A stretch of DNA of 64,000 nucleotides from Sporocytophaga myxococcoides DSM 11118. GTDB taxonomy: Bacteria > Bacteroidota > Bacteroidia > Cytophagales > Cytophagaceae. Positions 1 to 64,000 of this stretch are shown piece after piece. Position 1 is the first letter of the stretch, and every line of letters begins with the position of its first letter. Below the pieces are notes generated by a model. It saw only the letters and a list, made by a program, of their open reading frames with translations. It was not told where the DNA came from and searched no databases. Location: the NCBI RefSeq assembly GCF_000426725.1, contig NZ_AUFX01000004.1:62001-126000 (forward strand). Reading direction: 5' to 3'. A program made the translations under genes and the position numbers.

Positions 1-2598
1 AATAATATCTTTGAACTCTACATAGTTCAGATTCATATAATCTGTATCAAAGGCTATACGCATGATGTGTTCTCCTTGGATGAGGCTTATATCATTCAGA
101 GTCACTGTCTGCCATGTTTGCCATCCTCCTGTATTGGGCAAATTTACAGGGCCGGTGACATCAACACCATCCATTTCAATATGGAAGGTTTTCCCCTCAC
201 CTTCGGCCGCTATCCTTACCTCCAGATCATATTTACCTGATGCAGCTACAACTACTGAATACTCCAGCCATTCTCCCTTTAAGGTATAACCTACATTAAA
301 AGCCCCCTCATTATCCTGAGTTGTTTCAATATCCACTTCATCATTTCTGAATGTGGCTTTTCCTTCATTACCGTTTGTATTAGCTTCATGATATGCCAGC
401 CCTTCTCCCCCGAGGTCATATTCTTCAGCTTCAATTCTGCCTGGAATCAGATGAGCTGCCTTGAATGGTTCTTGTTTCAGCTCTTTAGTTAAGGTAAAGG
501 TCACATAGTTCATGTTTACGAAATCGGTAACCCCTATAGTAACCCTCATGATTTTTTTACCGGCTGTAAGATTGATACCTTTCACCTTTACAGTTTGCCA
601 GGTTTGCCAGCCCGTTGTATTTGGTATAGCTATATTCCCGGCTATGTTCGTTCCATCCATAGCTACAGATACAGTACGTCCATCACCATTGGCTGCTACT
701 CTTAAATCAAGATCATATGTTCCTGCAGTTTTAACATCCACGCTATATTCAAGCCATTCTCCGGATGTAGCCCAGCCTATATTATAACCTGCCCCGGCAT
801 CAGTGCAGCTTTCAATATCTACATCTTCATCTGTGCGGAAATTGACAATTGGAGTTACCTGGCTTCCGGGAGTGCTGTCGGCATAGGCAAAACCATTGCC
901 GCCGACATCAAAATGCTCAAGTTGTATCGTTCCTGGAATAACATGCCATGAACCATTATATGGCCCCTGTGGTAGGTTTACTTTGATAGTTACTTTTGCT
1001 TCCACCACATTACCCTGATTATCTGTAGCAATTACTTTTATATCATGAGTCCCCACAGAAGCTCCAGTCCAGATGAAACTATAAGGAGCTGAATTATCGC
1101 TATTCAGCAAAACAGATCCATCATAAAATTTAACATCAGCAATAGTACCGTCTTCATCTACAGCAGTTGCAGATAGGGTTATCTGGTCAGCGGTAGTAAA
1201 TATCTGCCCTTCTGTCGGTGAGGTTATTGCAAGACTTATTTTTCCGTTATTTGTGCAGCCCTCAGCAGGACACATAGGGTAACCTACTTTTGGTCGGCCA
1301 TTCATATAACTTTTTAACCAGGTTCCAGCTGCTCTGTCTTGGCCGTTTTCTAAAGTGAATCCGGTACCTGTAACCCAAGTCCTGTTTAATACATGTCCCC
1401 ACCAGGTAACCCCTTTAACTGCGGGGTGCTCCCAATACTCAGGAAAATGATTCTGGAAGCTTGATAGTTGCTGTTGCTCATTGTTATTGTTATCATTTCC
1501 TCCTGCCATATCAAGTTCAGTAACATACACAGGAATGCCTCCTCGGGCCATCCTGCTACAATCCTGAGTAATACGCCCATCTGGCTGAGGATCCACACTA
1601 AACCAATGTGCCTGAGTTCCAAATCCATCAATAATACCTCTATCTCTCAATGCAGCAACCAATTTCAACATTTCGTCAATAGAAGTATTGCTTCCTTCAA
1701 GACCATAATCATTCAAGACCAGTTTGGTATTTGGAAAAATTCTCCTCGCTTCAGTAAACAACCATATTTGCCAGCCAAAATCATCTATGGCTGTATTGGT
1801 TTTACCACTGAATTTATCTCGCATTTGCTGGTTAGGTTGCTGATGATTAAATAACTGCTCATTTAAAACATCAATCTGATCTATGTACTTGAAGCGCGCA
1901 GCTATCCCTTCCATATATTCTACCAACTCCGCTCTGGCATCTGTGGTACTTAGTGAAAATAACCAATTTGGATACTGTGCTCCCCACATGGCAGCATGCC
2001 AGCGAAACATAATCTTTCTGTCATTGGCAGCTTTATAGGCAGCATCTGCTCCACCCCAGTTCATAACATCCCTGGTACCTTCAACAGATCCCCACTTACA
2101 TGCATTCTCAGCACTAACACCATTGAAGTATTGATTCCAACTGCCTAAAAGCTGATTCTGATGCAAGCCAGCCATGTATTTCCCTTTACAAGCAGCCAGC
2201 CCTTGAGACGGAAAATTTCCATTGCCAACAGTAATCAATACACCTGCTGAAGTGAAGGCTACACCTTTGTTATTCGTAGCCTTTGCCGTGATCCGATACT
2301 CGCCAGCCGGAACACACCCCCACACAAATCTGTATGTGTTATTTGTATGAGTACTTGTTTCTCCCAGTTTAGTATTTCCATTAAAAAATTCCACTTTCGA
2401 AACCGTCCCATTATTGGCGGTTTTTCCAATATCCGTAGCATATACATGTATTTCCACATCGGTGCCAGTTTTAAAATAGGCATTGCTGAATGGCATAGTA
2501 ACTACTGCAGATGGCGGATAAGTCTGACCAAAGGAATTATATATAGTAAAAAGGAAAATAAAACCTATGAGTCGAAAAATCATTCTTGCTTTGTTCAT
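1..2598 (-). CDS. GH10 endo-xylanase with Ig-like and two CBM6 modules (3' end outside window)
   Basis: Secreted endo-beta-1,4-xylanase acting on the xylan backbone; 866 codons are visible and the C-terminus lies beyond the left edge. A signal peptide covers about residues 1-25. It is followed by an Ig-like domain (about 27-125), a GH10 barrel (about 130-430), another Ig-like domain and two CBM6 modules. The GH10 acid/base is E247 in DVLNEQL and the nucleophile is E361 in VTELD. The start at 2598 (MNKARM) gives a good signal peptide; M6 at 2583 is an alternative. A T9SS sorting domain is expected in the missing part because its relatives here have one. The Ig-GH10 half is a close paralogue of the enzyme at 38337-41666, but the tails differ. 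The next gene upstream on the same strand is the GH43 enzyme, so both would help break down arabinoxylan. Family assignment is firm; fine specificity is not known. Confidence 0.93.
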   Translation of the reverse strand, partial: MNKARMIFRLIGFIFLFTIYNSFGQTYPPSAVVTMPFSNAYFKTGTDVEIHVYATDIGKTANNGTVSKVEFFNGNTKLGETSTHTNNTYRFVWGCVPAGEYRITAKATNNKGVAFTSAGVLITVGNGNFPSQGLAACKGKYMAGLHQNQLLGSWNQYFNGVSAENACKWGSVEGTRDVMNWGGADAAYKAANDRKIMFRWHAAMWGAQYPNWLFSLSTTDARAELVEYMEGIAARFKYIDQIDVLNEQLFNHQQPNQQMRDKFSGKTNTAIDDFGWQIWLFTEARRIFPNTKLVLNDYGLEGSNTSIDEMLKLVAALRDRGIIDGFGTQAHWFSVDPQPDGRITQDCSRMARGGIPVYVTELDMAGGNDNNNNEQQQLSSFQNHFPEYWEHPAVKGVTWWGHVLNRTWVTGTGFTLENGQDRAAGTWLKSYMNGRPKVGYPMCPAEGCTNNGKISLAITSPTEGQIFTTADQITLSATAVDEDGTIADVKFYDGSVLLNSDNSAPYSFIWTGASVGTHDIKVIATDNQGNVVEAKVTIKVNLPQGPYNGSWHVIPGTIQLEHFDVGGNGFAYADSTPGSQVTPIVNFRTDEDVDIESCTDAGAGYNIGWATSGEWLEYSVDVKTAGTYDLDLRVAANGDGRTVSVAMDGTNIAGNIAIPNTTGWQTWQTVKVKGINLTAGKKIMRVTIGVTDFVNMNYVTFTLTKELKQEPFKAAHLIPGRIEAEEYDLGGEGLAYHEANTNGNEGKATFRNDEVDIETTQDNEGAFNVGYTLKGEWLEYSVVVAASGKYDLEVRIAAEGEGKTFHIEMDGVDVTGPVNLPNTGGWQTWQTVTLNDISLIQGEHIMRIAFDTDYMNLNYVEFKDII

Positions 2599-2810
2599 AA
2601 TAAGATTTTTTTTTAGCTCTTTCTTATTGTTTCAGTATCTTCATGACAGAAACAGTATTGACATTTACTCCTCCCTACAATCATCAAGAGATTTTAGTAA
2701 ACAGATTTAAGAAAAAAATTATGGCAAAAAGAAATGAGTATTACTACGCTCAAAAAACGACCAAAACATATTGGCTCATTTATCTCACCGACTAAAGGCT
2801 TTCTAAATTT

Positions 2811-5800
2811 TTATTGTCTTACTATTTTATGAACAAACACGCCTTTATTATTCTCTATTATCAGAAAATACATTCCTGAATTCAGATCAGAACCAACGAT
2901 CTTACTATCCGAGCCTTCACCAGATTCTACTTCAGATCCGCTTAGATCGGTTATTCTATAATTGAAATTATCAGCTTTATGAATTTGAAGGCCACTACTG
3001 CTAAATGGATTCGGAAAAACCTCTAAGTTTGCAACAGCATTTGTCTTAACTCCTGTGATCACATCTCGGAACTCAACATAGTTCAGATTCATATAGCTTG
3101 CATCAAAGGCTATCCTCATTATATGTTCACCTGCAGTCAGACTGATATCATTCACTGTAACTGTTTTCCATGTTTGCCAACCTGCTGTATTTGCCACATT
3201 GATTGGGCCGGTAACATCTTTGCCATCCATTTCAATATGAAACACTTTTCCATCTCCATCTGCAGCTACCCTTACATCAAGATCATATGAACCTGTTCCA
3301 GATACATTAACTGAATATTCCAGCCATTCGTCTTTAAGAATATAGCTTAAGTTGTAAGAGCCTTCCAAATCCTTTGTTGCTTCTATATCCACTTCATCGT
3401 TCCTTAAAGTCGCCCCGCCTTCATTACCATTTGTGTTGGCCTCATGATAAGCCAAACCTTCTCCTCCAAGATCATATTCTTCAGCCTCTATACGACCAGG
3501 GATTTGATGGGCAGTCTGATTGTAAGCAGATTGTACACCTTCAATAGTTATTGTTACAGGTGAGGAGGTAGTACTTAGTCCTTTATCATCTGTCGCTACA
3601 GCCGTTAGTGTATGAACTCCGGAAGTCATACCTGACCATGCATAATTATATGGTGCGCTATTGTCAGTGCTGAGCAATGTTGTTCCGTCATAAAATCTAA
3701 CATTGGCAATGCTACCATCAGAGTCTGTGGCAGTGGCGGTTAATGTGATTGTTTGCAATGTAGTTCCGCTGGATGGACCTACAAGAGATACCACTGGAGC
3801 TTTATTTGTCTCCAATGCTGTAAATGTTAAATAGTTCAGGTTGATGTAATCCTGAGAACCTATCGTAATGCGCATTACATAGGTACCGGCTGTCAGACTG
3901 ATATTATTTACTGACACTGTTTGCCAGGTTTGCCAGCCTCCTGTGTTTGGCATGGCTATATTATTAGCAATAGTAGTATTACCCATTGCAACTGTTACAG
4001 TACGATCATCGCCATCGCAGGCAGCTCTGAAATCAAGTTTATATAATCCTGTAGTTGTTACATTTACAGTATATTCCAGCCATTCACCTGCTGTGGCATA
4101 ACCTAAATTATACCCTCCTCCTGCATCTGTGCAAACTTCTATATCCACATCTTCATCTGTTCTGAAATTTACTACAGGTGTTACAGCACTGCCTGGGCTA
4201 TCATCTGAATAGGCAATACCATTGCCTCCCAAATCATATTCCTCCAATTGAATTGTCCCTGGTATAACCTGTGCTGTTCCTTTATAAGGACTTTGTACCC
4301 CTTGAATTAAAATCGTAATTGGTGAAGAAACTGTACTAATACCTGTATTGTCTGTAGCTTTTGCTGTAATTGTGTGTGTTCCGGCTTTTGCACCTGTCCA
4401 GGTAAAGTTGTATGGTGCACTGTTATCGGTTCCCAATAAAGCGGAACCATCGTAAAATTCAACACTGGAAACAGTTCCGTCTGCATCTGCTGCTGTTGCA
4501 GCGAGAGTAATGGTTTCCAACGTTGTAAAACTACTATTGCCAGCTGGAGAAGTAATGCTCACGGTGGGTGGTGTACCTACTATATTGAGAAATTTAATAG
4601 TATTTACAAAAAAAGAATTTGCTCCACCGACCCATCTCAAATATACATCATGTTGCCCTGATGCATTAAATGAGCCAGTCAAGTTTTTCCATGTATCAGT
4701 CCCTCCTGTACTAGAAATGGGAATTGTAGCAACTTTTTTTCCATCTCCGCCTATATTATCAAGCCATATTTCCAAACTGGCATTTCCGCTTGCTGAAGCT
4801 ACATTTACCTCAATACCGCTGGCAGTGGTATTACCACCTCCCAAATCCACTCCAGCCATCATTAGCCAGTCGCCCGAAGTACTATTGGTAACTGTCCGAC
4901 CCGGCGTTTTATTCGAATAAGTTACACCATACCAGTTGTTTCTTCCTTCTACTTTAATTGGAGTAAAGCCATATCTATAGCTGTACATGTCAAAATCTGC
5001 AGTAGTATTTGAGGCATATAATCCTACCGATGTACCTACCCATTCATTATAATTTTCTTGTGACTTGTCAAGACCAGACACATCTTTAGTGCCTATTTGT
5101 GACCAATTGATCCCATCCGCACTGTAATAGCCAGTAAGGATATGAGCCGCACGCTCAACCCTAAGCCATACTATATTACCGATTGTATTATTTACTTCGA
5201 CAGTAGTAGTTCCGGTGAACTGCATTCCTATCTTCTTCCCTCCATTGTAGCCAGAATATAATGTGAAATAAACAGCATCCTTACCATTCATCAGCCTGAG
5301 GCCCGCTTGCTGTCCATTAGTTGTAGCATTAAGTTCAACCTTAGTTGTCAATGAATAATACTTTCCTTTGTCCTTCTGTAATATATGAGTGGTACCACTA
5401 CCCGCTTTCAATCTCATATAACCAGGCTTTTCAGTTAGGCTGAACTTGCCGAAATTTGCCTTATTGAAAACATGCCAGTCCTGCTTAAGAGTGGTTGATT
5501 CAAAATAGTCAGCCTTTCCGAAATCGTAAATATAACCGGCTGAATTTGCCAGATTCGGACCTAAAACCGGGTTTGTGCTAACAGGCTCTCCTTTAGGAAC
5601 TCCGTTTGCGTCCCAATTAACCCTGTGCAGATGACTTTGACGACCCTGACCTTCCCATCCCCCATTATCATAGGCATGAGAAAGACACCACCAGGAGCCG
5701 TCGGACAACATCACCGGATTGGTTACGTGGTTAGGCCCGGTGAAACCACCAGGGCTTGAAGCATTAGCCCAGAAGTTACCATGTCTCGTCCAATCTGATT

Positions 5801-6542
5801 CTACATTGGAAAGTTTTGCAGAACTCAATACATATTGCCCTCCTGTAACATTTCCGGCAACAAACATATAATAACGGCCGTTGCGTTTGCACATTACAGG
5901 GCCTTCTGCCCAACTATACTGATTGTTTGCATTAATCCAATTCATATTCCATGCTTGTCCAGAAGGCTGTCCATCCATTCCCAATTTTTGAAGGCCATTG
6001 TTGGCTTGTCCGTTTTTTAAAAGCATATATGGTGTTCCGTCACTATCTACAAATACGGAGTTGTCATATCCATACACACCAGTGTTGGTATTGACCTTCA
6101 CTGGAGCTGACCAAGGGCCAGCGGGATTGGTAGCAGTACAGAAATATTGTCCACCTCCTGCATTGTTGGAGAAGTAGACCCAGAATTTGTTATTAAAAAA
6201 AACTATCGAACCCTGCCATGTCCCAGCCTGCGTAGCATCGTTATTGGGTATAGAGGAAGAGGTAGGTATAACCCTTGAGATTACCTTCCAATGAAGCAGG
6301 TCTGTAGAATGAAGTATAGGCAGATAAGGAGCAAAATGAAAATTGGAACCAGTTGTGTAAAAATCATTTCCTTGCTTCCAGATAGTCTGATCGGGATGAT
6401 CACCTGGTAAGATAGGATTTACATATGATTGTATACCATTTGGTCCAGGAGCATTGGAAATCTGAGCTGATACTTCTATAAGAAAAAGAAGCATAGCTCC
6501 AAGACCAAAAAATATATTTCGCTTAATCTGATACATATTCAT
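2811..6542 (-). CDS. GH43 xylosidase/arabinofuranosidase with three CBM6 modules and T9SS sorting domain
   Basis: Secreted modular enzyme, probably a beta-xylosidase or alpha-L-arabinofuranosidase acting on arabinoxylan. Order: signal peptide 1-27; GH43 five-bladed propeller about 38-340 with base D51 (HPDQT), pKa-modulating D160 (GYDNSVF) and acid E213 (WAEGP); a beta-sandwich domain usual behind GH43 about 345-525; CBM6 about 530-655; Ig-like about 658-748; CBM6 about 758-910; Ig-like about 915-1002; CBM6 about 1013-1148; T9SS type-A sorting domain about 1165-1243, starting near VFPNPF. The second and third CBM6 belong to two different sequence types, and the same two types occur in the same order in the GH10 enzyme downstream. 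At 1243 residues it is much larger than a bare GH43 (about 320). The substrate within GH43 cannot be fixed from sequence alone. Confidence 0.93.
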   Translation of the reverse strand: MNMYQIKRNIFFGLGAMLLFLIEVSAQISNAPGPNGIQSYVNPILPGDHPDQTIWKQGNDFYTTGSNFHFAPYLPILHSTDLLHWKVISRVIPTSSSIPNNDATQAGTWQGSIVFFNNKFWVYFSNNAGGGQYFCTATNPAGPWSAPVKVNTNTGVYGYDNSVFVDSDGTPYMLLKNGQANNGLQKLGMDGQPSGQAWNMNWINANNQYSWAEGPVMCKRNGRYYMFVAGNVTGGQYVLSSAKLSNVESDWTRHGNFWANASSPGGFTGPNHVTNPVMLSDGSWWCLSHAYDNGGWEGQGRQSHLHRVNWDANGVPKGEPVSTNPVLGPNLANSAGYIYDFGKADYFESTTLKQDWHVFNKANFGKFSLTEKPGYMRLKAGSGTTHILQKDKGKYYSLTTKVELNATTNGQQAGLRLMNGKDAVYFTLYSGYNGGKKIGMQFTGTTTVEVNNTIGNIVWLRVERAAHILTGYYSADGINWSQIGTKDVSGLDKSQENYNEWVGTSVGLYASNTTADFDMYSYRYGFTPIKVEGRNNWYGVTYSNKTPGRTVTNSTSGDWLMMAGVDLGGGNTTASGIEVNVASASGNASLEIWLDNIGGDGKKVATIPISSTGGTDTWKNLTGSFNASGQHDVYLRWVGGANSFFVNTIKFLNIVGTPPTVSITSPAGNSSFTTLETITLAATAADADGTVSSVEFYDGSALLGTDNSAPYNFTWTGAKAGTHTITAKATDNTGISTVSSPITILIQGVQSPYKGTAQVIPGTIQLEEYDLGGNGIAYSDDSPGSAVTPVVNFRTDEDVDIEVCTDAGGGYNLGYATAGEWLEYTVNVTTTGLYKLDFRAACDGDDRTVTVAMGNTTIANNIAMPNTGGWQTWQTVSVNNISLTAGTYVMRITIGSQDYINLNYLTFTALETNKAPVVSLVGPSSGTTLQTITLTATATDSDGSIANVRFYDGTTLLSTDNSAPYNYAWSGMTSGVHTLTAVATDDKGLSTTSSPVTITIEGVQSAYNQTAHQIPGRIEAEEYDLGGEGLAYHEANTNGNEGGATLRNDEVDIEATKDLEGSYNLSYILKDEWLEYSVNVSGTGSYDLDVRVAADGDGKVFHIEMDGKDVTGPINVANTAGWQTWKTVTVNDISLTAGEHIMRIAFDASYMNLNYVEFRDVITGVKTNAVANLEVFPNPFSSSGLQIHKADNFNYRITDLSGSEVESGEGSDSKIVGSDLNSGMYFLIIENNKGVFVHKIVRQ

Positions 6543-8208
6543 TTTAATTTTCGTATTGATTACTTAAAGAAAACGTTTAACTGATATTAAAAAGAAACAC
6601 CTCACGTGCCACTTTATACACTGATGAAAAAACATAAATTGACTAACAACATGCTTATTTGATCCACTCCTTTAACTCATCTTGTTCTTTATTCATTTCA
6701 ACGGCCACATCAATATTTTTAACGAGTTATAGCTCGCAAAATCTGACCGCTGGCGGCCGGCACCTGATCATGCATTAAATGAAATTATAATAGGTATTTA
6801 TCTTTTAGTTATAAAACCGTTCGTTAAGAAATATATCATTTCAAAAGTATATTGACATACTTATGATTTGACTAGCTGACATACTATTACATCAGCCAAA
6901 CTTAAAATTGCACACCTACAAAATGGGGATTCAAATAGTAAACACTTATAGTAAAAAATTATAAAAAATATAATTGGCAATTAATTAAAATTGATTTTAA
7001 GGTATAATGAGATCAGACTAGCGGCATGAAGAGCTAAAGAAAATAAATCGGAAAAATATTTGTTTATTTCCTCAGATGTAAAAGTGGGAAACAAAGCGCC
7101 CTCATAAGATGAATAGCAAATATATACCACAACAGTTGGCAAAATATTTCCAACCAATTGAATATCCTGGATAAAACAGCTTTTAAATTATGAAATAATA
7201 GCAGGAGAAAATCAGGATAATTAATTTAGGGATTAAAATTGACATAAAACATTTCAGGCTCAAAGCCTCCATGGATATCATGTCTGTATTTAAAAAATTT
7301 TATGTACCGAATGTAAGATACGAAATCTTAATATTTTTGTAGGATCTTGCCGTCTTCTCCTCATAACAAGATGTCTTCTTAAAAAGGACTTTAGCTTTTT
7401 TAACTTCATAATAATTTTTAGTCTTTTAAAAACTTCCGTATAAAAATTCTTTTATTTCCTAATTTAGTTTAATAATGAAAATCAGCTTGGAATGAATAAT
7501 TTATCAACACAATTTGTTGAACATTATTTAATAAAGCTTTCGAAGAGTTATAAACCTAAGCAAAAGGCTTCATTAAATGATATGGATTAAAGACGATTAA
7601 CTACAATGATAAAGTCAAAAAGTAAACATGTTTTGGGATTCACTCTTCAAAATTGCCCAAATAAGTTTCGGTGTAATATCAGTTGACTGCCTCAAAGCTT
7701 CTATTATTAGTTCTGTCAAAGCTCCAGCAAACATTACATTATAAGTCTAAGAATGGCTTACTGCATAATTTGTATAAATGAACCACCATACTGTTCGTTA
7801 AATAGCTTGAACCCTTCAGCACTTCGAGACATTATTATAACTCCATTAATTTTATCTTTATATAATTTGGGGGAGGATAAATAACATTCAGTTATTTTCC
7901 CTGCTATAGTATTAATAAAAAAGAAGCCCATGTTCGATATGTGTCATGCAACATAGTAGTCGCAGATCCATCTTTGCTATTGAAAAGTGTATTTATAAGC
8001 TGAATAATCATTCCATATTGGAAAGTTGTGAATATCCTGAGAGCACCGAACTTGAACAAAATAAAGCAATCTATCTTTCTCCCAATCCGGAATCAAAAAA
8101 TATTAGGTTGCAATTCTCGTCCAAGAAGAGCATGCTCTTTTCTTCATTTAAACTTGCCTTATATTCCTAAATCCAGCTGCCTAAGGAATACAAGACTATA
8201 CTTCTCTT
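6543..8208. other. Long gene-poor interval
   Basis: About 1.66 kb without a convincing intact gene. It is strongly AT-rich apart from a short GC-rich stretch near 6745-6765. It holds a possible decayed gene (7615-8070, listed separately) and short unsupported frames, such as a 32-codon frame on the plus strand at 7492-7590 and a 74-codon one at 7946-8170. I see no tRNA, terminator or repeat that explains its length. Confidence 0.6.
7615..8070 (-). pseudogene. Possible decayed protein gene, family uncertain
   Basis: Three neighbouring reading frames on the minus strand each carry protein-like sequence that ends where the next begins. From about 8070 to 7900 one frame contains GMIIQLINTLF and HDTYRTWASFLL. 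From about 7942 to 7758 a second frame contains AGKITECYLSSPKLYKDKIN and AEGFKLFNEQYGG and ends in a stop. From 7740 to 7615 a third frame contains MFAGALTELIIEALRQS and LIWAILKSES. The residue pattern looks helical and was perhaps once the C-terminal part of a TetR-like regulator, but I cannot confirm the family. Two frameshifts and several stops would be needed, so if it is real it is broken. Confidence 0.3.
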
Positions 8209-8658
8209 TTAAACTCCAAACTGTCTCAGATGGTGATCACTATGTTTATATGCATGGTAACCTATTTGTTCTTTGGTCATCTTGCCGAAGAAAGGATGAA
8301 TAAAACTATTGTCAGGAAAATTATATGATTCATACATTTGTATCAGAGAAATCCACCTGGACTTTTCTTTTGCAATATCACCAGACGTGTCCCTTACCAT
8401 CAATTCTGGAATAGTAGGATTGTTAGGCCTCATGGGCTTACCTTTCATTTCATTTTTCAGAAAAAACCTACCTAGCAAAAGACCTGTAAAAGGTCGTTTA
8501 TATCTCCTATTAAATAATACCATTTCTTCCCAAAGCGCACAATGTTTCAGCATCTGATAAACATTCATTTTACCCCACTTAGCTTTATTATTATGGCCTA
8601 GAGAATTGATCCTTTGAATCAATTCCTCTCTTGTTGCTTTTTCAAATACAGATTTCAA
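8209..8658 (-). CDS. DUF1569 (DinB-like) protein
   Basis: Small cytoplasmic protein of the DUF1569 family, a branch of the DinB/YfiT-like four-helix proteins. The family traits are KWGKMNVYQMLKHC near the start and HPFFGKMTKEQIGYHAYKH near the end, with histidines spaced as in the metal site of DinB-like folds. Its biochemical role is unknown. The first ATG (8691) overlaps the upstream VOC gene by 28 bases. A TTG at 8658 instead gives the usual family N-terminus (MKSVFEKATREELI) and starts five bases after the VOC stop, so I prefer TTG. It is the last gene of a tight group with the VOC protein and the AraC regulator, a grouping I know from other Bacteroidota. Confidence 0.85.
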   Translation of the reverse strand: MKSVFEKATREELIQRINSLGHNNKAKWGKMNVYQMLKHCALWEEMVLFNRRYKRPFTGLLLGRFFLKNEMKGKPMRPNNPTIPELMVRDTSGDIAKEKSRWISLIQMYESYNFPDNSFIHPFFGKMTKEQIGYHAYKHSDHHLRQFGV

Positions 8659-8663
8659 AGCTT

Positions 8664-9074
8664 TCAGTTTAGTTGAGAAAGTGAAAACCAATTGCCTGAA
8701 TCATCAACAAACAAGGCTTCAAAGCCATAGAATTCCTTGGTGGGCGCCTTTTTAAAAACAACACCTTTAGATTTCAGCTCTTCATAGGTAGCAAGCAGAT
8801 CTTTGCATGTAAAGACTCCGGCACCAAACGTACCTTTTTTCACAAGGTCAGTCATTATTTTAACTGTTTCCTTGTTAAATGTACTTCCTTCTACAACGGG
8901 GAATAGCGTAAGTTCAAGTTCAGGTTGTTCGGGAGGACAAACAGTAAGCCATCTCATACCTGGCCCCATGGGTACGTCTGTGTGCACTTTAAACCCAAGT
9001 TTATTTACATAAAAATCATATGCGCTATCCTGATCCAGGACATAAATGCAGACATGTGTCAATTTTGTAATCAT
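8664..9074 (-). CDS. VOC family protein (glyoxalase/bleomycin-resistance fold)
   Basis: A 136-residue single-domain protein with the paired beta-alpha-beta-beta-beta units of the vicinal oxygen chelate superfamily. It opens with the typical MITKLTHVCIYVLDQDSAYDFY motif region, which includes a candidate metal ligand H7, and ends in FVDDSGNWFSLSQ. Members bind a divalent metal and act on small molecules or sequester them; the substrate here cannot be told. It lies between the AraC regulator (48 bases upstream) and the DUF1569 gene (downstream), all on the minus strand. They are probably co-transcribed, with the AraC protein a likely regulator of the group. Confidence 0.88.
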   Translation of the reverse strand: MITKLTHVCIYVLDQDSAYDFYVNKLGFKVHTDVPMGPGMRWLTVCPPEQPELELTLFPVVEGSTFNKETVKIMTDLVKKGTFGAGVFTCKDLLATYEELKSKGVVFKKAPTKEFYGFEALFVDDSGNWFSLSQLN

Positions 9075-9122
9075 AGAGTTTATATTTTTTAGAAACCGTA
9101 TGTTACAAATATGAGCAATAGC

Positions 9123-9575
9123 TTACAAAGACTCTTCTTCAAAATTGCTTTTTTTTGACCAACCATGGGTCTCTGCAAAGCAGTTAGGGATAAAACATAG
9201 AGGGTTTGTTGAGATTTCCGAATTTCGAAGAATTTGTTGCTGTTTGAATGCAGCAGGGGTTACACCTACAATCTTTTTAAAAAGTCCGGTAAAGGTGCTC
9301 ACACTGTCAAAGCCGACTATAGAGCAAGCCTCAGAGATCGATATTTCTTTTGCTAATAGCAGCCTGGCATTGTCTATCCTGACCTTTGTTAAATACTGAT
9401 GAGGAGTTTTACCATAAATACTTTTAAACAGTCTTATAAAATGAAATTTTGAAAAATATGCTTCGTCCGATATGTCATTAAGGTCAATATTATTAGCATA
9501 ATGATTAACTATATAGAGCTTCGCCTGAACGATCCTTTTGTATAAATACATTTTCGGATATTGATCTTTTTTCAT
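9123..9575 (-). CDS. Short AraC-family transcriptional regulator
   Basis: A 150-residue DNA-binding protein made almost only of an AraC/XylS double helix-turn-helix, about residues 12-112. The first HTH covers LNDISDEAYFSKFHFIRLFK, followed by YGKTPHQYL; the second covers ISISEACSIVGFDSVSTFTG, followed by FKKIVGVTPAAF. There is no N-terminal sensing domain, so it may be constitutive or respond through its short C-terminal tail (about 115-150). It heads the VOC and DUF1569 genes on the same strand and probably controls them or itself. Confidence 0.9.
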   Translation of the reverse strand: MKKDQYPKMYLYKRIVQAKLYIVNHYANNIDLNDISDEAYFSKFHFIRLFKSIYGKTPHQYLTKVRIDNARLLLAKEISISEACSIVGFDSVSTFTGLFKKIVGVTPAAFKQQQILRNSEISTNPLCFIPNCFAETHGWSKKSNFEEESL

Positions 9576-9721
9576 TTCCTGTTATTTTCAAAATCTTCGC
9601 AAAGAATTATATCAATATAAATAATACATCCGATAATGCAAAGCTCTTGTTCAGGAACAAACGATTGACGCATTTTCACCTTGTTAGGATACTATGCGGA
9701 TGCTAAGATCTGAAGGATAAA

Positions 9722-9755
9722 TAAAAAACCCTCCATAACTTATAAGTCAGGAGGG
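9722..9755 (-). terminator. Intrinsic terminator of the FN3 lipoprotein gene
   Basis: CCCTCC (9729-9734) pairs with GGAGGG (9750-9755) around an inner perfect palindrome ACTTATAAGT. Read on the minus strand the stem is followed by a run of T from the A-tract at 9723-9728. It lies about 58 bases past the stop of the gene at 9813-10190. Confidence 0.7.
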
Positions 9756-9812
9756 CTGTAACTAATAAGGAAAATCTGACAACGTATTGTTCAGGTGTCT
9801 CCTATACTCCTT

Positions 9813-10190
9813 TTATTTGACCAACGTGGATACTGTAAGGTTATGAACGGCCAGAACATTTCCACCATATGCATAATCTTTTCCCTCAAGTTTTATATCA
9901 TAAGCAGTATTTGGTTCCAGATCTGCGATTTTATATGTAATTGGATCATTAATAAGATTCTGATAGGGGCCAATCTCTCTAGCGCTTTCTCCTTTTTTTG
10001 TAATATAAATTGTATACCAGGAAACACCGCTTACTGGTTTCCAACTTAGAGTAATAGCCTCTGCTGTGGAGCTTGAGGTAACTTGTATGTCTTTAGCAAT
10101 TATAGGATCAGGTGAATCATCCTTCACACAAGAAACCAATGAAAAAGTAAAAACAAGCGCTACAATAAAAAACTTTAATGAATTTAACAT
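9813..10190 (-). CDS. Small lipoprotein with a fibronectin type III domain
   Basis: A 125-residue exported lipoprotein. The N-terminus is a lipoprotein signal with lipobox LVSC (Cys about residue 21), so it should be anchored in a membrane. Residues about 35-122 form a fibronectin type III fold, recognised by the ITLSWKPVSGVSWYTIYI strand pair and the closing YKIADLEPNTAYDIKL segment. No catalytic motif is visible; it is probably a surface binding or structural protein. It stands alone, with a terminator behind it. Confidence 0.8.
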   Translation of the reverse strand: MLNSLKFFIVALVFTFSLVSCVKDDSPDPIIAKDIQVTSSSTAEAITLSWKPVSGVSWYTIYITKKGESAREIGPYQNLINDPITYKIADLEPNTAYDIKLEGKDYAYGGNVLAVHNLTVSTLVK

Positions 10191-10587
10191 AAAAATTATA
10201 TGGTTTAGTTTTTCCGGGCAAGCCGCAACTCCGGAGTTTTTTTTATAGAGAACCTCAGGCTTGAACTGAAAATAATCAGCAAAGTTCTCTTATATCCTTA
10301 AGAAAAATAAATACTAAGTTTAAATCAAATTATTGAAAACCCATTTTTCAATCAAGAGGTATTTTACTCTTGCTCAATACCAAATAACAGAGTCAAGCTC
10401 TTCGTAAATTGATTCAAACCTTTCCTTCTTTTATAATTAGGCGCAGTTAACATCTGTTTGTTACAATAAATTTCAAATTAAATTTAACTTACAAGCTATC
10501 TGAAAGACAGGAAGTAAAAGCTAGAAAGTAGCAAAAAAATAAAGGAAGGGTTATCTAAATAACTTTATCAAATAGAAATCTGACAAT
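10191..10587. other. Intergenic interval with a small palindrome
   Basis: About 400 bases separating two minus-strand genes. It must hold the promoter of the FN3 lipoprotein gene. A perfect 12-base palindrome AACTCCGGAGTT (10227-10238) followed by a T-run lies 37 bases upstream of that gene. It has no loop and no plus-strand gene before it, so its role is unclear. Confidence 0.4.
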
Positions 10588-11391
10588 TCATTTATTTACA
10601 CTATAGGAATACTTATTAATTTCTTGTTTTATTTCTAAGAGGCCATAGATATCCGCCCTCAAAAAACCTGAAGTTGGAGCATCCATATCTTTAATCAGAA
10701 ACAGAATGGAGCATATAACTATACAAATTAAAAGTGCGAATCGAATATTTTTATCCGATGAAAATCCATGGCAATATCCTTGGGCGAAAATGGTACACAT
10801 AGAAACAATAACCAGTAGAATTATAATTATTCTGGGAAGGTGATTTTGAAAAGATGATGATATATTTCCACTAACATCAATCATTTCATTCAGTGCAAGA
10901 ATAGTAACATTTGTATTTAAAGATGGTGCCGACTTTCCGATAATAGCGGTTATAGACCAGATTTTCACCTGTAGCCTTCTTGATTCTGAATTTATTTTTA
11001 TCCTGTCTTCGTCGGTATTTCCATCCTTATAAAATTTTAATCTTGCATCTATATATTCCAATAGCAGATTTCTAACATCATTCTTAATCGTATCAGGAAG
11101 CAGTCCTGCCCTGAAAAATGCAGTTCCAATACTCATAGATTCTTTTATAATCAATTGTCTTCTATATTCAAATCGTGTGGAAGAAAGGGAAAATGAGAAC
11201 GCAAGCATGACACCCAATATACCAGTAAGTCCGACATGAATATTAGAAATAAGAGATAGATGCTTATCCCCTTTTTTCCCAATCATTTTGCCACCCAACC
11301 AAAATCCATAATAATATGAAACTAACAATAACGCTAATACAGCCAGAATGAGCAGCAATTCTTTTAAGTAGGTGTATTCGAATGTCATCAT
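10588..11391 (-). CDS. DUF4239 (bestrophin-like) inner-membrane protein
   Basis: A 267-residue membrane protein with about four membrane segments: residues about 10-32, 50-68, 185-205 and 215-235. The central part (LTGILGVMLAFSFSLSSTRF, then RRQLIIKESMSIGTAFFRA) matches DUF4239, a family distantly likened to bestrophin channels. The C-terminal part (LIKDMDAPTSGFLRAD) is the equivalent of the family's LDLDRPxxGLIR motif. Its transport function is unproven. It stands alone on the minus strand and is divergent from the porin-like gene beginning at 11605. Confidence 0.8.
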   Translation of the reverse strand: MMTFEYTYLKELLLILAVLALLLVSYYYGFWLGGKMIGKKGDKHLSLISNIHVGLTGILGVMLAFSFSLSSTRFEYRRQLIIKESMSIGTAFFRAGLLPDTIKNDVRNLLLEYIDARLKFYKDGNTDEDRIKINSESRRLQVKIWSITAIIGKSAPSLNTNVTILALNEMIDVSGNISSSFQNHLPRIIIILLVIVSMCTIFAQGYCHGFSSDKNIRFALLICIVICSILFLIKDMDAPTSGFLRADIYGLLEIKQEINKYSYSVNK

Positions 11392-11604
11392 AACGCATTT
11401 ACTATTTGCACTGCCGAAAAGGTTGGATATAAAAAACTTACTCAGGATAATTCAAATCAAGTAAAGACAAACATAATTAGAAACAAAAAGTTAATTCCTG
11501 ACAGATTGTAGGAATGAGATCAATCTAAATCATAATTAAATGAAGATCAAGAATTTGAATATCCTGCAAATCATTTAAGATTGCCTTTATAAAAAACAAG
11601 GCCT

Positions 11605-12975
11605 TTGTTTTTAAAGAAATATTTTGATTCTGTTTCTAAAAATATTTTAACCTTGCCACATAGCACTATTTTCGTTATAGTCGCCGCATTCATGCTAGCT
11701 TTATGTCTTCCAGGAAAGCTTTTGTCATTTTCTGACGAACGTATTGTTACTGATTCCATCAGAAATGATACTTCTACTCAGGTTACACAAGCTGAGAATT
11801 GGGGCTCAATAGATCCTGGACAAGGGTTTCTATTAGGAAGAACTAAAATGGGCTCAATAAGTGTAAGCGCATATGTCCTGGCTCGTTATATAAATCAATT
11901 GCCAGCCAAGCAAAGTTTTACGGACCATCTGGGAGTAACCCGCCAAATAGACCCAAGACAAGATATCCAGTTGCACCGAATATTGTTAACTTTTATTGGC
12001 AATATTTATCTTCCTAAGTTCGGCTATAATGTCACAGTATGGACAGTAAATTCCACAACACAAGTGGCTGTTGTCGGAACTCTGAATTATTCCTTTCATA
12101 AGTCTTTTAACTTATTTGCTGGTATAGTCGGTAACTCAGGTACACGGTCTCTGTTAGGCTCACACCCTTATTGGCTTGCGCCAGACAGGGTCATGGCCGA
12201 CGAATTTTTCCGACCAGGATTTACCAGTGGGATATGGGCTACTGGTGAGTTATTGCCTAAGTTTTACTATAAAGCAATGCTTGGAAATAATCTGAGCCAA
12301 CTAGGTATCAATGCAGTACAACTGACACGTCATCTAGTACCCAGTGCAAGTATATGGTGGATGCCTACAACTGGTGAATTTGGCCCAAGAGGTGGATTTG
12401 GTGACTTTGAAAGGCATGAAAAGCTAGCGACGAGGTTTGGGTCTTGCTACACACACGCAAGAGAAAACAGGTTTAACGATATCAGTGAACGTTCTCCTGA
12501 TAATACACAAATTCGAAATTCGGATGGTCTCTTGTTGTTTGAAAAAGGATCACTTGCAACTGATGTTACCGTAATTGATGCCACTTATAATTTATGGACA
12601 GTTGATGCCGGAATAAAATATAAAGGCTTGTTCATCCAATCTGAATATTACTTTAGAACCTTGCAGAATTTTAATGCAGACGGCCCATTACCACTTGACT
12701 TTACTTTTGATCATGGTTTTTATATACAAGCAGCTGCGTTTCCAATATCTAAGAAACTTGAAGTATATGGGGCAACATCGCAGATATTCGGGCAATTCAG
12801 AAATAGTCATGAGTTTCTTATCGGATCCAATTATTACCCTGCCAATACCAGGAATCTAAGAATCAACGGACAGTTGATAAAAGTTTACAGGAGCCCTACA
12901 GGAAGTACATTCGGATATTATTTGGCTGGTCAGACAGGCTATATTTTATCAATAGCCGCTTCTGTTTTATTTTAA
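11605..12975 (+). CDS. Outer-membrane beta-barrel, porin-like (OprO/OprP type)
   Basis: A 456-residue exported protein with a long N-terminus and a hydrophobic export segment (about 20-42). The rest alternates polar and aromatic residues as in a transmembrane barrel. It ends in a short strand with a terminal Phe (AASVLF), typical of BAM-assembled outer-membrane proteins. Motifs such as GQGFLLGRT and IQSEYYFRTL resemble phosphate-selective porins O and P. The ligand is unknown and the family call is by general resemblance. The start at 11605 gives an unusually long n-region; a later start cannot be excluded. It has no neighbour on its strand. Confidence 0.7.
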   Translation: MFLKKYFDSVSKNILTLPHSTIFVIVAAFMLALCLPGKLLSFSDERIVTDSIRNDTSTQVTQAENWGSIDPGQGFLLGRTKMGSISVSAYVLARYINQLPAKQSFTDHLGVTRQIDPRQDIQLHRILLTFIGNIYLPKFGYNVTVWTVNSTTQVAVVGTLNYSFHKSFNLFAGIVGNSGTRSLLGSHPYWLAPDRVMADEFFRPGFTSGIWATGELLPKFYYKAMLGNNLSQLGINAVQLTRHLVPSASIWWMPTTGEFGPRGGFGDFERHEKLATRFGSCYTHARENRFNDISERSPDNTQIRNSDGLLLFEKGSLATDVTVIDATYNLWTVDAGIKYKGLFIQSEYYFRTLQNFNADGPLPLDFTFDHGFYIQAAAFPISKKLEVYGATSQIFGQFRNSHEFLIGSNYYPANTRNLRINGQLIKVYRSPTGSTFGYYLAGQTGYILSIAASVLF

Positions 12976-13118
12976 TCTAAAACCATGTAAATAATACAAG
13001 GCTGCCCTAAAGTAAACCTCACAGGACACCTAACAATCAAACTAGTAGCTTCAAAAAATATATAAAAATCGATTAAAAAAATATAATTGATTATATAATT
13101 ACCTCTACACAAACTTCA

Positions 13119-14261
13119 TCACCTGATTTTAATTGTAATTTCACCTCCATCCGGAACAGCATTAAACATCAGCTCCCCTGATGTTATTTTAAAATTCAGT
13201 CTTTTACCATTCTGATAAATACATAAAACATTGGTAATATTCGCCGGCATTTTCACCTTAGTTGTAAGTGGCTGAAAATACAGGCGGTCCGGAAGCTGGT
13301 CACTAAGGTTAAGCTTCCAGGTATTACCTTTAGTAAAAGGGGCAGAAGTTTCTATAAGCTTAGCTGTCTTCTTTTCTCGGTGGTATTGAATTGCCTGAGC
13401 AAAGGTACATATCCAAACATCGTTCTTTCTTGACAACAAAGTATCAAGCTGCTTTCCTAAGTCATTCTGATGTATCTTTGCATAAGAGTTGTCAGTAATT
13501 GTATTACTATAAATACTGTGATACAAATAAGTTAATAGCCCGCCTCCTTTTATGATATTTTCCAGTTGAGAATTGAACTGAGCAATAGAAATTGTATTAT
13601 CCATCCCGTAGGTTAGAATCTTGTAATAATCATCTTCCACAAGAGCAAAATTATAAGTATAATTTCCGGATGATAGCTGCACTCCTCTGGATGCTATGTG
13701 ACCACTATTACGGACCGAATCCAGTACTTCTTGATCATATCTTCCAAAAGGATAGGCAAAAGTTAATACCTTACCTCCTTTAAGTTTTTCCCCAAAATAG
13801 TTTTTGCTGTCTCTGATTTCATCCTTCTTCTGATCTTCTGACAATTTTGTAAGATCAGGATGGCTTTTAGTATGGTTGGCAATTTCATTCCCATCTTCAT
13901 AGGCATTTCTGACTATGTTCCAATCAGGCGTACCCAAAACATTGGTAATAAAAAAAGTCCCATTGATTTTTCTTTTCTTCAATTCTGGAATCACAATAGC
14001 AGGATGGCCGGGAGACCAATCATCAAAAGTGAGGACAACAGCAGCTCTTTTATCATCAAACCAGTTAGATATGAAATATTCGAAGTTTGAATCATGGCCA
14101 TTATAAAGAAAATACTCAAAAGCCGGAGCTTCTGAGTATTTATTATCAATCATCAAATTTCCTGCCATAGAAAGATTTGAATTGAGACTTTTCTGTGCTT
14201 CTACATTATAAAAAGATATTAACAAACAAATGAACAGCAGCCTTTCCAACAAACGTTCCAT
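13119..14261 (-). CDS. Polysaccharide deacetylase, CE4/NodB family
   Basis: Secreted 380-residue carbohydrate deacetylase. After a signal peptide (about 1-22) comes the NodB domain (about 72-290). Motif 1 is VLTFDDW with base D80 and metal ligand D81; motif 2 is NHTKSHPD with ligands H130 and H134; motif 3 is FAYPFGRYD. The last 80 residues form an extra beta-rich domain. CE4 members remove acetyl groups from xylan, chitin or peptidoglycan. The position 20 bases behind the GH9 cellulase suggests a plant-wall substrate, such as acetylated hemicellulose. No T9SS sorting domain is visible, so the final location may be the periplasm. Confidence 0.88.
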   Translation of the reverse strand: MERLLERLLFICLLISFYNVEAQKSLNSNLSMAGNLMIDNKYSEAPAFEYFLYNGHDSNFEYFISNWFDDKRAAVVLTFDDWSPGHPAIVIPELKKRKINGTFFITNVLGTPDWNIVRNAYEDGNEIANHTKSHPDLTKLSEDQKKDEIRDSKNYFGEKLKGGKVLTFAYPFGRYDQEVLDSVRNSGHIASRGVQLSSGNYTYNFALVEDDYYKILTYGMDNTISIAQFNSQLENIIKGGGLLTYLYHSIYSNTITDNSYAKIHQNDLGKQLDTLLSRKNDVWICTFAQAIQYHREKKTAKLIETSAPFTKGNTWKLNLSDQLPDRLYFQPLTTKVKMPANITNVLCIYQNGKRLNFKITSGELMFNAVPDGGEITIKIR

Positions 14262-14280
14262 ATGATTCTGAATAGGGTTA

Positions 14281-16458
14281 TTATAGTTTAATCAATGGTT
14301 TTACTATAACCTGATCTCCTCCTGCAACCTTGATAAGATATGACCCGGAAGGTAATTCAGAAAGTTGGATTTCCTGTTGTCCGCTATCCATATAGAATGT
14401 CTTCATTACAGAACCTCTGATATCCATTACGGTTACCTGATATTTTCCTGGCTTCACATTGCTGATCCAGAAAGAACCGTTTGTAGGGTTCGGAAAGAGA
14501 TCAATTGACGGAGCAATATTCCCAGTAGGACCATCAACACTTGTAACCTCTTTCAGATCCACAAATTTGGAAAGCAAGCGAATATAACTAATCTGATACC
14601 CATTGCTGTTCTCTGTCACAGCCCAGGAATTTAATGGCCAATTCGAATTGAAATCTTTATAAGACTTTTGCTTCGGCTGACCTTTCGGAGGTGTAACAGA
14701 CTCTGAAGTACATATAGCGTTATTTTGTGAACTACCACAAGTACCAGTAGCGCAGCATCCATCCAAGTCATATCCAGGGTTTGGACCACCTGTCAAAAAG
14801 CCGGGAGCAGGACCATAAGTAGAAGTTCCTACTCTATCCCACTTCGCGCTTTTGTCTGTGAACCAAGTGTGATAAAATTCATTAACCCCCTTTTCAGCAC
14901 CATAATTGTACATATTGGAAAGGTAAACCATACTGAGAGGATTAACTCCGTGAATATAATGTACATATCCTAAAGCAGCTTCTCTTGCACTTGTATTTTT
15001 AGTAGCGTCGACATTATAACTAATCACATTATGGAACATAGTTCCTTGCATAGATTTGATGTTGTTGCTACCCCAGGTATAATCTTTCAGGTGTGCTCGA
15101 TAAGGATCGATTTTAGAGTTGAATGCTTTAAAGTTATCATCACTGTTTGTCATGCTACCTTTATAAGCATTGAGTATCTTTGTTTTGCTTGCGCTCGTTG
15201 CTCCCGGAAGAGAAGTATAATAAAGTAATACATCCTGTAATTCCGATTCAAAAGGATAGGCGAATGACCATTGTATAAGGTGTGCATTTTGATAATTTGC
15301 ATCCACATATGTCTTATACTGCTCTTCACCAGTAGCAGCATATAAGAAAATGGCCGCTTTTAGCCTTCCCATAGGTAGATCGTAATCACTCCCTTGCTCC
15401 TGCTGTCCTGCACCAATACCGGAAGATCCGTTTGCTGCATCATTGTTTCTCCACATCACAGCTGGATTTGCAGCAGACCAGTTCCATGCCATTTTAGCTC
15501 TTTTAATCAAAGTATCAGCATAGTTGTTCATGTTAAGAGAACGATAAACTTTAGATGCAATAGCTAAGGCTCCTGCCACGCTTTGTGCAGAGGAAGTATT
15601 AATACCACCGTAATAAGTAGTACCTGTAGCACTAGAAGGAGGACTAGAATGCGAAAGTGAAGCAATGCTGATTACTGAACCATCTGCTTGTTGCATGCGA
15701 AGCAAATGATCAATACCCCACTTAGCTTCATCCAGTAGATCCGGAACGCCATTACCTGATTCCGGCAAATTGTAATTATCAGCCCAAGCATCCGGCTTTT
15801 CAAGGTAAGCCAGCATCATCTGTACTACATAGCTGGAAGTCCAGTTTGTATATTTATTGTAATCACCGGCATCATACCAACCACCAAATACATCTTTTGC
15901 TTTTGCAGCATTCGCCTTATCATTATATGCTCTTGCAGTTTTGTCTTGCATATGACTTGCCCCGTCTGCCCAACCTGCTCCTGCATATTTTGCTTCTTTC
16001 GCAAAACCCGCACGCTGATAGAAGAAGGTACGAACTGCATGTTTCAAGACATCATTATAAATGGCTGCACTAATCTGAAAAGGATACGAACGGACATTAT
16101 TGGTAACATCCAGGATATAATATTCACCCGGGGTGTTTACATACGAAAAGTCGAACCACCAAGCTTTGTCTCCGGAAGAAGCATCTACAGTACCTGCAGA
16201 CCATAATTGAAGAGGACCAGAATACACTTGCTCTCCTGCTGAATTGACAACAGCATACAAAGTTCCCGGAGTAAAAGATTCCGTGCCATCAAAACCTATC
16301 TCCGGATTCCTGATAACAGCTATTTTAACTTCATCGGGAAGATATCCGAACTGATCTGCCACAATATATTTAGATACAGATTGGGCAGAAGAATCCTGCC
16401 ACCCGGATAAAAGAAATAAATAAAGAGATAGAAATAGTGTAGAATAAAATTTAACCAT
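14281..16458 (-). CDS. GH9 cellulase with N-terminal Ig-like domain and T9SS sorting domain
   Basis: Secreted endoglucanase of family GH9, hydrolysing beta-1,4-glucan with inversion. The frame opens at 16551, but the start at 16458 gives a proper signal peptide (MVKFYSTLFLSLYLF), so 725 residues are chosen. Domains: cellulase N-terminal Ig-like (about 28-130), GH9 alpha6/alpha6 barrel (about 135-620), T9SS type-A signal (about 650-725, starting near LFPNPT). The catalytic base pair is in GGWYDAGDYNKY (both Asp of DAGD); the acid Glu is in WAVTENSNGYQISY. There is no CBM, unlike the xylanases nearby. The CE4 gene follows after 20 bases and is probably co-transcribed. Confidence 0.93.
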   Translation of the reverse strand: MVKFYSTLFLSLYLFLLSGWQDSSAQSVSKYIVADQFGYLPDEVKIAVIRNPEIGFDGTESFTPGTLYAVVNSAGEQVYSGPLQLWSAGTVDASSGDKAWWFDFSYVNTPGEYYILDVTNNVRSYPFQISAAIYNDVLKHAVRTFFYQRAGFAKEAKYAGAGWADGASHMQDKTARAYNDKANAAKAKDVFGGWYDAGDYNKYTNWTSSYVVQMMLAYLEKPDAWADNYNLPESGNGVPDLLDEAKWGIDHLLRMQQADGSVISIASLSHSSPPSSATGTTYYGGINTSSAQSVAGALAIASKVYRSLNMNNYADTLIKRAKMAWNWSAANPAVMWRNNDAANGSSGIGAGQQEQGSDYDLPMGRLKAAIFLYAATGEEQYKTYVDANYQNAHLIQWSFAYPFESELQDVLLYYTSLPGATSASKTKILNAYKGSMTNSDDNFKAFNSKIDPYRAHLKDYTWGSNNIKSMQGTMFHNVISYNVDATKNTSAREAALGYVHYIHGVNPLSMVYLSNMYNYGAEKGVNEFYHTWFTDKSAKWDRVGTSTYGPAPGFLTGGPNPGYDLDGCCATGTCGSSQNNAICTSESVTPPKGQPKQKSYKDFNSNWPLNSWAVTENSNGYQISYIRLLSKFVDLKEVTSVDGPTGNIAPSIDLFPNPTNGSFWISNVKPGKYQVTVMDIRGSVMKTFYMDSGQQEIQLSELPSGSYLIKVAGGDQVIVKPLIKL

Positions 16459-17194
16459 AGTTAATTTAGTTTTTTTGTTACTACTGTGAAAAGGATCAAT
16501 AAGTAAGCACTTGCCCCTAAAAGAATCCAAAATTTCCTCAATAATGCACAATTCAATAAATATTCGTACGATGTGGGTGTAAATTGGGATGGTATTTTGA
16601 AGGATTTTATTCAGGAATAAAATTCAATATAACCATTACTATTCATCCCATTTATAAGCGCATATCGAACAGAACAATTTGGAAATATTGAATCAAAGGA
16701 AGAAACTAGAATTTAACTAAAAGGAAAGTTAACTATGAATTGCTTTGGAAGGGGTATTTTGAAGGATATTGGCAGTTCACTAACAAATAATAAAATCTGA
16801 TTATCAATTAATTAAACTGACTTTTTGGTTATTTAGTTCTCAATTGAAATTTTTGCATTGGAATTAAACAGTATAAGAAAGTCATTTTGAATGAATGAAT
16901 GAATATTCTTGAATTAAGGAAATCAATTTATTCTGAGCCACACCAAGCAACTTTTCGAAACGGAAAGTTACAGCAATAATAATAACAAATACCGTTTCCC
17001 AATATGGTTTATTCCTGATTTGGGCATGCTGCAAATCTATAAAATTAATTCCATTTTTGGCCTTCGTAACTTTTTAGTCAATACTATAAACGTTTAATAA
17101 AAAAGAGCGCTAAAGAGCGCTCTTTAAAATTCTCGTGACAAAACGAGCAAGGTAAGGTTACATTAAGGAATGAGACAGTTTCATTTAAATTAAA
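16459..17194. other. Intergenic interval between GH9 and PL11 genes
   Basis: About 735 bases, AT-rich, with no supported gene. It contains the promoter region of the GH9 gene, a short GAAT tandem repeat near 16890-16905 and the terminator at 17102-17125. The untranslated upstream part of the long GH9 frame (16459-16551) is included. Confidence 0.5.
17102..17125 (-). terminator. Intrinsic terminator of the PL11 gene
   Basis: A perfect 10-base stem AAAGAGCGCT / AGCGCTCTTT with a 4-base loop. On the minus strand it is followed by a T-run. It lies 70 bases past the stop of the rhamnogalacturonan lyase gene. Confidence 0.8.
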
Positions 17195-20100
17195 TCAATA
17201 TTTCACAAACTTGAATATCTTATTCTCGACTTTAGCAAAGTATATGCCCGGAATTAAATCACTTCCAAATTCAAGCTCTGATACGTTTTTGAATTTTTCT
17301 AATGTCTTGCCCTCTATATTAGTAATTTCAACATCGGCATTTTTATTCAATCGTATGTAAAAACTGCTGCTACTTGGATTAGGATAGATTGAAACGTATG
17401 TCGCTTCTTTAATGTCTTCAATGGCAGTGACCAGACATTCTCCTTTTCCTACTCCTGAACTCACATATCCTATCTGATCAATATTAGCTAAGCCATCCGC
17501 AGTGTTTGAAACTAATTCCACTATATTGTTGCCTGAGTTTAATTGCAGCGAAACGTCAATAGTTTTATAAGTTGTGAATGCACCTGTTGATGGGAAACTT
17601 TGAATGGCAACCTGAGAAACTCCATTTACCAAAACATTAGCTGTACGATCATTTGCCCCACCGCTCGCATATCTAAAAGAGAGCACCACGCTTGCGGAAG
17701 AGTTTGCATTAACGTTAAATACGATTCTTGAACCAATTGAATTCGGAACATTTATAAAGCCTGTGCCTTTGAAGCCAGCATTGTTATTGTCAACTGTTCC
17801 ATCATACAAACATGCATCCGTTTCGGCTTCACCTGCATCTGAGCAAGGCATTCTCCCGGTTGTACCATTAACGCAGCGATCACAGTTATCTAATGTCGCT
17901 GCCCCATTTGCTACATTATTGCAATCAAGACAGGAGCTTTCTGTTTTACCACATCCACAATTTCCAGGATTGGTTTTATTGGAATCAGAAGCACATAAAT
18001 CTGAATTATCAGCTACATAACCATTTGGTTGTGCACATGCTGTAAGCCTCGTATTTGGATCTCCTTTACCATCTTTGTCAATATCCGCATACCAATTGGT
18101 TGTTGCTGCAGAAACAGTGGTTACTACCGGAGTCGAAGTTGCTACGCATTTATTTGCATCTGTCACTGTAAGCGTATAAGAACCTGCTGTGCTTGCAAGA
18201 TATGTAGAGGAAGTCCCAACGTTGGCTGAGCCATTTTTCCATTGGTAAGAAAGGCCATTACCCGCAATGGCATTTAGTGATACAGAAGAGCCCTGACAGA
18301 AAGACAATGAACCGGTATAAGAGATTGTAGCATCAGGCAAAGCATTCACAGTTACAACGATTGCAGAACGACTGCTTTCACAGCCACTTATTATTTGTGA
18401 AACATAATATGTCGTTTTTCCATTGTTGGAAGTATTCGGAGTCGGAGGCATAAAAGATGCTGTGCCTCCGGTGGCACTTGTTCCATACCAGACCAAATTA
18501 CCATCTGTACTTGCCGCAGCAGTTAATACACTTGCAGGTGATCCCTGGCAATAACCCACGTTTGTTACAGCTGGAGCAGTAATACCTGAACATGCAGTAG
18601 CTATATTCGGCTTAGGAATACTTGTAACACCATCCCCCAAAAAGAAGCTTGGATGCGGAGGTTGATTATACCCTGTATTCTGCCATGCTATTGCAGTGCG
18701 GTATTGAGCGTCGTGCAATAGAGTTCTGAATTTATAGTTGGTAGGAATAACTGTAGTAAATAAATACAATGCAGTATTATCACTTGCTCTCATAAGAATC
18801 TCTTCGCGCCAATCACCAAGTATATCACCGCTCAAACAAGGATTTTTCTTTGATCCATTGTTGGAGGATACTGGCGCCAAGCTACCCAGAACTACTATTC
18901 TTCCCTGATCATAGTTGTCAATACGGGTATCATCAAGCATTTCTCTTAATAAATCTCCATTCCACCACACCAGGAAATTACAAGTGGCACCAGATCCGCC
19001 AGAAGTAGGCTGATTGCCTACAAAATTCCCTTTGACATCCATCAGCTGCCCTGATATACCTCCGCCAATCACCCATGCTTCGGAACCAGGCCATTTGGCT
19101 GAGATATCTGCACAAACTCCTCTACCGGGACCTTCATCGCTTCCTGCCACACTAGCCTTTTTCCATAGAATCTTTTTGTCCTTAGCGCTATACATGTATG
19201 CGCCGGCATCGCCAACAGGTTCCTGAATATTGAACACTTCAATGCCTGGAAGGGAGGGATCCAGATCACCTACATGTAAGGCATCACCATGACCTTTCTG
19301 AGTGGAATAATATCCCGTTCCATTGTCATCTATAATCGCAGCCCCTGATATCACTTCCTGTTTGCCATCACCATCCACATCTGCAATGCTCAAAGAATGG
19401 TCTCCCTGACTAAAATATTCATTGGATGAGTTGAAGCCTGAATCGAACTTCCAACGGTTTGTCAAATTCTTCCCATCCCAATCCCATGCTGCTACAGCCA
19501 AACGCGTATAATAGCCACGACAGAAAATACCACTCGGTTTTACTCCATCGAGATAGGCCACTCCCGCACGGAAACGATCTACACGATTGCCATATCCATC
19601 GCCCCAATCCGCGACGGTACCTCTGGCAGGCCAATAATTGGCGGTAGCCATAGCTGCTCCCGTTTCACCATTAAAAACAGTAAAGTATTCCGGGCCACTT
19701 AATACATATCCTCCTGAATTTCTATAATCAGTTGTTGTGCCAATACGAACTCCTTTTCCGTCTATAGTTCCATCGGCAGTACGTGTCATCATTTCCGCTT
19801 TTCCATCCCCGTCAAAATCAAAGACCATAAAGTCCATATAATGCGCTCCGGAACGAATATTTATTCCAAAATTAATACGCCACATGCGGGTTCCGTTCAT
19901 CTTATAGGCATCGACATATGTATTACCTGTATACCCAGAATTAGAATTATCCTTTGAATTGGAAGGGTCCCATTTCAATATGATTTCATAATCACCATCC
20001 CCATCCAAATCAGCTACGCTGGCATCATTGGCAATATATGTATAAGCCACTCCGTCCGGTGTCGTGCCTCCAGCAGGTGCGGTGATAGGAATCTTAAGAA

Positions 20101-20440
20101 ATTGAGCTCCCCAGACAGTGACTGTTGCAGAAGCTGCCTGTTCTATTCCATCCGCTATAGCTTTTATATAATATGTAGCGGAGGCAGCAGCACCATTATC
20201 TGTATAATTGCACACTGTCAAAGGTGTTGTATTCACTTTAGTACCATTTCTATAAAGGTTAAAGGTTACATTGTCCCCTTCAGTTCCAAGCCATCTCCAA
20301 CTGATAAAGTTATTATTGCCACTTCTTGCGGCCACTAATCCCCTCGACAATTTTTCCATCTTGTATTGGCTAAAGGAATTTGTGTGAATTCCGATAAGGA
20401 ATATCAACACTAGAATTTTTTGTAAAACGTTCTGATTCAT
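17195..20440 (-). CDS. PL11 rhamnogalacturonan lyase with Ig-like, Cys-rich and CBM modules
   Basis: Secreted pectinase cleaving rhamnogalacturonan I by beta-elimination. A signal peptide (1-25) is followed by a PL11 propeller (about 27-610), recognisable from MEKLSRGLVA, the WRWLGTEGD region and calcium-binding blades with DLDGDGDYE and DFDGDGKAE. Then come two Ig-like domains (about 615-790, each with a YCQG or FCQG start), a DIDKDGKGD thrombospondin-like loop, a Cys-rich DCNN...DNCDRCVNG segment (about 865-895), a CBM35/CBM6-like domain (about 900-1010) and a T9SS type-A signal (about 1015-1081, starting near IYPNPS). The terminal modules closely match those of the pectate lyase at 24547-28050. 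It lies 16 bases behind the DUF6702 gene and is probably co-transcribed with it. Confidence 0.93.
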   Translation of the reverse strand: MNQNVLQKILVLIFLIGIHTNSFSQYKMEKLSRGLVAARSGNNNFISWRWLGTEGDNVTFNLYRNGTKVNTTPLTVCNYTDNGAAASATYYIKAIADGIEQAASATVTVWGAQFLKIPITAPAGGTTPDGVAYTYIANDASVADLDGDGDYEIILKWDPSNSKDNSNSGYTGNTYVDAYKMNGTRMWRINFGINIRSGAHYMDFMVFDFDGDGKAEMMTRTADGTIDGKGVRIGTTTDYRNSGGYVLSGPEYFTVFNGETGAAMATANYWPARGTVADWGDGYGNRVDRFRAGVAYLDGVKPSGIFCRGYYTRLAVAAWDWDGKNLTNRWKFDSGFNSSNEYFSQGDHSLSIADVDGDGKQEVISGAAIIDDNGTGYYSTQKGHGDALHVGDLDPSLPGIEVFNIQEPVGDAGAYMYSAKDKKILWKKASVAGSDEGPGRGVCADISAKWPGSEAWVIGGGISGQLMDVKGNFVGNQPTSGGSGATCNFLVWWNGDLLREMLDDTRIDNYDQGRIVVLGSLAPVSSNNGSKKNPCLSGDILGDWREEILMRASDNTALYLFTTVIPTNYKFRTLLHDAQYRTAIAWQNTGYNQPPHPSFFLGDGVTSIPKPNIATACSGITAPAVTNVGYCQGSPASVLTAAASTDGNLVWYGTSATGGTASFMPPTPNTSNNGKTTYYVSQIISGCESSRSAIVVTVNALPDATISYTGSLSFCQGSSVSLNAIAGNGLSYQWKNGSANVGTSSTYLASTAGSYTLTVTDANKCVATSTPVVTTVSAATTNWYADIDKDGKGDPNTRLTACAQPNGYVADNSDLCASDSNKTNPGNCGCGKTESSCLDCNNVANGAATLDNCDRCVNGTTGRMPCSDAGEAETDACLYDGTVDNNNAGFKGTGFINVPNSIGSRIVFNVNANSSASVVLSFRYASGGANDRTANVLVNGVSQVAIQSFPSTGAFTTYKTIDVSLQLNSGNNIVELVSNTADGLANIDQIGYVSSGVGKGECLVTAIEDIKEATYVSIYPNPSSSSFYIRLNKNADVEITNIEGKTLEKFKNVSELEFGSDLIPGIYFAKVENKIFKFVKY

Positions 20441-20456
20441 AGTAGCAATCCAAAAG

Positions 20457-21011
20457 TTAAAATTTCACATTCAGATAGTTCATATCCTTTCCATTATAAA
20501 AAACCAAAGACTGATCCTCTTCTTTGATTTTTGAAATATTTACTATATTCTTTTGTTCAGCAGAAAAATCAAAGAGCAAAGTATTTCTGATACTCATTTC
20601 CGAAATTTGACCAACTTTAAACTGGCCGGTGACCAACCCTTCCATTATCACTATCGGCTCGTCAGCATTAGAAAAGTCAATCCGGACACCAGTACATTTC
20701 AATGCTGTCGGTGCTGAATTAATTTTTATACTTAAATTTTCAGATAGGTATCTAATCAATGCACTTTTTTGCTCCTGATTTAAAGTTTCTGTTTCAAGAG
20801 GGAATGCTTTTTTGACATGCAGACTCATTCCGGAGGAAAGATCGTTTGCAAACATCCTGACATTAAAGTGTAATTCTTCTCCTTGCTTTGAAATATTGGT
20901 CTTGGACATTTTCAAATTATGATTGACAAAGCCACTACAAAGCCATATTAGTAAACAGAGGGTTACACACTTTAATATATTCTTAGCAATCCATTTCATT
21001 ATTAAAGACAT
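20457..21011 (-). CDS. DUF6702 family exported protein
   Basis: A 184-residue protein with an N-terminal signal or membrane segment (about 8-30) and a beta-rich body of the Bacteroidota DUF6702 type. The clearest trait is NTLLFDFSAEQKNIVNI near the end, which matches the conserved core of that family. Its function is unknown. It directly precedes the PL11 lyase (16-base gap), so the two are likely one transcript; a terminator separates it from the pectate lyase upstream. The start could equally be the internal Met at codon 5. Confidence 0.75.
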   Translation of the reverse strand: MSLIMKWIAKNILKCVTLCLLIWLCSGFVNHNLKMSKTNISKQGEELHFNVRMFANDLSSGMSLHVKKAFPLETETLNQEQKSALIRYLSENLSIKINSAPTALKCTGVRIDFSNADEPIVIMEGLVTGQFKVGQISEMSIRNTLLFDFSAEQKNIVNISKIKEEDQSLVFYNGKDMNYLNVKF

Positions 21012-21084
21012 TTAAACATTATAAAATTGAACCTCCATATTTCAGGTATATCCCCTACAATCGAACTTCAAAAAGGTATACAAA

Positions 21085-21119
21085 AAAGCGTGAGTATATT
21101 TTTTATATACTTACGCTTT
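21085..21119 (-). terminator. Terminator between pectate lyase and DUF6702 genes
   Basis: A 15-base stem AAAGCGTGAGTATAT / ATATACTTACGCTTT with one G-T pair and a short T loop, lying 28 bases past the pectate lyase stop. On the minus strand it is followed by T residues from the A-run at 21082-21087. Confidence 0.8.
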
Positions 21120-21147
21120 GAATTTCACTTTACTTATTAACTCGTTA

Positions 21148-24144
21148 TTAATCCTTTACAACCTTTAACCATTTAGTAAATCCATTAGAAGAAACCTTAA
21201 GGAGATACATACCTTTAGATAAATTTTCGCCAAACTCTACTTCATCACTAGCCTGTCCCTTTAAACACAATTTCCCTAGTTGATCCATTAGTTCATATTC
21301 AAAAAAGCCGTATAGTTGGAGTTTTATATTTGAAGCAAATGGATTTGGGAAGACATTTATAAAATTTATTTCTTTCTGGTCATTCAAGGAAGTAATCACG
21401 CATGAGCCTTCAGCAACTCCTTTGGAAAATTGCAGACGGTCGATATTTGCCAGTCCATCAGAAGTAACAGAAGAAATTATCAAATCATTGTGACCTAGTT
21501 TCAGATTCAGATTCACACTTACAATCCCCCATGATGTCCAGTCTTCAGTTGTTGACAAAAACAAAGTATCGATTCTGACCCCGTTTAAGGTAATGATACC
21601 ATCTCTTGGAGCAATGCCCCCATTCGAATAGCGGAATGTAATAGTTGCTATCTGATTTTTATCGCTGTCAATAACATAAGACGCGGAAGCTCCGGCAGCG
21701 TTAGTGGTATTTACATATCCTTCACCTAAAAATCCTTCGTTTTTACTTTCGAATAAACCATCCACTGTGCAGGCACTTTCTCCTTCCATAAATTTATCGC
21801 AAGCTTTAAATGTGCTCTTCCCTCCAACACAAACACCGCAGTTGTCGAGATAAGCTGAACCATTGACATCACCATTACAGTCTTTCACACAGGCTACTTT
21901 TCCAGTATTGCCTCCTACGCATATACCGCAACCGTCAATATATGCTTGTCCCCCCACTGTGCCATTGCAATCTGAAGTACAAGAACCATCTTTTACAGTT
22001 GTTGTACTGAACACAAACTGGTCTATGTTAGGAGCTCCATCAGCAGTTGTGGAGCTTACCTCAAACTTGTTCACTCCTTGAACAAGAGTTACATTTACAT
22101 TTTCAATTTTCCAGTTAGACCACGCTCCAGTTGGAGCACCGATAGCAGTCGTTTGCTTGACCTCATTTACCAGTACATCCACACTTCGGGCAGTGGTTCC
22201 TGCATTAGCATATCTGATACCAATCTTTGTTGTCTGAGCTTTTTCTGAATTGACATACCATGTACCTGTTGAACCTATTGCATTATCCAGATTCAGGTAT
22301 CCATCCTCTTCAAAACCTGCATTCTTTGCTTCAAGTACTCCGGCAGCAGAACAAAACTTTTCTGCTTGCATTGCTCCTGAGCAAGCTGTCAAACTGGTAT
22401 TACCTCCCACGCATACACCGCATGCATCCAGGTAAGCTGTGCCATTATTCACTCCGTTACAATCCAACTTGCATGCTTCTTTACCTGTAGTACCTCCCAC
22501 ACATATGCCACATTCATCCAGGTAAGCAGTGCCATTGGCAGTTCCGTTACAATCTTTTTGAACGGTATTATCTTTTTCCACCAATACGTTTACAGTGAAG
22601 GTAAAGGCCGTTCCATCAGAGCCAGTTACTGTGAATTTGAAAGAAGCCATTCCAAAAAATCCTGGCTGAGGAATAAAGCGGGCTGTTTTACCATCTGCTA
22701 AAACGCTTACAGTGCCGTTTACTTCACTACTTGTCAAGTAAGCAGGTGAAACTTTCTCAAACCCTGCAGTATATTTAGTCAAATCAAAATCCAAAGTTTT
22801 ACCTTGTATCACATGCGCTTTGATATCTCCAAGCCAGTTGATATATTTTTCAATATTGGCATAACCGTCAGCACCTTTTGCCATCGCGTCATTACCAATT
22901 TGATTTAAGCCAAAAGTCTTTTCCCAGAAATCAGGCATTCCATCACCGTCAGTATCTGTGGGCTTAGTACCTGTAACAATAGTCCCGTAACCATTATTAC
23001 CCAGACCTGTTTGAGTTTGCGAAGTATAAAAGCCACTATTAGGTCCTGCCGTACCTGCTCCCGTACCAGTGGTTCCTTTACCGAGGGTACGTATCTGAGA
23101 CATCACCAAACGATCCATCTCATCATATGGAAAAGTCCCGGCAACGGAACTGGTATATCGAAAAGCTGTTGCTGCTGAGTAAGTAGGAATGTTTTTAGTC
23201 TCGGCAGACCATGCCGCAGTCAACACAGTACCAGTTCCTTGATACCAATAAGGAGTTGTAGTAGAGCCATTTAGTATCCCATCTTTATTACTATCCTTCA
23301 AGTTGCCGGAATAATAAATACTTTGATTTTTGTCAATTTGATACCAGGGAAAATTAGATCCGGAACCAGGACCTGAAACAAAATAATTATTTATAATATC
23401 GTGTTTAAATTTGGTGCTTGTATGAGTCGTATAACCCGCATCGCAGTTGTACAATACATTATTGATAAAAATATCATTGACCTTATCAAGAGGGTTTCTG
23501 TTGTGTGAGTTTGCAAAAATGTTGTAAGCCCAGGTCCAGTTGGCATTTGGTGATTCAATATGGGCACCAAATTGTTGATAGGTTGGGTTAGCAATCAAGC
23601 AGTTCTGAAATGTGACATTATTTACCGGAGTTACTGAAGAATTGGTACTTACTCCACCGATGTTGTTCCAGGGAGCAAACTCAATAGTACAATGGTCAAT
23701 GATCACATCATGTGCATCTACCAGGTTTAAACCAACATCTTCATTTGAAGCAACCTCATTTCCAGGCCTTATACGCAAATGACGAATGATAATATTTGAT
23801 TGTTTACCGAAAGATAATTTTCCTCCTCTCAAAGCTATCCCTTCTCCAGGAGCGGTTTGTCCGGCAATGGTAATATTACCTTTCGCGGAAACCGCAGATT
23901 TTAACTGAATGTATCCACTGACATCAAACACTACTATCCTATTGGGCGCACTGACAGCGTCCCGAAAGGATCCCGCCCCCGCATCGTTCAGATTCGTGAC
24001 GTGATAAACTGTTCCTCCTCTGCCACCTGTTACATTTTTTCCGAAACCTACAGCCCCGGGAAATGCAAGTATCTGGGCTAAACCAGCTTGGCTTGACAAA
24101 AGCCAACAAAAGATAATTGAGAAAATTATTCGTGATTTTATCAT
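21148..24144 (-). CDS. Secreted pectate lyase with Cys-rich repeats, CBM modules and T9SS signal
   Basis: Right-handed beta-helix lyase acting on polygalacturonate; 998 residues from the preferred start at 24144 (the frame itself opens at 24225). Signal peptide about 1-24. The catalytic helix (about 25-430) begins FPGAVGFGKNVTGGRGG, carries GQTAPGEGI and the calcium-site strand NIIIRHLRIRPGN, and includes DVIIDHCTIEF as in PL1-like enzymes. An Ig-like domain follows. After it come four Cys-rich repeats of the form DCNGxxNGxAYLDxCGxCVGG, arranged as two pairs that alternate with two CBM35/CBM6-like domains. The end is a T9SS type-A signal starting near VFPNPF. The repeats probably are disulphide- or calcium-stabilised stalks. 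A terminator separates it from the DUF6702 gene. Confidence 0.9.
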   Translation of the reverse strand: MIKSRIIFSIIFCWLLSSQAGLAQILAFPGAVGFGKNVTGGRGGTVYHVTNLNDAGAGSFRDAVSAPNRIVVFDVSGYIQLKSAVSAKGNITIAGQTAPGEGIALRGGKLSFGKQSNIIIRHLRIRPGNEVASNEDVGLNLVDAHDVIIDHCTIEFAPWNNIGGVSTNSSVTPVNNVTFQNCLIANPTYQQFGAHIESPNANWTWAYNIFANSHNRNPLDKVNDIFINNVLYNCDAGYTTHTSTKFKHDIINNYFVSGPGSGSNFPWYQIDKNQSIYYSGNLKDSNKDGILNGSTTTPYWYQGTGTVLTAAWSAETKNIPTYSAATAFRYTSSVAGTFPYDEMDRLVMSQIRTLGKGTTGTGAGTAGPNSGFYTSQTQTGLGNNGYGTIVTGTKPTDTDGDGMPDFWEKTFGLNQIGNDAMAKGADGYANIEKYINWLGDIKAHVIQGKTLDFDLTKYTAGFEKVSPAYLTSSEVNGTVSVLADGKTARFIPQPGFFGMASFKFTVTGSDGTAFTFTVNVLVEKDNTVQKDCNGTANGTAYLDECGICVGGTTGKEACKLDCNGVNNGTAYLDACGVCVGGNTSLTACSGAMQAEKFCSAAGVLEAKNAGFEEDGYLNLDNAIGSTGTWYVNSEKAQTTKIGIRYANAGTTARSVDVLVNEVKQTTAIGAPTGAWSNWKIENVNVTLVQGVNKFEVSSTTADGAPNIDQFVFSTTTVKDGSCTSDCNGTVGGQAYIDGCGICVGGNTGKVACVKDCNGDVNGSAYLDNCGVCVGGKSTFKACDKFMEGESACTVDGLFESKNEGFLGEGYVNTTNAAGASASYVIDSDKNQIATITFRYSNGGIAPRDGIITLNGVRIDTLFLSTTEDWTSWGIVSVNLNLKLGHNDLIISSVTSDGLANIDRLQFSKGVAEGSCVITSLNDQKEINFINVFPNPFASNIKLQLYGFFEYELMDQLGKLCLKGQASDEVEFGENLSKGMYLLKVSSNGFTKWLKVVKD

Positions 24145-24328
24145 ATGCTTATTTGATAAATGATAATATCCCCAGGCATTAAAAATGACTTTGGGATTTA
24201 TTTTCAAGAGAAATACACTGAGCAAAACCTAGAAGTAACATTTTTACAGAAAAAATTATGAGACAACTGATCACTCTGTTATAATAGTCAACCTTTTCAT
24301 TGGCCCTTTCCTCAGGAATTGGCCATAC

Positions 24329-24475
24329 TGTAGAGACGCCATGCCTGGCGTCTCAAAAACTTTGATAATGAGCTACAATGAAAATATTGCTGACAATTAG
24401 GTTTATCGATTGAATTTCTGTTAAAATAAAATGTAGAACTTGTGGATAGTGAGACGCCAGCATGGCGTCTCTACA
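24329..24475. repeat. Inverted pair of palindromic repeats (REP-doublet-like)
   Basis: Two copies of a palindromic unit built on GAGACGCCA...TGGCGTCTC lie at 24329-24355 and 24450-24475 in opposite orientation, 94 bases apart. Each copy can fold on itself and the two can also pair with each other. The outer ends are TGTAGAGACG in both. This resembles REP/REPIN or small non-autonomous elements that are scattered in many genomes. It sits in the gap between the two pectate lyase genes. Confidence 0.75.
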
Positions 24476-24486
24476 TGAAAAAAAAT

Positions 24487-24514
24487 GAGACTGACTCAAA
24501 ACTGAGCCAGCCTC
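24487..24514 (-). terminator. Probable terminator of the second pectate lyase gene
   Basis: GAGACTGACTCA pairs with TGAGCCAGCCTC with two mismatches and an AAAC loop, 33 bases past the stop of the gene at 24547. On the minus strand it is followed by the complement of an A-rich tract. Confidence 0.6.
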
Positions 24515-24546
24515 TTATATAGAAAACAAAGGTTAATTGAGAACTC

Positions 24547-27500
24547 TTAATATTTCAAGAACTTATATACCTTATTCCGGATTTTAGCAAAGTATACACC
24601 TGGACTTAATTCTTCTCCGAACTCTACTTCTGACGCATCTTTGAAACTATCGAAGATTCTACCCTCCGCATTAGTAATTTCAATGTCTGCAGGTCTATTC
24701 AATCTGATATTTAACTTGCTAGCACTTGGATTTGGGAAAATTGACACAGAATAAACTTTAGTCTGATCATCTAATCCAGTAATAACGCAATCTCCCTTCC
24801 CCAGACCTTCACTCACATAACCAATTTGATCGATATTAGCTAATCCGTCTCCCGTTGTCGATGCTAATGTGACAATGTTAATACCTGCTTCAAGATTGAG
24901 ACTTACGTCTAGTGTTTTGTAAGTTATAAACGCCCCTGTAGCGGGGAAACTAAGCTGACCGATTAAAGTAGTGCCATTCACATTAACCGTAGCTTTACGG
25001 TCCGAAGTACCACCACTTGCATATCTGAAACTTAAAGTCTTTAAACCTACTGATTCGGAATTTATATAGAAGGTTATTTGCGAGCCTATTGCATTAGGCA
25101 CATTGATAAATCCGATACCTTTAAAGCCTGTATTATTGTTATCTACAGTACCATCAAAAGAACAGGCATCAATTTCTGCTTCACCTGCTGATGTACAAGC
25201 TGTTTTGCCAGTCTTTCCGCCAACGCAACGATCACAGTTATCTACGATCGCCGTTCCGTTCATTGTTTTATTGCAATCACATGAATTGATAGTTACAGAT
25301 ACTGTAGAAGCAGTAGAAGCAACCCCACCACTGCTTGTAGAGATGGCTTTCAAAGTTTTAGAACCTGTTGAAGTCGGCAACCATAATACCGAATATGGAC
25401 TTTCAGCATCGGAAGCAATAAGGGTAGAGCCATCATAAAAGTCTACTTTTGATATAGTTCCGCTTGAAACTGACGCTGTAGCTGTAATTGTTACAGAATC
25501 TGACTGACAATAACTCTTACCAGATGCAGGTCCTGTTAAATCTATAGTAGGTGCAGGTGTTGAACAAGTGCCGTCAACATATACTCCAACCTTTCTGGTC
25601 ATTGTACTTCCTGCATTATCTTTTACTGATAGGTTAAAAGAAGCAAAGCCACAAGTAGCAGGTTTAAAGGTAGCAGTTGATCCAGAAATAGTAACTGTAC
25701 CATTTACAACAGACGAAACAGAGTATGCTGGGCTTGTCTTGGAATAGCCCATGAACATGTTTGTAAGATTAATAGGCTGAGTAGCTGTATTGGCAATTAT
25801 ATAATGATATTCTGCCATCCAGTTAAGATAGTCTTCCAGATTGGTAAAGCCATCTTTATCAGGATCCCCATTAGATTCGCTGAAATCGCCTTTAGTTGAA
25901 TTCGGATTAAATCCTTTACCCTTCTCCCAGAAATCAGGCATACCATCACCATCAGTATCCCAGTTAGAAGCTCTTGTTGTTGTAGGATAGCTTTCATATC
26001 CTCCTACATCACTTTCCTTGTCAGGGAACCCTGGCTTTCCGGTTACACTACCTTTGTACTTATAAGTCCCGTTCAAAGTCTCATTAACAATTCTTATATC
26101 ATGTTCATCAAATACAGGCTGAGTATGTCCTACATCTGACAACACACTTTTATAAGCATCAATAGCACTTTGAGTAGTTACATAAGATGAAAAAAAAGGA
26201 GCATTGACATATCCTTCATATTTTTTAGAATCATCATTTGAGTAGGTTTCTCTTCTTCCTTTAGATTGAGTTGATTCATCAAAATAGCCAGGCATCACAT
26301 TTCCGGTAAAATATCCACGTTGTGTTCCTAGCCCAGTTCCTTCGTGGTCCATAGACATGGCTACAAAAATTTTACTTCCTGCCCCCGGTTTATAGTAGTT
26401 TCCAACGAAGTTTACTTCCATAGCCCCACCATCAGTGGTACGTCCACCCCAGTTGTAGACAACGTTATTCGTAATATCAAGCCTTCCTGCATAATAAGCA
26501 TTTCCATCAAGCCCTCCTCCCATACTCCAGTTACGGCCATAGTTATGTGCCAATAGATTATGATGGAAGCTTCCTACATCTCCACCGATTGTACCAGCAT
26601 ATCCGTGCTCGGTACCTGGAGGATAATTCTGGTGGTTTGCTGCATTCAGAGCTTCAGAAATCAAGGTACGTTGTAACGTAATGTTTTTAGCACCGCGAGA
26701 ACTGAATGATTCATCTATAGTCCAGCTTATTGAACAATGATCAAGGATACTATGATTAGCACCTGTTAAACCCATTCCGTCAAAGGTCGGACCAGCGCCA
26801 AGTCTTACCTTCATAAACCGGCCAATGACATCATTTCCTGTAAAACCAAAAGGAGCCTTTCTGATACAGATACCTTTGCCAGGTGCTGTTTGTCCTGCTA
26901 CTGTAACATACGGATCGCTCAGCACAAGACGAGATTCCAGAACAATCATTCCACCTACATCAAACACAATAGTTCTTGGACCTGTTTCATTCTCTACTGC
27001 ATATCTTAAACTTCCTGGATTGTTATCATCTTTCAGATTGGTAACATGCACTACTTTACCCCCTCTACCACCAATTGCAAAGCGTCCATACCCTTCCGCA
27101 CCAGGGAACGCCAGCTGTCTTGGTCGAAATACCCAGACATTACCCTTGATAACAGTTCCTGAACTATTCACTTCGTCAACTCTCCAGTAATAAGTGTTCA
27201 TACTATACAAACCTGTTACATTATAACTGGATCCAGTCTGCTGGCCTTTATAACAAGCCGAGCTGGTAGTTCCGGTTTCAACACAAGTTTTATCAGTGCC
27301 GAAATAAACACGATGAGCTGTTGCACTGGAACCTGCCGTCCATTTCAATGTTGCAGAACCTGTTCCAGCGTCAACGTGCCTTTCCCCATCTGCAGGAACA
27401 GGGCTCTTAGCCTGATCTTTTACATTAGGAGTATTCAGTTCAAAACCATTTATATAAACGTTTTTCATAGAAGCAGAAGAAGATGTTTCTGCTTTATATA

Positions 27501-28050
27501 GCAATACAACATTTTTTCCTGCGGTTGCATTAAAAGTAACATATGAACTTGCCACGGTATTTATTGACACAGCTCTGTTTGAAGGATTAAGATTGTTGAT
27601 TGTCAATGTTCCGTTTACATAAACATCAATCGGGGCGAATGAATTTGATGCAGGATCAGCAAATGAATTATGATAAAGCAACATTGAATGTGTTCCTGTT
27701 GAAAGGCCGCTTATAGTAAGCTCAATCTCTGCTCCAGCATTTCCGCCATCCACAACTACACCATCACAAATAAGACGTGCATAGTTTGGCGTCTGTACAC
27801 CTACTTTATACCAGTCAGCACGCAAAGCAGTACCGTTCATTCCTGTCTTTTTAAATGTAAATGTAACCCCGCTGATGGCTTTGGAAATACTTACAGCATT
27901 GTCAGGAACCCAGGCCACATAATTCGGGTCATTGACTTCTGCATCAGATCGACCACTCATGTTCAGGTCGACTTTGACAACCGGAGTTTGAGCCAACAGA
28001 AGGTGTACGCAACTGGAAGCCAGAATAATTAAGAATAAAAATTTTCTCAT
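24547..28050 (-). CDS. Large secreted pectate lyase with N-terminal binding domain and CBM
   Basis: Secreted PL1-like pectate lyase of 1167 residues. Signal peptide 1-20. A beta-sandwich (about 22-205) opens VVKVDLNMSG and looks like a carbohydrate-binding module. An FN3-like domain (about 215-310) follows. The beta-helix (about 312-720) starts FPGAEGYGRFAIGGRGG and has GQTAPGKGI and HSILDHCSISW. Then come an Ig-like segment, a Big-type Ig domain with SKVDFYDGSTLIASD, one Cys-rich repeat (DCNKTMNGTAIVDNCDRCVGG), a CBM35/CBM6-like domain and a T9SS type-A signal (about 1100-1167). The last three modules are near copies of those on the PL11 lyase. It acts outside the cell on homogalacturonan and complements the PL11 enzyme. 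Confidence 0.9.
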   Translation of the reverse strand: MRKFLFLIILASSCVHLLLAQTPVVKVDLNMSGRSDAEVNDPNYVAWVPDNAVSISKAISGVTFTFKKTGMNGTALRADWYKVGVQTPNYARLICDGVVVDGGNAGAEIELTISGLSTGTHSMLLYHNSFADPASNSFAPIDVYVNGTLTINNLNPSNRAVSINTVASSYVTFNATAGKNVVLLYKAETSSSASMKNVYINGFELNTPNVKDQAKSPVPADGERHVDAGTGSATLKWTAGSSATAHRVYFGTDKTCVETGTTSSACYKGQQTGSSYNVTGLYSMNTYYWRVDEVNSSGTVIKGNVWVFRPRQLAFPGAEGYGRFAIGGRGGKVVHVTNLKDDNNPGSLRYAVENETGPRTIVFDVGGMIVLESRLVLSDPYVTVAGQTAPGKGICIRKAPFGFTGNDVIGRFMKVRLGAGPTFDGMGLTGANHSILDHCSISWTIDESFSSRGAKNITLQRTLISEALNAANHQNYPPGTEHGYAGTIGGDVGSFHHNLLAHNYGRNWSMGGGLDGNAYYAGRLDITNNVVYNWGGRTTDGGAMEVNFVGNYYKPGAGSKIFVAMSMDHEGTGLGTQRGYFTGNVMPGYFDESTQSKGRRETYSNDDSKKYEGYVNAPFFSSYVTTQSAIDAYKSVLSDVGHTQPVFDEHDIRIVNETLNGTYKYKGSVTGKPGFPDKESDVGGYESYPTTTRASNWDTDGDGMPDFWEKGKGFNPNSTKGDFSESNGDPDKDGFTNLEDYLNWMAEYHYIIANTATQPINLTNMFMGYSKTSPAYSVSSVVNGTVTISGSTATFKPATCGFASFNLSVKDNAGSTMTRKVGVYVDGTCSTPAPTIDLTGPASGKSYCQSDSVTITATASVSSGTISKVDFYDGSTLIASDAESPYSVLWLPTSTGSKTLKAISTSSGGVASTASTVSVTINSCDCNKTMNGTAIVDNCDRCVGGKTGKTACTSAGEAEIDACSFDGTVDNNNTGFKGIGFINVPNAIGSQITFYINSESVGLKTLSFRYASGGTSDRKATVNVNGTTLIGQLSFPATGAFITYKTLDVSLNLEAGINIVTLASTTGDGLANIDQIGYVSEGLGKGDCVITGLDDQTKVYSVSIFPNPSASKLNIRLNRPADIEITNAEGRIFDSFKDASEVEFGEELSPGVYFAKIRNKVYKFLKY

Positions 28051-28453
28051 AATTAATGGATTAAAAGGATATTCTTATTTCTGCATTAATATTTAAATCC
28101 TTGTTTAAGCAGAATACCCAGTCCCAAAATCAGAAGTAACATTTTTTATAAAAAAAATCGCTGACCGAAAAAAATAGTCATTAATCTTCTCCATTCTATC
28201 AGTGTATCAAAGCATTTAAAATATTGAAAAGGAGGAAAGAAAACTTATTTAATATAAAAGACCTACTCAAAATGAGATAACCAAGTTTTATATTAAATCA
28301 ATAAAATCCAATCTTTATATATAGGAAATTATTTACTCTTTTACATCAATTATTCTCCATGAGCTGAAATTCATTTCTTAACCATGACTTAACAAAAAGA
28401 TAAATAACAAAGACCCACTGATCAAGGGTTTTATTAATATATAGCGTTAAGAT
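28051..28453. other. Divergent promoter region
   Basis: About 400 AT-rich bases between the pectate lyase (minus) and an unknown gene (plus). It should hold both promoters. I see no strong palindrome or conserved element. Confidence 0.4.
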
Positions 28454-29167
28454 ATGAGGACATTTAGCAACCAAGAAAAAAGGATACTTAGAAAGATCAT
28501 AAGCCTTAACAAAAGAGGAGCCAAAATAATCTCTCTTATTCCTTTTTCAGAAAACCTACTGAACCTACGTTCACAACTTTATGTCATAAAAGGAAAAGAT
28601 ACTTCTCATTTATCAAAAGAAGAATTTTATCCTTTCTGCAAAATTGAAATATACGGTAAGGCAGCCGATGTATACAAAGATTACTTTGCATTAACTCAAA
28701 GATTATTATACGTTACCGAGTTTATTGATTACCTTCTGAAAGAAAAATATTTAGTAGTAAGGGAGCCGAATATACTTTCAAGCTTTTACTTTAACAAAAT
28801 TGAATACCTATCAAAAGAATTAAATGGCGAAGATTCAGGAGCAGTAAAAATAGATTTGAAGATTACATCAGAGATCAAAACATTTCTGGAAAAATGTAGC
28901 TATTACTATACCCCAACTAATGCTTTAATCCAACTGATTAAAAATAATTTCAGAACAGGAAATGGAAATAATCTATGGATCAGCAAAATCTCTCTTGGTT
29001 CCTTGTTTGACTATTTATTGTTCATATCTTCGGACTGGGGCAATTATACATATCAGCGGACAAGTCACAGGGCAGTAAATGTAAGACCTCACAAAAGCAT
29101 TTATCATACCAATGAAAGTTCAATACATAATACAGATCTTGTTTATATGTCAATGCTTGAAGATTGA
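28454..29167 (+). CDS. Hypothetical protein, 237 residues
   Basis: I do not recognise this protein. It has no signal peptide or membrane segment and is rich in Lys, Leu, Ile and Tyr. It looks mostly helical, with a basic N-terminus (EKRILRKIISLNKRGAKII) and a Ser/Thr/His-rich C-terminal tail after about residue 200. It is the only plus-strand gene among the surrounding degradative genes. It is followed by a hairpin terminator shared with the GH30 gene that converges on it. A cytoplasmic role, perhaps regulatory, is only a guess. Confidence 0.7.
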   Translation: MRTFSNQEKRILRKIISLNKRGAKIISLIPFSENLLNLRSQLYVIKGKDTSHLSKEEFYPFCKIEIYGKAADVYKDYFALTQRLLYVTEFIDYLLKEKYLVVREPNILSSFYFNKIEYLSKELNGEDSGAVKIDLKITSEIKTFLEKCSYYYTPTNALIQLIKNNFRTGNGNNLWISKISLGSLFDYLLFISSDWGNYTYQRTSHRAVNVRPHKSIYHTNESSIHNTDLVYMSMLED

Positions 29168-29210
29168 GTTGCATTGATCATTTACATTTTCAACAAATAT
29201 TAAAGAAAAA

Positions 29211-29240
29211 AAATAACCCCGAAACACTTCAGGGTTATTT
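29211..29240. terminator. Terminator between convergent genes
   Basis: A perfect 9-base stem AAATAACCC / GGGTTATTT with a 12-base loop. It has an A-rich tract on the left and AAATT on the right. It can serve the plus-strand gene ending at 29167 and possibly the GH30 gene ending at 29329. Confidence 0.7.
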
Positions 29241-29328
29241 AAATTTACGAATTAAAATAAACAGGTGTATAATTATAATATGGCTGATTTATTTCTCTAC
29301 AACCATATACTTGTTGGCCACAGAAAAT

Positions 29329-31566
29329 TTACTGCTTTACAATTTTACGAATTGAATGACCTTCGTTGCTTTCAATATAGAGGAGATAAACTCCACGAGT
29401 AAGTAAAGATCCTACATCTTGTTTTTCCTGTCCGCTACCCTCTTCAACCAGGAATCCGCTTATATCAGTTATCCTATAAGAAAAAGAACCTTTCTGTTTA
29501 ATATGTAAAACTTCATTAGCAAATGGATTAGGATACACTTCCAAAGCGCCTCCAGTGCTAGATTCCACACCAGTAATCACTGCTTGTTTAAATTCAACAT
29601 AATTCAGATTTAAATAGCTGACATCAAAAGCAATTCTCATTACATGTTCACCAGCTGTAAGATTGACTCCCTGAACGCTTGCAGTCTGCCATATCTGCCA
29701 GCCACCTGTGCTCGGAACAGTAATTGGGCCGCTTATATTTCTTCCGTCCATTTCGATGTGAAAAGACTTACCGGCTCCATCTGCTGCTACACGCACATCA
29801 AGATTGTACACTCCGGTATACAGAACATTTACAGTATATTCCAACCATTCCCCTTGAAGAACATAACCTAAATTATAAGCTCCATCTGTATCCTTGGTTA
29901 CCTCAATATCAACATCATCATTTCTCAATGCGGCTCCACCTTCATTGCCATTTGCGTTTGCTTCATGATAACTAACTCCTTCTCCACCATTATCATATTC
30001 TTCAGCCTCGATTTTGCCAGGTATTGGATGAGCAACTCCATTATATGGACTACGAGGTAAGTTGACTTTAACCAAGACCACAGCCGATGTTGTTTTATTC
30101 CCATTGTTGTCAGTCGCCACAGCAGTAATGGAATATGTACCTGCTACAACATTCGCCCAGGAATAAGCATATGGAAATGAAGCATCTTCTCCTAATTTGG
30201 TTGCTCCATTGTAAAACTCCACTTTTGAAATTGTCCCGTCAGGGTCAGAAGCATTAGCGGTTATACTTATAATAGCAGGAGACGTGAATGTTGTATTATT
30301 ATTTGGCGTAGTAATGCTCACAATAGGAAATCCCGCCGGTGCTTTTCCTACAAAAGATGTCATACTTTGCGCGTCAAGAGTTATTTGAAAAGAACCATCC
30401 GGGTCATTGATATTCGCTTCTTTCTGAAGATTCTTTGAGCCAGAAGTTACATACTTTTCCCACGTTTGTACTTTGGTACCTGGAATTGAGAGGGTAATAG
30501 TTTTCGAAGAAGTACTTCTGTTTAAAGCCACAACTACAACATCATCCCCTTTTTTATAAGCAGATACATATACATCGGTGGTTGGATTTTTGGTAGCATC
30601 AACTCTGTAATAACCTGGACGTACAAACTTAGAGTAATGAGTCATCATATAACCCCGTTTACTAATATTGCCATCCTCCTTCATTGGACTATACTGTCTC
30701 CTGATATACCACCAAACGTATGCTTGGAATTCAGCATCAGCCATTGCGCTGTGAATATGAAAACCGGTTTCCAATGCCTCCGGCCAGCGGTCTGCAGATT
30801 GGGCTTCACTATTTGGATGATAAACCTCAGTCATCCAAAGTTCTTTGCCTGCACCTTTCTGTTTGAAAAGAGGATAAGTAAAATTACTGTATTGTGTCCC
30901 ATAAAGGTGAGTTCCCAGGATGTCCATGTTTGCAAGCGCCTGTGGATCATTCAAAATAGGGTCAGACATATTTTTCAGATAAGAAAATGATTCAGGTGAA
31001 ATCACTCTGCAGTTAATAGAGCCTGCATTTTCTTTCATAAAGCGAAGCATCTCCTGAGGAGTCCACCATGTCCAGTCGTGAGCATAATCAGGTTCATTCT
31101 GAACAGAAATTGCAAACAACTCAACACCATTATCCTTCATGTACTTTACAAAATCATTTAAGTGTTTTGCATATTCATCATACATATCATACTTCAGACG
31201 TTTGGCATCTGTCTGAGTTCCGCGAGTAAATGTTTCCACCATATTGCTTGGAGGATTCCAAGGTGAAGCAAAAACTATAGCTCCAAGTTCAATAGCTCTT
31301 TTGGCAGTGGGTAATTCTCTGGACCATTCGCTTGGTTTGTCTGATACCCAGATACGAAGAACACTCATTCCCATTTGTCCTGCTCCATTTCCAAATGCAG
31401 TTTCTCTTTGTGTGGCGGTTAAATCTCCTGCCCATACAGGATGGTTGATACCACCAAAGCCTCGAATGTACTGCTTTTGAGAAGTCAAGGTAACAGTTGC
31501 AGTCTGCGCAAACGCACTGAGACTAAGAAACAGAATTAAAACTGATGCTATTACTTTCTTTTTCAT
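29329..31566 (-). CDS. GH30 subfamily 8 glucuronoxylanase with Ig, CBM6 and T9SS signal
   Basis: Secreted endo-xylanase that cleaves xylan next to methylglucuronic-acid side chains. Signal peptide 1-20; GH30 barrel plus side beta-domain about 22-410; Big-type Ig about 413-505; CBM6 about 515-655; T9SS type-A signal about 670-745. The acid/base is E158 (SVQNEPDY) and the nucleophile E247 (WMTEVYH). The segment WYIRRQYSPMKEDGNISKRG (about 286-305) matches the beta8 loop of subfamily 8 that binds the glucuronate, including the conserved Arg and Tyr. The following KFVRPGY and RVDATKNP are also typical. Its CBM6 is of the same type as the last CBM6 of the GH43 and GH10 enzymes. This makes it the glucuronoxylan-specific member of the xylan set. 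Confidence 0.93.
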   Translation of the reverse strand: MKKKVIASVLILFLSLSAFAQTATVTLTSQKQYIRGFGGINHPVWAGDLTATQRETAFGNGAGQMGMSVLRIWVSDKPSEWSRELPTAKRAIELGAIVFASPWNPPSNMVETFTRGTQTDAKRLKYDMYDEYAKHLNDFVKYMKDNGVELFAISVQNEPDYAHDWTWWTPQEMLRFMKENAGSINCRVISPESFSYLKNMSDPILNDPQALANMDILGTHLYGTQYSNFTYPLFKQKGAGKELWMTEVYHPNSEAQSADRWPEALETGFHIHSAMADAEFQAYVWWYIRRQYSPMKEDGNISKRGYMMTHYSKFVRPGYYRVDATKNPTTDVYVSAYKKGDDVVVVALNRSTSSKTITLSIPGTKVQTWEKYVTSGSKNLQKEANINDPDGSFQITLDAQSMTSFVGKAPAGFPIVSITTPNNNTTFTSPAIISITANASDPDGTISKVEFYNGATKLGEDASFPYAYSWANVVAGTYSITAVATDNNGNKTTSAVVLVKVNLPRSPYNGVAHPIPGKIEAEEYDNGGEGVSYHEANANGNEGGAALRNDDVDIEVTKDTDGAYNLGYVLQGEWLEYTVNVLYTGVYNLDVRVAADGAGKSFHIEMDGRNISGPITVPSTGGWQIWQTASVQGVNLTAGEHVMRIAFDVSYLNLNYVEFKQAVITGVESSTGGALEVYPNPFANEVLHIKQKGSFSYRITDISGFLVEEGSGQEKQDVGSLLTRGVYLLYIESNEGHSIRKIVKQ

Positions 31567-31791
31567 GATTACGAAATCCTCTATAATTCTTTACTGATAA
31601 TAGATCGATAATATTCCAATTCACTTTTTATACTAGAAGGTTGGAGAAATATACCTTTTCTATATTATTAGCTTGCTTGGCTTTTAAATTTCTTTTCTAC
31701 AAAAAAAGGTTTGTGATTGTAAACATCTTTTAAAAAGTATAATAAAAAAACTTTATGGTATAAGGTATTTGATTAACACATTAATAGCCTT

Positions 31792-31815
31792 GTACTCAAG
31801 CGGGCGCTTGAGCAC
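31792..31815. repeat. GC-rich inverted repeat behind sigma module A
   Basis: CTCAAGC (31795-31801) and GCTTGAG (31806-31812) flank GGGC. With one mismatch the arms reach 10 bases. No T-run follows on either strand, so it is not a standard terminator; it may be a protein site or a weak stop signal for the anti-sigma gene ending at 31856. Confidence 0.45.
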
Positions 31816-31855
31816 TAATAGGTATATGCGAACTGTTGAATCAGCCGTGCAATTC

Positions 31856-32959
31856 TTATCTTGTTATTGTAACAGTCCCATCATCTACACTTCCATCAGA
31901 ATATTCGATTGTAAAAAAATACAAGCCGACTCCCAGATCCTGTCCCATATTACTTTCTCCAGACCATTCTGAAGGTTGATAACTCTGAACCCTGGACTGA
32001 TAAAATACTTTACCACTTTTCTCTATTAATACAAAACTCACAGGATCTTTATCTCTATCATAAGGAACAGACCATGCACGGTCATATTCAGGATTAAAAA
32101 TATAAGCCTTTGAAGTCTTACATATCTGATCTGTAATCACTACATTCTGCGTACTTTCTACAATACAATTTCTGGCATCTTTTATCTTAAGTTTATATGT
32201 TCCGGACGAAAGGCGATCAAAATGAGATAATGATTGCTCCTCATTTAACATAAAAGTATAAGGCTGCTTTCCACCTTTAACAGTTTCAGGATATAGCCGA
32301 ACTTCCCCAGTCTCCTTTCCTTTACAGTTGGGCGTTACAGTAAATTTAACATCACCTTTAAAATCCAGGCAAGGATCTACGGGAGTCAAAACAGGACTAT
32401 TGTTTTTTTTCTGTTCTTCATTAACTACAGAATCTTTAAATGTCAGTCCAGTCTGTGGAATCATCTGTGGCCCATTATCTGTAATTGATTCAGAAGCAGG
32501 CAAGACTTGAGATATAATTAATTTTTCCTCGGAACGACCGCTTATTCTTTCTGCCTTTTTATCAGACTTTAATAAAGGAGCAGCTTCTGTCTCATCTGGC
32601 TGTTTATTATTTACAGATTGATCATGCTTGTAAGACTTATGCACAACAGGAGAACTACTATCTTTGGAGTTTAAATAATAATAATAACCAAATACACCAC
32701 TACCAAGAGTAATTAACAATGCCAGTGCATAAATATTCCAATTAGGTTTGGACTTATATAAGTCCTTACGCATCTGTTCTTTTAATTTTAACGCTTCCTG
32801 TGCAACGACCAATTCCTCTGCAAGCACAGAAAGATTCAGAGCCTTTTGTAATTGCTCATTTGAAGCCAGTTCTTCCTCAAAAGAAGCTCTTTCCTCAACG
32901 CTCATTTTGCCTCTACTATAGAGTTCTACCTTTTCTAATATTTCACTACCTGAGCTCAT
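31856..32959 (-). CDS. Anti-sigma-like membrane protein with SprB-type repeat and type-B CTD-like domain
   Basis: A 367-residue single-pass membrane protein, probably the partner of the ECF sigma factor just upstream. Its start overlaps the end of the sigma gene by 14 bases. The N-terminal 70 residues are acidic and helical (EILEKVELYSRGKMSVEE), like cytoplasmic parts of Bacteroidota anti-sigma factors. One membrane helix spans about 75-95. A Ser/Lys-rich spacer leads to an SprB-type repeat (about 200-285; GGKQPYTFML and LSSGTYKLKIKDARNC). The last 78 residues (about 290-367) resemble the T9SS type-B/CHU_C domain (EWSGESN and GLYFFTIEYSDG...GTVTITR). There is no N-terminal signal peptide, so it should not be exported as T9SS cargo. 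The combination is unusual; anti-sigma function is inferred from topology and position. Confidence 0.8.
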   Translation of the reverse strand: MSSGSEILEKVELYSRGKMSVEERASFEEELASNEQLQKALNLSVLAEELVVAQEALKLKEQMRKDLYKSKPNWNIYALALLITLGSGVFGYYYYLNSKDSSSPVVHKSYKHDQSVNNKQPDETEAAPLLKSDKKAERISGRSEEKLIISQVLPASESITDNGPQMIPQTGLTFKDSVVNEEQKKNNSPVLTPVDPCLDFKGDVKFTVTPNCKGKETGEVRLYPETVKGGKQPYTFMLNEEQSLSHFDRLSSGTYKLKIKDARNCIVESTQNVVITDQICKTSKAYIFNPEYDRAWSVPYDRDKDPVSFVLIEKSGKVFYQSRVQSYQPSEWSGESNMGQDLGVGLYFFTIEYSDGSVDDGTVTITR

Positions 32960-33530
32960 TCTTCAAAAAATTAATCATTGTACCATCATTCTCTACAAGC
33001 TCCATGAGCTTCTGCTTACACCTGTAATGTGTACTCTTAGCCACTGTTTCACCAGCAAAACTCATTTTTTGAGCAACTTCTTTCATGCTCAGATTATCGT
33101 ATATCACATATTTGAGTATCTGTTTGCATTTATCTCCAACTTTACTCATAAACTGCTCTATCAACTCTTCCTTTTCCTTTGTAATGATCACAGCCAGATG
33201 GCTTTCTTCCATAGGAGGCATCTGCATTTTTGAAATATCTAATTGCTTATTTCTCTTTTTAATTCTATTGATCCATAAGTTCCTGGAAACAAAATATAGA
33301 AAGCCATTTATATCTTTTCCCTGTTCAAATTTGCCTAATCTTACCGTAGTAAAAAGTGATACTACTGCATCCTGAAAAATATCTTTTGCTTCATCTTCAT
33401 CTCCATTATTAAGACAGATATATTTCATTATCTGAGGCAAGGCTGATTGATATAAATGGTTAAGGACTCTTGTATTATGACCATTTAGAATGGCCTCAAT
33501 AATTTCCTGATTTTTGTCCTTTTTTAACAT
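32946..33530 (-). CDS. ECF RNA polymerase sigma factor (module A)
   Basis: Sigma-70 factor of the extracytoplasmic-function type. The frame opens at 33569, but the start at 33530 (MLKKDKNQEIIEAI) removes a non-homologous hydrophobic leader and leaves 194 residues. Region 2 is about 25-95, with DEAKDIFQDAVVSLF and the -10-binding helix FLYFVSRNLWINRIKK. Region 4 is about 130-185, with the helix-turn-helix LSMKEVAQKMSFAGETVAKS followed by YRCKQKLMEL. Promoter targets are unknown; the flanking PorP/SprF-like and LamG genes are good candidates. Its paralogue is at 44711-45286. Confidence 0.9.
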   Translation of the reverse strand: MLKKDKNQEIIEAILNGHNTRVLNHLYQSALPQIMKYICLNNGDEDEAKDIFQDAVVSLFTTVRLGKFEQGKDINGFLYFVSRNLWINRIKKRNKQLDISKMQMPPMEESHLAVIITKEKEELIEQFMSKVGDKCKQILKYVIYDNLSMKEVAQKMSFAGETVAKSTHYRCKQKLMELVENDGTMINFLKNELR

Positions 33531-33619
33531 ATTCTTCCTACAAACAAAGAGTTCAAAAAGTAAACACAATTGTCAAATTGTAAAAAACCAACAATTATAC
33601 ATTCATTTTCAGGAAGATA

Positions 33620-34525
33620 TCATTCCCTGGTGATATAGTAATGAAGGTTTAACTCATACTGGTTTGCAACAGGGTATACGTTGGATTGAGGTACGAGGTA
33701 TGTCAGAGAGAAGTCAAAATAATTTTTGTAAAGCTTTATTTTATAAAGGTCAAGAATCAGACCTGAGCCGTTGTCAGTATAATGAAAAGCGCTGACACCT
33801 ACAGTATTGGACAAAACAAAACCACCCTGAAGAATATAGGAGGATGAAATTCCAAGGATCCAGTTACATCGGGCAGCGCCACGAATCTGAGTTTTAGGTC
33901 CCAGGTCGAAAAACTTTTCTCCATACAGGTTTACATATCTGTTGATGAGAAAGCTATAACTAATTGGAGTAACAGTTGGGTTGTTAAAATCATTGAGAGA
34001 AGCACCCAAACGGAAAGTTGGAGAATACAATGTAGTGCTCATATGGGCTGCCCAGGTAAATGAAGATCCTGAAGCACCGGAAGAAGACGCATCAAAATTA
34101 TAGTTGATCATATGCAATGCTACACCTCCGGCTAAGAATAAATTTTCTTTTAAAGGAATATGGACAGCATACCGCAATATCGCTCTTACCTTGTTAAAAT
34201 ATTCTCCTTCCCGATCATTATATATTCCCACTCCGAGTATATGCTTCTTATTTACAGCAACTTCTGTTTCATTCTGGTTCTTGCCCAAATTAACATTTGC
34301 ATCAGCATAATATGTCCTTATCACTGAATATCTGCCAAAATAAGATCTGTAAACAAAATTTGACTGAAAGTCATTGTCTAGACAAACATGAGAAGGTGCA
34401 TGTAATTGAATATTCATCGGAAAGTGCATAAAGGACTCTGAAAAATTGCTTTGTGCAAAAGCATTCAAAGAGCAGAAGCATATGGAAGCCAGCAAAAAAA
34501 GTCCCTTTGTGTACATTTTAAACAC
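33620..34525 (-). CDS. PorP/SprF-like outer-membrane protein (module A)
   Basis: A 301-residue exported protein with a signal peptide (about 1-24) and a beta-barrel-like body of alternating aromatic strands. It opens after processing with SNFSESFMHFPMNIQLHAPS, which corresponds to the family start in which the membrane protein is followed by xxNPAxxG. It ends with a strand (ELNLHYYI). In Flavobacterium johnsoniae, SprF is required for secretion of the type-B cargo SprB, and PorP-like proteins partner such cargo. Here the gene lies 90 bases upstream of the sigma factor and is divergent from a gene for a type-B cargo. The sequence is diverged, so the family call is good but not certain. Confidence 0.72.
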   Translation of the reverse strand: MFKMYTKGLFLLASICFCSLNAFAQSNFSESFMHFPMNIQLHAPSHVCLDNDFQSNFVYRSYFGRYSVIRTYYADANVNLGKNQNETEVAVNKKHILGVGIYNDREGEYFNKVRAILRYAVHIPLKENLFLAGGVALHMINYNFDASSSGASGSSFTWAAHMSTTLYSPTFRLGASLNDFNNPTVTPISYSFLINRYVNLYGEKFFDLGPKTQIRGAARCNWILGISSSYILQGGFVLSNTVGVSAFHYTDNGSGLILDLYKIKLYKNYFDFSLTYLVPQSNVYPVANQYELNLHYYITRE

Positions 34526-34636
34526 AGACCAAAGTCGTGATTTTAGTTTTATTTTTCCGAAATTTCAAAAATACATTTACTTTTTTATTTTTCGTTTGTA
34601 GAGTAAATAATTAAGGAAAATAAAATTTCCAAAAAA

Positions 34637-34659
34637 AAAATCTTCTTTACGAAGATTTT
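34637..34659. promoter_or_regulatory. Hairpin in the leader of the LamG type-B gene
   Basis: A perfect 9-base stem AAAATCTTC / GAAGATTTT with a TTTAC loop, in the divergent promoter region of module A. On the minus strand it is followed by a long T-run (complement of 34631-34640), so it could stop antisense transcripts. On the plus strand it lies 59 bases before the chosen start of the LamG gene and could act in its leader. Confidence 0.5.
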
Positions 34660-34718
34660 ATATTTACATGTTTATGTCGCCAAAGGTTGTTAAACAACCA
34701 GAAAAGCAAGAAAAAATT

Positions 34719-36338
34719 ATGGTTAGGCCCTTCATTTTAATAGTTATATTTTCGTGTCTTTGCTTGATTGCTCAGTCACAAACAGGCCCGGCGGGAGTAG
34801 GCATGAATGATGGCAGTTCATCACTAAAATTATGGCTGGATGGGGGGAATGGAACGTTTTCTGATACTTTAGCAAAAAAAAATTCCAAGCCTGGAGAAAA
34901 GGTTTTATTCTGGAAAGATCTCAGTGGCAGCAATAACCATGTGATGTCTGGAAGTGATTCAACCAATCCGAAATTATCAACCTCTAATCCACTTTTGAAT
35001 AATCAGAGTGGCATTCGTTTTTTTAGAAATGATGGCAAAGGAAACAAAAGAAACTTCCTTGTATCTAAATCATTTTCCAAAACCAATGATATCACGATAT
35101 ACTGTATCTTTCATGCATTGACCAAAGCAGGGGGAAATAATATAAGCCCTGTCAAGGCCATAAACTATGATACTAGTATGTGGTATTTCGGAGCGGGCCT
35201 TGTTGATGGAGGAGCAAACGGATTTACAAACGACATAAGCCTTGCATTCTGCGACACAAGCATAGCAGCAGGTACTGGTGACTCTACTTCTTCTACTGAT
35301 TATTGTGTTAAAGCACCGGCATCTCTAAACAAAACATATTTTGCAGTATTACAAAAAGAAGCATGGACTGGGAAACTAAGAATTGGACATAATACCAATA
35401 CTGATTCTGTTTATCAGGCAGGCACACAACCGATAAATGTTCCATCAAGATATTATATAGGCTCAACCTCCAATGCAAAGGCAAATACTGAACCGTCATT
35501 CTTTGATGGCTACATTGCTTGTGTACTGGTGTATAATAAAATACTTAGCAGTGCCGAAAAAATAATACTAGAGAATTACCTCTCAGCAAAATATAACATT
35601 CCACTTAAAGATAATGACATTTACCAATTTGATGATCCTAATTCCGGCAACTTCGATTTTGAATTGATAGGAATAGGAAAAGCAAATGATGGTACGTCCC
35701 AACTTTCAGCAAGAGGTGATGGTATGGTAGAGCTGCTCAATATTTCAGAATTGAGCAAAGGTGAATTTATGTTTATTGCTCATAATGGAAAAACTTTAGC
35801 TTCGGCAAATGGCAATTTACCTACAGGTGTTCAATTCAGAATGGAGCGCGAATGGATATGTTCTAAAACAGGTAAATCATCAAAGGTTGACCTTATTATA
35901 GATCCTAAAAATATTTCATCAATCAACTTCAAAGATATAAGACTTATAATAGATACAGACAACGACGGTTCTTTTGCGATGGAAAAAATCGGAGAAGGTG
36001 TGATCGAAGTATCAGAGGTAACTCGTGACGGACGCTATGTCTTCAGAGGGGTTGAACTCAAGCATGGAAATCATTTCACATTGGGAAAAGTTAACACTGA
36101 TTCAATAAGCAATAATGAAGATTACTTTTCTCCTAATGGTGACGGGGTCTCAGATATGTATTATATACCATATGCTGGTAAAGCCAACATCTACGATAGA
36201 AATGGGAAACACATCAAAACCCTGACAACACCCGCTTTCTGGGACGGAACCAATGACAGAGGTGAATTATTAACGCCAGGATTATATTTTTTAAATGTTA
36301 ATGAAGATGTTCAAAAAACTGTGACATTGATCAGATGA
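34719..36338 (+). CDS. Secreted LamG-domain protein with T9SS type-B-like end (module A)
   Basis: A large exported surface protein. The frame opens at 34668; Met at 34719 gives a normal signal peptide (MVRPFILIVIFSCLCLIAQSQ), so I use that, leaving 539 residues. The first half (about 30-275) is a concanavalin/LamG-like sandwich with SLKLWLDGGNG, WKDLSGSNNH and FDGYIACVLVYNKILSSAE. A middle beta-domain (about 290-460) follows. The end (about 470-539) carries FSPNGDGVSDMYYIP and WDGTNDRGELLTPGLYFL, the marks of type-B/gliding-motility C-termini. It is divergent from the PorP/SprF-like gene and probably is its cargo. LamG folds often bind sugars or proteins, so an adhesin role is plausible. Confidence 0.82.
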   Translation: MVRPFILIVIFSCLCLIAQSQTGPAGVGMNDGSSSLKLWLDGGNGTFSDTLAKKNSKPGEKVLFWKDLSGSNNHVMSGSDSTNPKLSTSNPLLNNQSGIRFFRNDGKGNKRNFLVSKSFSKTNDITIYCIFHALTKAGGNNISPVKAINYDTSMWYFGAGLVDGGANGFTNDISLAFCDTSIAAGTGDSTSSTDYCVKAPASLNKTYFAVLQKEAWTGKLRIGHNTNTDSVYQAGTQPINVPSRYYIGSTSNAKANTEPSFFDGYIACVLVYNKILSSAEKIILENYLSAKYNIPLKDNDIYQFDDPNSGNFDFELIGIGKANDGTSQLSARGDGMVELLNISELSKGEFMFIAHNGKTLASANGNLPTGVQFRMEREWICSKTGKSSKVDLIIDPKNISSINFKDIRLIIDTDNDGSFAMEKIGEGVIEVSEVTRDGRYVFRGVELKHGNHFTLGKVNTDSISNNEDYFSPNGDGVSDMYYIPYAGKANIYDRNGKHIKTLTTPAFWDGTNDRGELLTPGLYFLNVNEDVQKTVTLIR

Positions 36339-36492
36339 TACTATTAGCTTTAATTAAGATTTTATCCTGCTATGGTTATTGATAAACTTTACTATTCCAT
36401 CCACTATTATTGATTTGCTGACGTTTATTGAGGATTCCCACACATGAGCATTGTTATTTAATTTTTTTTCCTAATCAATTTTTTGGTCCATA

Positions 36493-36521
36493 AAAAAAAT
36501 GAGCTGTCCTATCAAGACAGC
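36493..36521 (-). terminator. Intrinsic terminator of the GH16 gene
   Basis: GCTGTC (36503-36508) pairs with GACAGC (36516-36521). On the minus strand the stem is followed by eight T residues. It lies 61 bases past the GH16 stop and also separates it from the convergent LamG gene. Confidence 0.75.
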
Positions 36522-36581
36522 CTTTCTATTTATCTGATTAAAAACCTAAAGCTATTGCTTTTTATAACGGCATATTAAAAC

Positions 36582-37601
36582 CTATTTCTTAATAATCTCA
36601 ACATCCTGCACTTTCATTCCGGGCCCCGTATATTCCAGCTTATTCAATGTTTGATCATTCAACGGTTCTTGAAAATAAACATCAAGCGTCCTAAGGTCAT
36701 AATGTAGCTTTGTCTTGATCGCCCCTTTTCCATCTACCTTAAAATATTTTTTATTAGCATACGGAGCGTAAGTGTTACCGCGGAAAGTGACTTGTAAATG
36801 CTTATCATCAATCTGCTTTACTTCCTGAATTTGTCCCTTCCCTTCAGAACTAGTTTCCTGCGTTTCAGTTGTCATTACAGGAGCTGCTTCCTTGGAGAGA
36901 CTTAAGATGAGTTTACCATTTTTGAACTTTATATTATCACTGGTAAAATCTACTTTATTACCATCAAAGGTATGTGACGCGGCAGACCATCTTTCCGTAT
37001 TCCAGAAATTGAAGTCGTCCGTCCACTTCAGTTTAAAGGTATTATCTTTCTTATACTCATAATATTTAACATAGTCGTATTGCACATCCCTTGGCAATAT
37101 AGAATCATTCCACGGGCCCGTCCAGTCATAAAACTCGGAAATCCATAAATTCATCATTATTTTCTGAGGCTTATCCATCCTGGCAATATGCTCTCCAGTC
37201 TGTCTGTGCACTTCCTGACCATCTACGCTCCAAGCGATATATTCAGGAGTCCAGTCAAAAGTATAAGTGTGAAATTCTTCATGAGGGTTAAAGGCCAGTA
37301 CCTGCCTGTGTTCATGCATTTTATGCCGGCCTTCTATCACATTAAACTGTGCTTCATTGTTGTATCGTCCAAGTATTTCTATATCTATTTCGTTCCAGTT
37401 GGTAACAAAATCAGGACTATCATAAAAAGTGAAAAGAGAACTGACTATACCACTTCCAGCTGCAGATTTCATGCTTACTTCGAAGCGACCATATAAATAG
37501 GATTCATTGGTCCTTAATTCTGCTCCTTTATAATCTTTTGCTTTTATTAAAATTGGAGTAAATAGTAAAAGAAGAAATACTGATAGAACTATTTTTTTCA
37601 T
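36582..37601 (-). CDS. Circularly permuted GH16 beta-glucanase (lichenase type)
   Basis: Exported 339-residue glucanase cleaving mixed-linkage beta-1,3-1,4-glucan or laminarin-like chains. Signal peptide 1-21. The catalytic part comes first: KGAELRTNESYLYGRFEVSM, then NEIDIEILG with nucleophile E71 and acid/base E75, then HTYTFDWTPEYIAWSVDGQ. The strands that start ordinary Bacillus lichenases come after it, at about 190-238 (LKWTDDFNFWNTERW...FDGNKVDF...GKLILSL). This order is the natural circular permutation known from the Fibrobacter succinogenes 1,3-1,4-glucanase. The last 85 residues (about 255-339) form an extra beta-rich domain I do not recognise. There is no T9SS signal, unlike most enzymes here. 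It stands alone with its own terminator. Confidence 0.9.
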   Translation of the reverse strand: MKKIVLSVFLLLLFTPILIKAKDYKGAELRTNESYLYGRFEVSMKSAAGSGIVSSLFTFYDSPDFVTNWNEIDIEILGRYNNEAQFNVIEGRHKMHEHRQVLAFNPHEEFHTYTFDWTPEYIAWSVDGQEVHRQTGEHIARMDKPQKIMMNLWISEFYDWTGPWNDSILPRDVQYDYVKYYEYKKDNTFKLKWTDDFNFWNTERWSAASHTFDGNKVDFTSDNIKFKNGKLILSLSKEAAPVMTTETQETSSEGKGQIQEVKQIDDKHLQVTFRGNTYAPYANKKYFKVDGKGAIKTKLHYDLRTLDVYFQEPLNDQTLNKLEYTGPGMKVQDVEIIKK

Positions 37602-37724
37602 CGATTACACGTTTGGATATTTTCCCTTACACTGATTAAGGAGAAATGGTTACCTATAAATGGGAATAGCCTGTAACATTTACAGGCTGTTTGCATAAAT
37701 TTATGAATTTTATCTGAGAAAATC

Positions 37725-37982
37725 TTAAGCAGAAACAAACTCCTTGGCTTTTCTAAGGAAACCAGATCTTGTTTTTACTTTCTGTATAGATTTGGCGAAA
37801 CTGTCGTAATTAACTACAAATTTAATCCAATTATAGAAATCATTTTTTTCTTTATTTACATGGTAGAGAAAGGTTTCCTCACTCATTTCTTTCAAGCCTC
37901 TATAAAGCTCTTCTATACTGGTGAATACCTTTCCATCATTGGAATAAAAGAATTTGTCAGGTGTCAGTTGTTGTAAAGACAT
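37725..37982 (-). CDS. Small DUF5752-like protein
   Basis: An 85-residue cytoplasmic protein. The pattern FFYSNDGKVFTSIEELYRG, then MSEETFLYHVNKEKNDFYNW, resembles DUF5752-type proteins, which place a small globular domain around HVN and NDFxNW motifs. Function unknown. It lies alone between the GH16 and GH10 genes. A hairpin AGCCTGTA / TACAGGCT (37668-37688) downstream lacks a T-run and is only a weak terminator candidate. Confidence 0.7.
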   Translation of the reverse strand: MSLQQLTPDKFFYSNDGKVFTSIEELYRGLKEMSEETFLYHVNKEKNDFYNWIKFVVNYDSFAKSIQKVKTRSGFLRKAKEFVSA

Positions 37983-38336
37983 TTCTATTAAAGAGTTATG
38001 ATTCGTTAATACATATAAAATGATTTTAGCAACGACATAGTTCCCTTCACTTTAGGTCCTAGGGAGAAATAAAAAAATTGCCTTTGTTCTTACAGACAAA
38101 AACTATAGGCGTATTAATCCTTCTGAATAAATAGTTTCCCCAATCCGCCTTACGAAATCTCATGTGATTTAAAAGTTGAAATTGCTAAAAAGTGCCCTGG
38201 GAGATTTTATTTCAAAGTTTCCCAACAAAGGAACATAACTCTTCAGCAGCCAATACGATGTAACGAAATAAAAAAAGGGATCATCAGCAACGCTGAATGA
38301 CCCCTAAAAAAAACAACAACTTAAAAAAACAACTAT
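37983..38336. other. Intergenic interval with a terminator
   Basis: About 350 bases between the GH10 and DUF5752-like genes. Apart from the terminator at 38271-38304, and the promoter that the downstream gene must have, nothing is recognised. Confidence 0.5.
38271..38304 (-). terminator. Intrinsic terminator of the second GH10 gene
   Basis: GGGATCATCAGC (38277-38288) pairs with GCTGAATGACCCC (38292-38304) with minor bulges. On the minus strand a T-run follows. It lies 33 bases past the GH10 stop. Confidence 0.8.
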
Positions 38337-41300
38337 TTATTGAAGCTTCACAAGTTTTAAAACTTCAATACTTCCGGCAACATACTCAATTGTCATAAGA
38401 TATGTACCGCCTTTCAGGTCAAACCCAACATTGCTTGTCTGATCCGCAGGTATCTCATTCAATACTTCTACTTCTGCACCATAAATATTTGTAATCCTTA
38501 ACTGCTTTATGGCCATATTAGAAGTAATCTTAAACGACTCATTCGATGGATTCGGAACGATTCCAGTAAAGACTTTATAGCCTCCTGAGAACACACCTGT
38601 AGTAACACTCACACTCAGCTTTATAGGGCTTGAAGTTGTTACCCCACCATTGCTATCCGTCACTTTTATCAATACTTCATGATTACCCGGGCTGGCATTC
38701 TTATATTCAAATACGTATGGTGAAGATGATGATGAACCCACCAGTTTACCATCCAGATAATACTCTACCTTGGTAATCGTACCGTCAGGATCCTCTGCTT
38801 TTACATCGTAGGTGACGACATCGCCAATGATATTTTCATTAGACACAGGAGCGTTAATTGTGATTACAGAAGGTTGATTAGGGTTAACTGTAACAGCAGT
38901 AGGAGTAGAAGTCGCTTTGCATCCTGCGTCATTAGAGACTTCTACTGAATAACTTCCGGATGAAGTTGCAGTATAGGAAGCATTTGTTCCTACCTGAATA
39001 TTATCTTTAAACCACTTATAACTTAAGCCTGTGCCTGAATTAGCGTTCAGCACTACACTATTTCCTTCCACGACTGTTGTTGACCCAACAGCTGATATTG
39101 ATGCAAGAGGTAATGACTTTACCGTCACTGCAATAAGAGCTCTGGGGCTTTCACATCCATTTACAGTCTGAGACACATAATAATTTGTTGTTCCCGTTAC
39201 ACCGGTGACAGGAACAGGAGCAGTCCCAACTCCCGTTCCGTTTGAAGATCCGGCATACCACTTTAAAGCTGCGCCATTTGCTATAAGTGCTATTGCACTG
39301 GCGTTCTGGCAATATAATACTGGAGATGTTACACTTGGCAATGAAGGTGTTGCATTCACCTTAACTTCAATAGCATCTGAAGTAGCTGACTGACCGCTTG
39401 CAGTAATTGTTACTGTATAGCTTCCTGATTGTGTAGCTGTATATGAAGCAGATGTCGCTGTGTTAATTGCTTCACCATCTTTTTTCCAAAGATAAGTATA
39501 GTCTGTTCCAGTATTTGCATTCAACACCACAGAAGATCCTTCACAAACTGTGCTGCTTCCGGAAGCTGTAACTTCTGCCACTAATTGAAAATTACCTTCG
39601 CTTACTTCCACCTTATCGATTACAACACATGTAGAATTTTTACCTATATAAAATTTCAGTTTGGCAATGTCATCCGTTGTAGTGGCATTAAACTCGTATG
39701 AGTACAATTGAGATGTGGTTGTCAGATCAACAGTTTTACTGAAATATGTAGTATAAGGATCGGCGTCATGTTGTATACTTACAGTCATAGTCCTTGCAGC
39801 ATCAGCTTTAGCTATAAAGCTCACTTTATAATTTTTCCCTTCAATTAAAGGAGTTGCTTGTCTCACCTGAACATGCCATTCTTCTGTACCAGGAGTAGCA
39901 GGACATATCTTCAATGAATTGGTTCCGGACATATTTCCATTCGTAATAACATTCATCGTACCACTAGCGCTGCTGTTATTCTGAATTTCCCAACCACTAG
40001 TACTCTGATCAAACTCTCCATTGGTAATTAGTTGAGTCCTAGGATTTCCAACAGTTATTGATATTTCAGCAGAAGTGACTTTATTTCCGGAATTATCAGT
40101 AGCTACGGCAGTGATTTTATAGTTACCCTCTGCAACACTGCTCCAGTCATAGGAATAAGGGCTTGTAGCATCCTCTCCCAACTTGGTGGAGCCGTTAAAA
40201 AACTCAACTTTGGTAATGTTTCCGTCTTTATCACTTGCTGTCGCCGTTAGTGCAATATTTGCTCCTACTTTAAAAGTAGCATTGTTGGCAGGACCTGTTA
40301 GTTCGACTTTGGGCAATTCACCGTTACTAGTACATGCTCCTGTTGCACAAGCCGGATAACCAACGCTTGTTTTACCGGAAACATAATTCTTAAGCCATGT
40401 AAAAGCAGGCTTTTCAGTTCCTGAGCTGCTCATGAGGCCTGTTCCCGTTTTCCAGGTTGCACCACTGATATATCCCCAAATGGTGATACCTGCGACCGCA
40501 GGGTGATCCCAGTATACAGGGAAGTGCGTTTTATAACTAGTTTCCTGTTGAGTATTATTACTTTCAGATTCAACACCACCATTTAAATCAAGCTCTGTTA
40601 CAAAAACAGGCACACCACCGGTTGCCATCAAATCTACTGCTGACTTTAACTGAGTTGCACTTGTCTGATCTACATTAAAACAATGCGCCTGCGTTCCGAA
40701 ACCATCTATCAGACCTCTGTCGCGAAGAGCTTTCGCCAACCCTAACATACTGTTAATTGCAGAGGTATTGTTTTCAAGGCCATAATCATTAAGAATCAGC
40801 TTTGTATTTGGGAATAAGGCACGTGCCTGAGTAAATACCCAAATCTGCCAGTCATAACCTGTGCTTCCTGTTCCTCCTAGTAAATTTGCAAAGATGGGGT
40901 TATCTGCCTGATGACCGGATAATTGTTCATTGATCACATCTACCTGATCTGATAGCGGGAATCTTTGAGCAACAGCAGTCATGTATTCAAGAGCTTCTTC
41001 TCTGGCTTCAGTAGTGGAAGTTATATTTTTAAACCATGCAGGATACTGGCTTGCCCACATCAATGCATGATAACGGAACATCATGTTATTATTCTTAGCA
41101 TGGTTGTAACATACATCCGCTCCATTCCAGTTAAACTGATCGCGGGTTCCTTCTACAGGGCCCCATTTACAGTTGTTCTCAGCTGTTACACCATTCCAAT
41201 AATTATTATAGTTAACTTGTGGAGCACCGGGTATAATATTAGCCAGGTACTTGCCTTTGCAGGCACTCATTCCCCTTTGTGTAACATTGGCAGTACCTAC

Positions 41301-41666
41301 GGTAATTACCACACCTACTGAAGTAAATGTAACGCCTTTGCTATTTGTAGCTTTTGCTTTAATAGTATAAGTACCCGCGGGAACACATCCCCAGACATAC
41401 TTATAAGTATAGTTGGTATGAGTAGTAGCTTCTCCTAAAAGTGTGGTACCATTATAAAATTCAACTTTTGTAACCGTTCCATTATTAGCAGATTTACCGA
41501 TATCTGTAGAATAAACGTGGATCTCCACATCAGTACCTGCCTTAAAATAAGCATTGCTATGAGGCATTGTGATGGAACATGATGGAGGATAGTTTAGCGT
41601 TTGCCCCTGAAGAAACGTAAAGATCCCCTGCAGGAAGATAAGAATAAGTAAACCTTTTCCCTTCAT
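38337..41666 (-). CDS. GH10 endo-xylanase with CBM4_9, Ig-like repeats and T9SS signal
   Basis: Secreted endo-beta-1,4-xylanase of 1109 residues. Signal peptide 1-22; Ig-like about 27-124; GH10 barrel about 130-432, with acid/base E247 (DVINEQL) and nucleophile E358 (FVTELD); Big-type Ig about 450-545; CBM4_9 about 548-692 (begins LITNGEFDQSTSGW); three Ig/PKD-like domains about 695-925, two with VVLNANxGT strands; Big-type Ig about 930-1022; T9SS type-A signal about 1035-1109. The first 430 residues are closely similar to the xylanase at the left edge of the window. Here, however, the CBM6 pair is replaced by a CBM4_9 and Ig stack. The two enzymes probably bind different wall regions while cutting the same bond. 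Confidence 0.93.
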   Translation of the reverse strand: MKGKGLLILIFLQGIFTFLQGQTLNYPPSCSITMPHSNAYFKAGTDVEIHVYSTDIGKSANNGTVTKVEFYNGTTLLGEATTHTNYTYKYVWGCVPAGTYTIKAKATNSKGVTFTSVGVVITVGTANVTQRGMSACKGKYLANIIPGAPQVNYNNYWNGVTAENNCKWGPVEGTRDQFNWNGADVCYNHAKNNNMMFRYHALMWASQYPAWFKNITSTTEAREEALEYMTAVAQRFPLSDQVDVINEQLSGHQADNPIFANLLGGTGSTGYDWQIWVFTQARALFPNTKLILNDYGLENNTSAINSMLGLAKALRDRGLIDGFGTQAHCFNVDQTSATQLKSAVDLMATGGVPVFVTELDLNGGVESESNNTQQETSYKTHFPVYWDHPAVAGITIWGYISGATWKTGTGLMSSSGTEKPAFTWLKNYVSGKTSVGYPACATGACTSNGELPKVELTGPANNATFKVGANIALTATASDKDGNITKVEFFNGSTKLGEDATSPYSYDWSSVAEGNYKITAVATDNSGNKVTSAEISITVGNPRTQLITNGEFDQSTSGWEIQNNSSASGTMNVITNGNMSGTNSLKICPATPGTEEWHVQVRQATPLIEGKNYKVSFIAKADAARTMTVSIQHDADPYTTYFSKTVDLTTTSQLYSYEFNATTTDDIAKLKFYIGKNSTCVVIDKVEVSEGNFQLVAEVTASGSSTVCEGSSVVLNANTGTDYTYLWKKDGEAINTATSASYTATQSGSYTVTITASGQSATSDAIEVKVNATPSLPSVTSPVLYCQNASAIALIANGAALKWYAGSSNGTGVGTAPVPVTGVTGTTNYYVSQTVNGCESPRALIAVTVKSLPLASISAVGSTTVVEGNSVVLNANSGTGLSYKWFKDNIQVGTNASYTATSSGSYSVEVSNDAGCKATSTPTAVTVNPNQPSVITINAPVSNENIIGDVVTYDVKAEDPDGTITKVEYYLDGKLVGSSSSSPYVFEYKNASPGNHEVLIKVTDSNGGVTTSSPIKLSVSVTTGVFSGGYKVFTGIVPNPSNESFKITSNMAIKQLRITNIYGAEVEVLNEIPADQTSNVGFDLKGGTYLMTIEYVAGSIEVLKLVKLQ

Positions 41667-41928
41667 ATAAGATTTATTTCAAGTTGAGTATTGAACGAAG
41701 CATTTGTAATTCCATTTAAGACAATCAATTATTGCAATTACTCTATGCTGAAAGAAAAGACAAAAATTCTGAATGTATTTTATGGAACTGATACATCTAC
41801 ACTGCAATCAAAAAAAGGTAAACTGAAAAGGTTTTATCTTATCAAAAAATTATCCTATTCTTATTAGTAGTAGTCTGAAGTAAATACCTAATAATGAAAA
41901 GATGGTATAAAAAAAAGAGGTGTAGGTT

Positions 41929-43560
41929 TTAACGAACAACCGTTATATTGGTAAGTTTCTTATTGTCTATTGTTATAACATAATATCCGGTTGTTACCAT
42001 CTCACCTCCGGAACCAGTGCCATCCCAAGTTGCAGGAGCAAGGAACTCTCGGATGACATTTCCATTCATATCGAGTATTCTCGCAACCCCTGGTTTATCG
42101 ATAAAATATGAACTTTGTTGCCCTCCTTCAAGTGGAGATATTACCGGATCGCAATCAGATGCTCTGTAAATGGTAAGCTGGGTATCGAGTAATATCCTGC
42201 AACCCCTCTGATCTTTCAGACGGAGCATGTAATTACCAGCAGGAATATTTGTAAAAATACCAGAAGCACTCTGAATTGTATCGCTTGTCCCGGCAATATT
42301 CAAAGAGTATGTAATAGGTGGTTGTGAGCCTTCTGTTGATACTTCAACTTTAAAGCCCGTACCTTCTTTGCAGTCCTGACTTAAAATTTTATATCCATAT
42401 GAATTTATGTCCATACAGGAATTGTCAACATTAATTCTCCATGTTCTGTGCTGAAGAGTTAATGATGGTAATGCTGGGTTGGTAATTTCTGCCCTATAGT
42501 TACCGGCATCTGAAGGTTTTGCTTTGCTGATATTAAATCCAGACAAAGTCTCAGAACCTATCAAATTATTATTCTTATACCATGCATATTGATTACCACT
42601 TATCCCTGCATCTTCTTGCACAGAAAAATTTATTGGCTCAAGAAGCCTAACTGTCCTTTCCACATTTTCACCAATAGAATCCTGAGGAGCATAATCAAAA
42701 TTCGATAATCCTGTTAATTGAGTTAGTGGTAACAGATCTTCGAATGTCAATTTGTTATTAATAACAGATAGCTTTCTCAAAGATGTTTTATTAGAAAAGT
42801 TTGGAAGGGAGGTCAGCAAATTGTCCTCTGCATACAGTTCTTCAAGAGTAGTATTGTTGTTTAAATTGGAAAGATCTGTAATTTGATTTCCCCAGCAATA
42901 AATAATCTTCAAGCCTGGTAACTTTTCAACACCATTAAGATCCTTAAGTCTATTACGATCACAATGCAACTCATTCAATTTAGGATTCTTCGAAAAATCC
43001 GGAAGACTGTCAAACCTGTTCACTCCAAACTGAAGATTTTCAAGTGCTGTAAGATATTGAAGACCTGAAATCCACGAGAGCTGATTTCCTGACAGAAAAA
43101 GTTTCTGAAGTTTTGTAGCTCCCGGCATTTCCGGGAAAGATGTAAGATTGTTATAAAACAGCTGAATCTGTAATATGTTGGTATTATTTACTACAAAATT
43201 GGCATTGGTCAATTGATTGTAGTTCAGGAACAGATATTGCAGATTGGTGATCGCTGAAAGGTTTGGTACTGTCTTTATCTTATTCATGGAAGCATCAATC
43301 TTAAACACAGATTTAAAATTCTCTATGCCTGTAAGATCAGAGATGTTCGCATTGGTAATAATCAGATCAAAGAAGAAATTATTTGCAGCGGGAATATTCA
43401 GCTTGTCTCCTGTCATCACACCAGGATACCTAGACAACAATACATTCCGAAAATTAGTATCAGGCAGAGTAAAAGTCTGACAATAGGCTTTATTCTCTGA
43501 AAGTATCAGAGTCAAAGTTATGCCTATTAGCTTTAAAAGATTTTTAAAAATTCTGCTCAT
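41929..43560 (-). CDS. Secreted leucine-rich-repeat protein with SprB-like repeat and type-B-like end (module B)
   Basis: A 543-residue exported protein. Signal peptide about 1-27. About ten 22-residue leucine-rich repeats (about 50-275) of the internalin kind, e.g. LQYLFLNYNQLTNANF and LEELYAEDNLLTSLPNF. They are followed by an Ig-like domain (about 285-370), an SprB-like repeat (about 385-450; LNIAGTSDTIQSASG, then IPAGNYMLRLKDQRGC) and a short type-B-like end (about 470-543; WDGTGSGGEMVTTGYYVI). It starts at the last base of the anti-sigma-like stop (TAATG), so translation is coupled. The LRR part probably binds a surface or partner ligand. It is the likely T9SS cargo of module B, with the PorP/SprF-like protein at 45530-46414 as candidate partner. 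Confidence 0.85.
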   Translation of the reverse strand: MSRIFKNLLKLIGITLTLILSENKAYCQTFTLPDTNFRNVLLSRYPGVMTGDKLNIPAANNFFFDLIITNANISDLTGIENFKSVFKIDASMNKIKTVPNLSAITNLQYLFLNYNQLTNANFVVNNTNILQIQLFYNNLTSFPEMPGATKLQKLFLSGNQLSWISGLQYLTALENLQFGVNRFDSLPDFSKNPKLNELHCDRNRLKDLNGVEKLPGLKIIYCWGNQITDLSNLNNNTTLEELYAEDNLLTSLPNFSNKTSLRKLSVINNKLTFEDLLPLTQLTGLSNFDYAPQDSIGENVERTVRLLEPINFSVQEDAGISGNQYAWYKNNNLIGSETLSGFNISKAKPSDAGNYRAEITNPALPSLTLQHRTWRINVDNSCMDINSYGYKILSQDCKEGTGFKVEVSTEGSQPPITYSLNIAGTSDTIQSASGIFTNIPAGNYMLRLKDQRGCRILLDTQLTIYRASDCDPVISPLEGGQQSSYFIDKPGVARILDMNGNVIREFLAPATWDGTGSGGEMVTTGYYVITIDNKKLTNITVVR

Positions 43561-44714
43561 TACCTGATCACCGTTATCTGACCATTCTCCTTTTTACCAT
43601 TGGTATATTCAACGACATAAACATAAAACCCAGTTTCTACCATTGAACCGGCATTACTAATACCAGACCATTCGTAGATTCCTGACAATAAGGAAGATTT
43701 AAATATTAATTGTCCGGCTTGGTTATATATGCTAAGATAATAACTATTCCTGTCATTCCCATTAAACGCCCATGTCTCTCCTTGAGTAGGCGAGAAAGAA
43801 ACACCCGTAGGCTGACAATTTTTTTCTAACAGCTTAACGTTCCATTTACCCAGGCAACCATTAACGTCAGTAATCTTGAGCGTGTAATTACCTGAATATA
43901 AGTGATCCAGATCTGAAGGATCAACTTTCTGACTTCCGGAATAAAGATCTATTCTATAAGGTTCTTCTCCTCCCTGAATCAGGTTTTCATCAATTTCGAT
44001 CTTTCCGTCATTTCTTGCCTGGCAAGCTTCTGATATAGTCCATCTTGCTTTAATCACTGCTTTTGCACAAGGATCAGCATTTAATTCAGACTTATCAGAT
44101 ATAGTTGAAACAGGCTCTTTAACTTCCTTGTTGGTCTCATTAATGGTGGTAGGTTGATAAGGTAATACGAAAGTATCCGCGGAAACTCTGCTTAATGACT
44201 CTGCATTATCTTGTATTTCAACACCATTATCATCATTGATATTTTTTGAAGATTTCTTTGGATTGGTAACTCTAGATGCCGATTGATCTTGTTCAAATGC
44301 AGTAGCATTGTTCTCCGCCTCAGTCAGTTTCAGAGAAGGGATATTGTCAGTATTAACCAATTCCTGATTATCATTTTTTGACAATCCAGAACTCTCTTTA
44401 TCATTGTCTTTCAGCAGAAAATAACCTCCCGCAATAGATAACAAACCAGCAATCAATATTACACTAATGGTTCTATTAAAACCTTTACTGCTGCTACCTT
44501 TATCAATATTGGCAATATCTGAAGACATCTGATTCCGAAGCTCGTGGTATGCATTCACAGATATCAGTTCATTTACTTCACTCTGAAAAGCAACATCTTC
44601 GGCAAGACCCGGATCATCAGAGAGATTTTTGGTAAAATCTTCAAGCTCTTCCCCGGCAAGTTCCCCACGCAGATAGCGATCTATCAAATGATATTTTTCC
44701 TGTTCAGTGCTCAA
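43560..44714 (-). CDS. Anti-sigma-like membrane protein with SprB-type repeat and type-B CTD-like domain (module B)
   Basis: A 384-residue paralogue of the protein at 31856-32959. The cytoplasmic N-terminus (LIDRYLRGELAGEELEDF) is the usual start of Bacteroidota anti-sigma factors. One membrane helix lies at about 82-101. A Ser/Asn/Glu-rich spacer leads to an SprB-type repeat (about 217-305; GGEEPYRIDLYSG and LYSGNYTLKITDVNGC). The end (about 306-384) resembles a type-B sorting domain (EWSGISN and GFYVYVVEYTNG...GQITVIR). The first codon is TTG, sharing TTGA with the sigma stop, so it should be translated by coupling. No signal peptide is present. The periplasmic half mirrors the C-terminal half of the LRR protein encoded next. 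Function as anti-sigma factor is inferred. Confidence 0.8.
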   Translation of the reverse strand: MSTEQEKYHLIDRYLRGELAGEELEDFTKNLSDDPGLAEDVAFQSEVNELISVNAYHELRNQMSSDIANIDKGSSSKGFNRTISVILIAGLLSIAGGYFLLKDNDKESSGLSKNDNQELVNTDNIPSLKLTEAENNATAFEQDQSASRVTNPKKSSKNINDDNGVEIQDNAESLSRVSADTFVLPYQPTTINETNKEVKEPVSTISDKSELNADPCAKAVIKARWTISEACQARNDGKIEIDENLIQGGEEPYRIDLYSGSQKVDPSDLDHLYSGNYTLKITDVNGCLGKWNVKLLEKNCQPTGVSFSPTQGETWAFNGNDRNSYYLSIYNQAGQLIFKSSLLSGIYEWSGISNAGSMVETGFYVYVVEYTNGKKENGQITVIR

Positions 44715-45286
44715 TTTCTAAGAAGATTTTCCAGTAACTTATTTCCTTTAATCAAATTTATAAGTGATTGCTTGCATCGATAATGGCTGGCCTTTGCCAC
44801 TTGCTCATTATTATACCCCAGCTTTTCACTTATCTCTTTCATAGACAACCCTTCATGATTGTAATAATGAAGGAGCTCTCTGCATTTTTCATTTAACTGT
44901 CCGAACAACTTACTGACAGCCGCAGATCGCTCTTTTGTAATGAGATCAGAGAGAGAATCTTTCCCTGATTCTGCGACTTCAAAGACAGTCATATCTTCAT
45001 AATTCGAAATCCGTTTCTCATCCCGCAACTTATTCAGCCAAAGGTTTTTTGCGACGGTATAAACAAATGCATCAATCGCATGTCTTTCATCAAACTTACC
45101 TTTTCTGACCTGATTAAACAAGATAATTACAGAATCCTGAAATATGTCACTTGCCTGATCCATGTTTCCTCCATGTGTAAGAATATAATGCCTTACTTTC
45201 CGTAAGGTAGTTTCATACAAATAGGATAACACCTGACTGTTTTTGCCAGACTTTATACTTGCTAATATTTCTGGGTCCTTGTTCAA
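44711..45286 (-). CDS. ECF RNA polymerase sigma factor (module B)
   Basis: A 191-residue ECF sigma factor. Region 2 is about 20-95 (DQASDIFQDSVIILFNQVRKG, then FVYTVAKNLWLNKLRDE). Region 4 is about 125-180, with HTH LSMKEISEKLGYNNEQVAKA followed by HYRCKQSLINL. It resembles the module A sigma factor along its whole length, including the odd ASHYRCKQ/STHYRCKQ end of the HTH. It is the first gene of a tightly overlapping sigma, anti-sigma, LRR transcript, and is divergent from the PorP/SprF-like gene 243 bases away. It probably drives some of these genes. Confidence 0.92.
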   Translation of the reverse strand: MNKDPEILASIKSGKNSQVLSYLYETTLRKVRHYILTHGGNMDQASDIFQDSVIILFNQVRKGKFDERHAIDAFVYTVAKNLWLNKLRDEKRISNYEDMTVFEVAESGKDSLSDLITKERSAAVSKLFGQLNEKCRELLHYYNHEGLSMKEISEKLGYNNEQVAKASHYRCKQSLINLIKGNKLLENLLRN

Positions 45287-45529
45287 GATTCGATTGGTAT
45301 TACACTATCAAAAAAGAAAAGTAAACTTTACTTTGCCGCTTTTTTTCCAGACGACTAACCCTGATTTTAAGTTACACGTTATCAACGGAAAAATGGAAAA
45401 GTGTATTTCCTTGCAAAACTTAAAATTTTAGAAGAGGCAAAAAAAATTGATTTATTTTCCTTTATTTTAGGAGTTTTTCGGGACTAAATATTAAGTAAAA
45501 TCTCCCTTCCTCTATAAATTAGATAAAAA

Positions 45530-46414
45530 ATGCAAACTCCAAGACTCATTAGTCTGCTTCTGATTTTGCTTTCTTTATTACCCGGACAGGCTAAATCCCA
45601 GTCCGCGGGAGGATCTTTTCTGACATTTGATCAGTTCTTTCAAAACTACGCAATGTTTAATCCTGCAAGTGAAGACACTTCTGGAAAGTTTAATCTAAGA
45701 ATAGGGAATAGTGCACTTTACGGTTTATTTGAGGGAGTTAACAGAAGATATCTTGATCTTGATTTTAAACCAGGAAACAGGAAGTCACTTTCGTACAGTA
45801 AAATCGGCGCCCTTGTTCAGACGAATAATGACGGTCCATTCATAAAGAGAAGCAGATACTACGGAAGATATTCGAGAACTATAGCGATTGGAAGAGAACA
45901 TTATATTTCACTGGGACTTGCACTTGGTGCAGTATCTCTTACACTTAACGGATCTCAGTCTGTTGGAGGAGGTACTTCTACTGCTTTCGATGGATATGCT
46001 GGTATGTGGTATCATTGGAGAAAATTAAAACTGGGCGCTTCAGTAGAGCAATTCACTCAATCTGTCTTAACCCCCATACAACAGAACTTTAAGCTGGAAC
46101 CTGTGCTAAACCTCAATGGTATATACAATTTTGATATCAGCCCACAAGTATCAATGTATAATCACCTCTATTTCCGCAAAGAATCCGGAAACCCCGGATC
46201 GTTGGAATATGCCCCTGTATTATTGATGGCAGAAGTAATTGAAGCAGGAGCCAATTTCAAATTCAAACGTGGTATTGCAATCTTACTTGGTATTAATGCT
46301 CATACTTTAGACTATGGCACCATTAGTTTTATGGGATCTTTTCTGATAGGCACCAGGCAACTTTCAACTTCAGCTGATAATAAATTTGAAATTACTGCAA
46401 GGTATTCCTTTTAA
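45530..46414 (+). CDS. PorP/SprF-like outer-membrane protein (module B)
   Basis: A 294-residue protein with a signal peptide (1-24). It is followed by LTFDQFFQNYAMFNPASED, the typical opening of the PorP/SprF family (xxxFNPAxxG). The rest is a predicted beta-barrel (about 14 strands) ending FEITARYSF with a terminal Phe. PorP is needed for T9SS in Porphyromonas, and SprF for secretion of SprB in Flavobacterium. Such proteins often pair with one type-B cargo, here probably the LRR protein of the divergent operon. Its start codon and signal peptide agree well. Confidence 0.88.
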   Translation: MQTPRLISLLLILLSLLPGQAKSQSAGGSFLTFDQFFQNYAMFNPASEDTSGKFNLRIGNSALYGLFEGVNRRYLDLDFKPGNRKSLSYSKIGALVQTNNDGPFIKRSRYYGRYSRTIAIGREHYISLGLALGAVSLTLNGSQSVGGGTSTAFDGYAGMWYHWRKLKLGASVEQFTQSVLTPIQQNFKLEPVLNLNGIYNFDISPQVSMYNHLYFRKESGNPGSLEYAPVLLMAEVIEAGANFKFKRGIAILLGINAHTLDYGTISFMGSFLIGTRQLSTSADNKFEITARYSF

Positions 46415-46926
46415 TAGGTAATTACTCTTTTATAGAATTCTTGTACCCTATTTTTAGAATTAAGGTCCATTAATTCCTACCAAAAAGTGAAATCGAAAAA
46501 AAATTTTAAAAAAATGAAAAAAAATTTTGGCCTTAAAATTTCAGACAGTTTATAAATAAGCGCCTGCCCTATCAGGGTTTTCCCCTATTCAATTGTCGTT
46601 TTTTCAAAAATCACATTCGTTTTAGAACACCCCCCCTTAAAAATACAAGCAATCTGACAGCTCGTTTTGAATACTGGCTATAATGACAATTTTCAACATA
46701 AATAAATATCCCCTTAGGGTAAAATCAGAGCAAAAAACACCTACGTATGATCATTTCAGTGGGTCATTTTAGAAGAAAAGCACCTCCTTTTTGTAAAAAG
46801 CTCCTTTAATTTCAGCCAATTTAGAAGATTTTAAAACTTTTAAGCATTTTAAAATCAATAACTTATTGTTCAATTTTACGGTATTAGAACTGATTACTCT
46901 TATTAAAAAGAAAAAATCTGAATCTT
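46415..46926. other. Intergenic interval
   Basis: About 510 bases with homopolymer A, T and C tracts (for example CCCCCCC near 46628). I see no gene, terminator or repeat that I can support. The promoter of the next gene should lie at its right end. Confidence 0.5.
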
Positions 46927-47475
46927 ATGAGAACGACTAACACAGATATAAAAAAGACAATTGGCACATACTTACAGTATTTCGCTCTTGTCGCGTTCAC
47001 ATTATTCTCTATTTATTTTTCCTTTTCATATTACCGCTTATACCATATGGATTCTCAGGAATTGAATGAGTTGACCGGTAAAGTAGAAGCTGTTCGCATG
47101 AAGGAAGCAAAAGGCAAACAAGGAAAGCCTGAAGTATGGATCACCATGGCAGAAACTGGACAATTCAGAGTAGCTTACGGAAACAACAAAACCATGAAGG
47201 AGGTAAGCAACCTGATTAAAAAAGATGATGCAATTACTATCTATCTGAAAAAAGCACAAAACGCCTTTATTGATTTAGGTAATGATAATGATGTGCTTCA
47301 ACTTGTAAAAAACGGAGTTATTATCTATTCATTAGATATACCTCAGAAAAATTTTCAGAAATACTTCCTGTTTTCAGCCATTATGAGCATCCTGCTACCA
47401 ATAGGCTGTTTGTTTTACTGGGCAAAATCAAGAAGCAACATGATGGCAACGCTTCATTCTCCTTCTATCCAATAA
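46927..47475 (+). CDS. Hypothetical two-helix membrane protein
   Basis: A 182-residue protein with membrane helices at about 15-35 and 145-166. The soluble part between them (about 40-140) is beta-rich, with ELNELTGKVEAVRMKEAKGK and DAITIYLKKAQNAFIDLG, and should face the periplasm. No known family is recognised. It is a single gene closed by a strong terminator. Confidence 0.75.
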   Translation: MRTTNTDIKKTIGTYLQYFALVAFTLFSIYFSFSYYRLYHMDSQELNELTGKVEAVRMKEAKGKQGKPEVWITMAETGQFRVAYGNNKTMKEVSNLIKKDDAITIYLKKAQNAFIDLGNDNDVLQLVKNGVIIYSLDIPQKNFQKYFLFSAIMSILLPIGCLFYWAKSRSNMMATLHSPSIQ

Positions 47476-47510
47476 TTGACATAAGTCTCGGGAACAGATA
47501 CAAAACAAAA

Positions 47511-47556
47511 AATTAAGGTCCTTCAATTCATATGAGTTGAAGGACCTTAATTTTTT
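47511..47556 (+). terminator. Strong intrinsic terminator
   Basis: A perfect 16-base stem AATTAAGGTCCTTCAA / TTGAAGGACCTTAATT with a 10-base loop and a T-run behind it. It lies 35 bases past the stop of the gene at 46927-47475 and could also work on the other strand. Confidence 0.9.
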
Positions 47557-47655
47557 AAGACTACAATTTATATTAATTTACATAAATACTTATACCATTA
47601 AGACAATTACAAACGAGCAGTGATAAAATTAAGCGATTTTCAAAAAGGGACTTTG

Positions 47656-47675
47656 CATTAGGTATTCACCTAATG
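47656..47675. promoter_or_regulatory. Operator-like inverted repeat before a small CxxC gene
   Basis: CATTAGGT (47656-47663) and ACCTAATG (47668-47675) are perfect inverted arms around ATTC. They lie nine bases before the ATG of the small gene at 47685. The site fits a repressor operator or a leader hairpin hiding the start region. Confidence 0.55.
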
Positions 47676-47684
47676 TAAACTTTA

Positions 47685-47909
47685 ATGAAAAGGAAAAAAC
47701 AACTTATAGATGCGTTTGGATTGACTGATTGTTGGGAACAGATTGACTTTCCTCCCAAAACTTCCAACATTCAAATATCCAGAATCATTTATGGGAAGAA
47801 GGAATGTTCTTTCTGCTTTCCTCATGGCTGGGAAACTTCAAATTCTACAATCAAGAACAGACAAAGAAATTGGAAAAAATTCAGACACTGTCAATGGAAA
47901 GAAAAATAA
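47685..47909 (+). CDS. Small basic protein with a CxxC motif
   Basis: A 74-residue protein not in a family I can name. The core holds a CSFC motif followed by FPHGWETSNSTIKNRQRNWK and a very basic end, so it could bind a metal or nucleic acid. It is bracketed by a perfect inverted repeat just before its ATG and a perfect hairpin terminator 36 bases after its stop, which supports a real short transcript. The alternative is a chance frame, since a second frame (47743-48042) overlaps it. Confidence 0.5.
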   Translation: MKRKKQLIDAFGLTDCWEQIDFPPKTSNIQISRIIYGKKECSFCFPHGWETSNSTIKNRQRNWKKFRHCQWKEK

Positions 47910-47944
47910 ACAGTATAAAAGCAAAATCTTTCTTTTCAAGTCAC

Positions 47945-47972
47945 AAAAGCTCCTGAGAAATCAGGAGCTTTT
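47945..47972. terminator. Bidirectional terminator
   Basis: A perfect 12-base stem AAAAGCTCCTGA / TCAGGAGCTTTT with a GAAA loop. It can end the small plus-strand gene (47685-47909) and the convergent monooxygenase gene (stop at 48033). Confidence 0.85.
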
Positions 47973-48032
47973 ACTTTACTTGCAGTTAGAATCATTCACC
48001 AAGGTAAAAATCAATATAAATTATACAATCAT

Positions 48033-49199
48033 TTATAACTGATTAAATAATTCCAACATATTTGAAACTGCATTTGCAGAATGTAATGAATCTGTTTGCT
48101 CAAGGGTAATCCTTGCTACATCTGCAAACCTTAAAAGCATTTGGCGTTCATAAGCAGCTATAGCACTTTGTACATCCGGAAATTCAGAACTTAATAAACA
48201 GTTACATAATTCCACTGCATCAAGCATTGCCATATTTACGCCCTCTCCTGCATAAGGTGGCATCAAATGAGCCGCATCACCAAGCATTGTGAGGTTAGAG
48301 AGCGAAGTCCAGCTTTGATCTAAAGGCATGCAATATTGCGGCCTTGGAATAAAATGAGATTCTGCTTTTTCAAATAACTCAAGCCATTTGGAATCCCATC
48401 CTTTAAACTCATTTGTAAACCATGCTTTAACCTGAGCTTTATTACTAAAATCAATTTTGCTAGCCTTATACCAACTTTCACTAGTCTTACAGCCTGTATA
48501 AAACGTTATGCTCCCATCACCTTTTGAACTAACTATTAAACTCTTTTCATCTCCAAAAGCAAACACCTTACCTCCATTGACAAGTTTAAAAATGTCCGGA
48601 GCTTCGGTTTCAGCATGATAAACTGCACCTTCTACAATGGTTACACCAGAATAAAATGGTTTTAGAGGAGTAATAAAAGGCCTGATCTTTGAATTCGCTC
48701 CATCTGCAGCAACAACGATATCAGCCATGGCAGACAAACCATTCTGGAATTCAAGTTTCCATGAACCCTCCACTTCAACCATAGTTTTAAAATGACTATC
48801 CCATACAACAGTATCTGTTTTCAAAGAATCCAACAAAATTTTTCTCAAAGGTCCTCGATCAATTTCTGGTCTGAAATATTCATCCCCAAAAGCTTCTATG
48901 TGTCCTTGTTCATCATGCTGATCATAAAGGATTGCTGCATGCTTATCAGTAATCCTTATTTTGTCAGCACCTGGCCTATAGTTAATTTTAAAATCCTCCA
49001 TAAGTCCAGCTTCTCTGATAGCCTTCAAGCCTGACTCTTCGTGTAAATCAAGAGTTGCTCCCTGAACACGGGCATCTTTATTGAGATCACGTTCATAAAC
49101 TTTAACGTCAGCACCATTCATTTGGAGAAGTCTTGCCAATGTCAATCCACCAGGCCCTCCGCCAACAATGGCAATTCTTTTGTTCTTAATTTTTTCCAT
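48033..49199 (-). CDS. FAD-dependent monooxygenase, Tet(X)-like
   Basis: A 388-residue flavoprotein hydroxylase of the class A monooxygenase family. The Rossmann FAD motif is GGGPGG (13-18) with the ribose-binding VYERD just after it. The second FAD motif is GDAAHLMPPYAGEGVNMA (about 308-325), which is nearly the motif of Tet(X). Other matches to Tet(X) are the TLDLHEESG, DTVVWDSHF and DWDSKWLELF-like segments. Tet(X) hydroxylates tetracyclines using NADPH and O2; whether this protein does is unknown. It probably forms a transcript with, or is controlled by, the TetR regulator 111 bases upstream. Confidence 0.88.
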   Translation of the reverse strand: MEKIKNKRIAIVGGGPGGLTLARLLQMNGADVKVYERDLNKDARVQGATLDLHEESGLKAIREAGLMEDFKINYRPGADKIRITDKHAAILYDQHDEQGHIEAFGDEYFRPEIDRGPLRKILLDSLKTDTVVWDSHFKTMVEVEGSWKLEFQNGLSAMADIVVAADGANSKIRPFITPLKPFYSGVTIVEGAVYHAETEAPDIFKLVNGGKVFAFGDEKSLIVSSKGDGSITFYTGCKTSESWYKASKIDFSNKAQVKAWFTNEFKGWDSKWLELFEKAESHFIPRPQYCMPLDQSWTSLSNLTMLGDAAHLMPPYAGEGVNMAMLDAVELCNCLLSSEFPDVQSAIAAYERQMLLRFADVARITLEQTDSLHSANAVSNMLELFNQL

Positions 49200-49310
49200 G
49201 GGTTATTTATTTTTAGTAATTCAATGAAAATCAAACAGGCTTAAATTCTACTAATTCGATAGTCGTGTTTCATGAAGAAGAATTGTGAAATCATGACTTT
49301 TAACTTTAGC

Positions 49311-49907
49311 TTATAACTTAATACCTTTAATTACTGCATCACAGCACTCTAAAATCACTTTTTCAGTTATGATCTGCTTGGGCCTCTCTTTATATTCAAA
49401 ATATTCATTGATAAGATCCAGAAGTGGGGAAAACAATAGAGCTCTATGAACTTCAATAGGAAAATTTTTAATTACGCCAGCTTTTGAATTTCTTTTCAAA
49501 AAGAGATGAACTGGTGCAAAGAATTGTCCTTCTTTAATATTTTTCTCTTTGAAAGCCTTATTGAGTAAAGGTGAAGATTTCCCATACTGCATTAACACAT
49601 AAGATTGCCTGTTGCTTTTAAAATACTTAAATGTATTCAACCACATCTTTTTTACGCCAGTCTCAAAATCCATTGTTTCTTCAAACCCTTCCAACACAGC
49701 TTCTTCATAAGCCCCTAAAACTTCATCAATGAAGAGTTTAATTAACAGATCTTCTTTGTTTTCATATTTAATATAAATAGTCCGTGGAGAGATGTTCGCT
49801 TCTTTTGCTAATTTCTGCATACTCAAATTTTCCAAGCCCTCTTCTGCTATTATCTTCAAAGCTATAGTACGAATAGCCTCCTCTTTTTCAAGATCTTTTG
49901 GTCTCAT
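49311..49907 (-). CDS. TetR-family transcriptional regulator
   Basis: A 198-residue repressor type. N-terminal HTH about 18-62 (AEEGLENLSMQKLAKEANIS, then PRTIYIKYENKEDLL), and a helical ligand-binding part after it. The gene lies directly upstream of the Tet(X)-like monooxygenase on the same strand. A perfect inverted repeat 46 bases before its start is a good operator candidate, so it probably represses itself and perhaps the monooxygenase in the absence of a small-molecule ligand. Confidence 0.9.
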   Translation of the reverse strand: MRPKDLEKEEAIRTIALKIIAEEGLENLSMQKLAKEANISPRTIYIKYENKEDLLIKLFIDEVLGAYEEAVLEGFEETMDFETGVKKMWLNTFKYFKSNRQSYVLMQYGKSSPLLNKAFKEKNIKEGQFFAPVHLFLKRNSKAGVIKNFPIEVHRALLFSPLLDLINEYFEYKERPKQIITEKVILECCDAVIKGIKL

Positions 49908-49952
49908 TTTTTAAAATAGATTAACACAGAACCAATATAAGGATTTTTTAAG

Positions 49953-49974
49953 TAAGTAAACGTTTGTTTACTTA
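49953..49974. promoter_or_regulatory. TetR operator candidate
   Basis: TAAGTAAAC / GTTTACTTA, two perfect 9-base arms around GTTT, located 46-67 bases upstream of the TetR gene. The arms and the spacing fit a TetR dimer site. It is not a terminator: no gene ends next to it. Confidence 0.65.
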
Positions 49975-50006
49975 AAAAAGTTTTAACAGAAATAAATTGG
50001 GACAAA

Positions 50007-50034
50007 AAAAGGTTTGCCGAACAGCAAACCTTTT
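50007..50034 (-). terminator. Intrinsic terminator of the LamG/T9SS gene
   Basis: AAAAGGTTTGC (50007-50017) and GCAAACCTTTT (50024-50034) form an 11-base perfect stem with loop CGAACA. On the minus strand a T-run follows. It lies 32 bases past the stop at 50066. Confidence 0.85.
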
Positions 50035-50065
50035 AACTAGAAATAATTACCTGGGAAGACTAAAA

Positions 50066-51586
50066 CTATTCAATTACAATTCTCTGCCTAATAACAACTT
50101 TATCCATGGGAATAAGGATCGAATAAACACCTTGCTTATAACCAGATAAGTCAAGCATTTTCCCCCTTACACTCTCCTTTGTCTTTACTCCCATTGCTGA
50201 TACAATTGTCACATCTGTCAATCCTTCAGGGTTTTCAATAAACATTAATCCGTTAGATGGATTTGGAAAAATATTAACTCCTGATCTCTTGTCCACATAA
50301 TCCACACTTGTAGGTGAGCAAACCTCTTCATCAATAATTAAATCCTCTGACCAAAGTGAGCGATTAATACAGCCTTCATATCTAACATTTACTCTATAAA
50401 AACCTCCAGCAGCTATTGGTATCCGAGAATCCTTAGCAGAATAATTTCCAATTATATCTGCACCATTGATTAACTCTATTGAAATAATATTTGACTTTCC
50501 ATTAAAATTTTTAGAAATATCCCCCACAGGAATTTCAAGTTCTATAAAATCTTCCGTACCTCTACATATAGCTGTTTTCTGAAACGACAATACCGGCTTT
50601 TCCAGAACAGGTAACATTTCAAATGATCTTTTTAACATACAATTTTCAGCAGTTAAAAAAGTCAATTGATACACCCCTACCTCATCCAGAGAGAACTGAC
50701 TTCCACTTACTATTTCCTTAGCACCGCCAGGGTATTCCAGATATATCAGCCCACTTAGTAAATTATAAGGACCGACTTTATTAGAAATATGAAAAGTCCC
50801 GCTTAAATTTTCGCAAAAAGAAAAAGTATTCCCCTCATTAAAAGTTGCACGAACAGGAAGAAAGAAAATGCTATCCGGACAATTAACAGGTGGGACCGTC
50901 AAATCCTGATTACTGATGAACAAATATGAGATCTCTGCATTTGAAAGAGCTCCTTCATATATTGTCAGATGGTCAATTTCACCTTTAAACCCTTTTCCAA
51001 TAATTACTTTATCCGAAGAAGGAAGCTGAGATGGAATATATTTACCGGACCCTCTTAGCTTATTACCTCTGTATATGAATATAGAATCGTTCCTTTTAAC
51101 TACAACCAAATGATGCCAGTTGTAATATCCATATCCTTTATTAAATAACTTACCAGAAGAATTATAAGCATTTAACTTCCAATCCTCATCAACAACTCCG
51201 GAAACGGTAGGAGTATTATTTTCTTCAAGAGAAATCGACAGATCAAACTTGCTTAAGAGTAATTCCGAATCATTCAGCTTATCCGTTCCTCCTTGATACC
51301 AAATACTAATGCTGAACTCATCATCATTCTTAAGATGCTCGGGACTCCCATAACTCAAATTACTTATAACAGTACCAGTAAACCTTCCAGCCTGTTGGGT
51401 AATTGAGCTTCGAAATCTCCCATAACCTGTTAAAACATTACCAATTGTAGGTTCAAGATTGTATGAACTAAGATCATTATAGTTATCATTAAAATTCACA
51501 TTGAACTTAACATTATTATCGACCTGGGACATTCCTGAAATACTCAGGAATAAAAAACCTGCGATGCAGGATATAATCTTTTTCAT
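50066..51586 (-). CDS. Secreted LamG-domain protein with T9SS type-A signal
   Basis: A 506-residue exported protein. Signal peptide 1-20. Residues about 25-225 form a LamG/concanavalin sandwich (EFSISIWYQGGTDKLNDSEL and FKGEIDHLTIYEGALSNAEI). The middle is Ig-like (about 235-420). The end is a T9SS type-A signal (about 435-506, starting near IFPNPS). No catalytic motif is visible, so it is probably a binding or adhesion protein on the cell surface. It is unlinked to the neighbouring TetR gene, since a terminator lies between them. Confidence 0.85.
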   Translation of the reverse strand: MKKIISCIAGFLFLSISGMSQVDNNVKFNVNFNDNYNDLSSYNLEPTIGNVLTGYGRFRSSITQQAGRFTGTVISNLSYGSPEHLKNDDEFSISIWYQGGTDKLNDSELLLSKFDLSISLEENNTPTVSGVVDEDWKLNAYNSSGKLFNKGYGYYNWHHLVVVKRNDSIFIYRGNKLRGSGKYIPSQLPSSDKVIIGKGFKGEIDHLTIYEGALSNAEISYLFISNQDLTVPPVNCPDSIFFLPVRATFNEGNTFSFCENLSGTFHISNKVGPYNLLSGLIYLEYPGGAKEIVSGSQFSLDEVGVYQLTFLTAENCMLKRSFEMLPVLEKPVLSFQKTAICRGTEDFIELEIPVGDISKNFNGKSNIISIELINGADIIGNYSAKDSRIPIAAGGFYRVNVRYEGCINRSLWSEDLIIDEEVCSPTSVDYVDKRSGVNIFPNPSNGLMFIENPEGLTDVTIVSAMGVKTKESVRGKMLDLSGYKQGVYSILIPMDKVVIRQRIVIE

Positions 51587-51923
51587 ATGATGGTGGATTA
51601 AAAAATTAAAATGAATCTACACCAAAGAATCAAAACCTTAGAAGCAATATAATGGATAAGCATCCAAACCACATGAAAGTGGCGATCCACTTTACAAATG
51701 ACTATTTGAATTAATGACATTTAAAACCACTTCTGTACTTAATTTCTCAAATAGTGAAGTTACTGAAACTTCCTATTTGACAGAAAGAATATCTTCCCTT
51801 AACAAAAAAACAACCATAATACAATCTAAAAATCACCAGATTCCTAATTTCATTTCTTAACATTACCTCAATTATAACCTGCAACAAACAATCAAACTTT
51901 ATGAAAAAAACGCTTACGCTTTT
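51587..51923. other. Intergenic interval
   Basis: About 340 AT-rich bases between the LamG gene and the kinase gene, both on the minus strand. It should hold the LamG gene promoter. No hairpin or repeat is evident. Confidence 0.45.
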
Positions 51924-54900
51924 CTACTGACTTAATTTCTTTAAATAAACCTTAAAGCTAGAACCTTTACCAAGTTTGCTTTCCACCTCTATTCTGCCAC
52001 CTGCATTATCAACAATTCTCTTTACAATATAAAGGCCGATTCCAGTCCCTTCCACATGATCATGAAATCGTTTAAACATGGAAAACATTTTAGTTCTATT
52101 TTCTTCAGAAATACCCAAGCCATTGTCAGTAAATGTTATCAAAATAAAATCATCGTTTTCAGTTGTTGAGATCTCAATAATTGATTTTCGCTTTGGGTCT
52201 GCATATTTAATTCCATTGGAAATGAAATTATAAAAAATACTCCGCAGATTTTTTCTTGAGAATTTTATTTCTTCCACATCTAATGAACTCTTTATTTCTG
52301 CACCATTCTTCTCTATCTGATCTTTAATTCCAAGTTTAACTTCTTCAATAATCTCGGAAAATTTAATTATTTCCTGATCATCTGTGGAGCTTCCCTTCTG
52401 GACTTTAATGATTTCTGTCAGATCTCTTATAGTACTTTTAAATGTAGAAAAAGAAGCATCAATCATGGACTTTATCGCTATTAAATCATCACTTAACTCA
52501 ATCTCACTTAAAAATGCGGTAAAAAGGCCTTCAAGGTTTATCACAGGAGCCTTTAAATCATGGGAAGCTGTATAAATAAAATTATCCAGATCGTTGTTTA
52601 TTTTAATAAGCTCAATATTAGTTTCCGCAAGTGCAGATTCAGCCTTCTTCTGATTATCAATATCCGTATTAGTGCCAATCCATCTGATAATTTTACCATC
52701 ATCATTTTTTACAGGATATACACGAGTTAAAAACCATCTATAATCGCCAGTCGAACTTCTTAAAGGATAAGTTAATTCCCAGGAGTCCCCTTTCTTTAAA
52801 GATTCATCAATAAACTGAATAACTCTGTTAATGTGGTCTGGGTGGTGAACCTTTTTCCATCCCCAACCTTCCATTTCTTCAAAAGTAGTTCCAGTATAAT
52901 TATACCATCTTTCGTTATACCAGTATGTCCAGCCTGTAGGATCCGTCATCCAGGCAAGGTTTTGGATATTATTTGCAAAAGTACGGAAGTGTTCTTCACT
53001 CTGAAGAAGTATCCTTTCATGTCGTTTACGTTCTGTTACATCACTTGCAGCACCAAACCATTCGAGAATCTCTCCTTTATTATTAATAATAGGAATTGCG
53101 CGTGAAAAGGCCCATCCGACCGATCCATCAGCTCTTACTACGTGATGTTCCAATTGGAAAACTCTTTTCTCTTTCACCGCATTCTCTATTTCTTGCACTA
53201 CAATTTTCTGATCCTCCAATGGAATATATTTTTCCATCCAGTCATGAATAGGAACTCCGGTATCCAGAAGAAAATTCCGGCCGTCCATATAAATCATCGT
53301 CTCCCACTTTGGGCTCATTCGGTAAATAACTTCCGACGAAGCCATCACTAAAGCTTTCAAGTGCTCTTCACTTTCTCTTAATGCTTCCTCTGCATTCTTC
53401 CTATCAGTAATATCAACCACGACACCAGTTAATCTCCAAGGTCTTCCCTCTTCATCAAACAAACATTCACCCCTCCCTATAACCCAATTAACTTTTCCAT
53501 CCTTCAGTTTAATTCTGTACTCTAGGGAAAATTTTTCTCCGGTATCTAATGTTTTATATATATGTTTTTTAAGTTTTTCAATATCATCAGGATGAATACA
53601 TTTCAAATATTCTTCCATAGGTCTTCCCTTTTCACTTTCATCAGAATTTACGGAGAATAAAGAATTAAATTTTTTATCCGCAAAAATCAGATTTGGTTGA
53701 ATATGCCAGTCATATGTACCTACCAGTTCAGAAGCTCTCATGGCAAAACTAAGTCGTTCTTCGCTTTGCATCCTTTTTATTATATCCATATGCCATTCTG
53801 TAACAATACCGGCTGTACGAGAAAGAAGATCAACCATCTCCTTATCATTAATATCAGGGATATTTTTCTCTGAGTAATAAAGAACAAAGACGCCAAGCAA
53901 GCTACCCTTCGACGACCAGATAGGTGCAGACCAGCACGCTCTAAGGTTATTTGACATTGCAATATCTTTGAATTCATTCCATAAAGGATCTTTTTCAATA
54001 TCGTAAACCATCACGTCCTTTCCAGAAATTGCTGTTGCTCCAAAAGGGTTGCCCGAGTTTATCTGAATCTTATCAATAGTCTCAATATAATTTTTCGAAA
54101 GACTTGGTGCAGCTGCATGCAGTAAGCGTTTGCCATCATTTTCAAGCAAGAGTATGGATGCGAAAAGTTTATTATTTGATTGCTCTTCTGCTGTTAATGC
54201 AATGGTTTCAAGAACTGCAGTATGGGATTCACCGTTCACAGCCTTTTCAAGCGCAAGCTTTTGGCCTTGCAGAATAGATTGAATTCTCTTTCTATCAGTA
54301 ATATCTTCAATCACTGCAACAAAATTCAATGGATTGTCCTGTTGATCCTTTAAGATCGCAACACTGGTCAGTGCCCAGACTACTGTTTTATCCTTTCTGA
54401 TATATCTTTTTTCAAACACATACGACGATAATTGTCCACCCTTCAGATTATTCATTAACTCATAACTCTTCTTTTTATCATCCTGGTGAGTTATATCAGC
54501 TACAGAAAGTGTTACCAATTCATCCTCTGTGTATCCAAACATCTTTGATGCTGATTTATTCGCCTTCAAAAAGAAACCATTCAGATCTGTAATTATTACA
54601 GCAACAGCAGCTCCTTCAAAAGTGGTCCTGAAAAGCTCTTCACTCTTAAAATAAATGTTTTTTACACGGTCTACTTCTTCCAATGTATTTAAACATTTTA
54701 GTTCAGCTTGTTGAGCTCTTATACTTGTAATAAGCAATTCAAGTTTGCCAGCAACCAACTCCAAGTAATTGCGGTAATTAATATCAAAATTCAGTCTGGG
54801 ATTAATCCCTGAAATGAAAAATCCTGATAGGTATTCTTTTCCATATTTAAAAATAGGCATCACAACAACCTTTTCGATGAGCTGATCTGATCTGTTATAA

Positions 54901-55775
54901 ATGGACCAGTAATTGTTGGCAAAATCATCTATAATTAAACTTTTATTATCCTTTAATATCTTATTAAGGGGCAATTGTTTATTCATGGAAGGATCTTCTA
55001 GCCGGATGATTAAAGGGGCAGCAGAGTGAGGAAGGTTTTTTGACTTACCCAGAAGACTAGCAAACTCTTCTTCCTCATCAATCAAGTAAATAAGTGCAAA
55101 TGGAATATCTATTTCATTCTTCTCAATAATGCTAAAGATTTCTTTACTGACACTTTCTATAGTCATAGCCTGGGCATTAACCCCTGCAATATTTTTCAAA
55201 GTCAGAATACGCCTATCCTCCAGTACCCTTTTACTTCCTTCAAAACAAGTACAAAAAACGCCACTGATATTACCATCATTATCATGTGCAGGACTGCAGG
55301 AGAAAGTCCAATAGGTCTCTTCATATATTCCATCCCTTTTAAGAGGCAACATGAGATTTTCCGTATAAAAAGTCTTTCCTTCATTTAAAATTTCTTCGAT
55401 AAAAGATTGTAGTTCAGCCCAGATTTCCCTCCAAATCGAAGTGACTGGAGCCCCTAAGGCCTCCGGATGTTTATCTCCTAATGCCTGGATAAAGGGATCA
55501 TTGTATATCAGATAAAGATCCTTTGACCACCATAAAGACATCGGAAGTGCTGAATGTAAAAGAAGCTTTGTCAGGGTCTTTAAACTTTGAGGCCATTTGT
55601 CAGGATCACCTAATGGATGGGTGCTCCAACTAAATTCCCGCATTAACTCCCCCATTAATCCTCCCTCGCTAAGGAAGTCCTGCTGATTGACACTATTTTC
55701 TCTTCCCTTATTTCTCATTCCGGTTAATGTTGTAGCCTTACATATCTGGCCGAACCTCAAGCCACTCAGTTTCAA
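51924..55775 (-). CDS. Multi-PAS/GAF soluble sensor histidine kinase
   Basis: A 1283-residue histidine kinase without visible membrane segments, so probably cytoplasmic. Order: PAS-like domain (about 45-190), GAF-like (about 195-355), PAS (about 375-500), GAF (about 510-680), three PAS/PAC units (about 685-1045), HisKA with H1072 in ASHDLKAP, and HATPase with N1183 in FYNFISNGIKYA, DNGLGIS and GTGIGLYIVKR. PAC ends such as DITDRK occur at several points. No response regulator is adjacent, so the partner is elsewhere. Start candidates are M1, M20 or M41. The input could be redox, light or a small ligand; nothing in the sequence decides this. Confidence 0.92.
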   Translation of the reverse strand: MKLSGLRFGQICKATTLTGMRNKGRENSVNQQDFLSEGGLMGELMREFSWSTHPLGDPDKWPQSLKTLTKLLLHSALPMSLWWSKDLYLIYNDPFIQALGDKHPEALGAPVTSIWREIWAELQSFIEEILNEGKTFYTENLMLPLKRDGIYEETYWTFSCSPAHDNDGNISGVFCTCFEGSKRVLEDRRILTLKNIAGVNAQAMTIESVSKEIFSIIEKNEIDIPFALIYLIDEEEEFASLLGKSKNLPHSAAPLIIRLEDPSMNKQLPLNKILKDNKSLIIDDFANNYWSIYNRSDQLIEKVVVMPIFKYGKEYLSGFFISGINPRLNFDINYRNYLELVAGKLELLITSIRAQQAELKCLNTLEEVDRVKNIYFKSEELFRTTFEGAAVAVIITDLNGFFLKANKSASKMFGYTEDELVTLSVADITHQDDKKKSYELMNNLKGGQLSSYVFEKRYIRKDKTVVWALTSVAILKDQQDNPLNFVAVIEDITDRKRIQSILQGQKLALEKAVNGESHTAVLETIALTAEEQSNNKLFASILLLENDGKRLLHAAAPSLSKNYIETIDKIQINSGNPFGATAISGKDVMVYDIEKDPLWNEFKDIAMSNNLRACWSAPIWSSKGSLLGVFVLYYSEKNIPDINDKEMVDLLSRTAGIVTEWHMDIIKRMQSEERLSFAMRASELVGTYDWHIQPNLIFADKKFNSLFSVNSDESEKGRPMEEYLKCIHPDDIEKLKKHIYKTLDTGEKFSLEYRIKLKDGKVNWVIGRGECLFDEEGRPWRLTGVVVDITDRKNAEEALRESEEHLKALVMASSEVIYRMSPKWETMIYMDGRNFLLDTGVPIHDWMEKYIPLEDQKIVVQEIENAVKEKRVFQLEHHVVRADGSVGWAFSRAIPIINNKGEILEWFGAASDVTERKRHERILLQSEEHFRTFANNIQNLAWMTDPTGWTYWYNERWYNYTGTTFEEMEGWGWKKVHHPDHINRVIQFIDESLKKGDSWELTYPLRSSTGDYRWFLTRVYPVKNDDGKIIRWIGTNTDIDNQKKAESALAETNIELIKINNDLDNFIYTASHDLKAPVINLEGLFTAFLSEIELSDDLIAIKSMIDASFSTFKSTIRDLTEIIKVQKGSSTDDQEIIKFSEIIEEVKLGIKDQIEKNGAEIKSSLDVEEIKFSRKNLRSIFYNFISNGIKYADPKRKSIIEISTTENDDFILITFTDNGLGISEENRTKMFSMFKRFHDHVEGTGIGLYIVKRIVDNAGGRIEVESKLGKGSSFKVYLKKLSQ

Positions 55776-56006
55776 TTAAAAGTACAGATCCTTAACCAGC
55801 TATTATATTATTTGTTAAAGGGCATTTATTATCCTGTTAAGAAAACAAAAATCTTTTGTTTCAAAAAAACTAAATTTAAACTTGCTCCTATTTAATCAAC
55901 CAAAGTAAAATACCAAAGTCCTGAAGTAATTGAAGTAGACATAAAAACGGAACCTGTTTTAAAATTCTTTGATTCTATTAAATTTGAAAAAAAGAAATAC
56001 CCTGAG

Positions 56007-56858
56007 ATGCAAAAATCAGTTTTAGACTTGTCTCAAATTAAACGCGCACAGTTTAATGTACAGAAATATTCAGCTTCTGGTCAGAAAATATTACCTTATA
56101 GCCGCAGGGACTACTATAAAATATGGATTATACCAAGTGAAGGCCATCTCCATTATGCAAACAAAACTATCCATATCGACAGACCTGCAATAGTTTTTTC
56201 TAATCCTCTTGTTCCTTATTCATTTGAAAGTGCCGGCCCATGGGGAACAGGATATATGTGCATTTTCACTGATGAGTTTTTTAAAAACGGAGGCCGTCAG
56301 GATATCCTGCAATTACCTCCTTTTAAAGTGGGACAAAATACCGTCTTTTTTCCTACTGAGTCACAACTACCACATATCCATGAACTTTATGAAAAGATGC
56401 TGGAAGAAATCAATTCCGAATATCAGCATAAATATGATATACTCCGGAACTATGTGAGCTTATTGATTTATGAGGTACTTAAGATGCAGCCTGTTACCTC
56501 TAGTATAAAACAACATGACGCAACGACCCGAATCGCAGGATTATTTATGGATTTACTCGAAAGACAGTTTCCTATTGATTCCCCTGAGAGAATTCTTAAA
56601 TTAAGAAAACCTGCAGACTATGCATTTCATTTATCTATTCATGTAAACCATCTTAATCATGCGATCAGCACGGTAACAGGCAAATCTACCACAACTCATA
56701 TAACAGAACGTATCATTAATGAAGCAGAAGCTTTGTTGCTAAATACAGACTGGAGTGTGGCTGATATTTCCTATTGTCTTGGATTTGCTTACCCTACCTA
56801 TTTTAATAATTTCTTTAAAAAAAACGCCGGAAGAACTCCCCTTTCGCTTAGAAAATAA
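56007..56858 (+). CDS. AraC-family transcriptional regulator
   Basis: A 283-residue regulator. N-terminal AraC-type cupin/sensing domain (about 15-160, with YKIWIIPSEGHLHYANKT), and a C-terminal double HTH (about 185-283; VADISYCLGFAYPTYFNNFF, then KKNAGRTPLSLRK). It lies 96 bases upstream of the aldo-keto reductase on the same strand and is its probable regulator. The inducer is not known. Confidence 0.9.
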   Translation: MQKSVLDLSQIKRAQFNVQKYSASGQKILPYSRRDYYKIWIIPSEGHLHYANKTIHIDRPAIVFSNPLVPYSFESAGPWGTGYMCIFTDEFFKNGGRQDILQLPPFKVGQNTVFFPTESQLPHIHELYEKMLEEINSEYQHKYDILRNYVSLLIYEVLKMQPVTSSIKQHDATTRIAGLFMDLLERQFPIDSPERILKLRKPADYAFHLSIHVNHLNHAISTVTGKSTTTHITERIINEAEALLLNTDWSVADISYCLGFAYPTYFNNFFKKNAGRTPLSLRK

Positions 56859-56954
56859 TTCTTTGATTTTTATAATTTTTACTTTGATTCTCGTTAGGCA
56901 CACTTTGCAAATGCCTCTACATTTGTAATATAAATTTTAAACCTAGCTAAAATC

Positions 56955-57974
56955 ATGAAGTACAATTTATTAGGCAATACAGGGCTTAAGGTATCTGAAT
57001 TGTGCCTGGGCACTATGACATTTGGTGGTAAAGGATTCTGGACAGCTATCGGTTCTCTTGAACAAGATGCTGTTGACAAACTTATCGGAAGGTCTGTTGA
57101 TGCAGGTATCAATTTTATTGACACTGCCAATGTATATTCTGAAGGCTTGTCAGAAACAATGACAGGAAAGGCGATTCGTAATCTTGGCCTTAATCGTGAT
57201 GACCTTATTATTGCTACGAAAGTAAGAGGTAAAATGAGTGATAAACCTAATGGTGTCGGACTGAGCAGAAAGCACATCATCCAAGAAGCTGAAAATAGTC
57301 TGAAGCGTTTGAATATAGACTACATAGACCTTTATCAGATACATGGTTATGACCCCTTAACCCCTATTGAAGAAATCATAGACACATTAGATACACTGGT
57401 AAAAAGCGGAAAGGTACGCTACATTGGCTGTAGCAATCATGCAGCATGGCAAATAATGAAAGCTGCAGCCTATTCCAACTATCACAGGCTTGCAAAATTT
57501 ATTTCTTTACAGGCATATTACACAATTGCCGGCAGAGATCTGGAACGTGAAATTATACCTGTATTGAAAGATCAGCATATGGGGCTTATGGTATGGAGCC
57601 CTTTAGCAGGAGGACTGCTCAGTGGCAAGTACACAAGGAATGGAGAAAATTCGGAAGGAGGAAGAAGAGTAAATTTTGACTTTCCACCGGTAAATAAAGA
57701 CCGTGCATTTGATGTAGTAGATACATTAAGCACAATGGCCAAAGAAAAAGAAACATCTGTGGCTCGACTTGCATTAGCATGGTTACTTCATCAGCCTTCT
57801 GTAAGCACCGTAATCATTGGCGCAAATAAACCGGAACAACTGGATGACAATCTGAAAGCAATCGAAGTAAAATTCACTGAAGAAGAGCTTCAAAAGCTCG
57901 ACGAAGTCAGCAAGCTTCCTCTTGAATATCCTGGATGGATGATTGAAAGACAAGGAATAGACAGAAAAAATTAA
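56955..57974 (+). CDS. Aldo/keto reductase
   Basis: A 339-residue NADPH-dependent reductase with a TIM barrel. The catalytic tetrad is D56, Y61, K89 and H130, seen in FIDTANVYSEG, IIATKVRG and LYQIHGYDP. The NADP-binding end carries TVIIGANKPEQLDDNLKA. It resembles the AKR11/12 group that reduces aldehydes or sugars. The AraC regulator gene precedes it. Substrate unknown. Confidence 0.9.
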   Translation: MKYNLLGNTGLKVSELCLGTMTFGGKGFWTAIGSLEQDAVDKLIGRSVDAGINFIDTANVYSEGLSETMTGKAIRNLGLNRDDLIIATKVRGKMSDKPNGVGLSRKHIIQEAENSLKRLNIDYIDLYQIHGYDPLTPIEEIIDTLDTLVKSGKVRYIGCSNHAAWQIMKAAAYSNYHRLAKFISLQAYYTIAGRDLEREIIPVLKDQHMGLMVWSPLAGGLLSGKYTRNGENSEGGRRVNFDFPPVNKDRAFDVVDTLSTMAKEKETSVARLALAWLLHQPSVSTVIIGANKPEQLDDNLKAIEVKFTEEELQKLDEVSKLPLEYPGWMIERQGIDRKN

Positions 57975-58006
57975 TAAACGAACATTCAACCATAAGAAAT
58001 AATACA

Positions 58007-58037
58007 AAAGCCAGAAGAGACTTCTGGCTTTATTTTT
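58007..58037 (+). terminator. Intrinsic terminator of the aldo/keto reductase gene
   Basis: A perfect 11-base stem AAAGCCAGAAG / CTTCTGGCTTT with loop AGA and a T-rich tail, 32 bases past the stop. The rest of the gap to 58290 shows nothing except room for the protease promoter. Confidence 0.9.
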
Positions 58038-58289
58038 TAAAGACATAAGAGGAGTAAATGTTTTAGCTGAGATCTAACCTATACTAAAGGACAGGCTACA
58101 TTTTATGATGATCAGCAGAGAATTTACAATTATAAAAAAACTAATAATCTAGCTTTTCACCTTTTCATTATCCTTCTGTAACATTTTATTTTTTTTGCGC
58201 CCTACCACTGAGTGAAGTATTATTTATAAAAAGCAACAAAAATTCGTCTCCACTTACTATCATTCTTAGCACATTTAAATCTATTCTAT

Positions 58290-61200
58290 ATGAAACACAT
58301 CTATTCCAAAACAATGCTATTGCTTTGCATTGCATTTTCCACAAGTCTTAAGCTCTCTGCCCAGCAGCGAGGGAATACTGAACAACTTGGCAGGGCAAAA
58401 GATTTTATTGAAAAATTAAAACAAAATCAGACTGCTCAAAAGAATGTCAGAAGCGGAGACCAATCATTTCCATTGGGTAATGATGGAAAACTCAATGCCA
58501 ACCTTAAAACCTTCCAAGATGATGATGAAGTAACAATTTATACCGGAGGGATAGTTGGAGTCAAATTATCTAATGTTGTGATAGAAATTAAGGAAGGAAA
58601 AGTTTCAGGGACAATCATTAACACTGAAAAAAAAACAGCATTCCGATATAGTACCAACCAAAATGACGAAGTAATTCTGAAGGAAGAAGACATTGACAAA
58701 GTAATATGTGTTGATTTTAAAAAAGCACGAGCGAACAAAAACAAAAGAGCATTGAGTGCTACATCCAGTGTCCCTGCAGATATCACCAAACTACATAGCA
58801 ACATCAATGCTCCAACAACGGTCTATCTGGATTTTGATGGAGAATATGTTGTTTGTCCTGACTGGAATCAAGGAAATCCTATTGATGCAATGCCGTCAAA
58901 CCTGAGCCCGGAGGACATCTATACGATATGGAGCATTGTTGCAGAAGATTTTTCCCCATTCAATGTAGACATAACAACAGACAGAGCCTATTACGACTCC
59001 AAACCTTTTGGGGTAAAACATATGAATATTTTTACTCCCACAACTACAGCCTCTCCGGAAGATGGTGGTGTTGCTCAATTAAACTCATTTACCAGAAATT
59101 ACTTCTGCCCATCCTGGTCATTCAACCTTACTGTTAAAGCAGCGGGCGAAACAGCCTCTCACGAAATTGGTCATACTCTTGGCCTCGCACATGATGGACT
59201 TTTAAGTCCCAAATATGATTATTACTGGGGCCAGGGAATATGGGCACCAATTATGGGAGCCGCTTTTGATAAGGCAGTATCACAATGGTCGAGGGGACAA
59301 TACACCAGTGCCAGTAACCTTCAGGATGATTTATCTATTATAGCCAGACCGCTGAATAAGATGGGATACAAAATGGATGATTTTGGTAATAACATTTATA
59401 ATGCATATACCCTCAGATATATCTCAACTGCCGGAGGGAATATAGGGGTTATTGATCAAAAAGGAATCATCGCCCAAAATAATGATACCGACATGTTTAA
59501 ATTTACAACCAATGGAGGGAGCATTTATTTAAATATTAAAGCCGCATCGCCCCAATATGGCATTCCTGTGGCAAACCTGGATATAAGTGTAGAACTTCTT
59601 AATTCCTCCGGAACTCTTATATCAGGAGCTAATCAGCCCACAGGCATGGATGCTCTGATTAATGGAACCTTACCCGCAGGGACGTATTATCTCAAAATTG
59701 AAGGAACAGGTAATGGAAATCCATATGCCGATGGTTATTCAGATTACGGATCTATAGGAACATACAATATTACAGGTACAATATATGGGGCAGTACTATA
59801 CCAATTGCTTGCAGATATAAGATATCCCATAGAGGGAAGCGAATTGATAAGTCCTGCCTCAATAAATATAAAGCCGGATTTATCTTCACCCACTCCAGTG
59901 ATAAAAGTAGAATATTTTGACAATGGAGTTAAAATAGGTGAAAGCGTCACAACAAGCAGCAGCCATAACCTAACCTTTGTCCCAGCCGAGGGAGCTCATA
60001 GCATATATGTAAAAGCATACAATTCAGGAGGGCAGGTAACAACTTCTCCAACTGTTAACTTTAAAGTTTATCCAAAACTAACACCAGTTGCTGACAATGG
60101 GAATAAACAGTCTGACCTTATCTATGAATATCACGAAGCCACATATACTGCTCTTCCAAACTTCAATACAATCATCCCTTTGTATAAAGGAACAAGTTAT
60201 GGAATAGATCTTACAGATTTACCTACCAGGGCTGATAATTTTGCAATTCGTTTTACAGGATATATATATGTTTATTACGACATGTTATATAAGTTTTCCC
60301 TTACTTCAGATGATGGCTCAAAATTGTATCTGGGAAGCAAACTTCTGATTAACAATGATGGAAACCACGCGGCAAAAGAAGTAACAGCGAAAGTCGCACT
60401 TAGTCCGGGACTTTATCCTATAACCGTTGAATATTATGAGGCTACTGCCAGCCAAACCCTTACACTTAAAGCATTTAACGATTACGATGGCCAGGAAGCA
60501 TATATGGAATTTTATCATGATGATATCATTCCGAAATTGGGTCCCCCTGTTGCAAATAAAATGGTTTCTGGAGTAAAATATGAATATAATGAAGGCTCAT
60601 ATAATCAGCTTCCGGATTTTAACCTGTTATCATTTAAAAGTACCGGACCAATACAAGATTTTAATCTCGGCATCCCGGGAAGAACTTTAGATAATTTTGC
60701 GGTAAGATATACTGCCATCATTAACCTGCCATACACAGGAGAATATAAATTCTTTACAAATTCTGACGACGGATCAAAATTATATATAGATGATATCCTC
60801 GTTGTTTCAAACGATGGCACTCATGCGCCAGTTGAAAGAAACGGAAGTATATGGCTATGGAGAGGTAAACATAAAATACGAGTTGAATATTTTGAAAAAA
60901 CTTCCAGTGGTGAAACCCTTACCGTTTCATATTCAGGACCTGGGGTCTACAAACAGGTTATCCCGACAACAGTCCTAAGCAGAATGCCTGTTACAGGTGA
61001 ACAAGTAGCCTATTTTAATGAATTACCAATTGTTCCCGGAGGAATCATTCTTGCAGAAAATTATGACCAGGGAGGAGAAGGTTACGCATATCACGATAGT
61101 ACAGCCGGAAATCAATTTAACCTATTTAGAAATGATGGAGTAGACGTCAATATAAATCCATTGACGTCCAATGATTATCTCGTAAGCGGAATACAAGACA

Positions 61201-61760
61201 GGGAATGGATCGAATATACAGTTAATGCATATAAAAGCGGACCTGTAAATATCAATGTTATTTGCTCATCTGGAAATGGAACAAGTAAAATCCATTTTGA
61301 AAGAAATGGTGTTGCCATTACTCCAACAATAAATATTCCGGCTATAACCAACGGTCAGCCTTGGCAGACAGTTACTATACCTAATATTAACTTCAATGCA
61401 GGAGAACAGATAATCAGAATTTTCTTTGACAAAGGAGGTTTTAAGTTAGATTACATACAAACCCAGGATGCAACAGCTACCAGAGCTGATAACTCAGAGT
61501 CTACAGGGGAAACAAGAAACATCCAGGCGATTGCTTATCCAAACCCCTTTGATGATCAACTGAATATAGACCTGACAGGTTTTGAAAATGTGAAAGAATT
61601 AAAGATATTTTCTATCAATGGTACTGAGATCTGGAAAACTTCTAATGGAGAATTAAAGTCAAATCTCTATACTTTCAGAGAAGCACTTCCATCAGGAATG
61701 TATGTCTTAGAAATTATATCTGACAATAAAGTTTCTCATTCGACTATCATCAAAAAATAA
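58290..61760 (+). CDS. Secreted metzincin-type zinc protease with PPC, PA14, CBM6 and T9SS modules
   Basis: A 1156-residue exported protease. Signal peptide 1-24; propeptide-like region about 26-160; catalytic domain about 165-365 with HEIGHTLGLAHD, giving zinc ligands H291, H295 and H301 and base E292, and the Met-turn APIMG with M322. Then a PPC-like domain (about 385-500), a Big-type Ig (about 510-600), two PA14 domains (about 610-740 and 755-890, each with SDDGSKLY), a CBM6 (about 910-1060; GGIILAENYDQGGEGYAYHD) and a T9SS type-A signal (about 1080-1156). The PA14 and CBM6 parts suggest it is held on polysaccharide. It is followed by a terminator and a paralogue. Confidence 0.88.
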   Translation: MKHIYSKTMLLLCIAFSTSLKLSAQQRGNTEQLGRAKDFIEKLKQNQTAQKNVRSGDQSFPLGNDGKLNANLKTFQDDDEVTIYTGGIVGVKLSNVVIEIKEGKVSGTIINTEKKTAFRYSTNQNDEVILKEEDIDKVICVDFKKARANKNKRALSATSSVPADITKLHSNINAPTTVYLDFDGEYVVCPDWNQGNPIDAMPSNLSPEDIYTIWSIVAEDFSPFNVDITTDRAYYDSKPFGVKHMNIFTPTTTASPEDGGVAQLNSFTRNYFCPSWSFNLTVKAAGETASHEIGHTLGLAHDGLLSPKYDYYWGQGIWAPIMGAAFDKAVSQWSRGQYTSASNLQDDLSIIARPLNKMGYKMDDFGNNIYNAYTLRYISTAGGNIGVIDQKGIIAQNNDTDMFKFTTNGGSIYLNIKAASPQYGIPVANLDISVELLNSSGTLISGANQPTGMDALINGTLPAGTYYLKIEGTGNGNPYADGYSDYGSIGTYNITGTIYGAVLYQLLADIRYPIEGSELISPASINIKPDLSSPTPVIKVEYFDNGVKIGESVTTSSSHNLTFVPAEGAHSIYVKAYNSGGQVTTSPTVNFKVYPKLTPVADNGNKQSDLIYEYHEATYTALPNFNTIIPLYKGTSYGIDLTDLPTRADNFAIRFTGYIYVYYDMLYKFSLTSDDGSKLYLGSKLLINNDGNHAAKEVTAKVALSPGLYPITVEYYEATASQTLTLKAFNDYDGQEAYMEFYHDDIIPKLGPPVANKMVSGVKYEYNEGSYNQLPDFNLLSFKSTGPIQDFNLGIPGRTLDNFAVRYTAIINLPYTGEYKFFTNSDDGSKLYIDDILVVSNDGTHAPVERNGSIWLWRGKHKIRVEYFEKTSSGETLTVSYSGPGVYKQVIPTTVLSRMPVTGEQVAYFNELPIVPGGIILAENYDQGGEGYAYHDSTAGNQFNLFRNDGVDVNINPLTSNDYLVSGIQDREWIEYTVNAYKSGPVNINVICSSGNGTSKIHFERNGVAITPTINIPAITNGQPWQTVTIPNINFNAGEQIIRIFFDKGGFKLDYIQTQDATATRADNSESTGETRNIQAIAYPNPFDDQLNIDLTGFENVKELKIFSINGTEIWKTSNGELKSNLYTFREALPSGMYVLEIISDNKVSHSTIIKK

Positions 61761-61776
61761 TTTTTAATATTAATTG

Positions 61777-61810
61777 AAAGAAGGCTGTTATTGAAGAGTC
61801 AGCCTTCTTT
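61777..61810 (+). terminator. Intrinsic terminator of the first protease gene
   Basis: AAAGAAGGCTG / CAGCCTTCTTT form an 11-base perfect stem with a 12-base loop. T-rich sequence follows on the plus strand, so the two proteases are separate transcripts. Confidence 0.8.
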
Positions 61811-61861
61811 TCTTCTTGCCATCAATTGCTCCCTCTCTTCTTTACCATAATAATAAAACAA

Positions 61862-64000
61862 ATGAAACAGCAATACATAAAATCAATTTTCTTTTTCCTC
61901 TCTTTGCTGACTGGAAGTCTTTCTCTGAAAGCACAAGACGTAGGAGCTGAAAATATCAATAATATCAATGACTTTCTCAAAAGCTTGAGAGCACATAGCA
62001 ATCAATCAAAGCTAAGAAAGAGTCCAGAACCATTTAAACTTAACAATGAAGGTTCATTAACTTCCAATCTGAAAGCTTTTGGTAATAACGCAAACCTTGA
62101 AATTTATTCCGGAAAGGTTTTAGGAGAAGAACATTCAAATGTAGTATTGGAAGTAAATAACAACAAGGTAACCGGCACAATCATTTTATCAGATAAAAAA
62201 ACAGCCTACAAATATAGAACTGATGATGCAGGCTCCGTCATTCTGGAAAAAACTCCTATTAATAAAATCATTTGTGTAAGTTCTTCAAAAGCTCCTGTTC
62301 ACAAATCTAAGCGAGCAACAGCAGTATCAACTCCCAGTACTATTTTCCACAGTAATATCAACGCTCCCGCTACCATTTACCTGGATTTTGATGGAGAATA
62401 TGTTGTAAGCCCATCCTGGAATGGAGGACAACCTATTAATGCCTTACCTTCCGGTCTCACTGCGGATGACATTAAAGTGGTCATGAATATTGTTGCAGAA
62501 GATTATGCTCCCTTCAATGTAGATGTTACGAATGACCGAGCCTATTATGACTCCAAACCTTTTGGAGCAAAACATATGAATATCATCACTCCTACAAGAG
62601 TTGATAACGATGGCTCCGGAGGCGTTGCCAGGATAGGATCATTTACTTGGAAATTTTTCTGTCCTTCATGGACATATCATCTCACTCCCAAAGGTGCTGC
62701 TGAAGCAGCCACCCACGAGGTAGGTCACACCTTGGGACTTGAACATGACGGTGGTTCAAACCCTATTAGCGGCGCATATGTAGAACACTTTCCCGGGCAT
62801 AATAATTGGGGTCCGATAATGGGAGGTGCCCTGACCAAAGACATTGTCCAATTCTCAAAAGGGGAATACCTATCTGCTAATAACATCCAGGATGATCTAA
62901 AAACCATCAGTCATCCTGGAAACAATATGGGATATAAACCCGATGATTATGGAAATACTACAGTTACAGCCAATGCTTTAAGAGCAACCAGAGCACTGGG
63001 CCAATATACAGTTAATCAAAAAGGGATGATTACCAAAAGCACAGATGTTGATGTTCTAAAATTTACAACAGACGGGGGAATATTGTCTTTAACCATATCA
63101 ACAACCGCCCCCCTTTCTGGATATCCGATTGCCAACCTTGACATAAAGGCAGACCTGCTCAATTCAGCAGGAACAGTCATAGCCACATCAAATCCGCCCG
63201 GTATGAATGCATCCCTAGATATAGAACTAACGCCCGGAACATATTATCTGAGAATAGATGGTGTAGGCTCAGGAAATCCGCTGACTGATGGCTACTCCGA
63301 TTACGGATCAATAGGCAATTACCTGATAAGAGGCATTGTCCCTCCTATTAGCCAAAATCCGTTCATTGCAAATATTGCGTATCCTGAAAACGGAACAACG
63401 ATTTTAGACAAGGATGTAGTAACAATAACAACAGACATATACTCTGCATCAGCTGTTTCATTAGTGGAATACTTTGAAAACAACATTAAGATCGGACAGT
63501 CAAATGGAAGTAATGGAAGTCATTCACTTTCTATTTCAACATTCTCTGATGGTCAGCATACCATTTACATAAGAGCAACTAATTTAAATGGACAAGTTGT
63601 TAATTCCGCATATACAACTTTTTACTATTACAAAAAGCTTATCGCGGAACAGGATACTCTAAACAAAAAAAAATATATTCTTTATGATTATTATGAAGGA
63701 AACTATACTGTGTTACCCAACTTTAATAATTTAACTCCTGTTTTCAGTGGCATTACTTATAGCGGCCCAGACCTGAGTATCATACCTTCCCGAGCGGATA
63801 ATTTTGCAGTAAAATTTACCGGATATATAAAAATTAATGGTCCTTCTTTATATAAATTCACTCTTTTATCTGATGATGGGTCAAGATTATTTATAGGGAG
63901 TAAACTTGTCATAGACAATGACGGACATTCCGGTTTGAGATCGGTCTATGAGAAAGTTTCTCTTGAAAGCGGGTACTACCCTATTGTTGTCGAATATATT
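61862..64000 (+). CDS. Second secreted metzincin-type zinc protease (3' end outside window)
   Basis: The first 713 codons of a close paralogue of the protease at 58290-61760. Signal peptide about 1-25; propeptide-like region to about 155; catalytic site HEVGHTLGLEHD with H285, E286, H289 and H295, and Met-turn GPIMGG. PPC-like, Ig-like and the first PA14 domain (with SDDGSRLF) follow before the edge. By comparison, more PA14 and CBM6 parts and a T9SS signal are expected outside. The two genes arose by tandem duplication and are separated by a terminator. The start at 61862 gives a clear signal peptide. Confidence 0.88.
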   Translation, partial: MKQQYIKSIFFFLSLLTGSLSLKAQDVGAENINNINDFLKSLRAHSNQSKLRKSPEPFKLNNEGSLTSNLKAFGNNANLEIYSGKVLGEEHSNVVLEVNNNKVTGTIILSDKKTAYKYRTDDAGSVILEKTPINKIICVSSSKAPVHKSKRATAVSTPSTIFHSNINAPATIYLDFDGEYVVSPSWNGGQPINALPSGLTADDIKVVMNIVAEDYAPFNVDVTNDRAYYDSKPFGAKHMNIITPTRVDNDGSGGVARIGSFTWKFFCPSWTYHLTPKGAAEAATHEVGHTLGLEHDGGSNPISGAYVEHFPGHNNWGPIMGGALTKDIVQFSKGEYLSANNIQDDLKTISHPGNNMGYKPDDYGNTTVTANALRATRALGQYTVNQKGMITKSTDVDVLKFTTDGGILSLTISTTAPLSGYPIANLDIKADLLNSAGTVIATSNPPGMNASLDIELTPGTYYLRIDGVGSGNPLTDGYSDYGSIGNYLIRGIVPPISQNPFIANIAYPENGTTILDKDVVTITTDIYSASAVSLVEYFENNIKIGQSNGSNGSHSLSISTFSDGQHTIYIRATNLNGQVVNSAYTTFYYYKKLIAEQDTLNKKKYILYDYYEGNYTVLPNFNNLTPVFSGITYSGPDLSIIPSRADNFAVKFTGYIKINGPSLYKFTLLSDDGSRLFIGSKLVIDNDGHSGLRSVYEKVSLESGYYPIVVEYI

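Follow-up and report, generated by a model that had tools for sequence, protein, structure and literature searches.

Genes for an ECF sigma factor and an anti-sigma-like membrane protein are coupled in Sporocytophaga myxococcoides DSM 11118 to genes for a PorP/SprF-family shuttle-like protein and for a T9SS cargo protein, and the periplasmic half of the membrane protein is related to the tail of that cargo. The module is repeated, conserved and apparently undescribed, and would constitute an export-linked sigma/anti-sigma circuit with a new sensor; among open-licence papers, no description of it was found by title or by the start of the abstract. We propose, with about even confidence, that the module acts as an export-coupled switch, in which a cargo-mimicking anti-sigma factor, read by a dedicated shuttle or by the translocon, would tie the synthesis of the cargo to its export. 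At the level of sequence comparison, this proposal builds on the composition of the module, the relatedness of the domains, the similarity of the tails within modules, and the coupling of the cargo gene to the sigma operon.

Two modules in the window

The window, that is, the whole stretch of 64,000 nucleotides under analysis, corresponds to bases 62001-126000 of contig C2 of the 6.34-Mb genome. The module extends beyond the sigma/anti-sigma pair at 31856-33530, on which the initial annotation had been focused; the shuttle-like and the cargo genes belong to it too, and a second four-part set is located at 41929-46414. The two sets are referred to as modules A and B (Table 1).

Table 1. Features of modules A and B, in positions of the window
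Feature	Position	Strand	Remarks
Anti-sigma-like membrane protein, module A	31856..32959	(-)	367-aa ORF and domain matches
Predicted parts of the module A anti-sigma protein	residues 1-75; 76-92; ~197-280; ~285-367		cytoplasmic part; helix core; SprB-like domain; type-B-CTD-like domain
ECF sigma factor (predicted), module A	32946..33530	(-)	sigma70-ECF model, 59.6 bits (cut-off 42.9)
Promoter-like dyad, module A sigma	33539..33564 (contig C2:95539-95564)	(-)	TTTACTTTT-N13-TGTA; upstream of the sigma ATG, within the TTG-opened frame
Diverged PorP/SprF-family outer-membrane shuttle-like protein, module A	33620..34525	(-)	PF11751, E=5.6e-12
Promoter-like dyad, module A cargo	34576..34600	(+)	upstream of the cargo gene
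T9SS cargo, module A	34668..36338	(+)	type-B CTD with FSPNGDG; CHU_C, E=1.8e-7
T9SS cargo, module B	41929..43560	(-)	LRRs, Ig-like region, SprB-like domain, type-B-like CTD
Anti-sigma-like protein, module B	43560..44714	(-)	SprB-like and CTD-like domains
ECF sigma factor (predicted), module B	44711..45286	(-)	
Promoter-like dyad, module B sigma	45301..45325	(-)	upstream of the sigma gene; also present in three aligned relatives
PorP/SprF-family protein, module B	45530..46414	(+)	105.8 bits

For the protein encoded at 31856-32959, an anti-sigma-like start, one membrane helix and an SprB-like plus type-B-CTD-like end had been proposed in the initial annotation, and ORF, domain and profile matches agree with this architecture; a signal peptide, which had been said to be missing, is indeed replaced by the internal helix. 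The SprB-like domain holds the four cysteines of the protein (residues 197, 212, 265, and 280) and is separated from the helix by a linker of approximately 105 residues. On their own, the domain matches are weak, namely CHU_C (PF13585) at residues 307-356 (E=8.3e-4, below the gathering cut-off), TIGR04131 at residues 292-367 (E=0.045, below cut-off), and SprB (E=0.018). A PDB sequence search gave no relevant match. An AlphaFold2 model of residues 190-367, for which only three aligned sequences were used, reached a pLDDT of 66, which is too poor for assigning a fold, and Foldseek comparison of this model with the PDB returned nothing at E<=0.001 (best 0.021); the model of the cargo tail (pLDDT 39) was unusable. 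The AlphaFold2 and Foldseek results were counted neither for nor against a type-B-CTD fold.

The partner protein is, by its model score, clearly predicted to be an ECF sigma factor. Its gene overlaps that of the anti-sigma protein by 14 nt, and its frame extends open to a TTG at 33569. The shuttle-like protein of module A has the lowest score among the 30 PorP/SprF matches of the genome. The cargo, the gene of which is divergent from the PorP/SprF gene and transcribed separately, starts with a hydrophobic N-terminal signal and shows a LamG-like match too weak to pass the cut-off (E 0.0067). Approximately 12 kb separate the anti-sigma genes of the two modules (window 31856-46414); by contig coordinates, their counterparts are approximately 13-14 kb apart in G485 (C11) and G522 (C3). 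Elsewhere in the window, a Cys-rich repeat motif of the type DCNGTANGTAYLDECGICVGGTTG was read by eye in large secreted proteins (21148-24225 and 24547-28050).

Distribution and gene content of the modules

A whole-genome search revealed nine full-length anti-sigma paralogues in this genome; in every case, a sigma gene immediately precedes the anti-sigma gene, and a PorP/SprF gene is close by. The PorP/SprF proteins of the nine modules are all over the cut-off, yet they are the nine lowest of the genome's 30; the module shuttles are therefore regarded as a diverged set. When a profile made of the nine paralogues was run on 148 genomes from the order, 17 of these, the present one among them, proved to encode full-length members, which number at least 81, so that the question raised in the initial annotation, whether an ECF sigma factor plus this tail architecture represents a family, can be answered in the affirmative. 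Full length denotes a match from profile position 10 or lower to position 361 or higher of 373; such matches were tallied manually among those listed, and 81 is a lower bound since the best 13 candidates were scored in most genomes. In the family to which Sporocytophaga belongs, 15 of 19 genomes contain a match at E<=1e-25. Among the matches listed for 395 genomes of the phylum, with the best five candidates of each, none outside this genome is full length; among 119 genomes of the class, one from another order (G553) has a full-length member. The locus of a Sporocytophaga MAG (L169) shows 71% identity across the module-B anti-sigma protein. The set analysed below comprises 72 of the 81 members and L169, i.e., 73 modules from 16 genomes and the MAG.

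The sigma gene is found directly upstream of the anti-sigma gene in all 73 loci, overlapping it in 71 (by 4 nt in 45) and lying 3 and 27 nt apart in the others. A PorP/SprF-type ORF is likewise present in 73 of 73 loci; it is divergent from the sigma gene in 69 and no more than 366 nt away from it in 72. Four shuttle ORFs are below 250 aa, owing to contig ends or a broken frame, and PorP_SprF (PF11751) matches 69 of the 71 ORFs scanned, the fragments L116 and L118 lying outside the scan. A cargo was assigned in 66 loci, 58 times directly 3' of the anti-sigma gene (gaps of -20 to +9 nt) and eight times elsewhere. Six cargos devoid of an HMM label were added by eye (L043, L044, L109, L121, L128, and L150), and the assignment in the first module of L120 was taken out as wrong; the motif count on 67 cargos given below predates this removal. 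The N-terminus is hydrophobic in 64 of the 66 cargos, and CHU_C matches 46 of them. Seven loci are without an assigned cargo; three of these are at contig ends (L110, the first module of L120, and L122), two are L141 and L142, and in the remaining two, L146 and L147, no cargo was seen within the stretch examined. In L142 (20-4154) and in L141, PorP is followed by a protein of 966-968 aa with a type-A-like end and then by a module-type CTD ORF, which in L142 encodes 392 aa and is past the distance limit, while its counterpart in L141 is cut at the end of the stretch; neither is included in the 66. In the locus from the other order (L189 in G553), the four genes share a strand and are arranged as PorP, cargo, sigma and anti-sigma.

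In the anti-sigma proteins, a single clear helix is found, with a charge bias that fits an N-in orientation in 58 of the 73, is equal in eight and opposite in seven, and within the first 61 residues no stretch of 17 residues is above a mean hydropathy of 1.15. The NCBIfam antisigma model matches 11 of the 73 proteins; the FecR family gave no match in them (Pfam and NCBIfam, E<=0.01). Gene coupling, single helix and N-in bias fit an ECF sigma/anti-sigma pairing, and it is from these features that we infer an anti-sigma activity. As a control within the genome, PorP and cargo accompany 10 of 10 sigma/anti-sigma pairs with an SprB domain and/or a CTD on the anti-sigma protein, and PorP is found at none of the three other pairs recognised among five further sigma loci (Fisher 0.0035). 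The suggestion made in the initial annotation, that the protein is a cargo-like sensor or decoy, gains from the conserved module and from the tail similarity within modules described below; as to its partners, the genes found in each module favour a dedicated PorP/SprF-like shuttle and a single cargo over PorV or the T9SS at large. A global T9SS regulator of the SigP type was set aside because there are nine dedicated copies.

The same gene content has to be weighed for surface signalling, in which the secreted, shuttle-anchored LRR protein would recognise a ligand outside the cell and the signal would pass through the shuttle to the anti-sigma tail, in the manner of FecA-FecR-FecI but with the TonB-dependent receptor replaced by a T9SS shuttle. 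LRR_4 is found in 55 of the 66 cargos, Ig or lectin-like matches are found in others, and several diverged copies occur per genome (nine here) with an identical parts list, all of which would suit a set of receptors. On the other hand, the nine shuttles align over approximately 290-310 aa (one has 364 by start choice) with no added N-terminal signalling domain apparent, and surface signalling by itself leaves the copying of the tail and the similarity within modules unexplained. It is considered possible but unlikely, and the export-coupled switch is retained as the preferred reading.

Variants and look-alikes

In three genomes of the genus, an anti-sigma protein without CTD is encoded (L046 6314-7054, L198 4755-5495, and L199 5110-5844). 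It has kept the SprB domain behind a linker of 58-59 residues and belongs to an operon-like row sigma-antisigma-cargo-PorP, in which the cargo is strongly type-B and PorP is more typical, scoring in the present genome as a typical one. As this variant keeps SprB domain, cargo and PorP, either the SprB domain alone must suffice in these loci or the circuit differs; the loci offer a natural comparison for the contribution of the CTD. In L200 (4826-5776), a shorter anti-sigma protein with a CTD-like end and without SprB-like domain adjoins an ECF sigma gene; no PorP or cargo was recognised within 11 kb. Both variants weigh against the proposed switch.

Short SprB-CTD proteins from other families of the class were considered as short anti-sigma factors and rejected, being ordinary, signal-peptide-like cargo near PorP. 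Ten loci were examined for them (L176 and L180-L188, with L184 being the same place as L176); in eight, L180-L187, the SprB-CTD combination belongs to a signal-peptide-like protein encoded close to a PorP ORF, with no sigma gene recognised. The tail would thus be a general part of cargo that was borrowed by the anti-sigma protein, which likewise weighs against the switch. L194-L196, L201, and L203 represent a different anti-sigma family without CTD and were also rejected.

Relationship of the anti-sigma tail to the cargo tail

At E<=0.01, CHU_C matches 61 of the 73 anti-sigma proteins (best 1.1e-10), SprB 40, FlgD_ig 45, and, among the NCBIfam models, type-B TIGR04131 31 and type-A TIGR04183 28. 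In profile-profile comparison, the anti-sigma CTD is related to the CTDs of module cargos with a probability of 98.2%, to three canonical type-B CTDs of the same genome with 97.0%, and to 49 type-A-like ends with 95.0%, while the anti-sigma SprB domain is related to that of the cargos with 97.7% (controls 0-37%). These probabilities relate the periplasmic half to the two domains with which the cargo ends. A tree of 63 pairs separates anti-sigma and cargo CTDs in 126 of 126 cases with a support of 0.999; this flawless split suggests one old recruitment of the tail by the anti-sigma protein.

Distances between tails were analysed in 63 of 66 modules, three with short shuttle ORFs being left out. 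The anti-sigma tail resembles that of its own cargo above expectation (p=1e-4 for 63 modules, 4e-4 for 38 representatives), and this holds for permutation only within genomes (p=0.0018, n=61), a result that speaks against an effect of genome composition. The preference is modest, the own cargo having a median rank of 17 of 63 and of 10 of 38, and in G436 it is absent (own ranks 4, 5, 6, 5, 5, 7, and 3 of 7). The distances of anti-sigma CTD and cargo CTD correlate with a partial r of 0.41 when sigma and the remainder of the protein are controlled for; those of the anti-sigma CTD and its own cytoplasmic domain hardly correlate (partial r 0.06, p=0.10, controlled for sigma, cargo CTD and PorP). 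The cytoplasmic domain correlates with the cargo CTD, too (0.25).

An alternative that we regard as improbable is that the CTD-like domain is a reused Ig-type periplasmic sensor fold with no T9SS contact, the cargo linkage reflecting common regulation. The matches to FlgD_ig and TIGR04183 make the CTD similarity a broad one; the motif P[ND]xDG, which is present in 46 of 67 cargos, is found in 0 of 73 anti-sigma proteins; anti-sigma proteins without CTD exist; and the partial correlation with PorP is not specific for the CTD, its value of 0.20 not being above the 0.23 of the cytoplasmic domain. Such a sensor would leave unexplained, however, why a PorP/SprF-type ORF accompanies every locus, why both domains are related to the cargo tail, and why own pairs are similar within genomes. 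More improbable still is that the tail is a true export signal, with the SprB-CTD half being cleaved in the periplasm and secreted by the T9SS so that the anti-sigma factor is removed FlgM-like: the CTD-like domain ends at or within a few residues of the C-terminus in the 73 tails, as in cargo, and a four-cysteine pattern is common to 72 of 73 anti-sigma and 51 of 66 cargo tails, but the missing P[ND]xDG stands against it, and so would the reported need of SprB secretion for each of five conserved CTD motifs (PMC12618676), provided that P[ND]xDG is one of these five.

Promoter-like dyad

A dyad TTAC-N15..17-[CT]GTA came to notice by enumeration, and the regions enumerated, many of them orthologous, were also those in which it was later counted. 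Of the 73 loci, 36 have it within 130 nt upstream of the sigma gene, compared with a mean of 1.2 and a maximum of 5 in 200 sets of block shuffles; these 36 loci are not independent since they include orthologous loci of the genus (G000, G485, G522, and L169). In the direction of PorP, it is found in four of 73 loci (L141, L142, L044, and L148; shuffles: mean 1.4, maximum 6). Where the cargo gene of module-A-type loci is transcribed separately, the dyad precedes it in four of four cases; four other loci with the cargo elsewhere have no dyad upstream of the cargo, and in C3-type loci (L040, L152, and L163) it is absent upstream of both cargo and PorP. From its occurrence at the sigma gene and at separate cargo genes and its rarity toward PorP it would follow that both the sigma operon and the cargo gene are probably driven by the sigma factor, with PorP mostly outside its control.

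Across the genome, the pattern is not enriched, with 24 matches versus 24 in the reversed control and four within modules; no wider regulon is therefore claimed. A match outside modules A and B in the window (7602-7626, minus strand) is probably due to chance as the total equals that of the reversed control. An ECF-like motif that includes a CGT box has been described ahead of T9SS genes and of one sigma/anti-sigma pair in Flavobacterium psychrophilum (PMC9723704). A GTAAC...CGT dyad occurs in only four of the 73 sigma upstream regions.

Proposed export-coupled switch

The distance from the helix core to the first cysteine is bridged by a linker of 91-133 residues (median 105, sd 8), which is rich in K, S, T, E, N, and P. 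At 0.34 nm per residue, a linker of approximately 105 residues would measure approximately 35 nm when fully extended, which is enough to cross a periplasm; its length may serve the reach to the outer membrane. A tethered copy of the cargo tail, sitting on a likely sigma inhibitor and encoded beside a shuttle gene, suggests that the two tails compete for the shuttle and that cargo synthesis is subject to feedback, and from this arrangement we infer tail-shuttle binding, the competition, the direction of the signal and the release step as outlined in the following.

The anti-sigma protein, residing in the inner membrane, would hold the ECF sigma factor in the cytoplasm and, by the flexible tether of approximately 105 residues, would present the SprB-like plus type-B-CTD-like copy of the cargo tail in the periplasm. 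This tail would be recognised by the machinery of the cargo, most likely by the PorP/SprF-like shuttle of the module, alone or at the translocon, but could not leave because it is tethered. The sigma factor would drive its own operon and the cargo gene, and the shuttle gene, mostly under a separate promoter, would set the demand. In the favoured direction, empty shuttles would engage the anti-sigma tail, and the sigma factor would be freed by pulling or by cleavage; once cargo fills the shuttles, the tail would be displaced and the sigma factor held again. This direction is preferred on the reasoning that the set point would then be stable and the shuttle gene would remain an independent input.

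For type-B CTDs, binding and export by cognate PorP/SprF shuttles has been described (PMC12618676, PMC9143113). The main difficulty of the proposed switch is topology. The CTD is positioned by its shuttle at the outer face of the outer membrane, and a tethered tail would reach that face solely through the translocon. More tentatively, and somewhat short of even confidence, a new class of control is conceivable, in which membrane-tethered anti-sigma factors offer a T9SS shuttle, as bait, a copy of the tail that cannot be exported, and the occupancy of each shuttle, perhaps as translocon pull on the tether, determines how much of its own cargo is made, with up to approximately ten such private circuits in parallel per cell.

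Comparison with known systems and biological significance

In FecI-FecR-FecA, an ECF sigma factor, a single-helix anti-sigma factor and a TonB-dependent outer-membrane receptor are encoded together, and the modules resemble this system in the combination of ECF sigma factor, single-helix anti-sigma-like protein and outer-membrane barrel. They differ in that the barrel is of the PorP/SprF family, the periplasmic half is cargo-tail-like, and the anti-sigma proteins have no FecR match. FlgM is a soluble anti-sigma factor, which is exported whole through the flagellar exporter. As with FlgM-FliA, an anti-sigma factor resembling a substrate would tie sigma activity to a secretion machine; unlike FlgM, the anti-sigma protein has a membrane helix.

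To our knowledge, how the making of surface proteins is matched to export in T9SS bacteria is largely an open question. PorXY-SigP controls the T9SS machinery as a whole. Its connection with PorA in Porphyromonas gingivalis, the nearest case among the open-licence papers searched, likewise involves an ECF sigma factor in T9SS regulation, with the CTD-bearing PorA acting upstream (PMC7712824). PorA has a signal sequence, is located on the surface, acts via a two-component system and targets genes of T9SS components; the CTD-like domain of the present modules, in contrast, is part of a membrane-bound anti-sigma protein, and the apparent target is one cargo gene. In Flavobacterium johnsoniae, genes of type-B-CTD cargo are genetically linked to that of the cognate PorP/SprF shuttle, as they are here (PMC12618676), and to such pairs the modules add a sigma factor and an anti-sigma protein carrying a copy of the cargo tail.

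If the proposed mechanism is true, the modules would be dedicated, cargo-specific feedback circuits. Since both tails of a module presumably answer to the same shuttle, the tails of anti-sigma protein and cargo would, moreover, be natural pairs for mapping the recognition by the shuttle apart from the needs of export.
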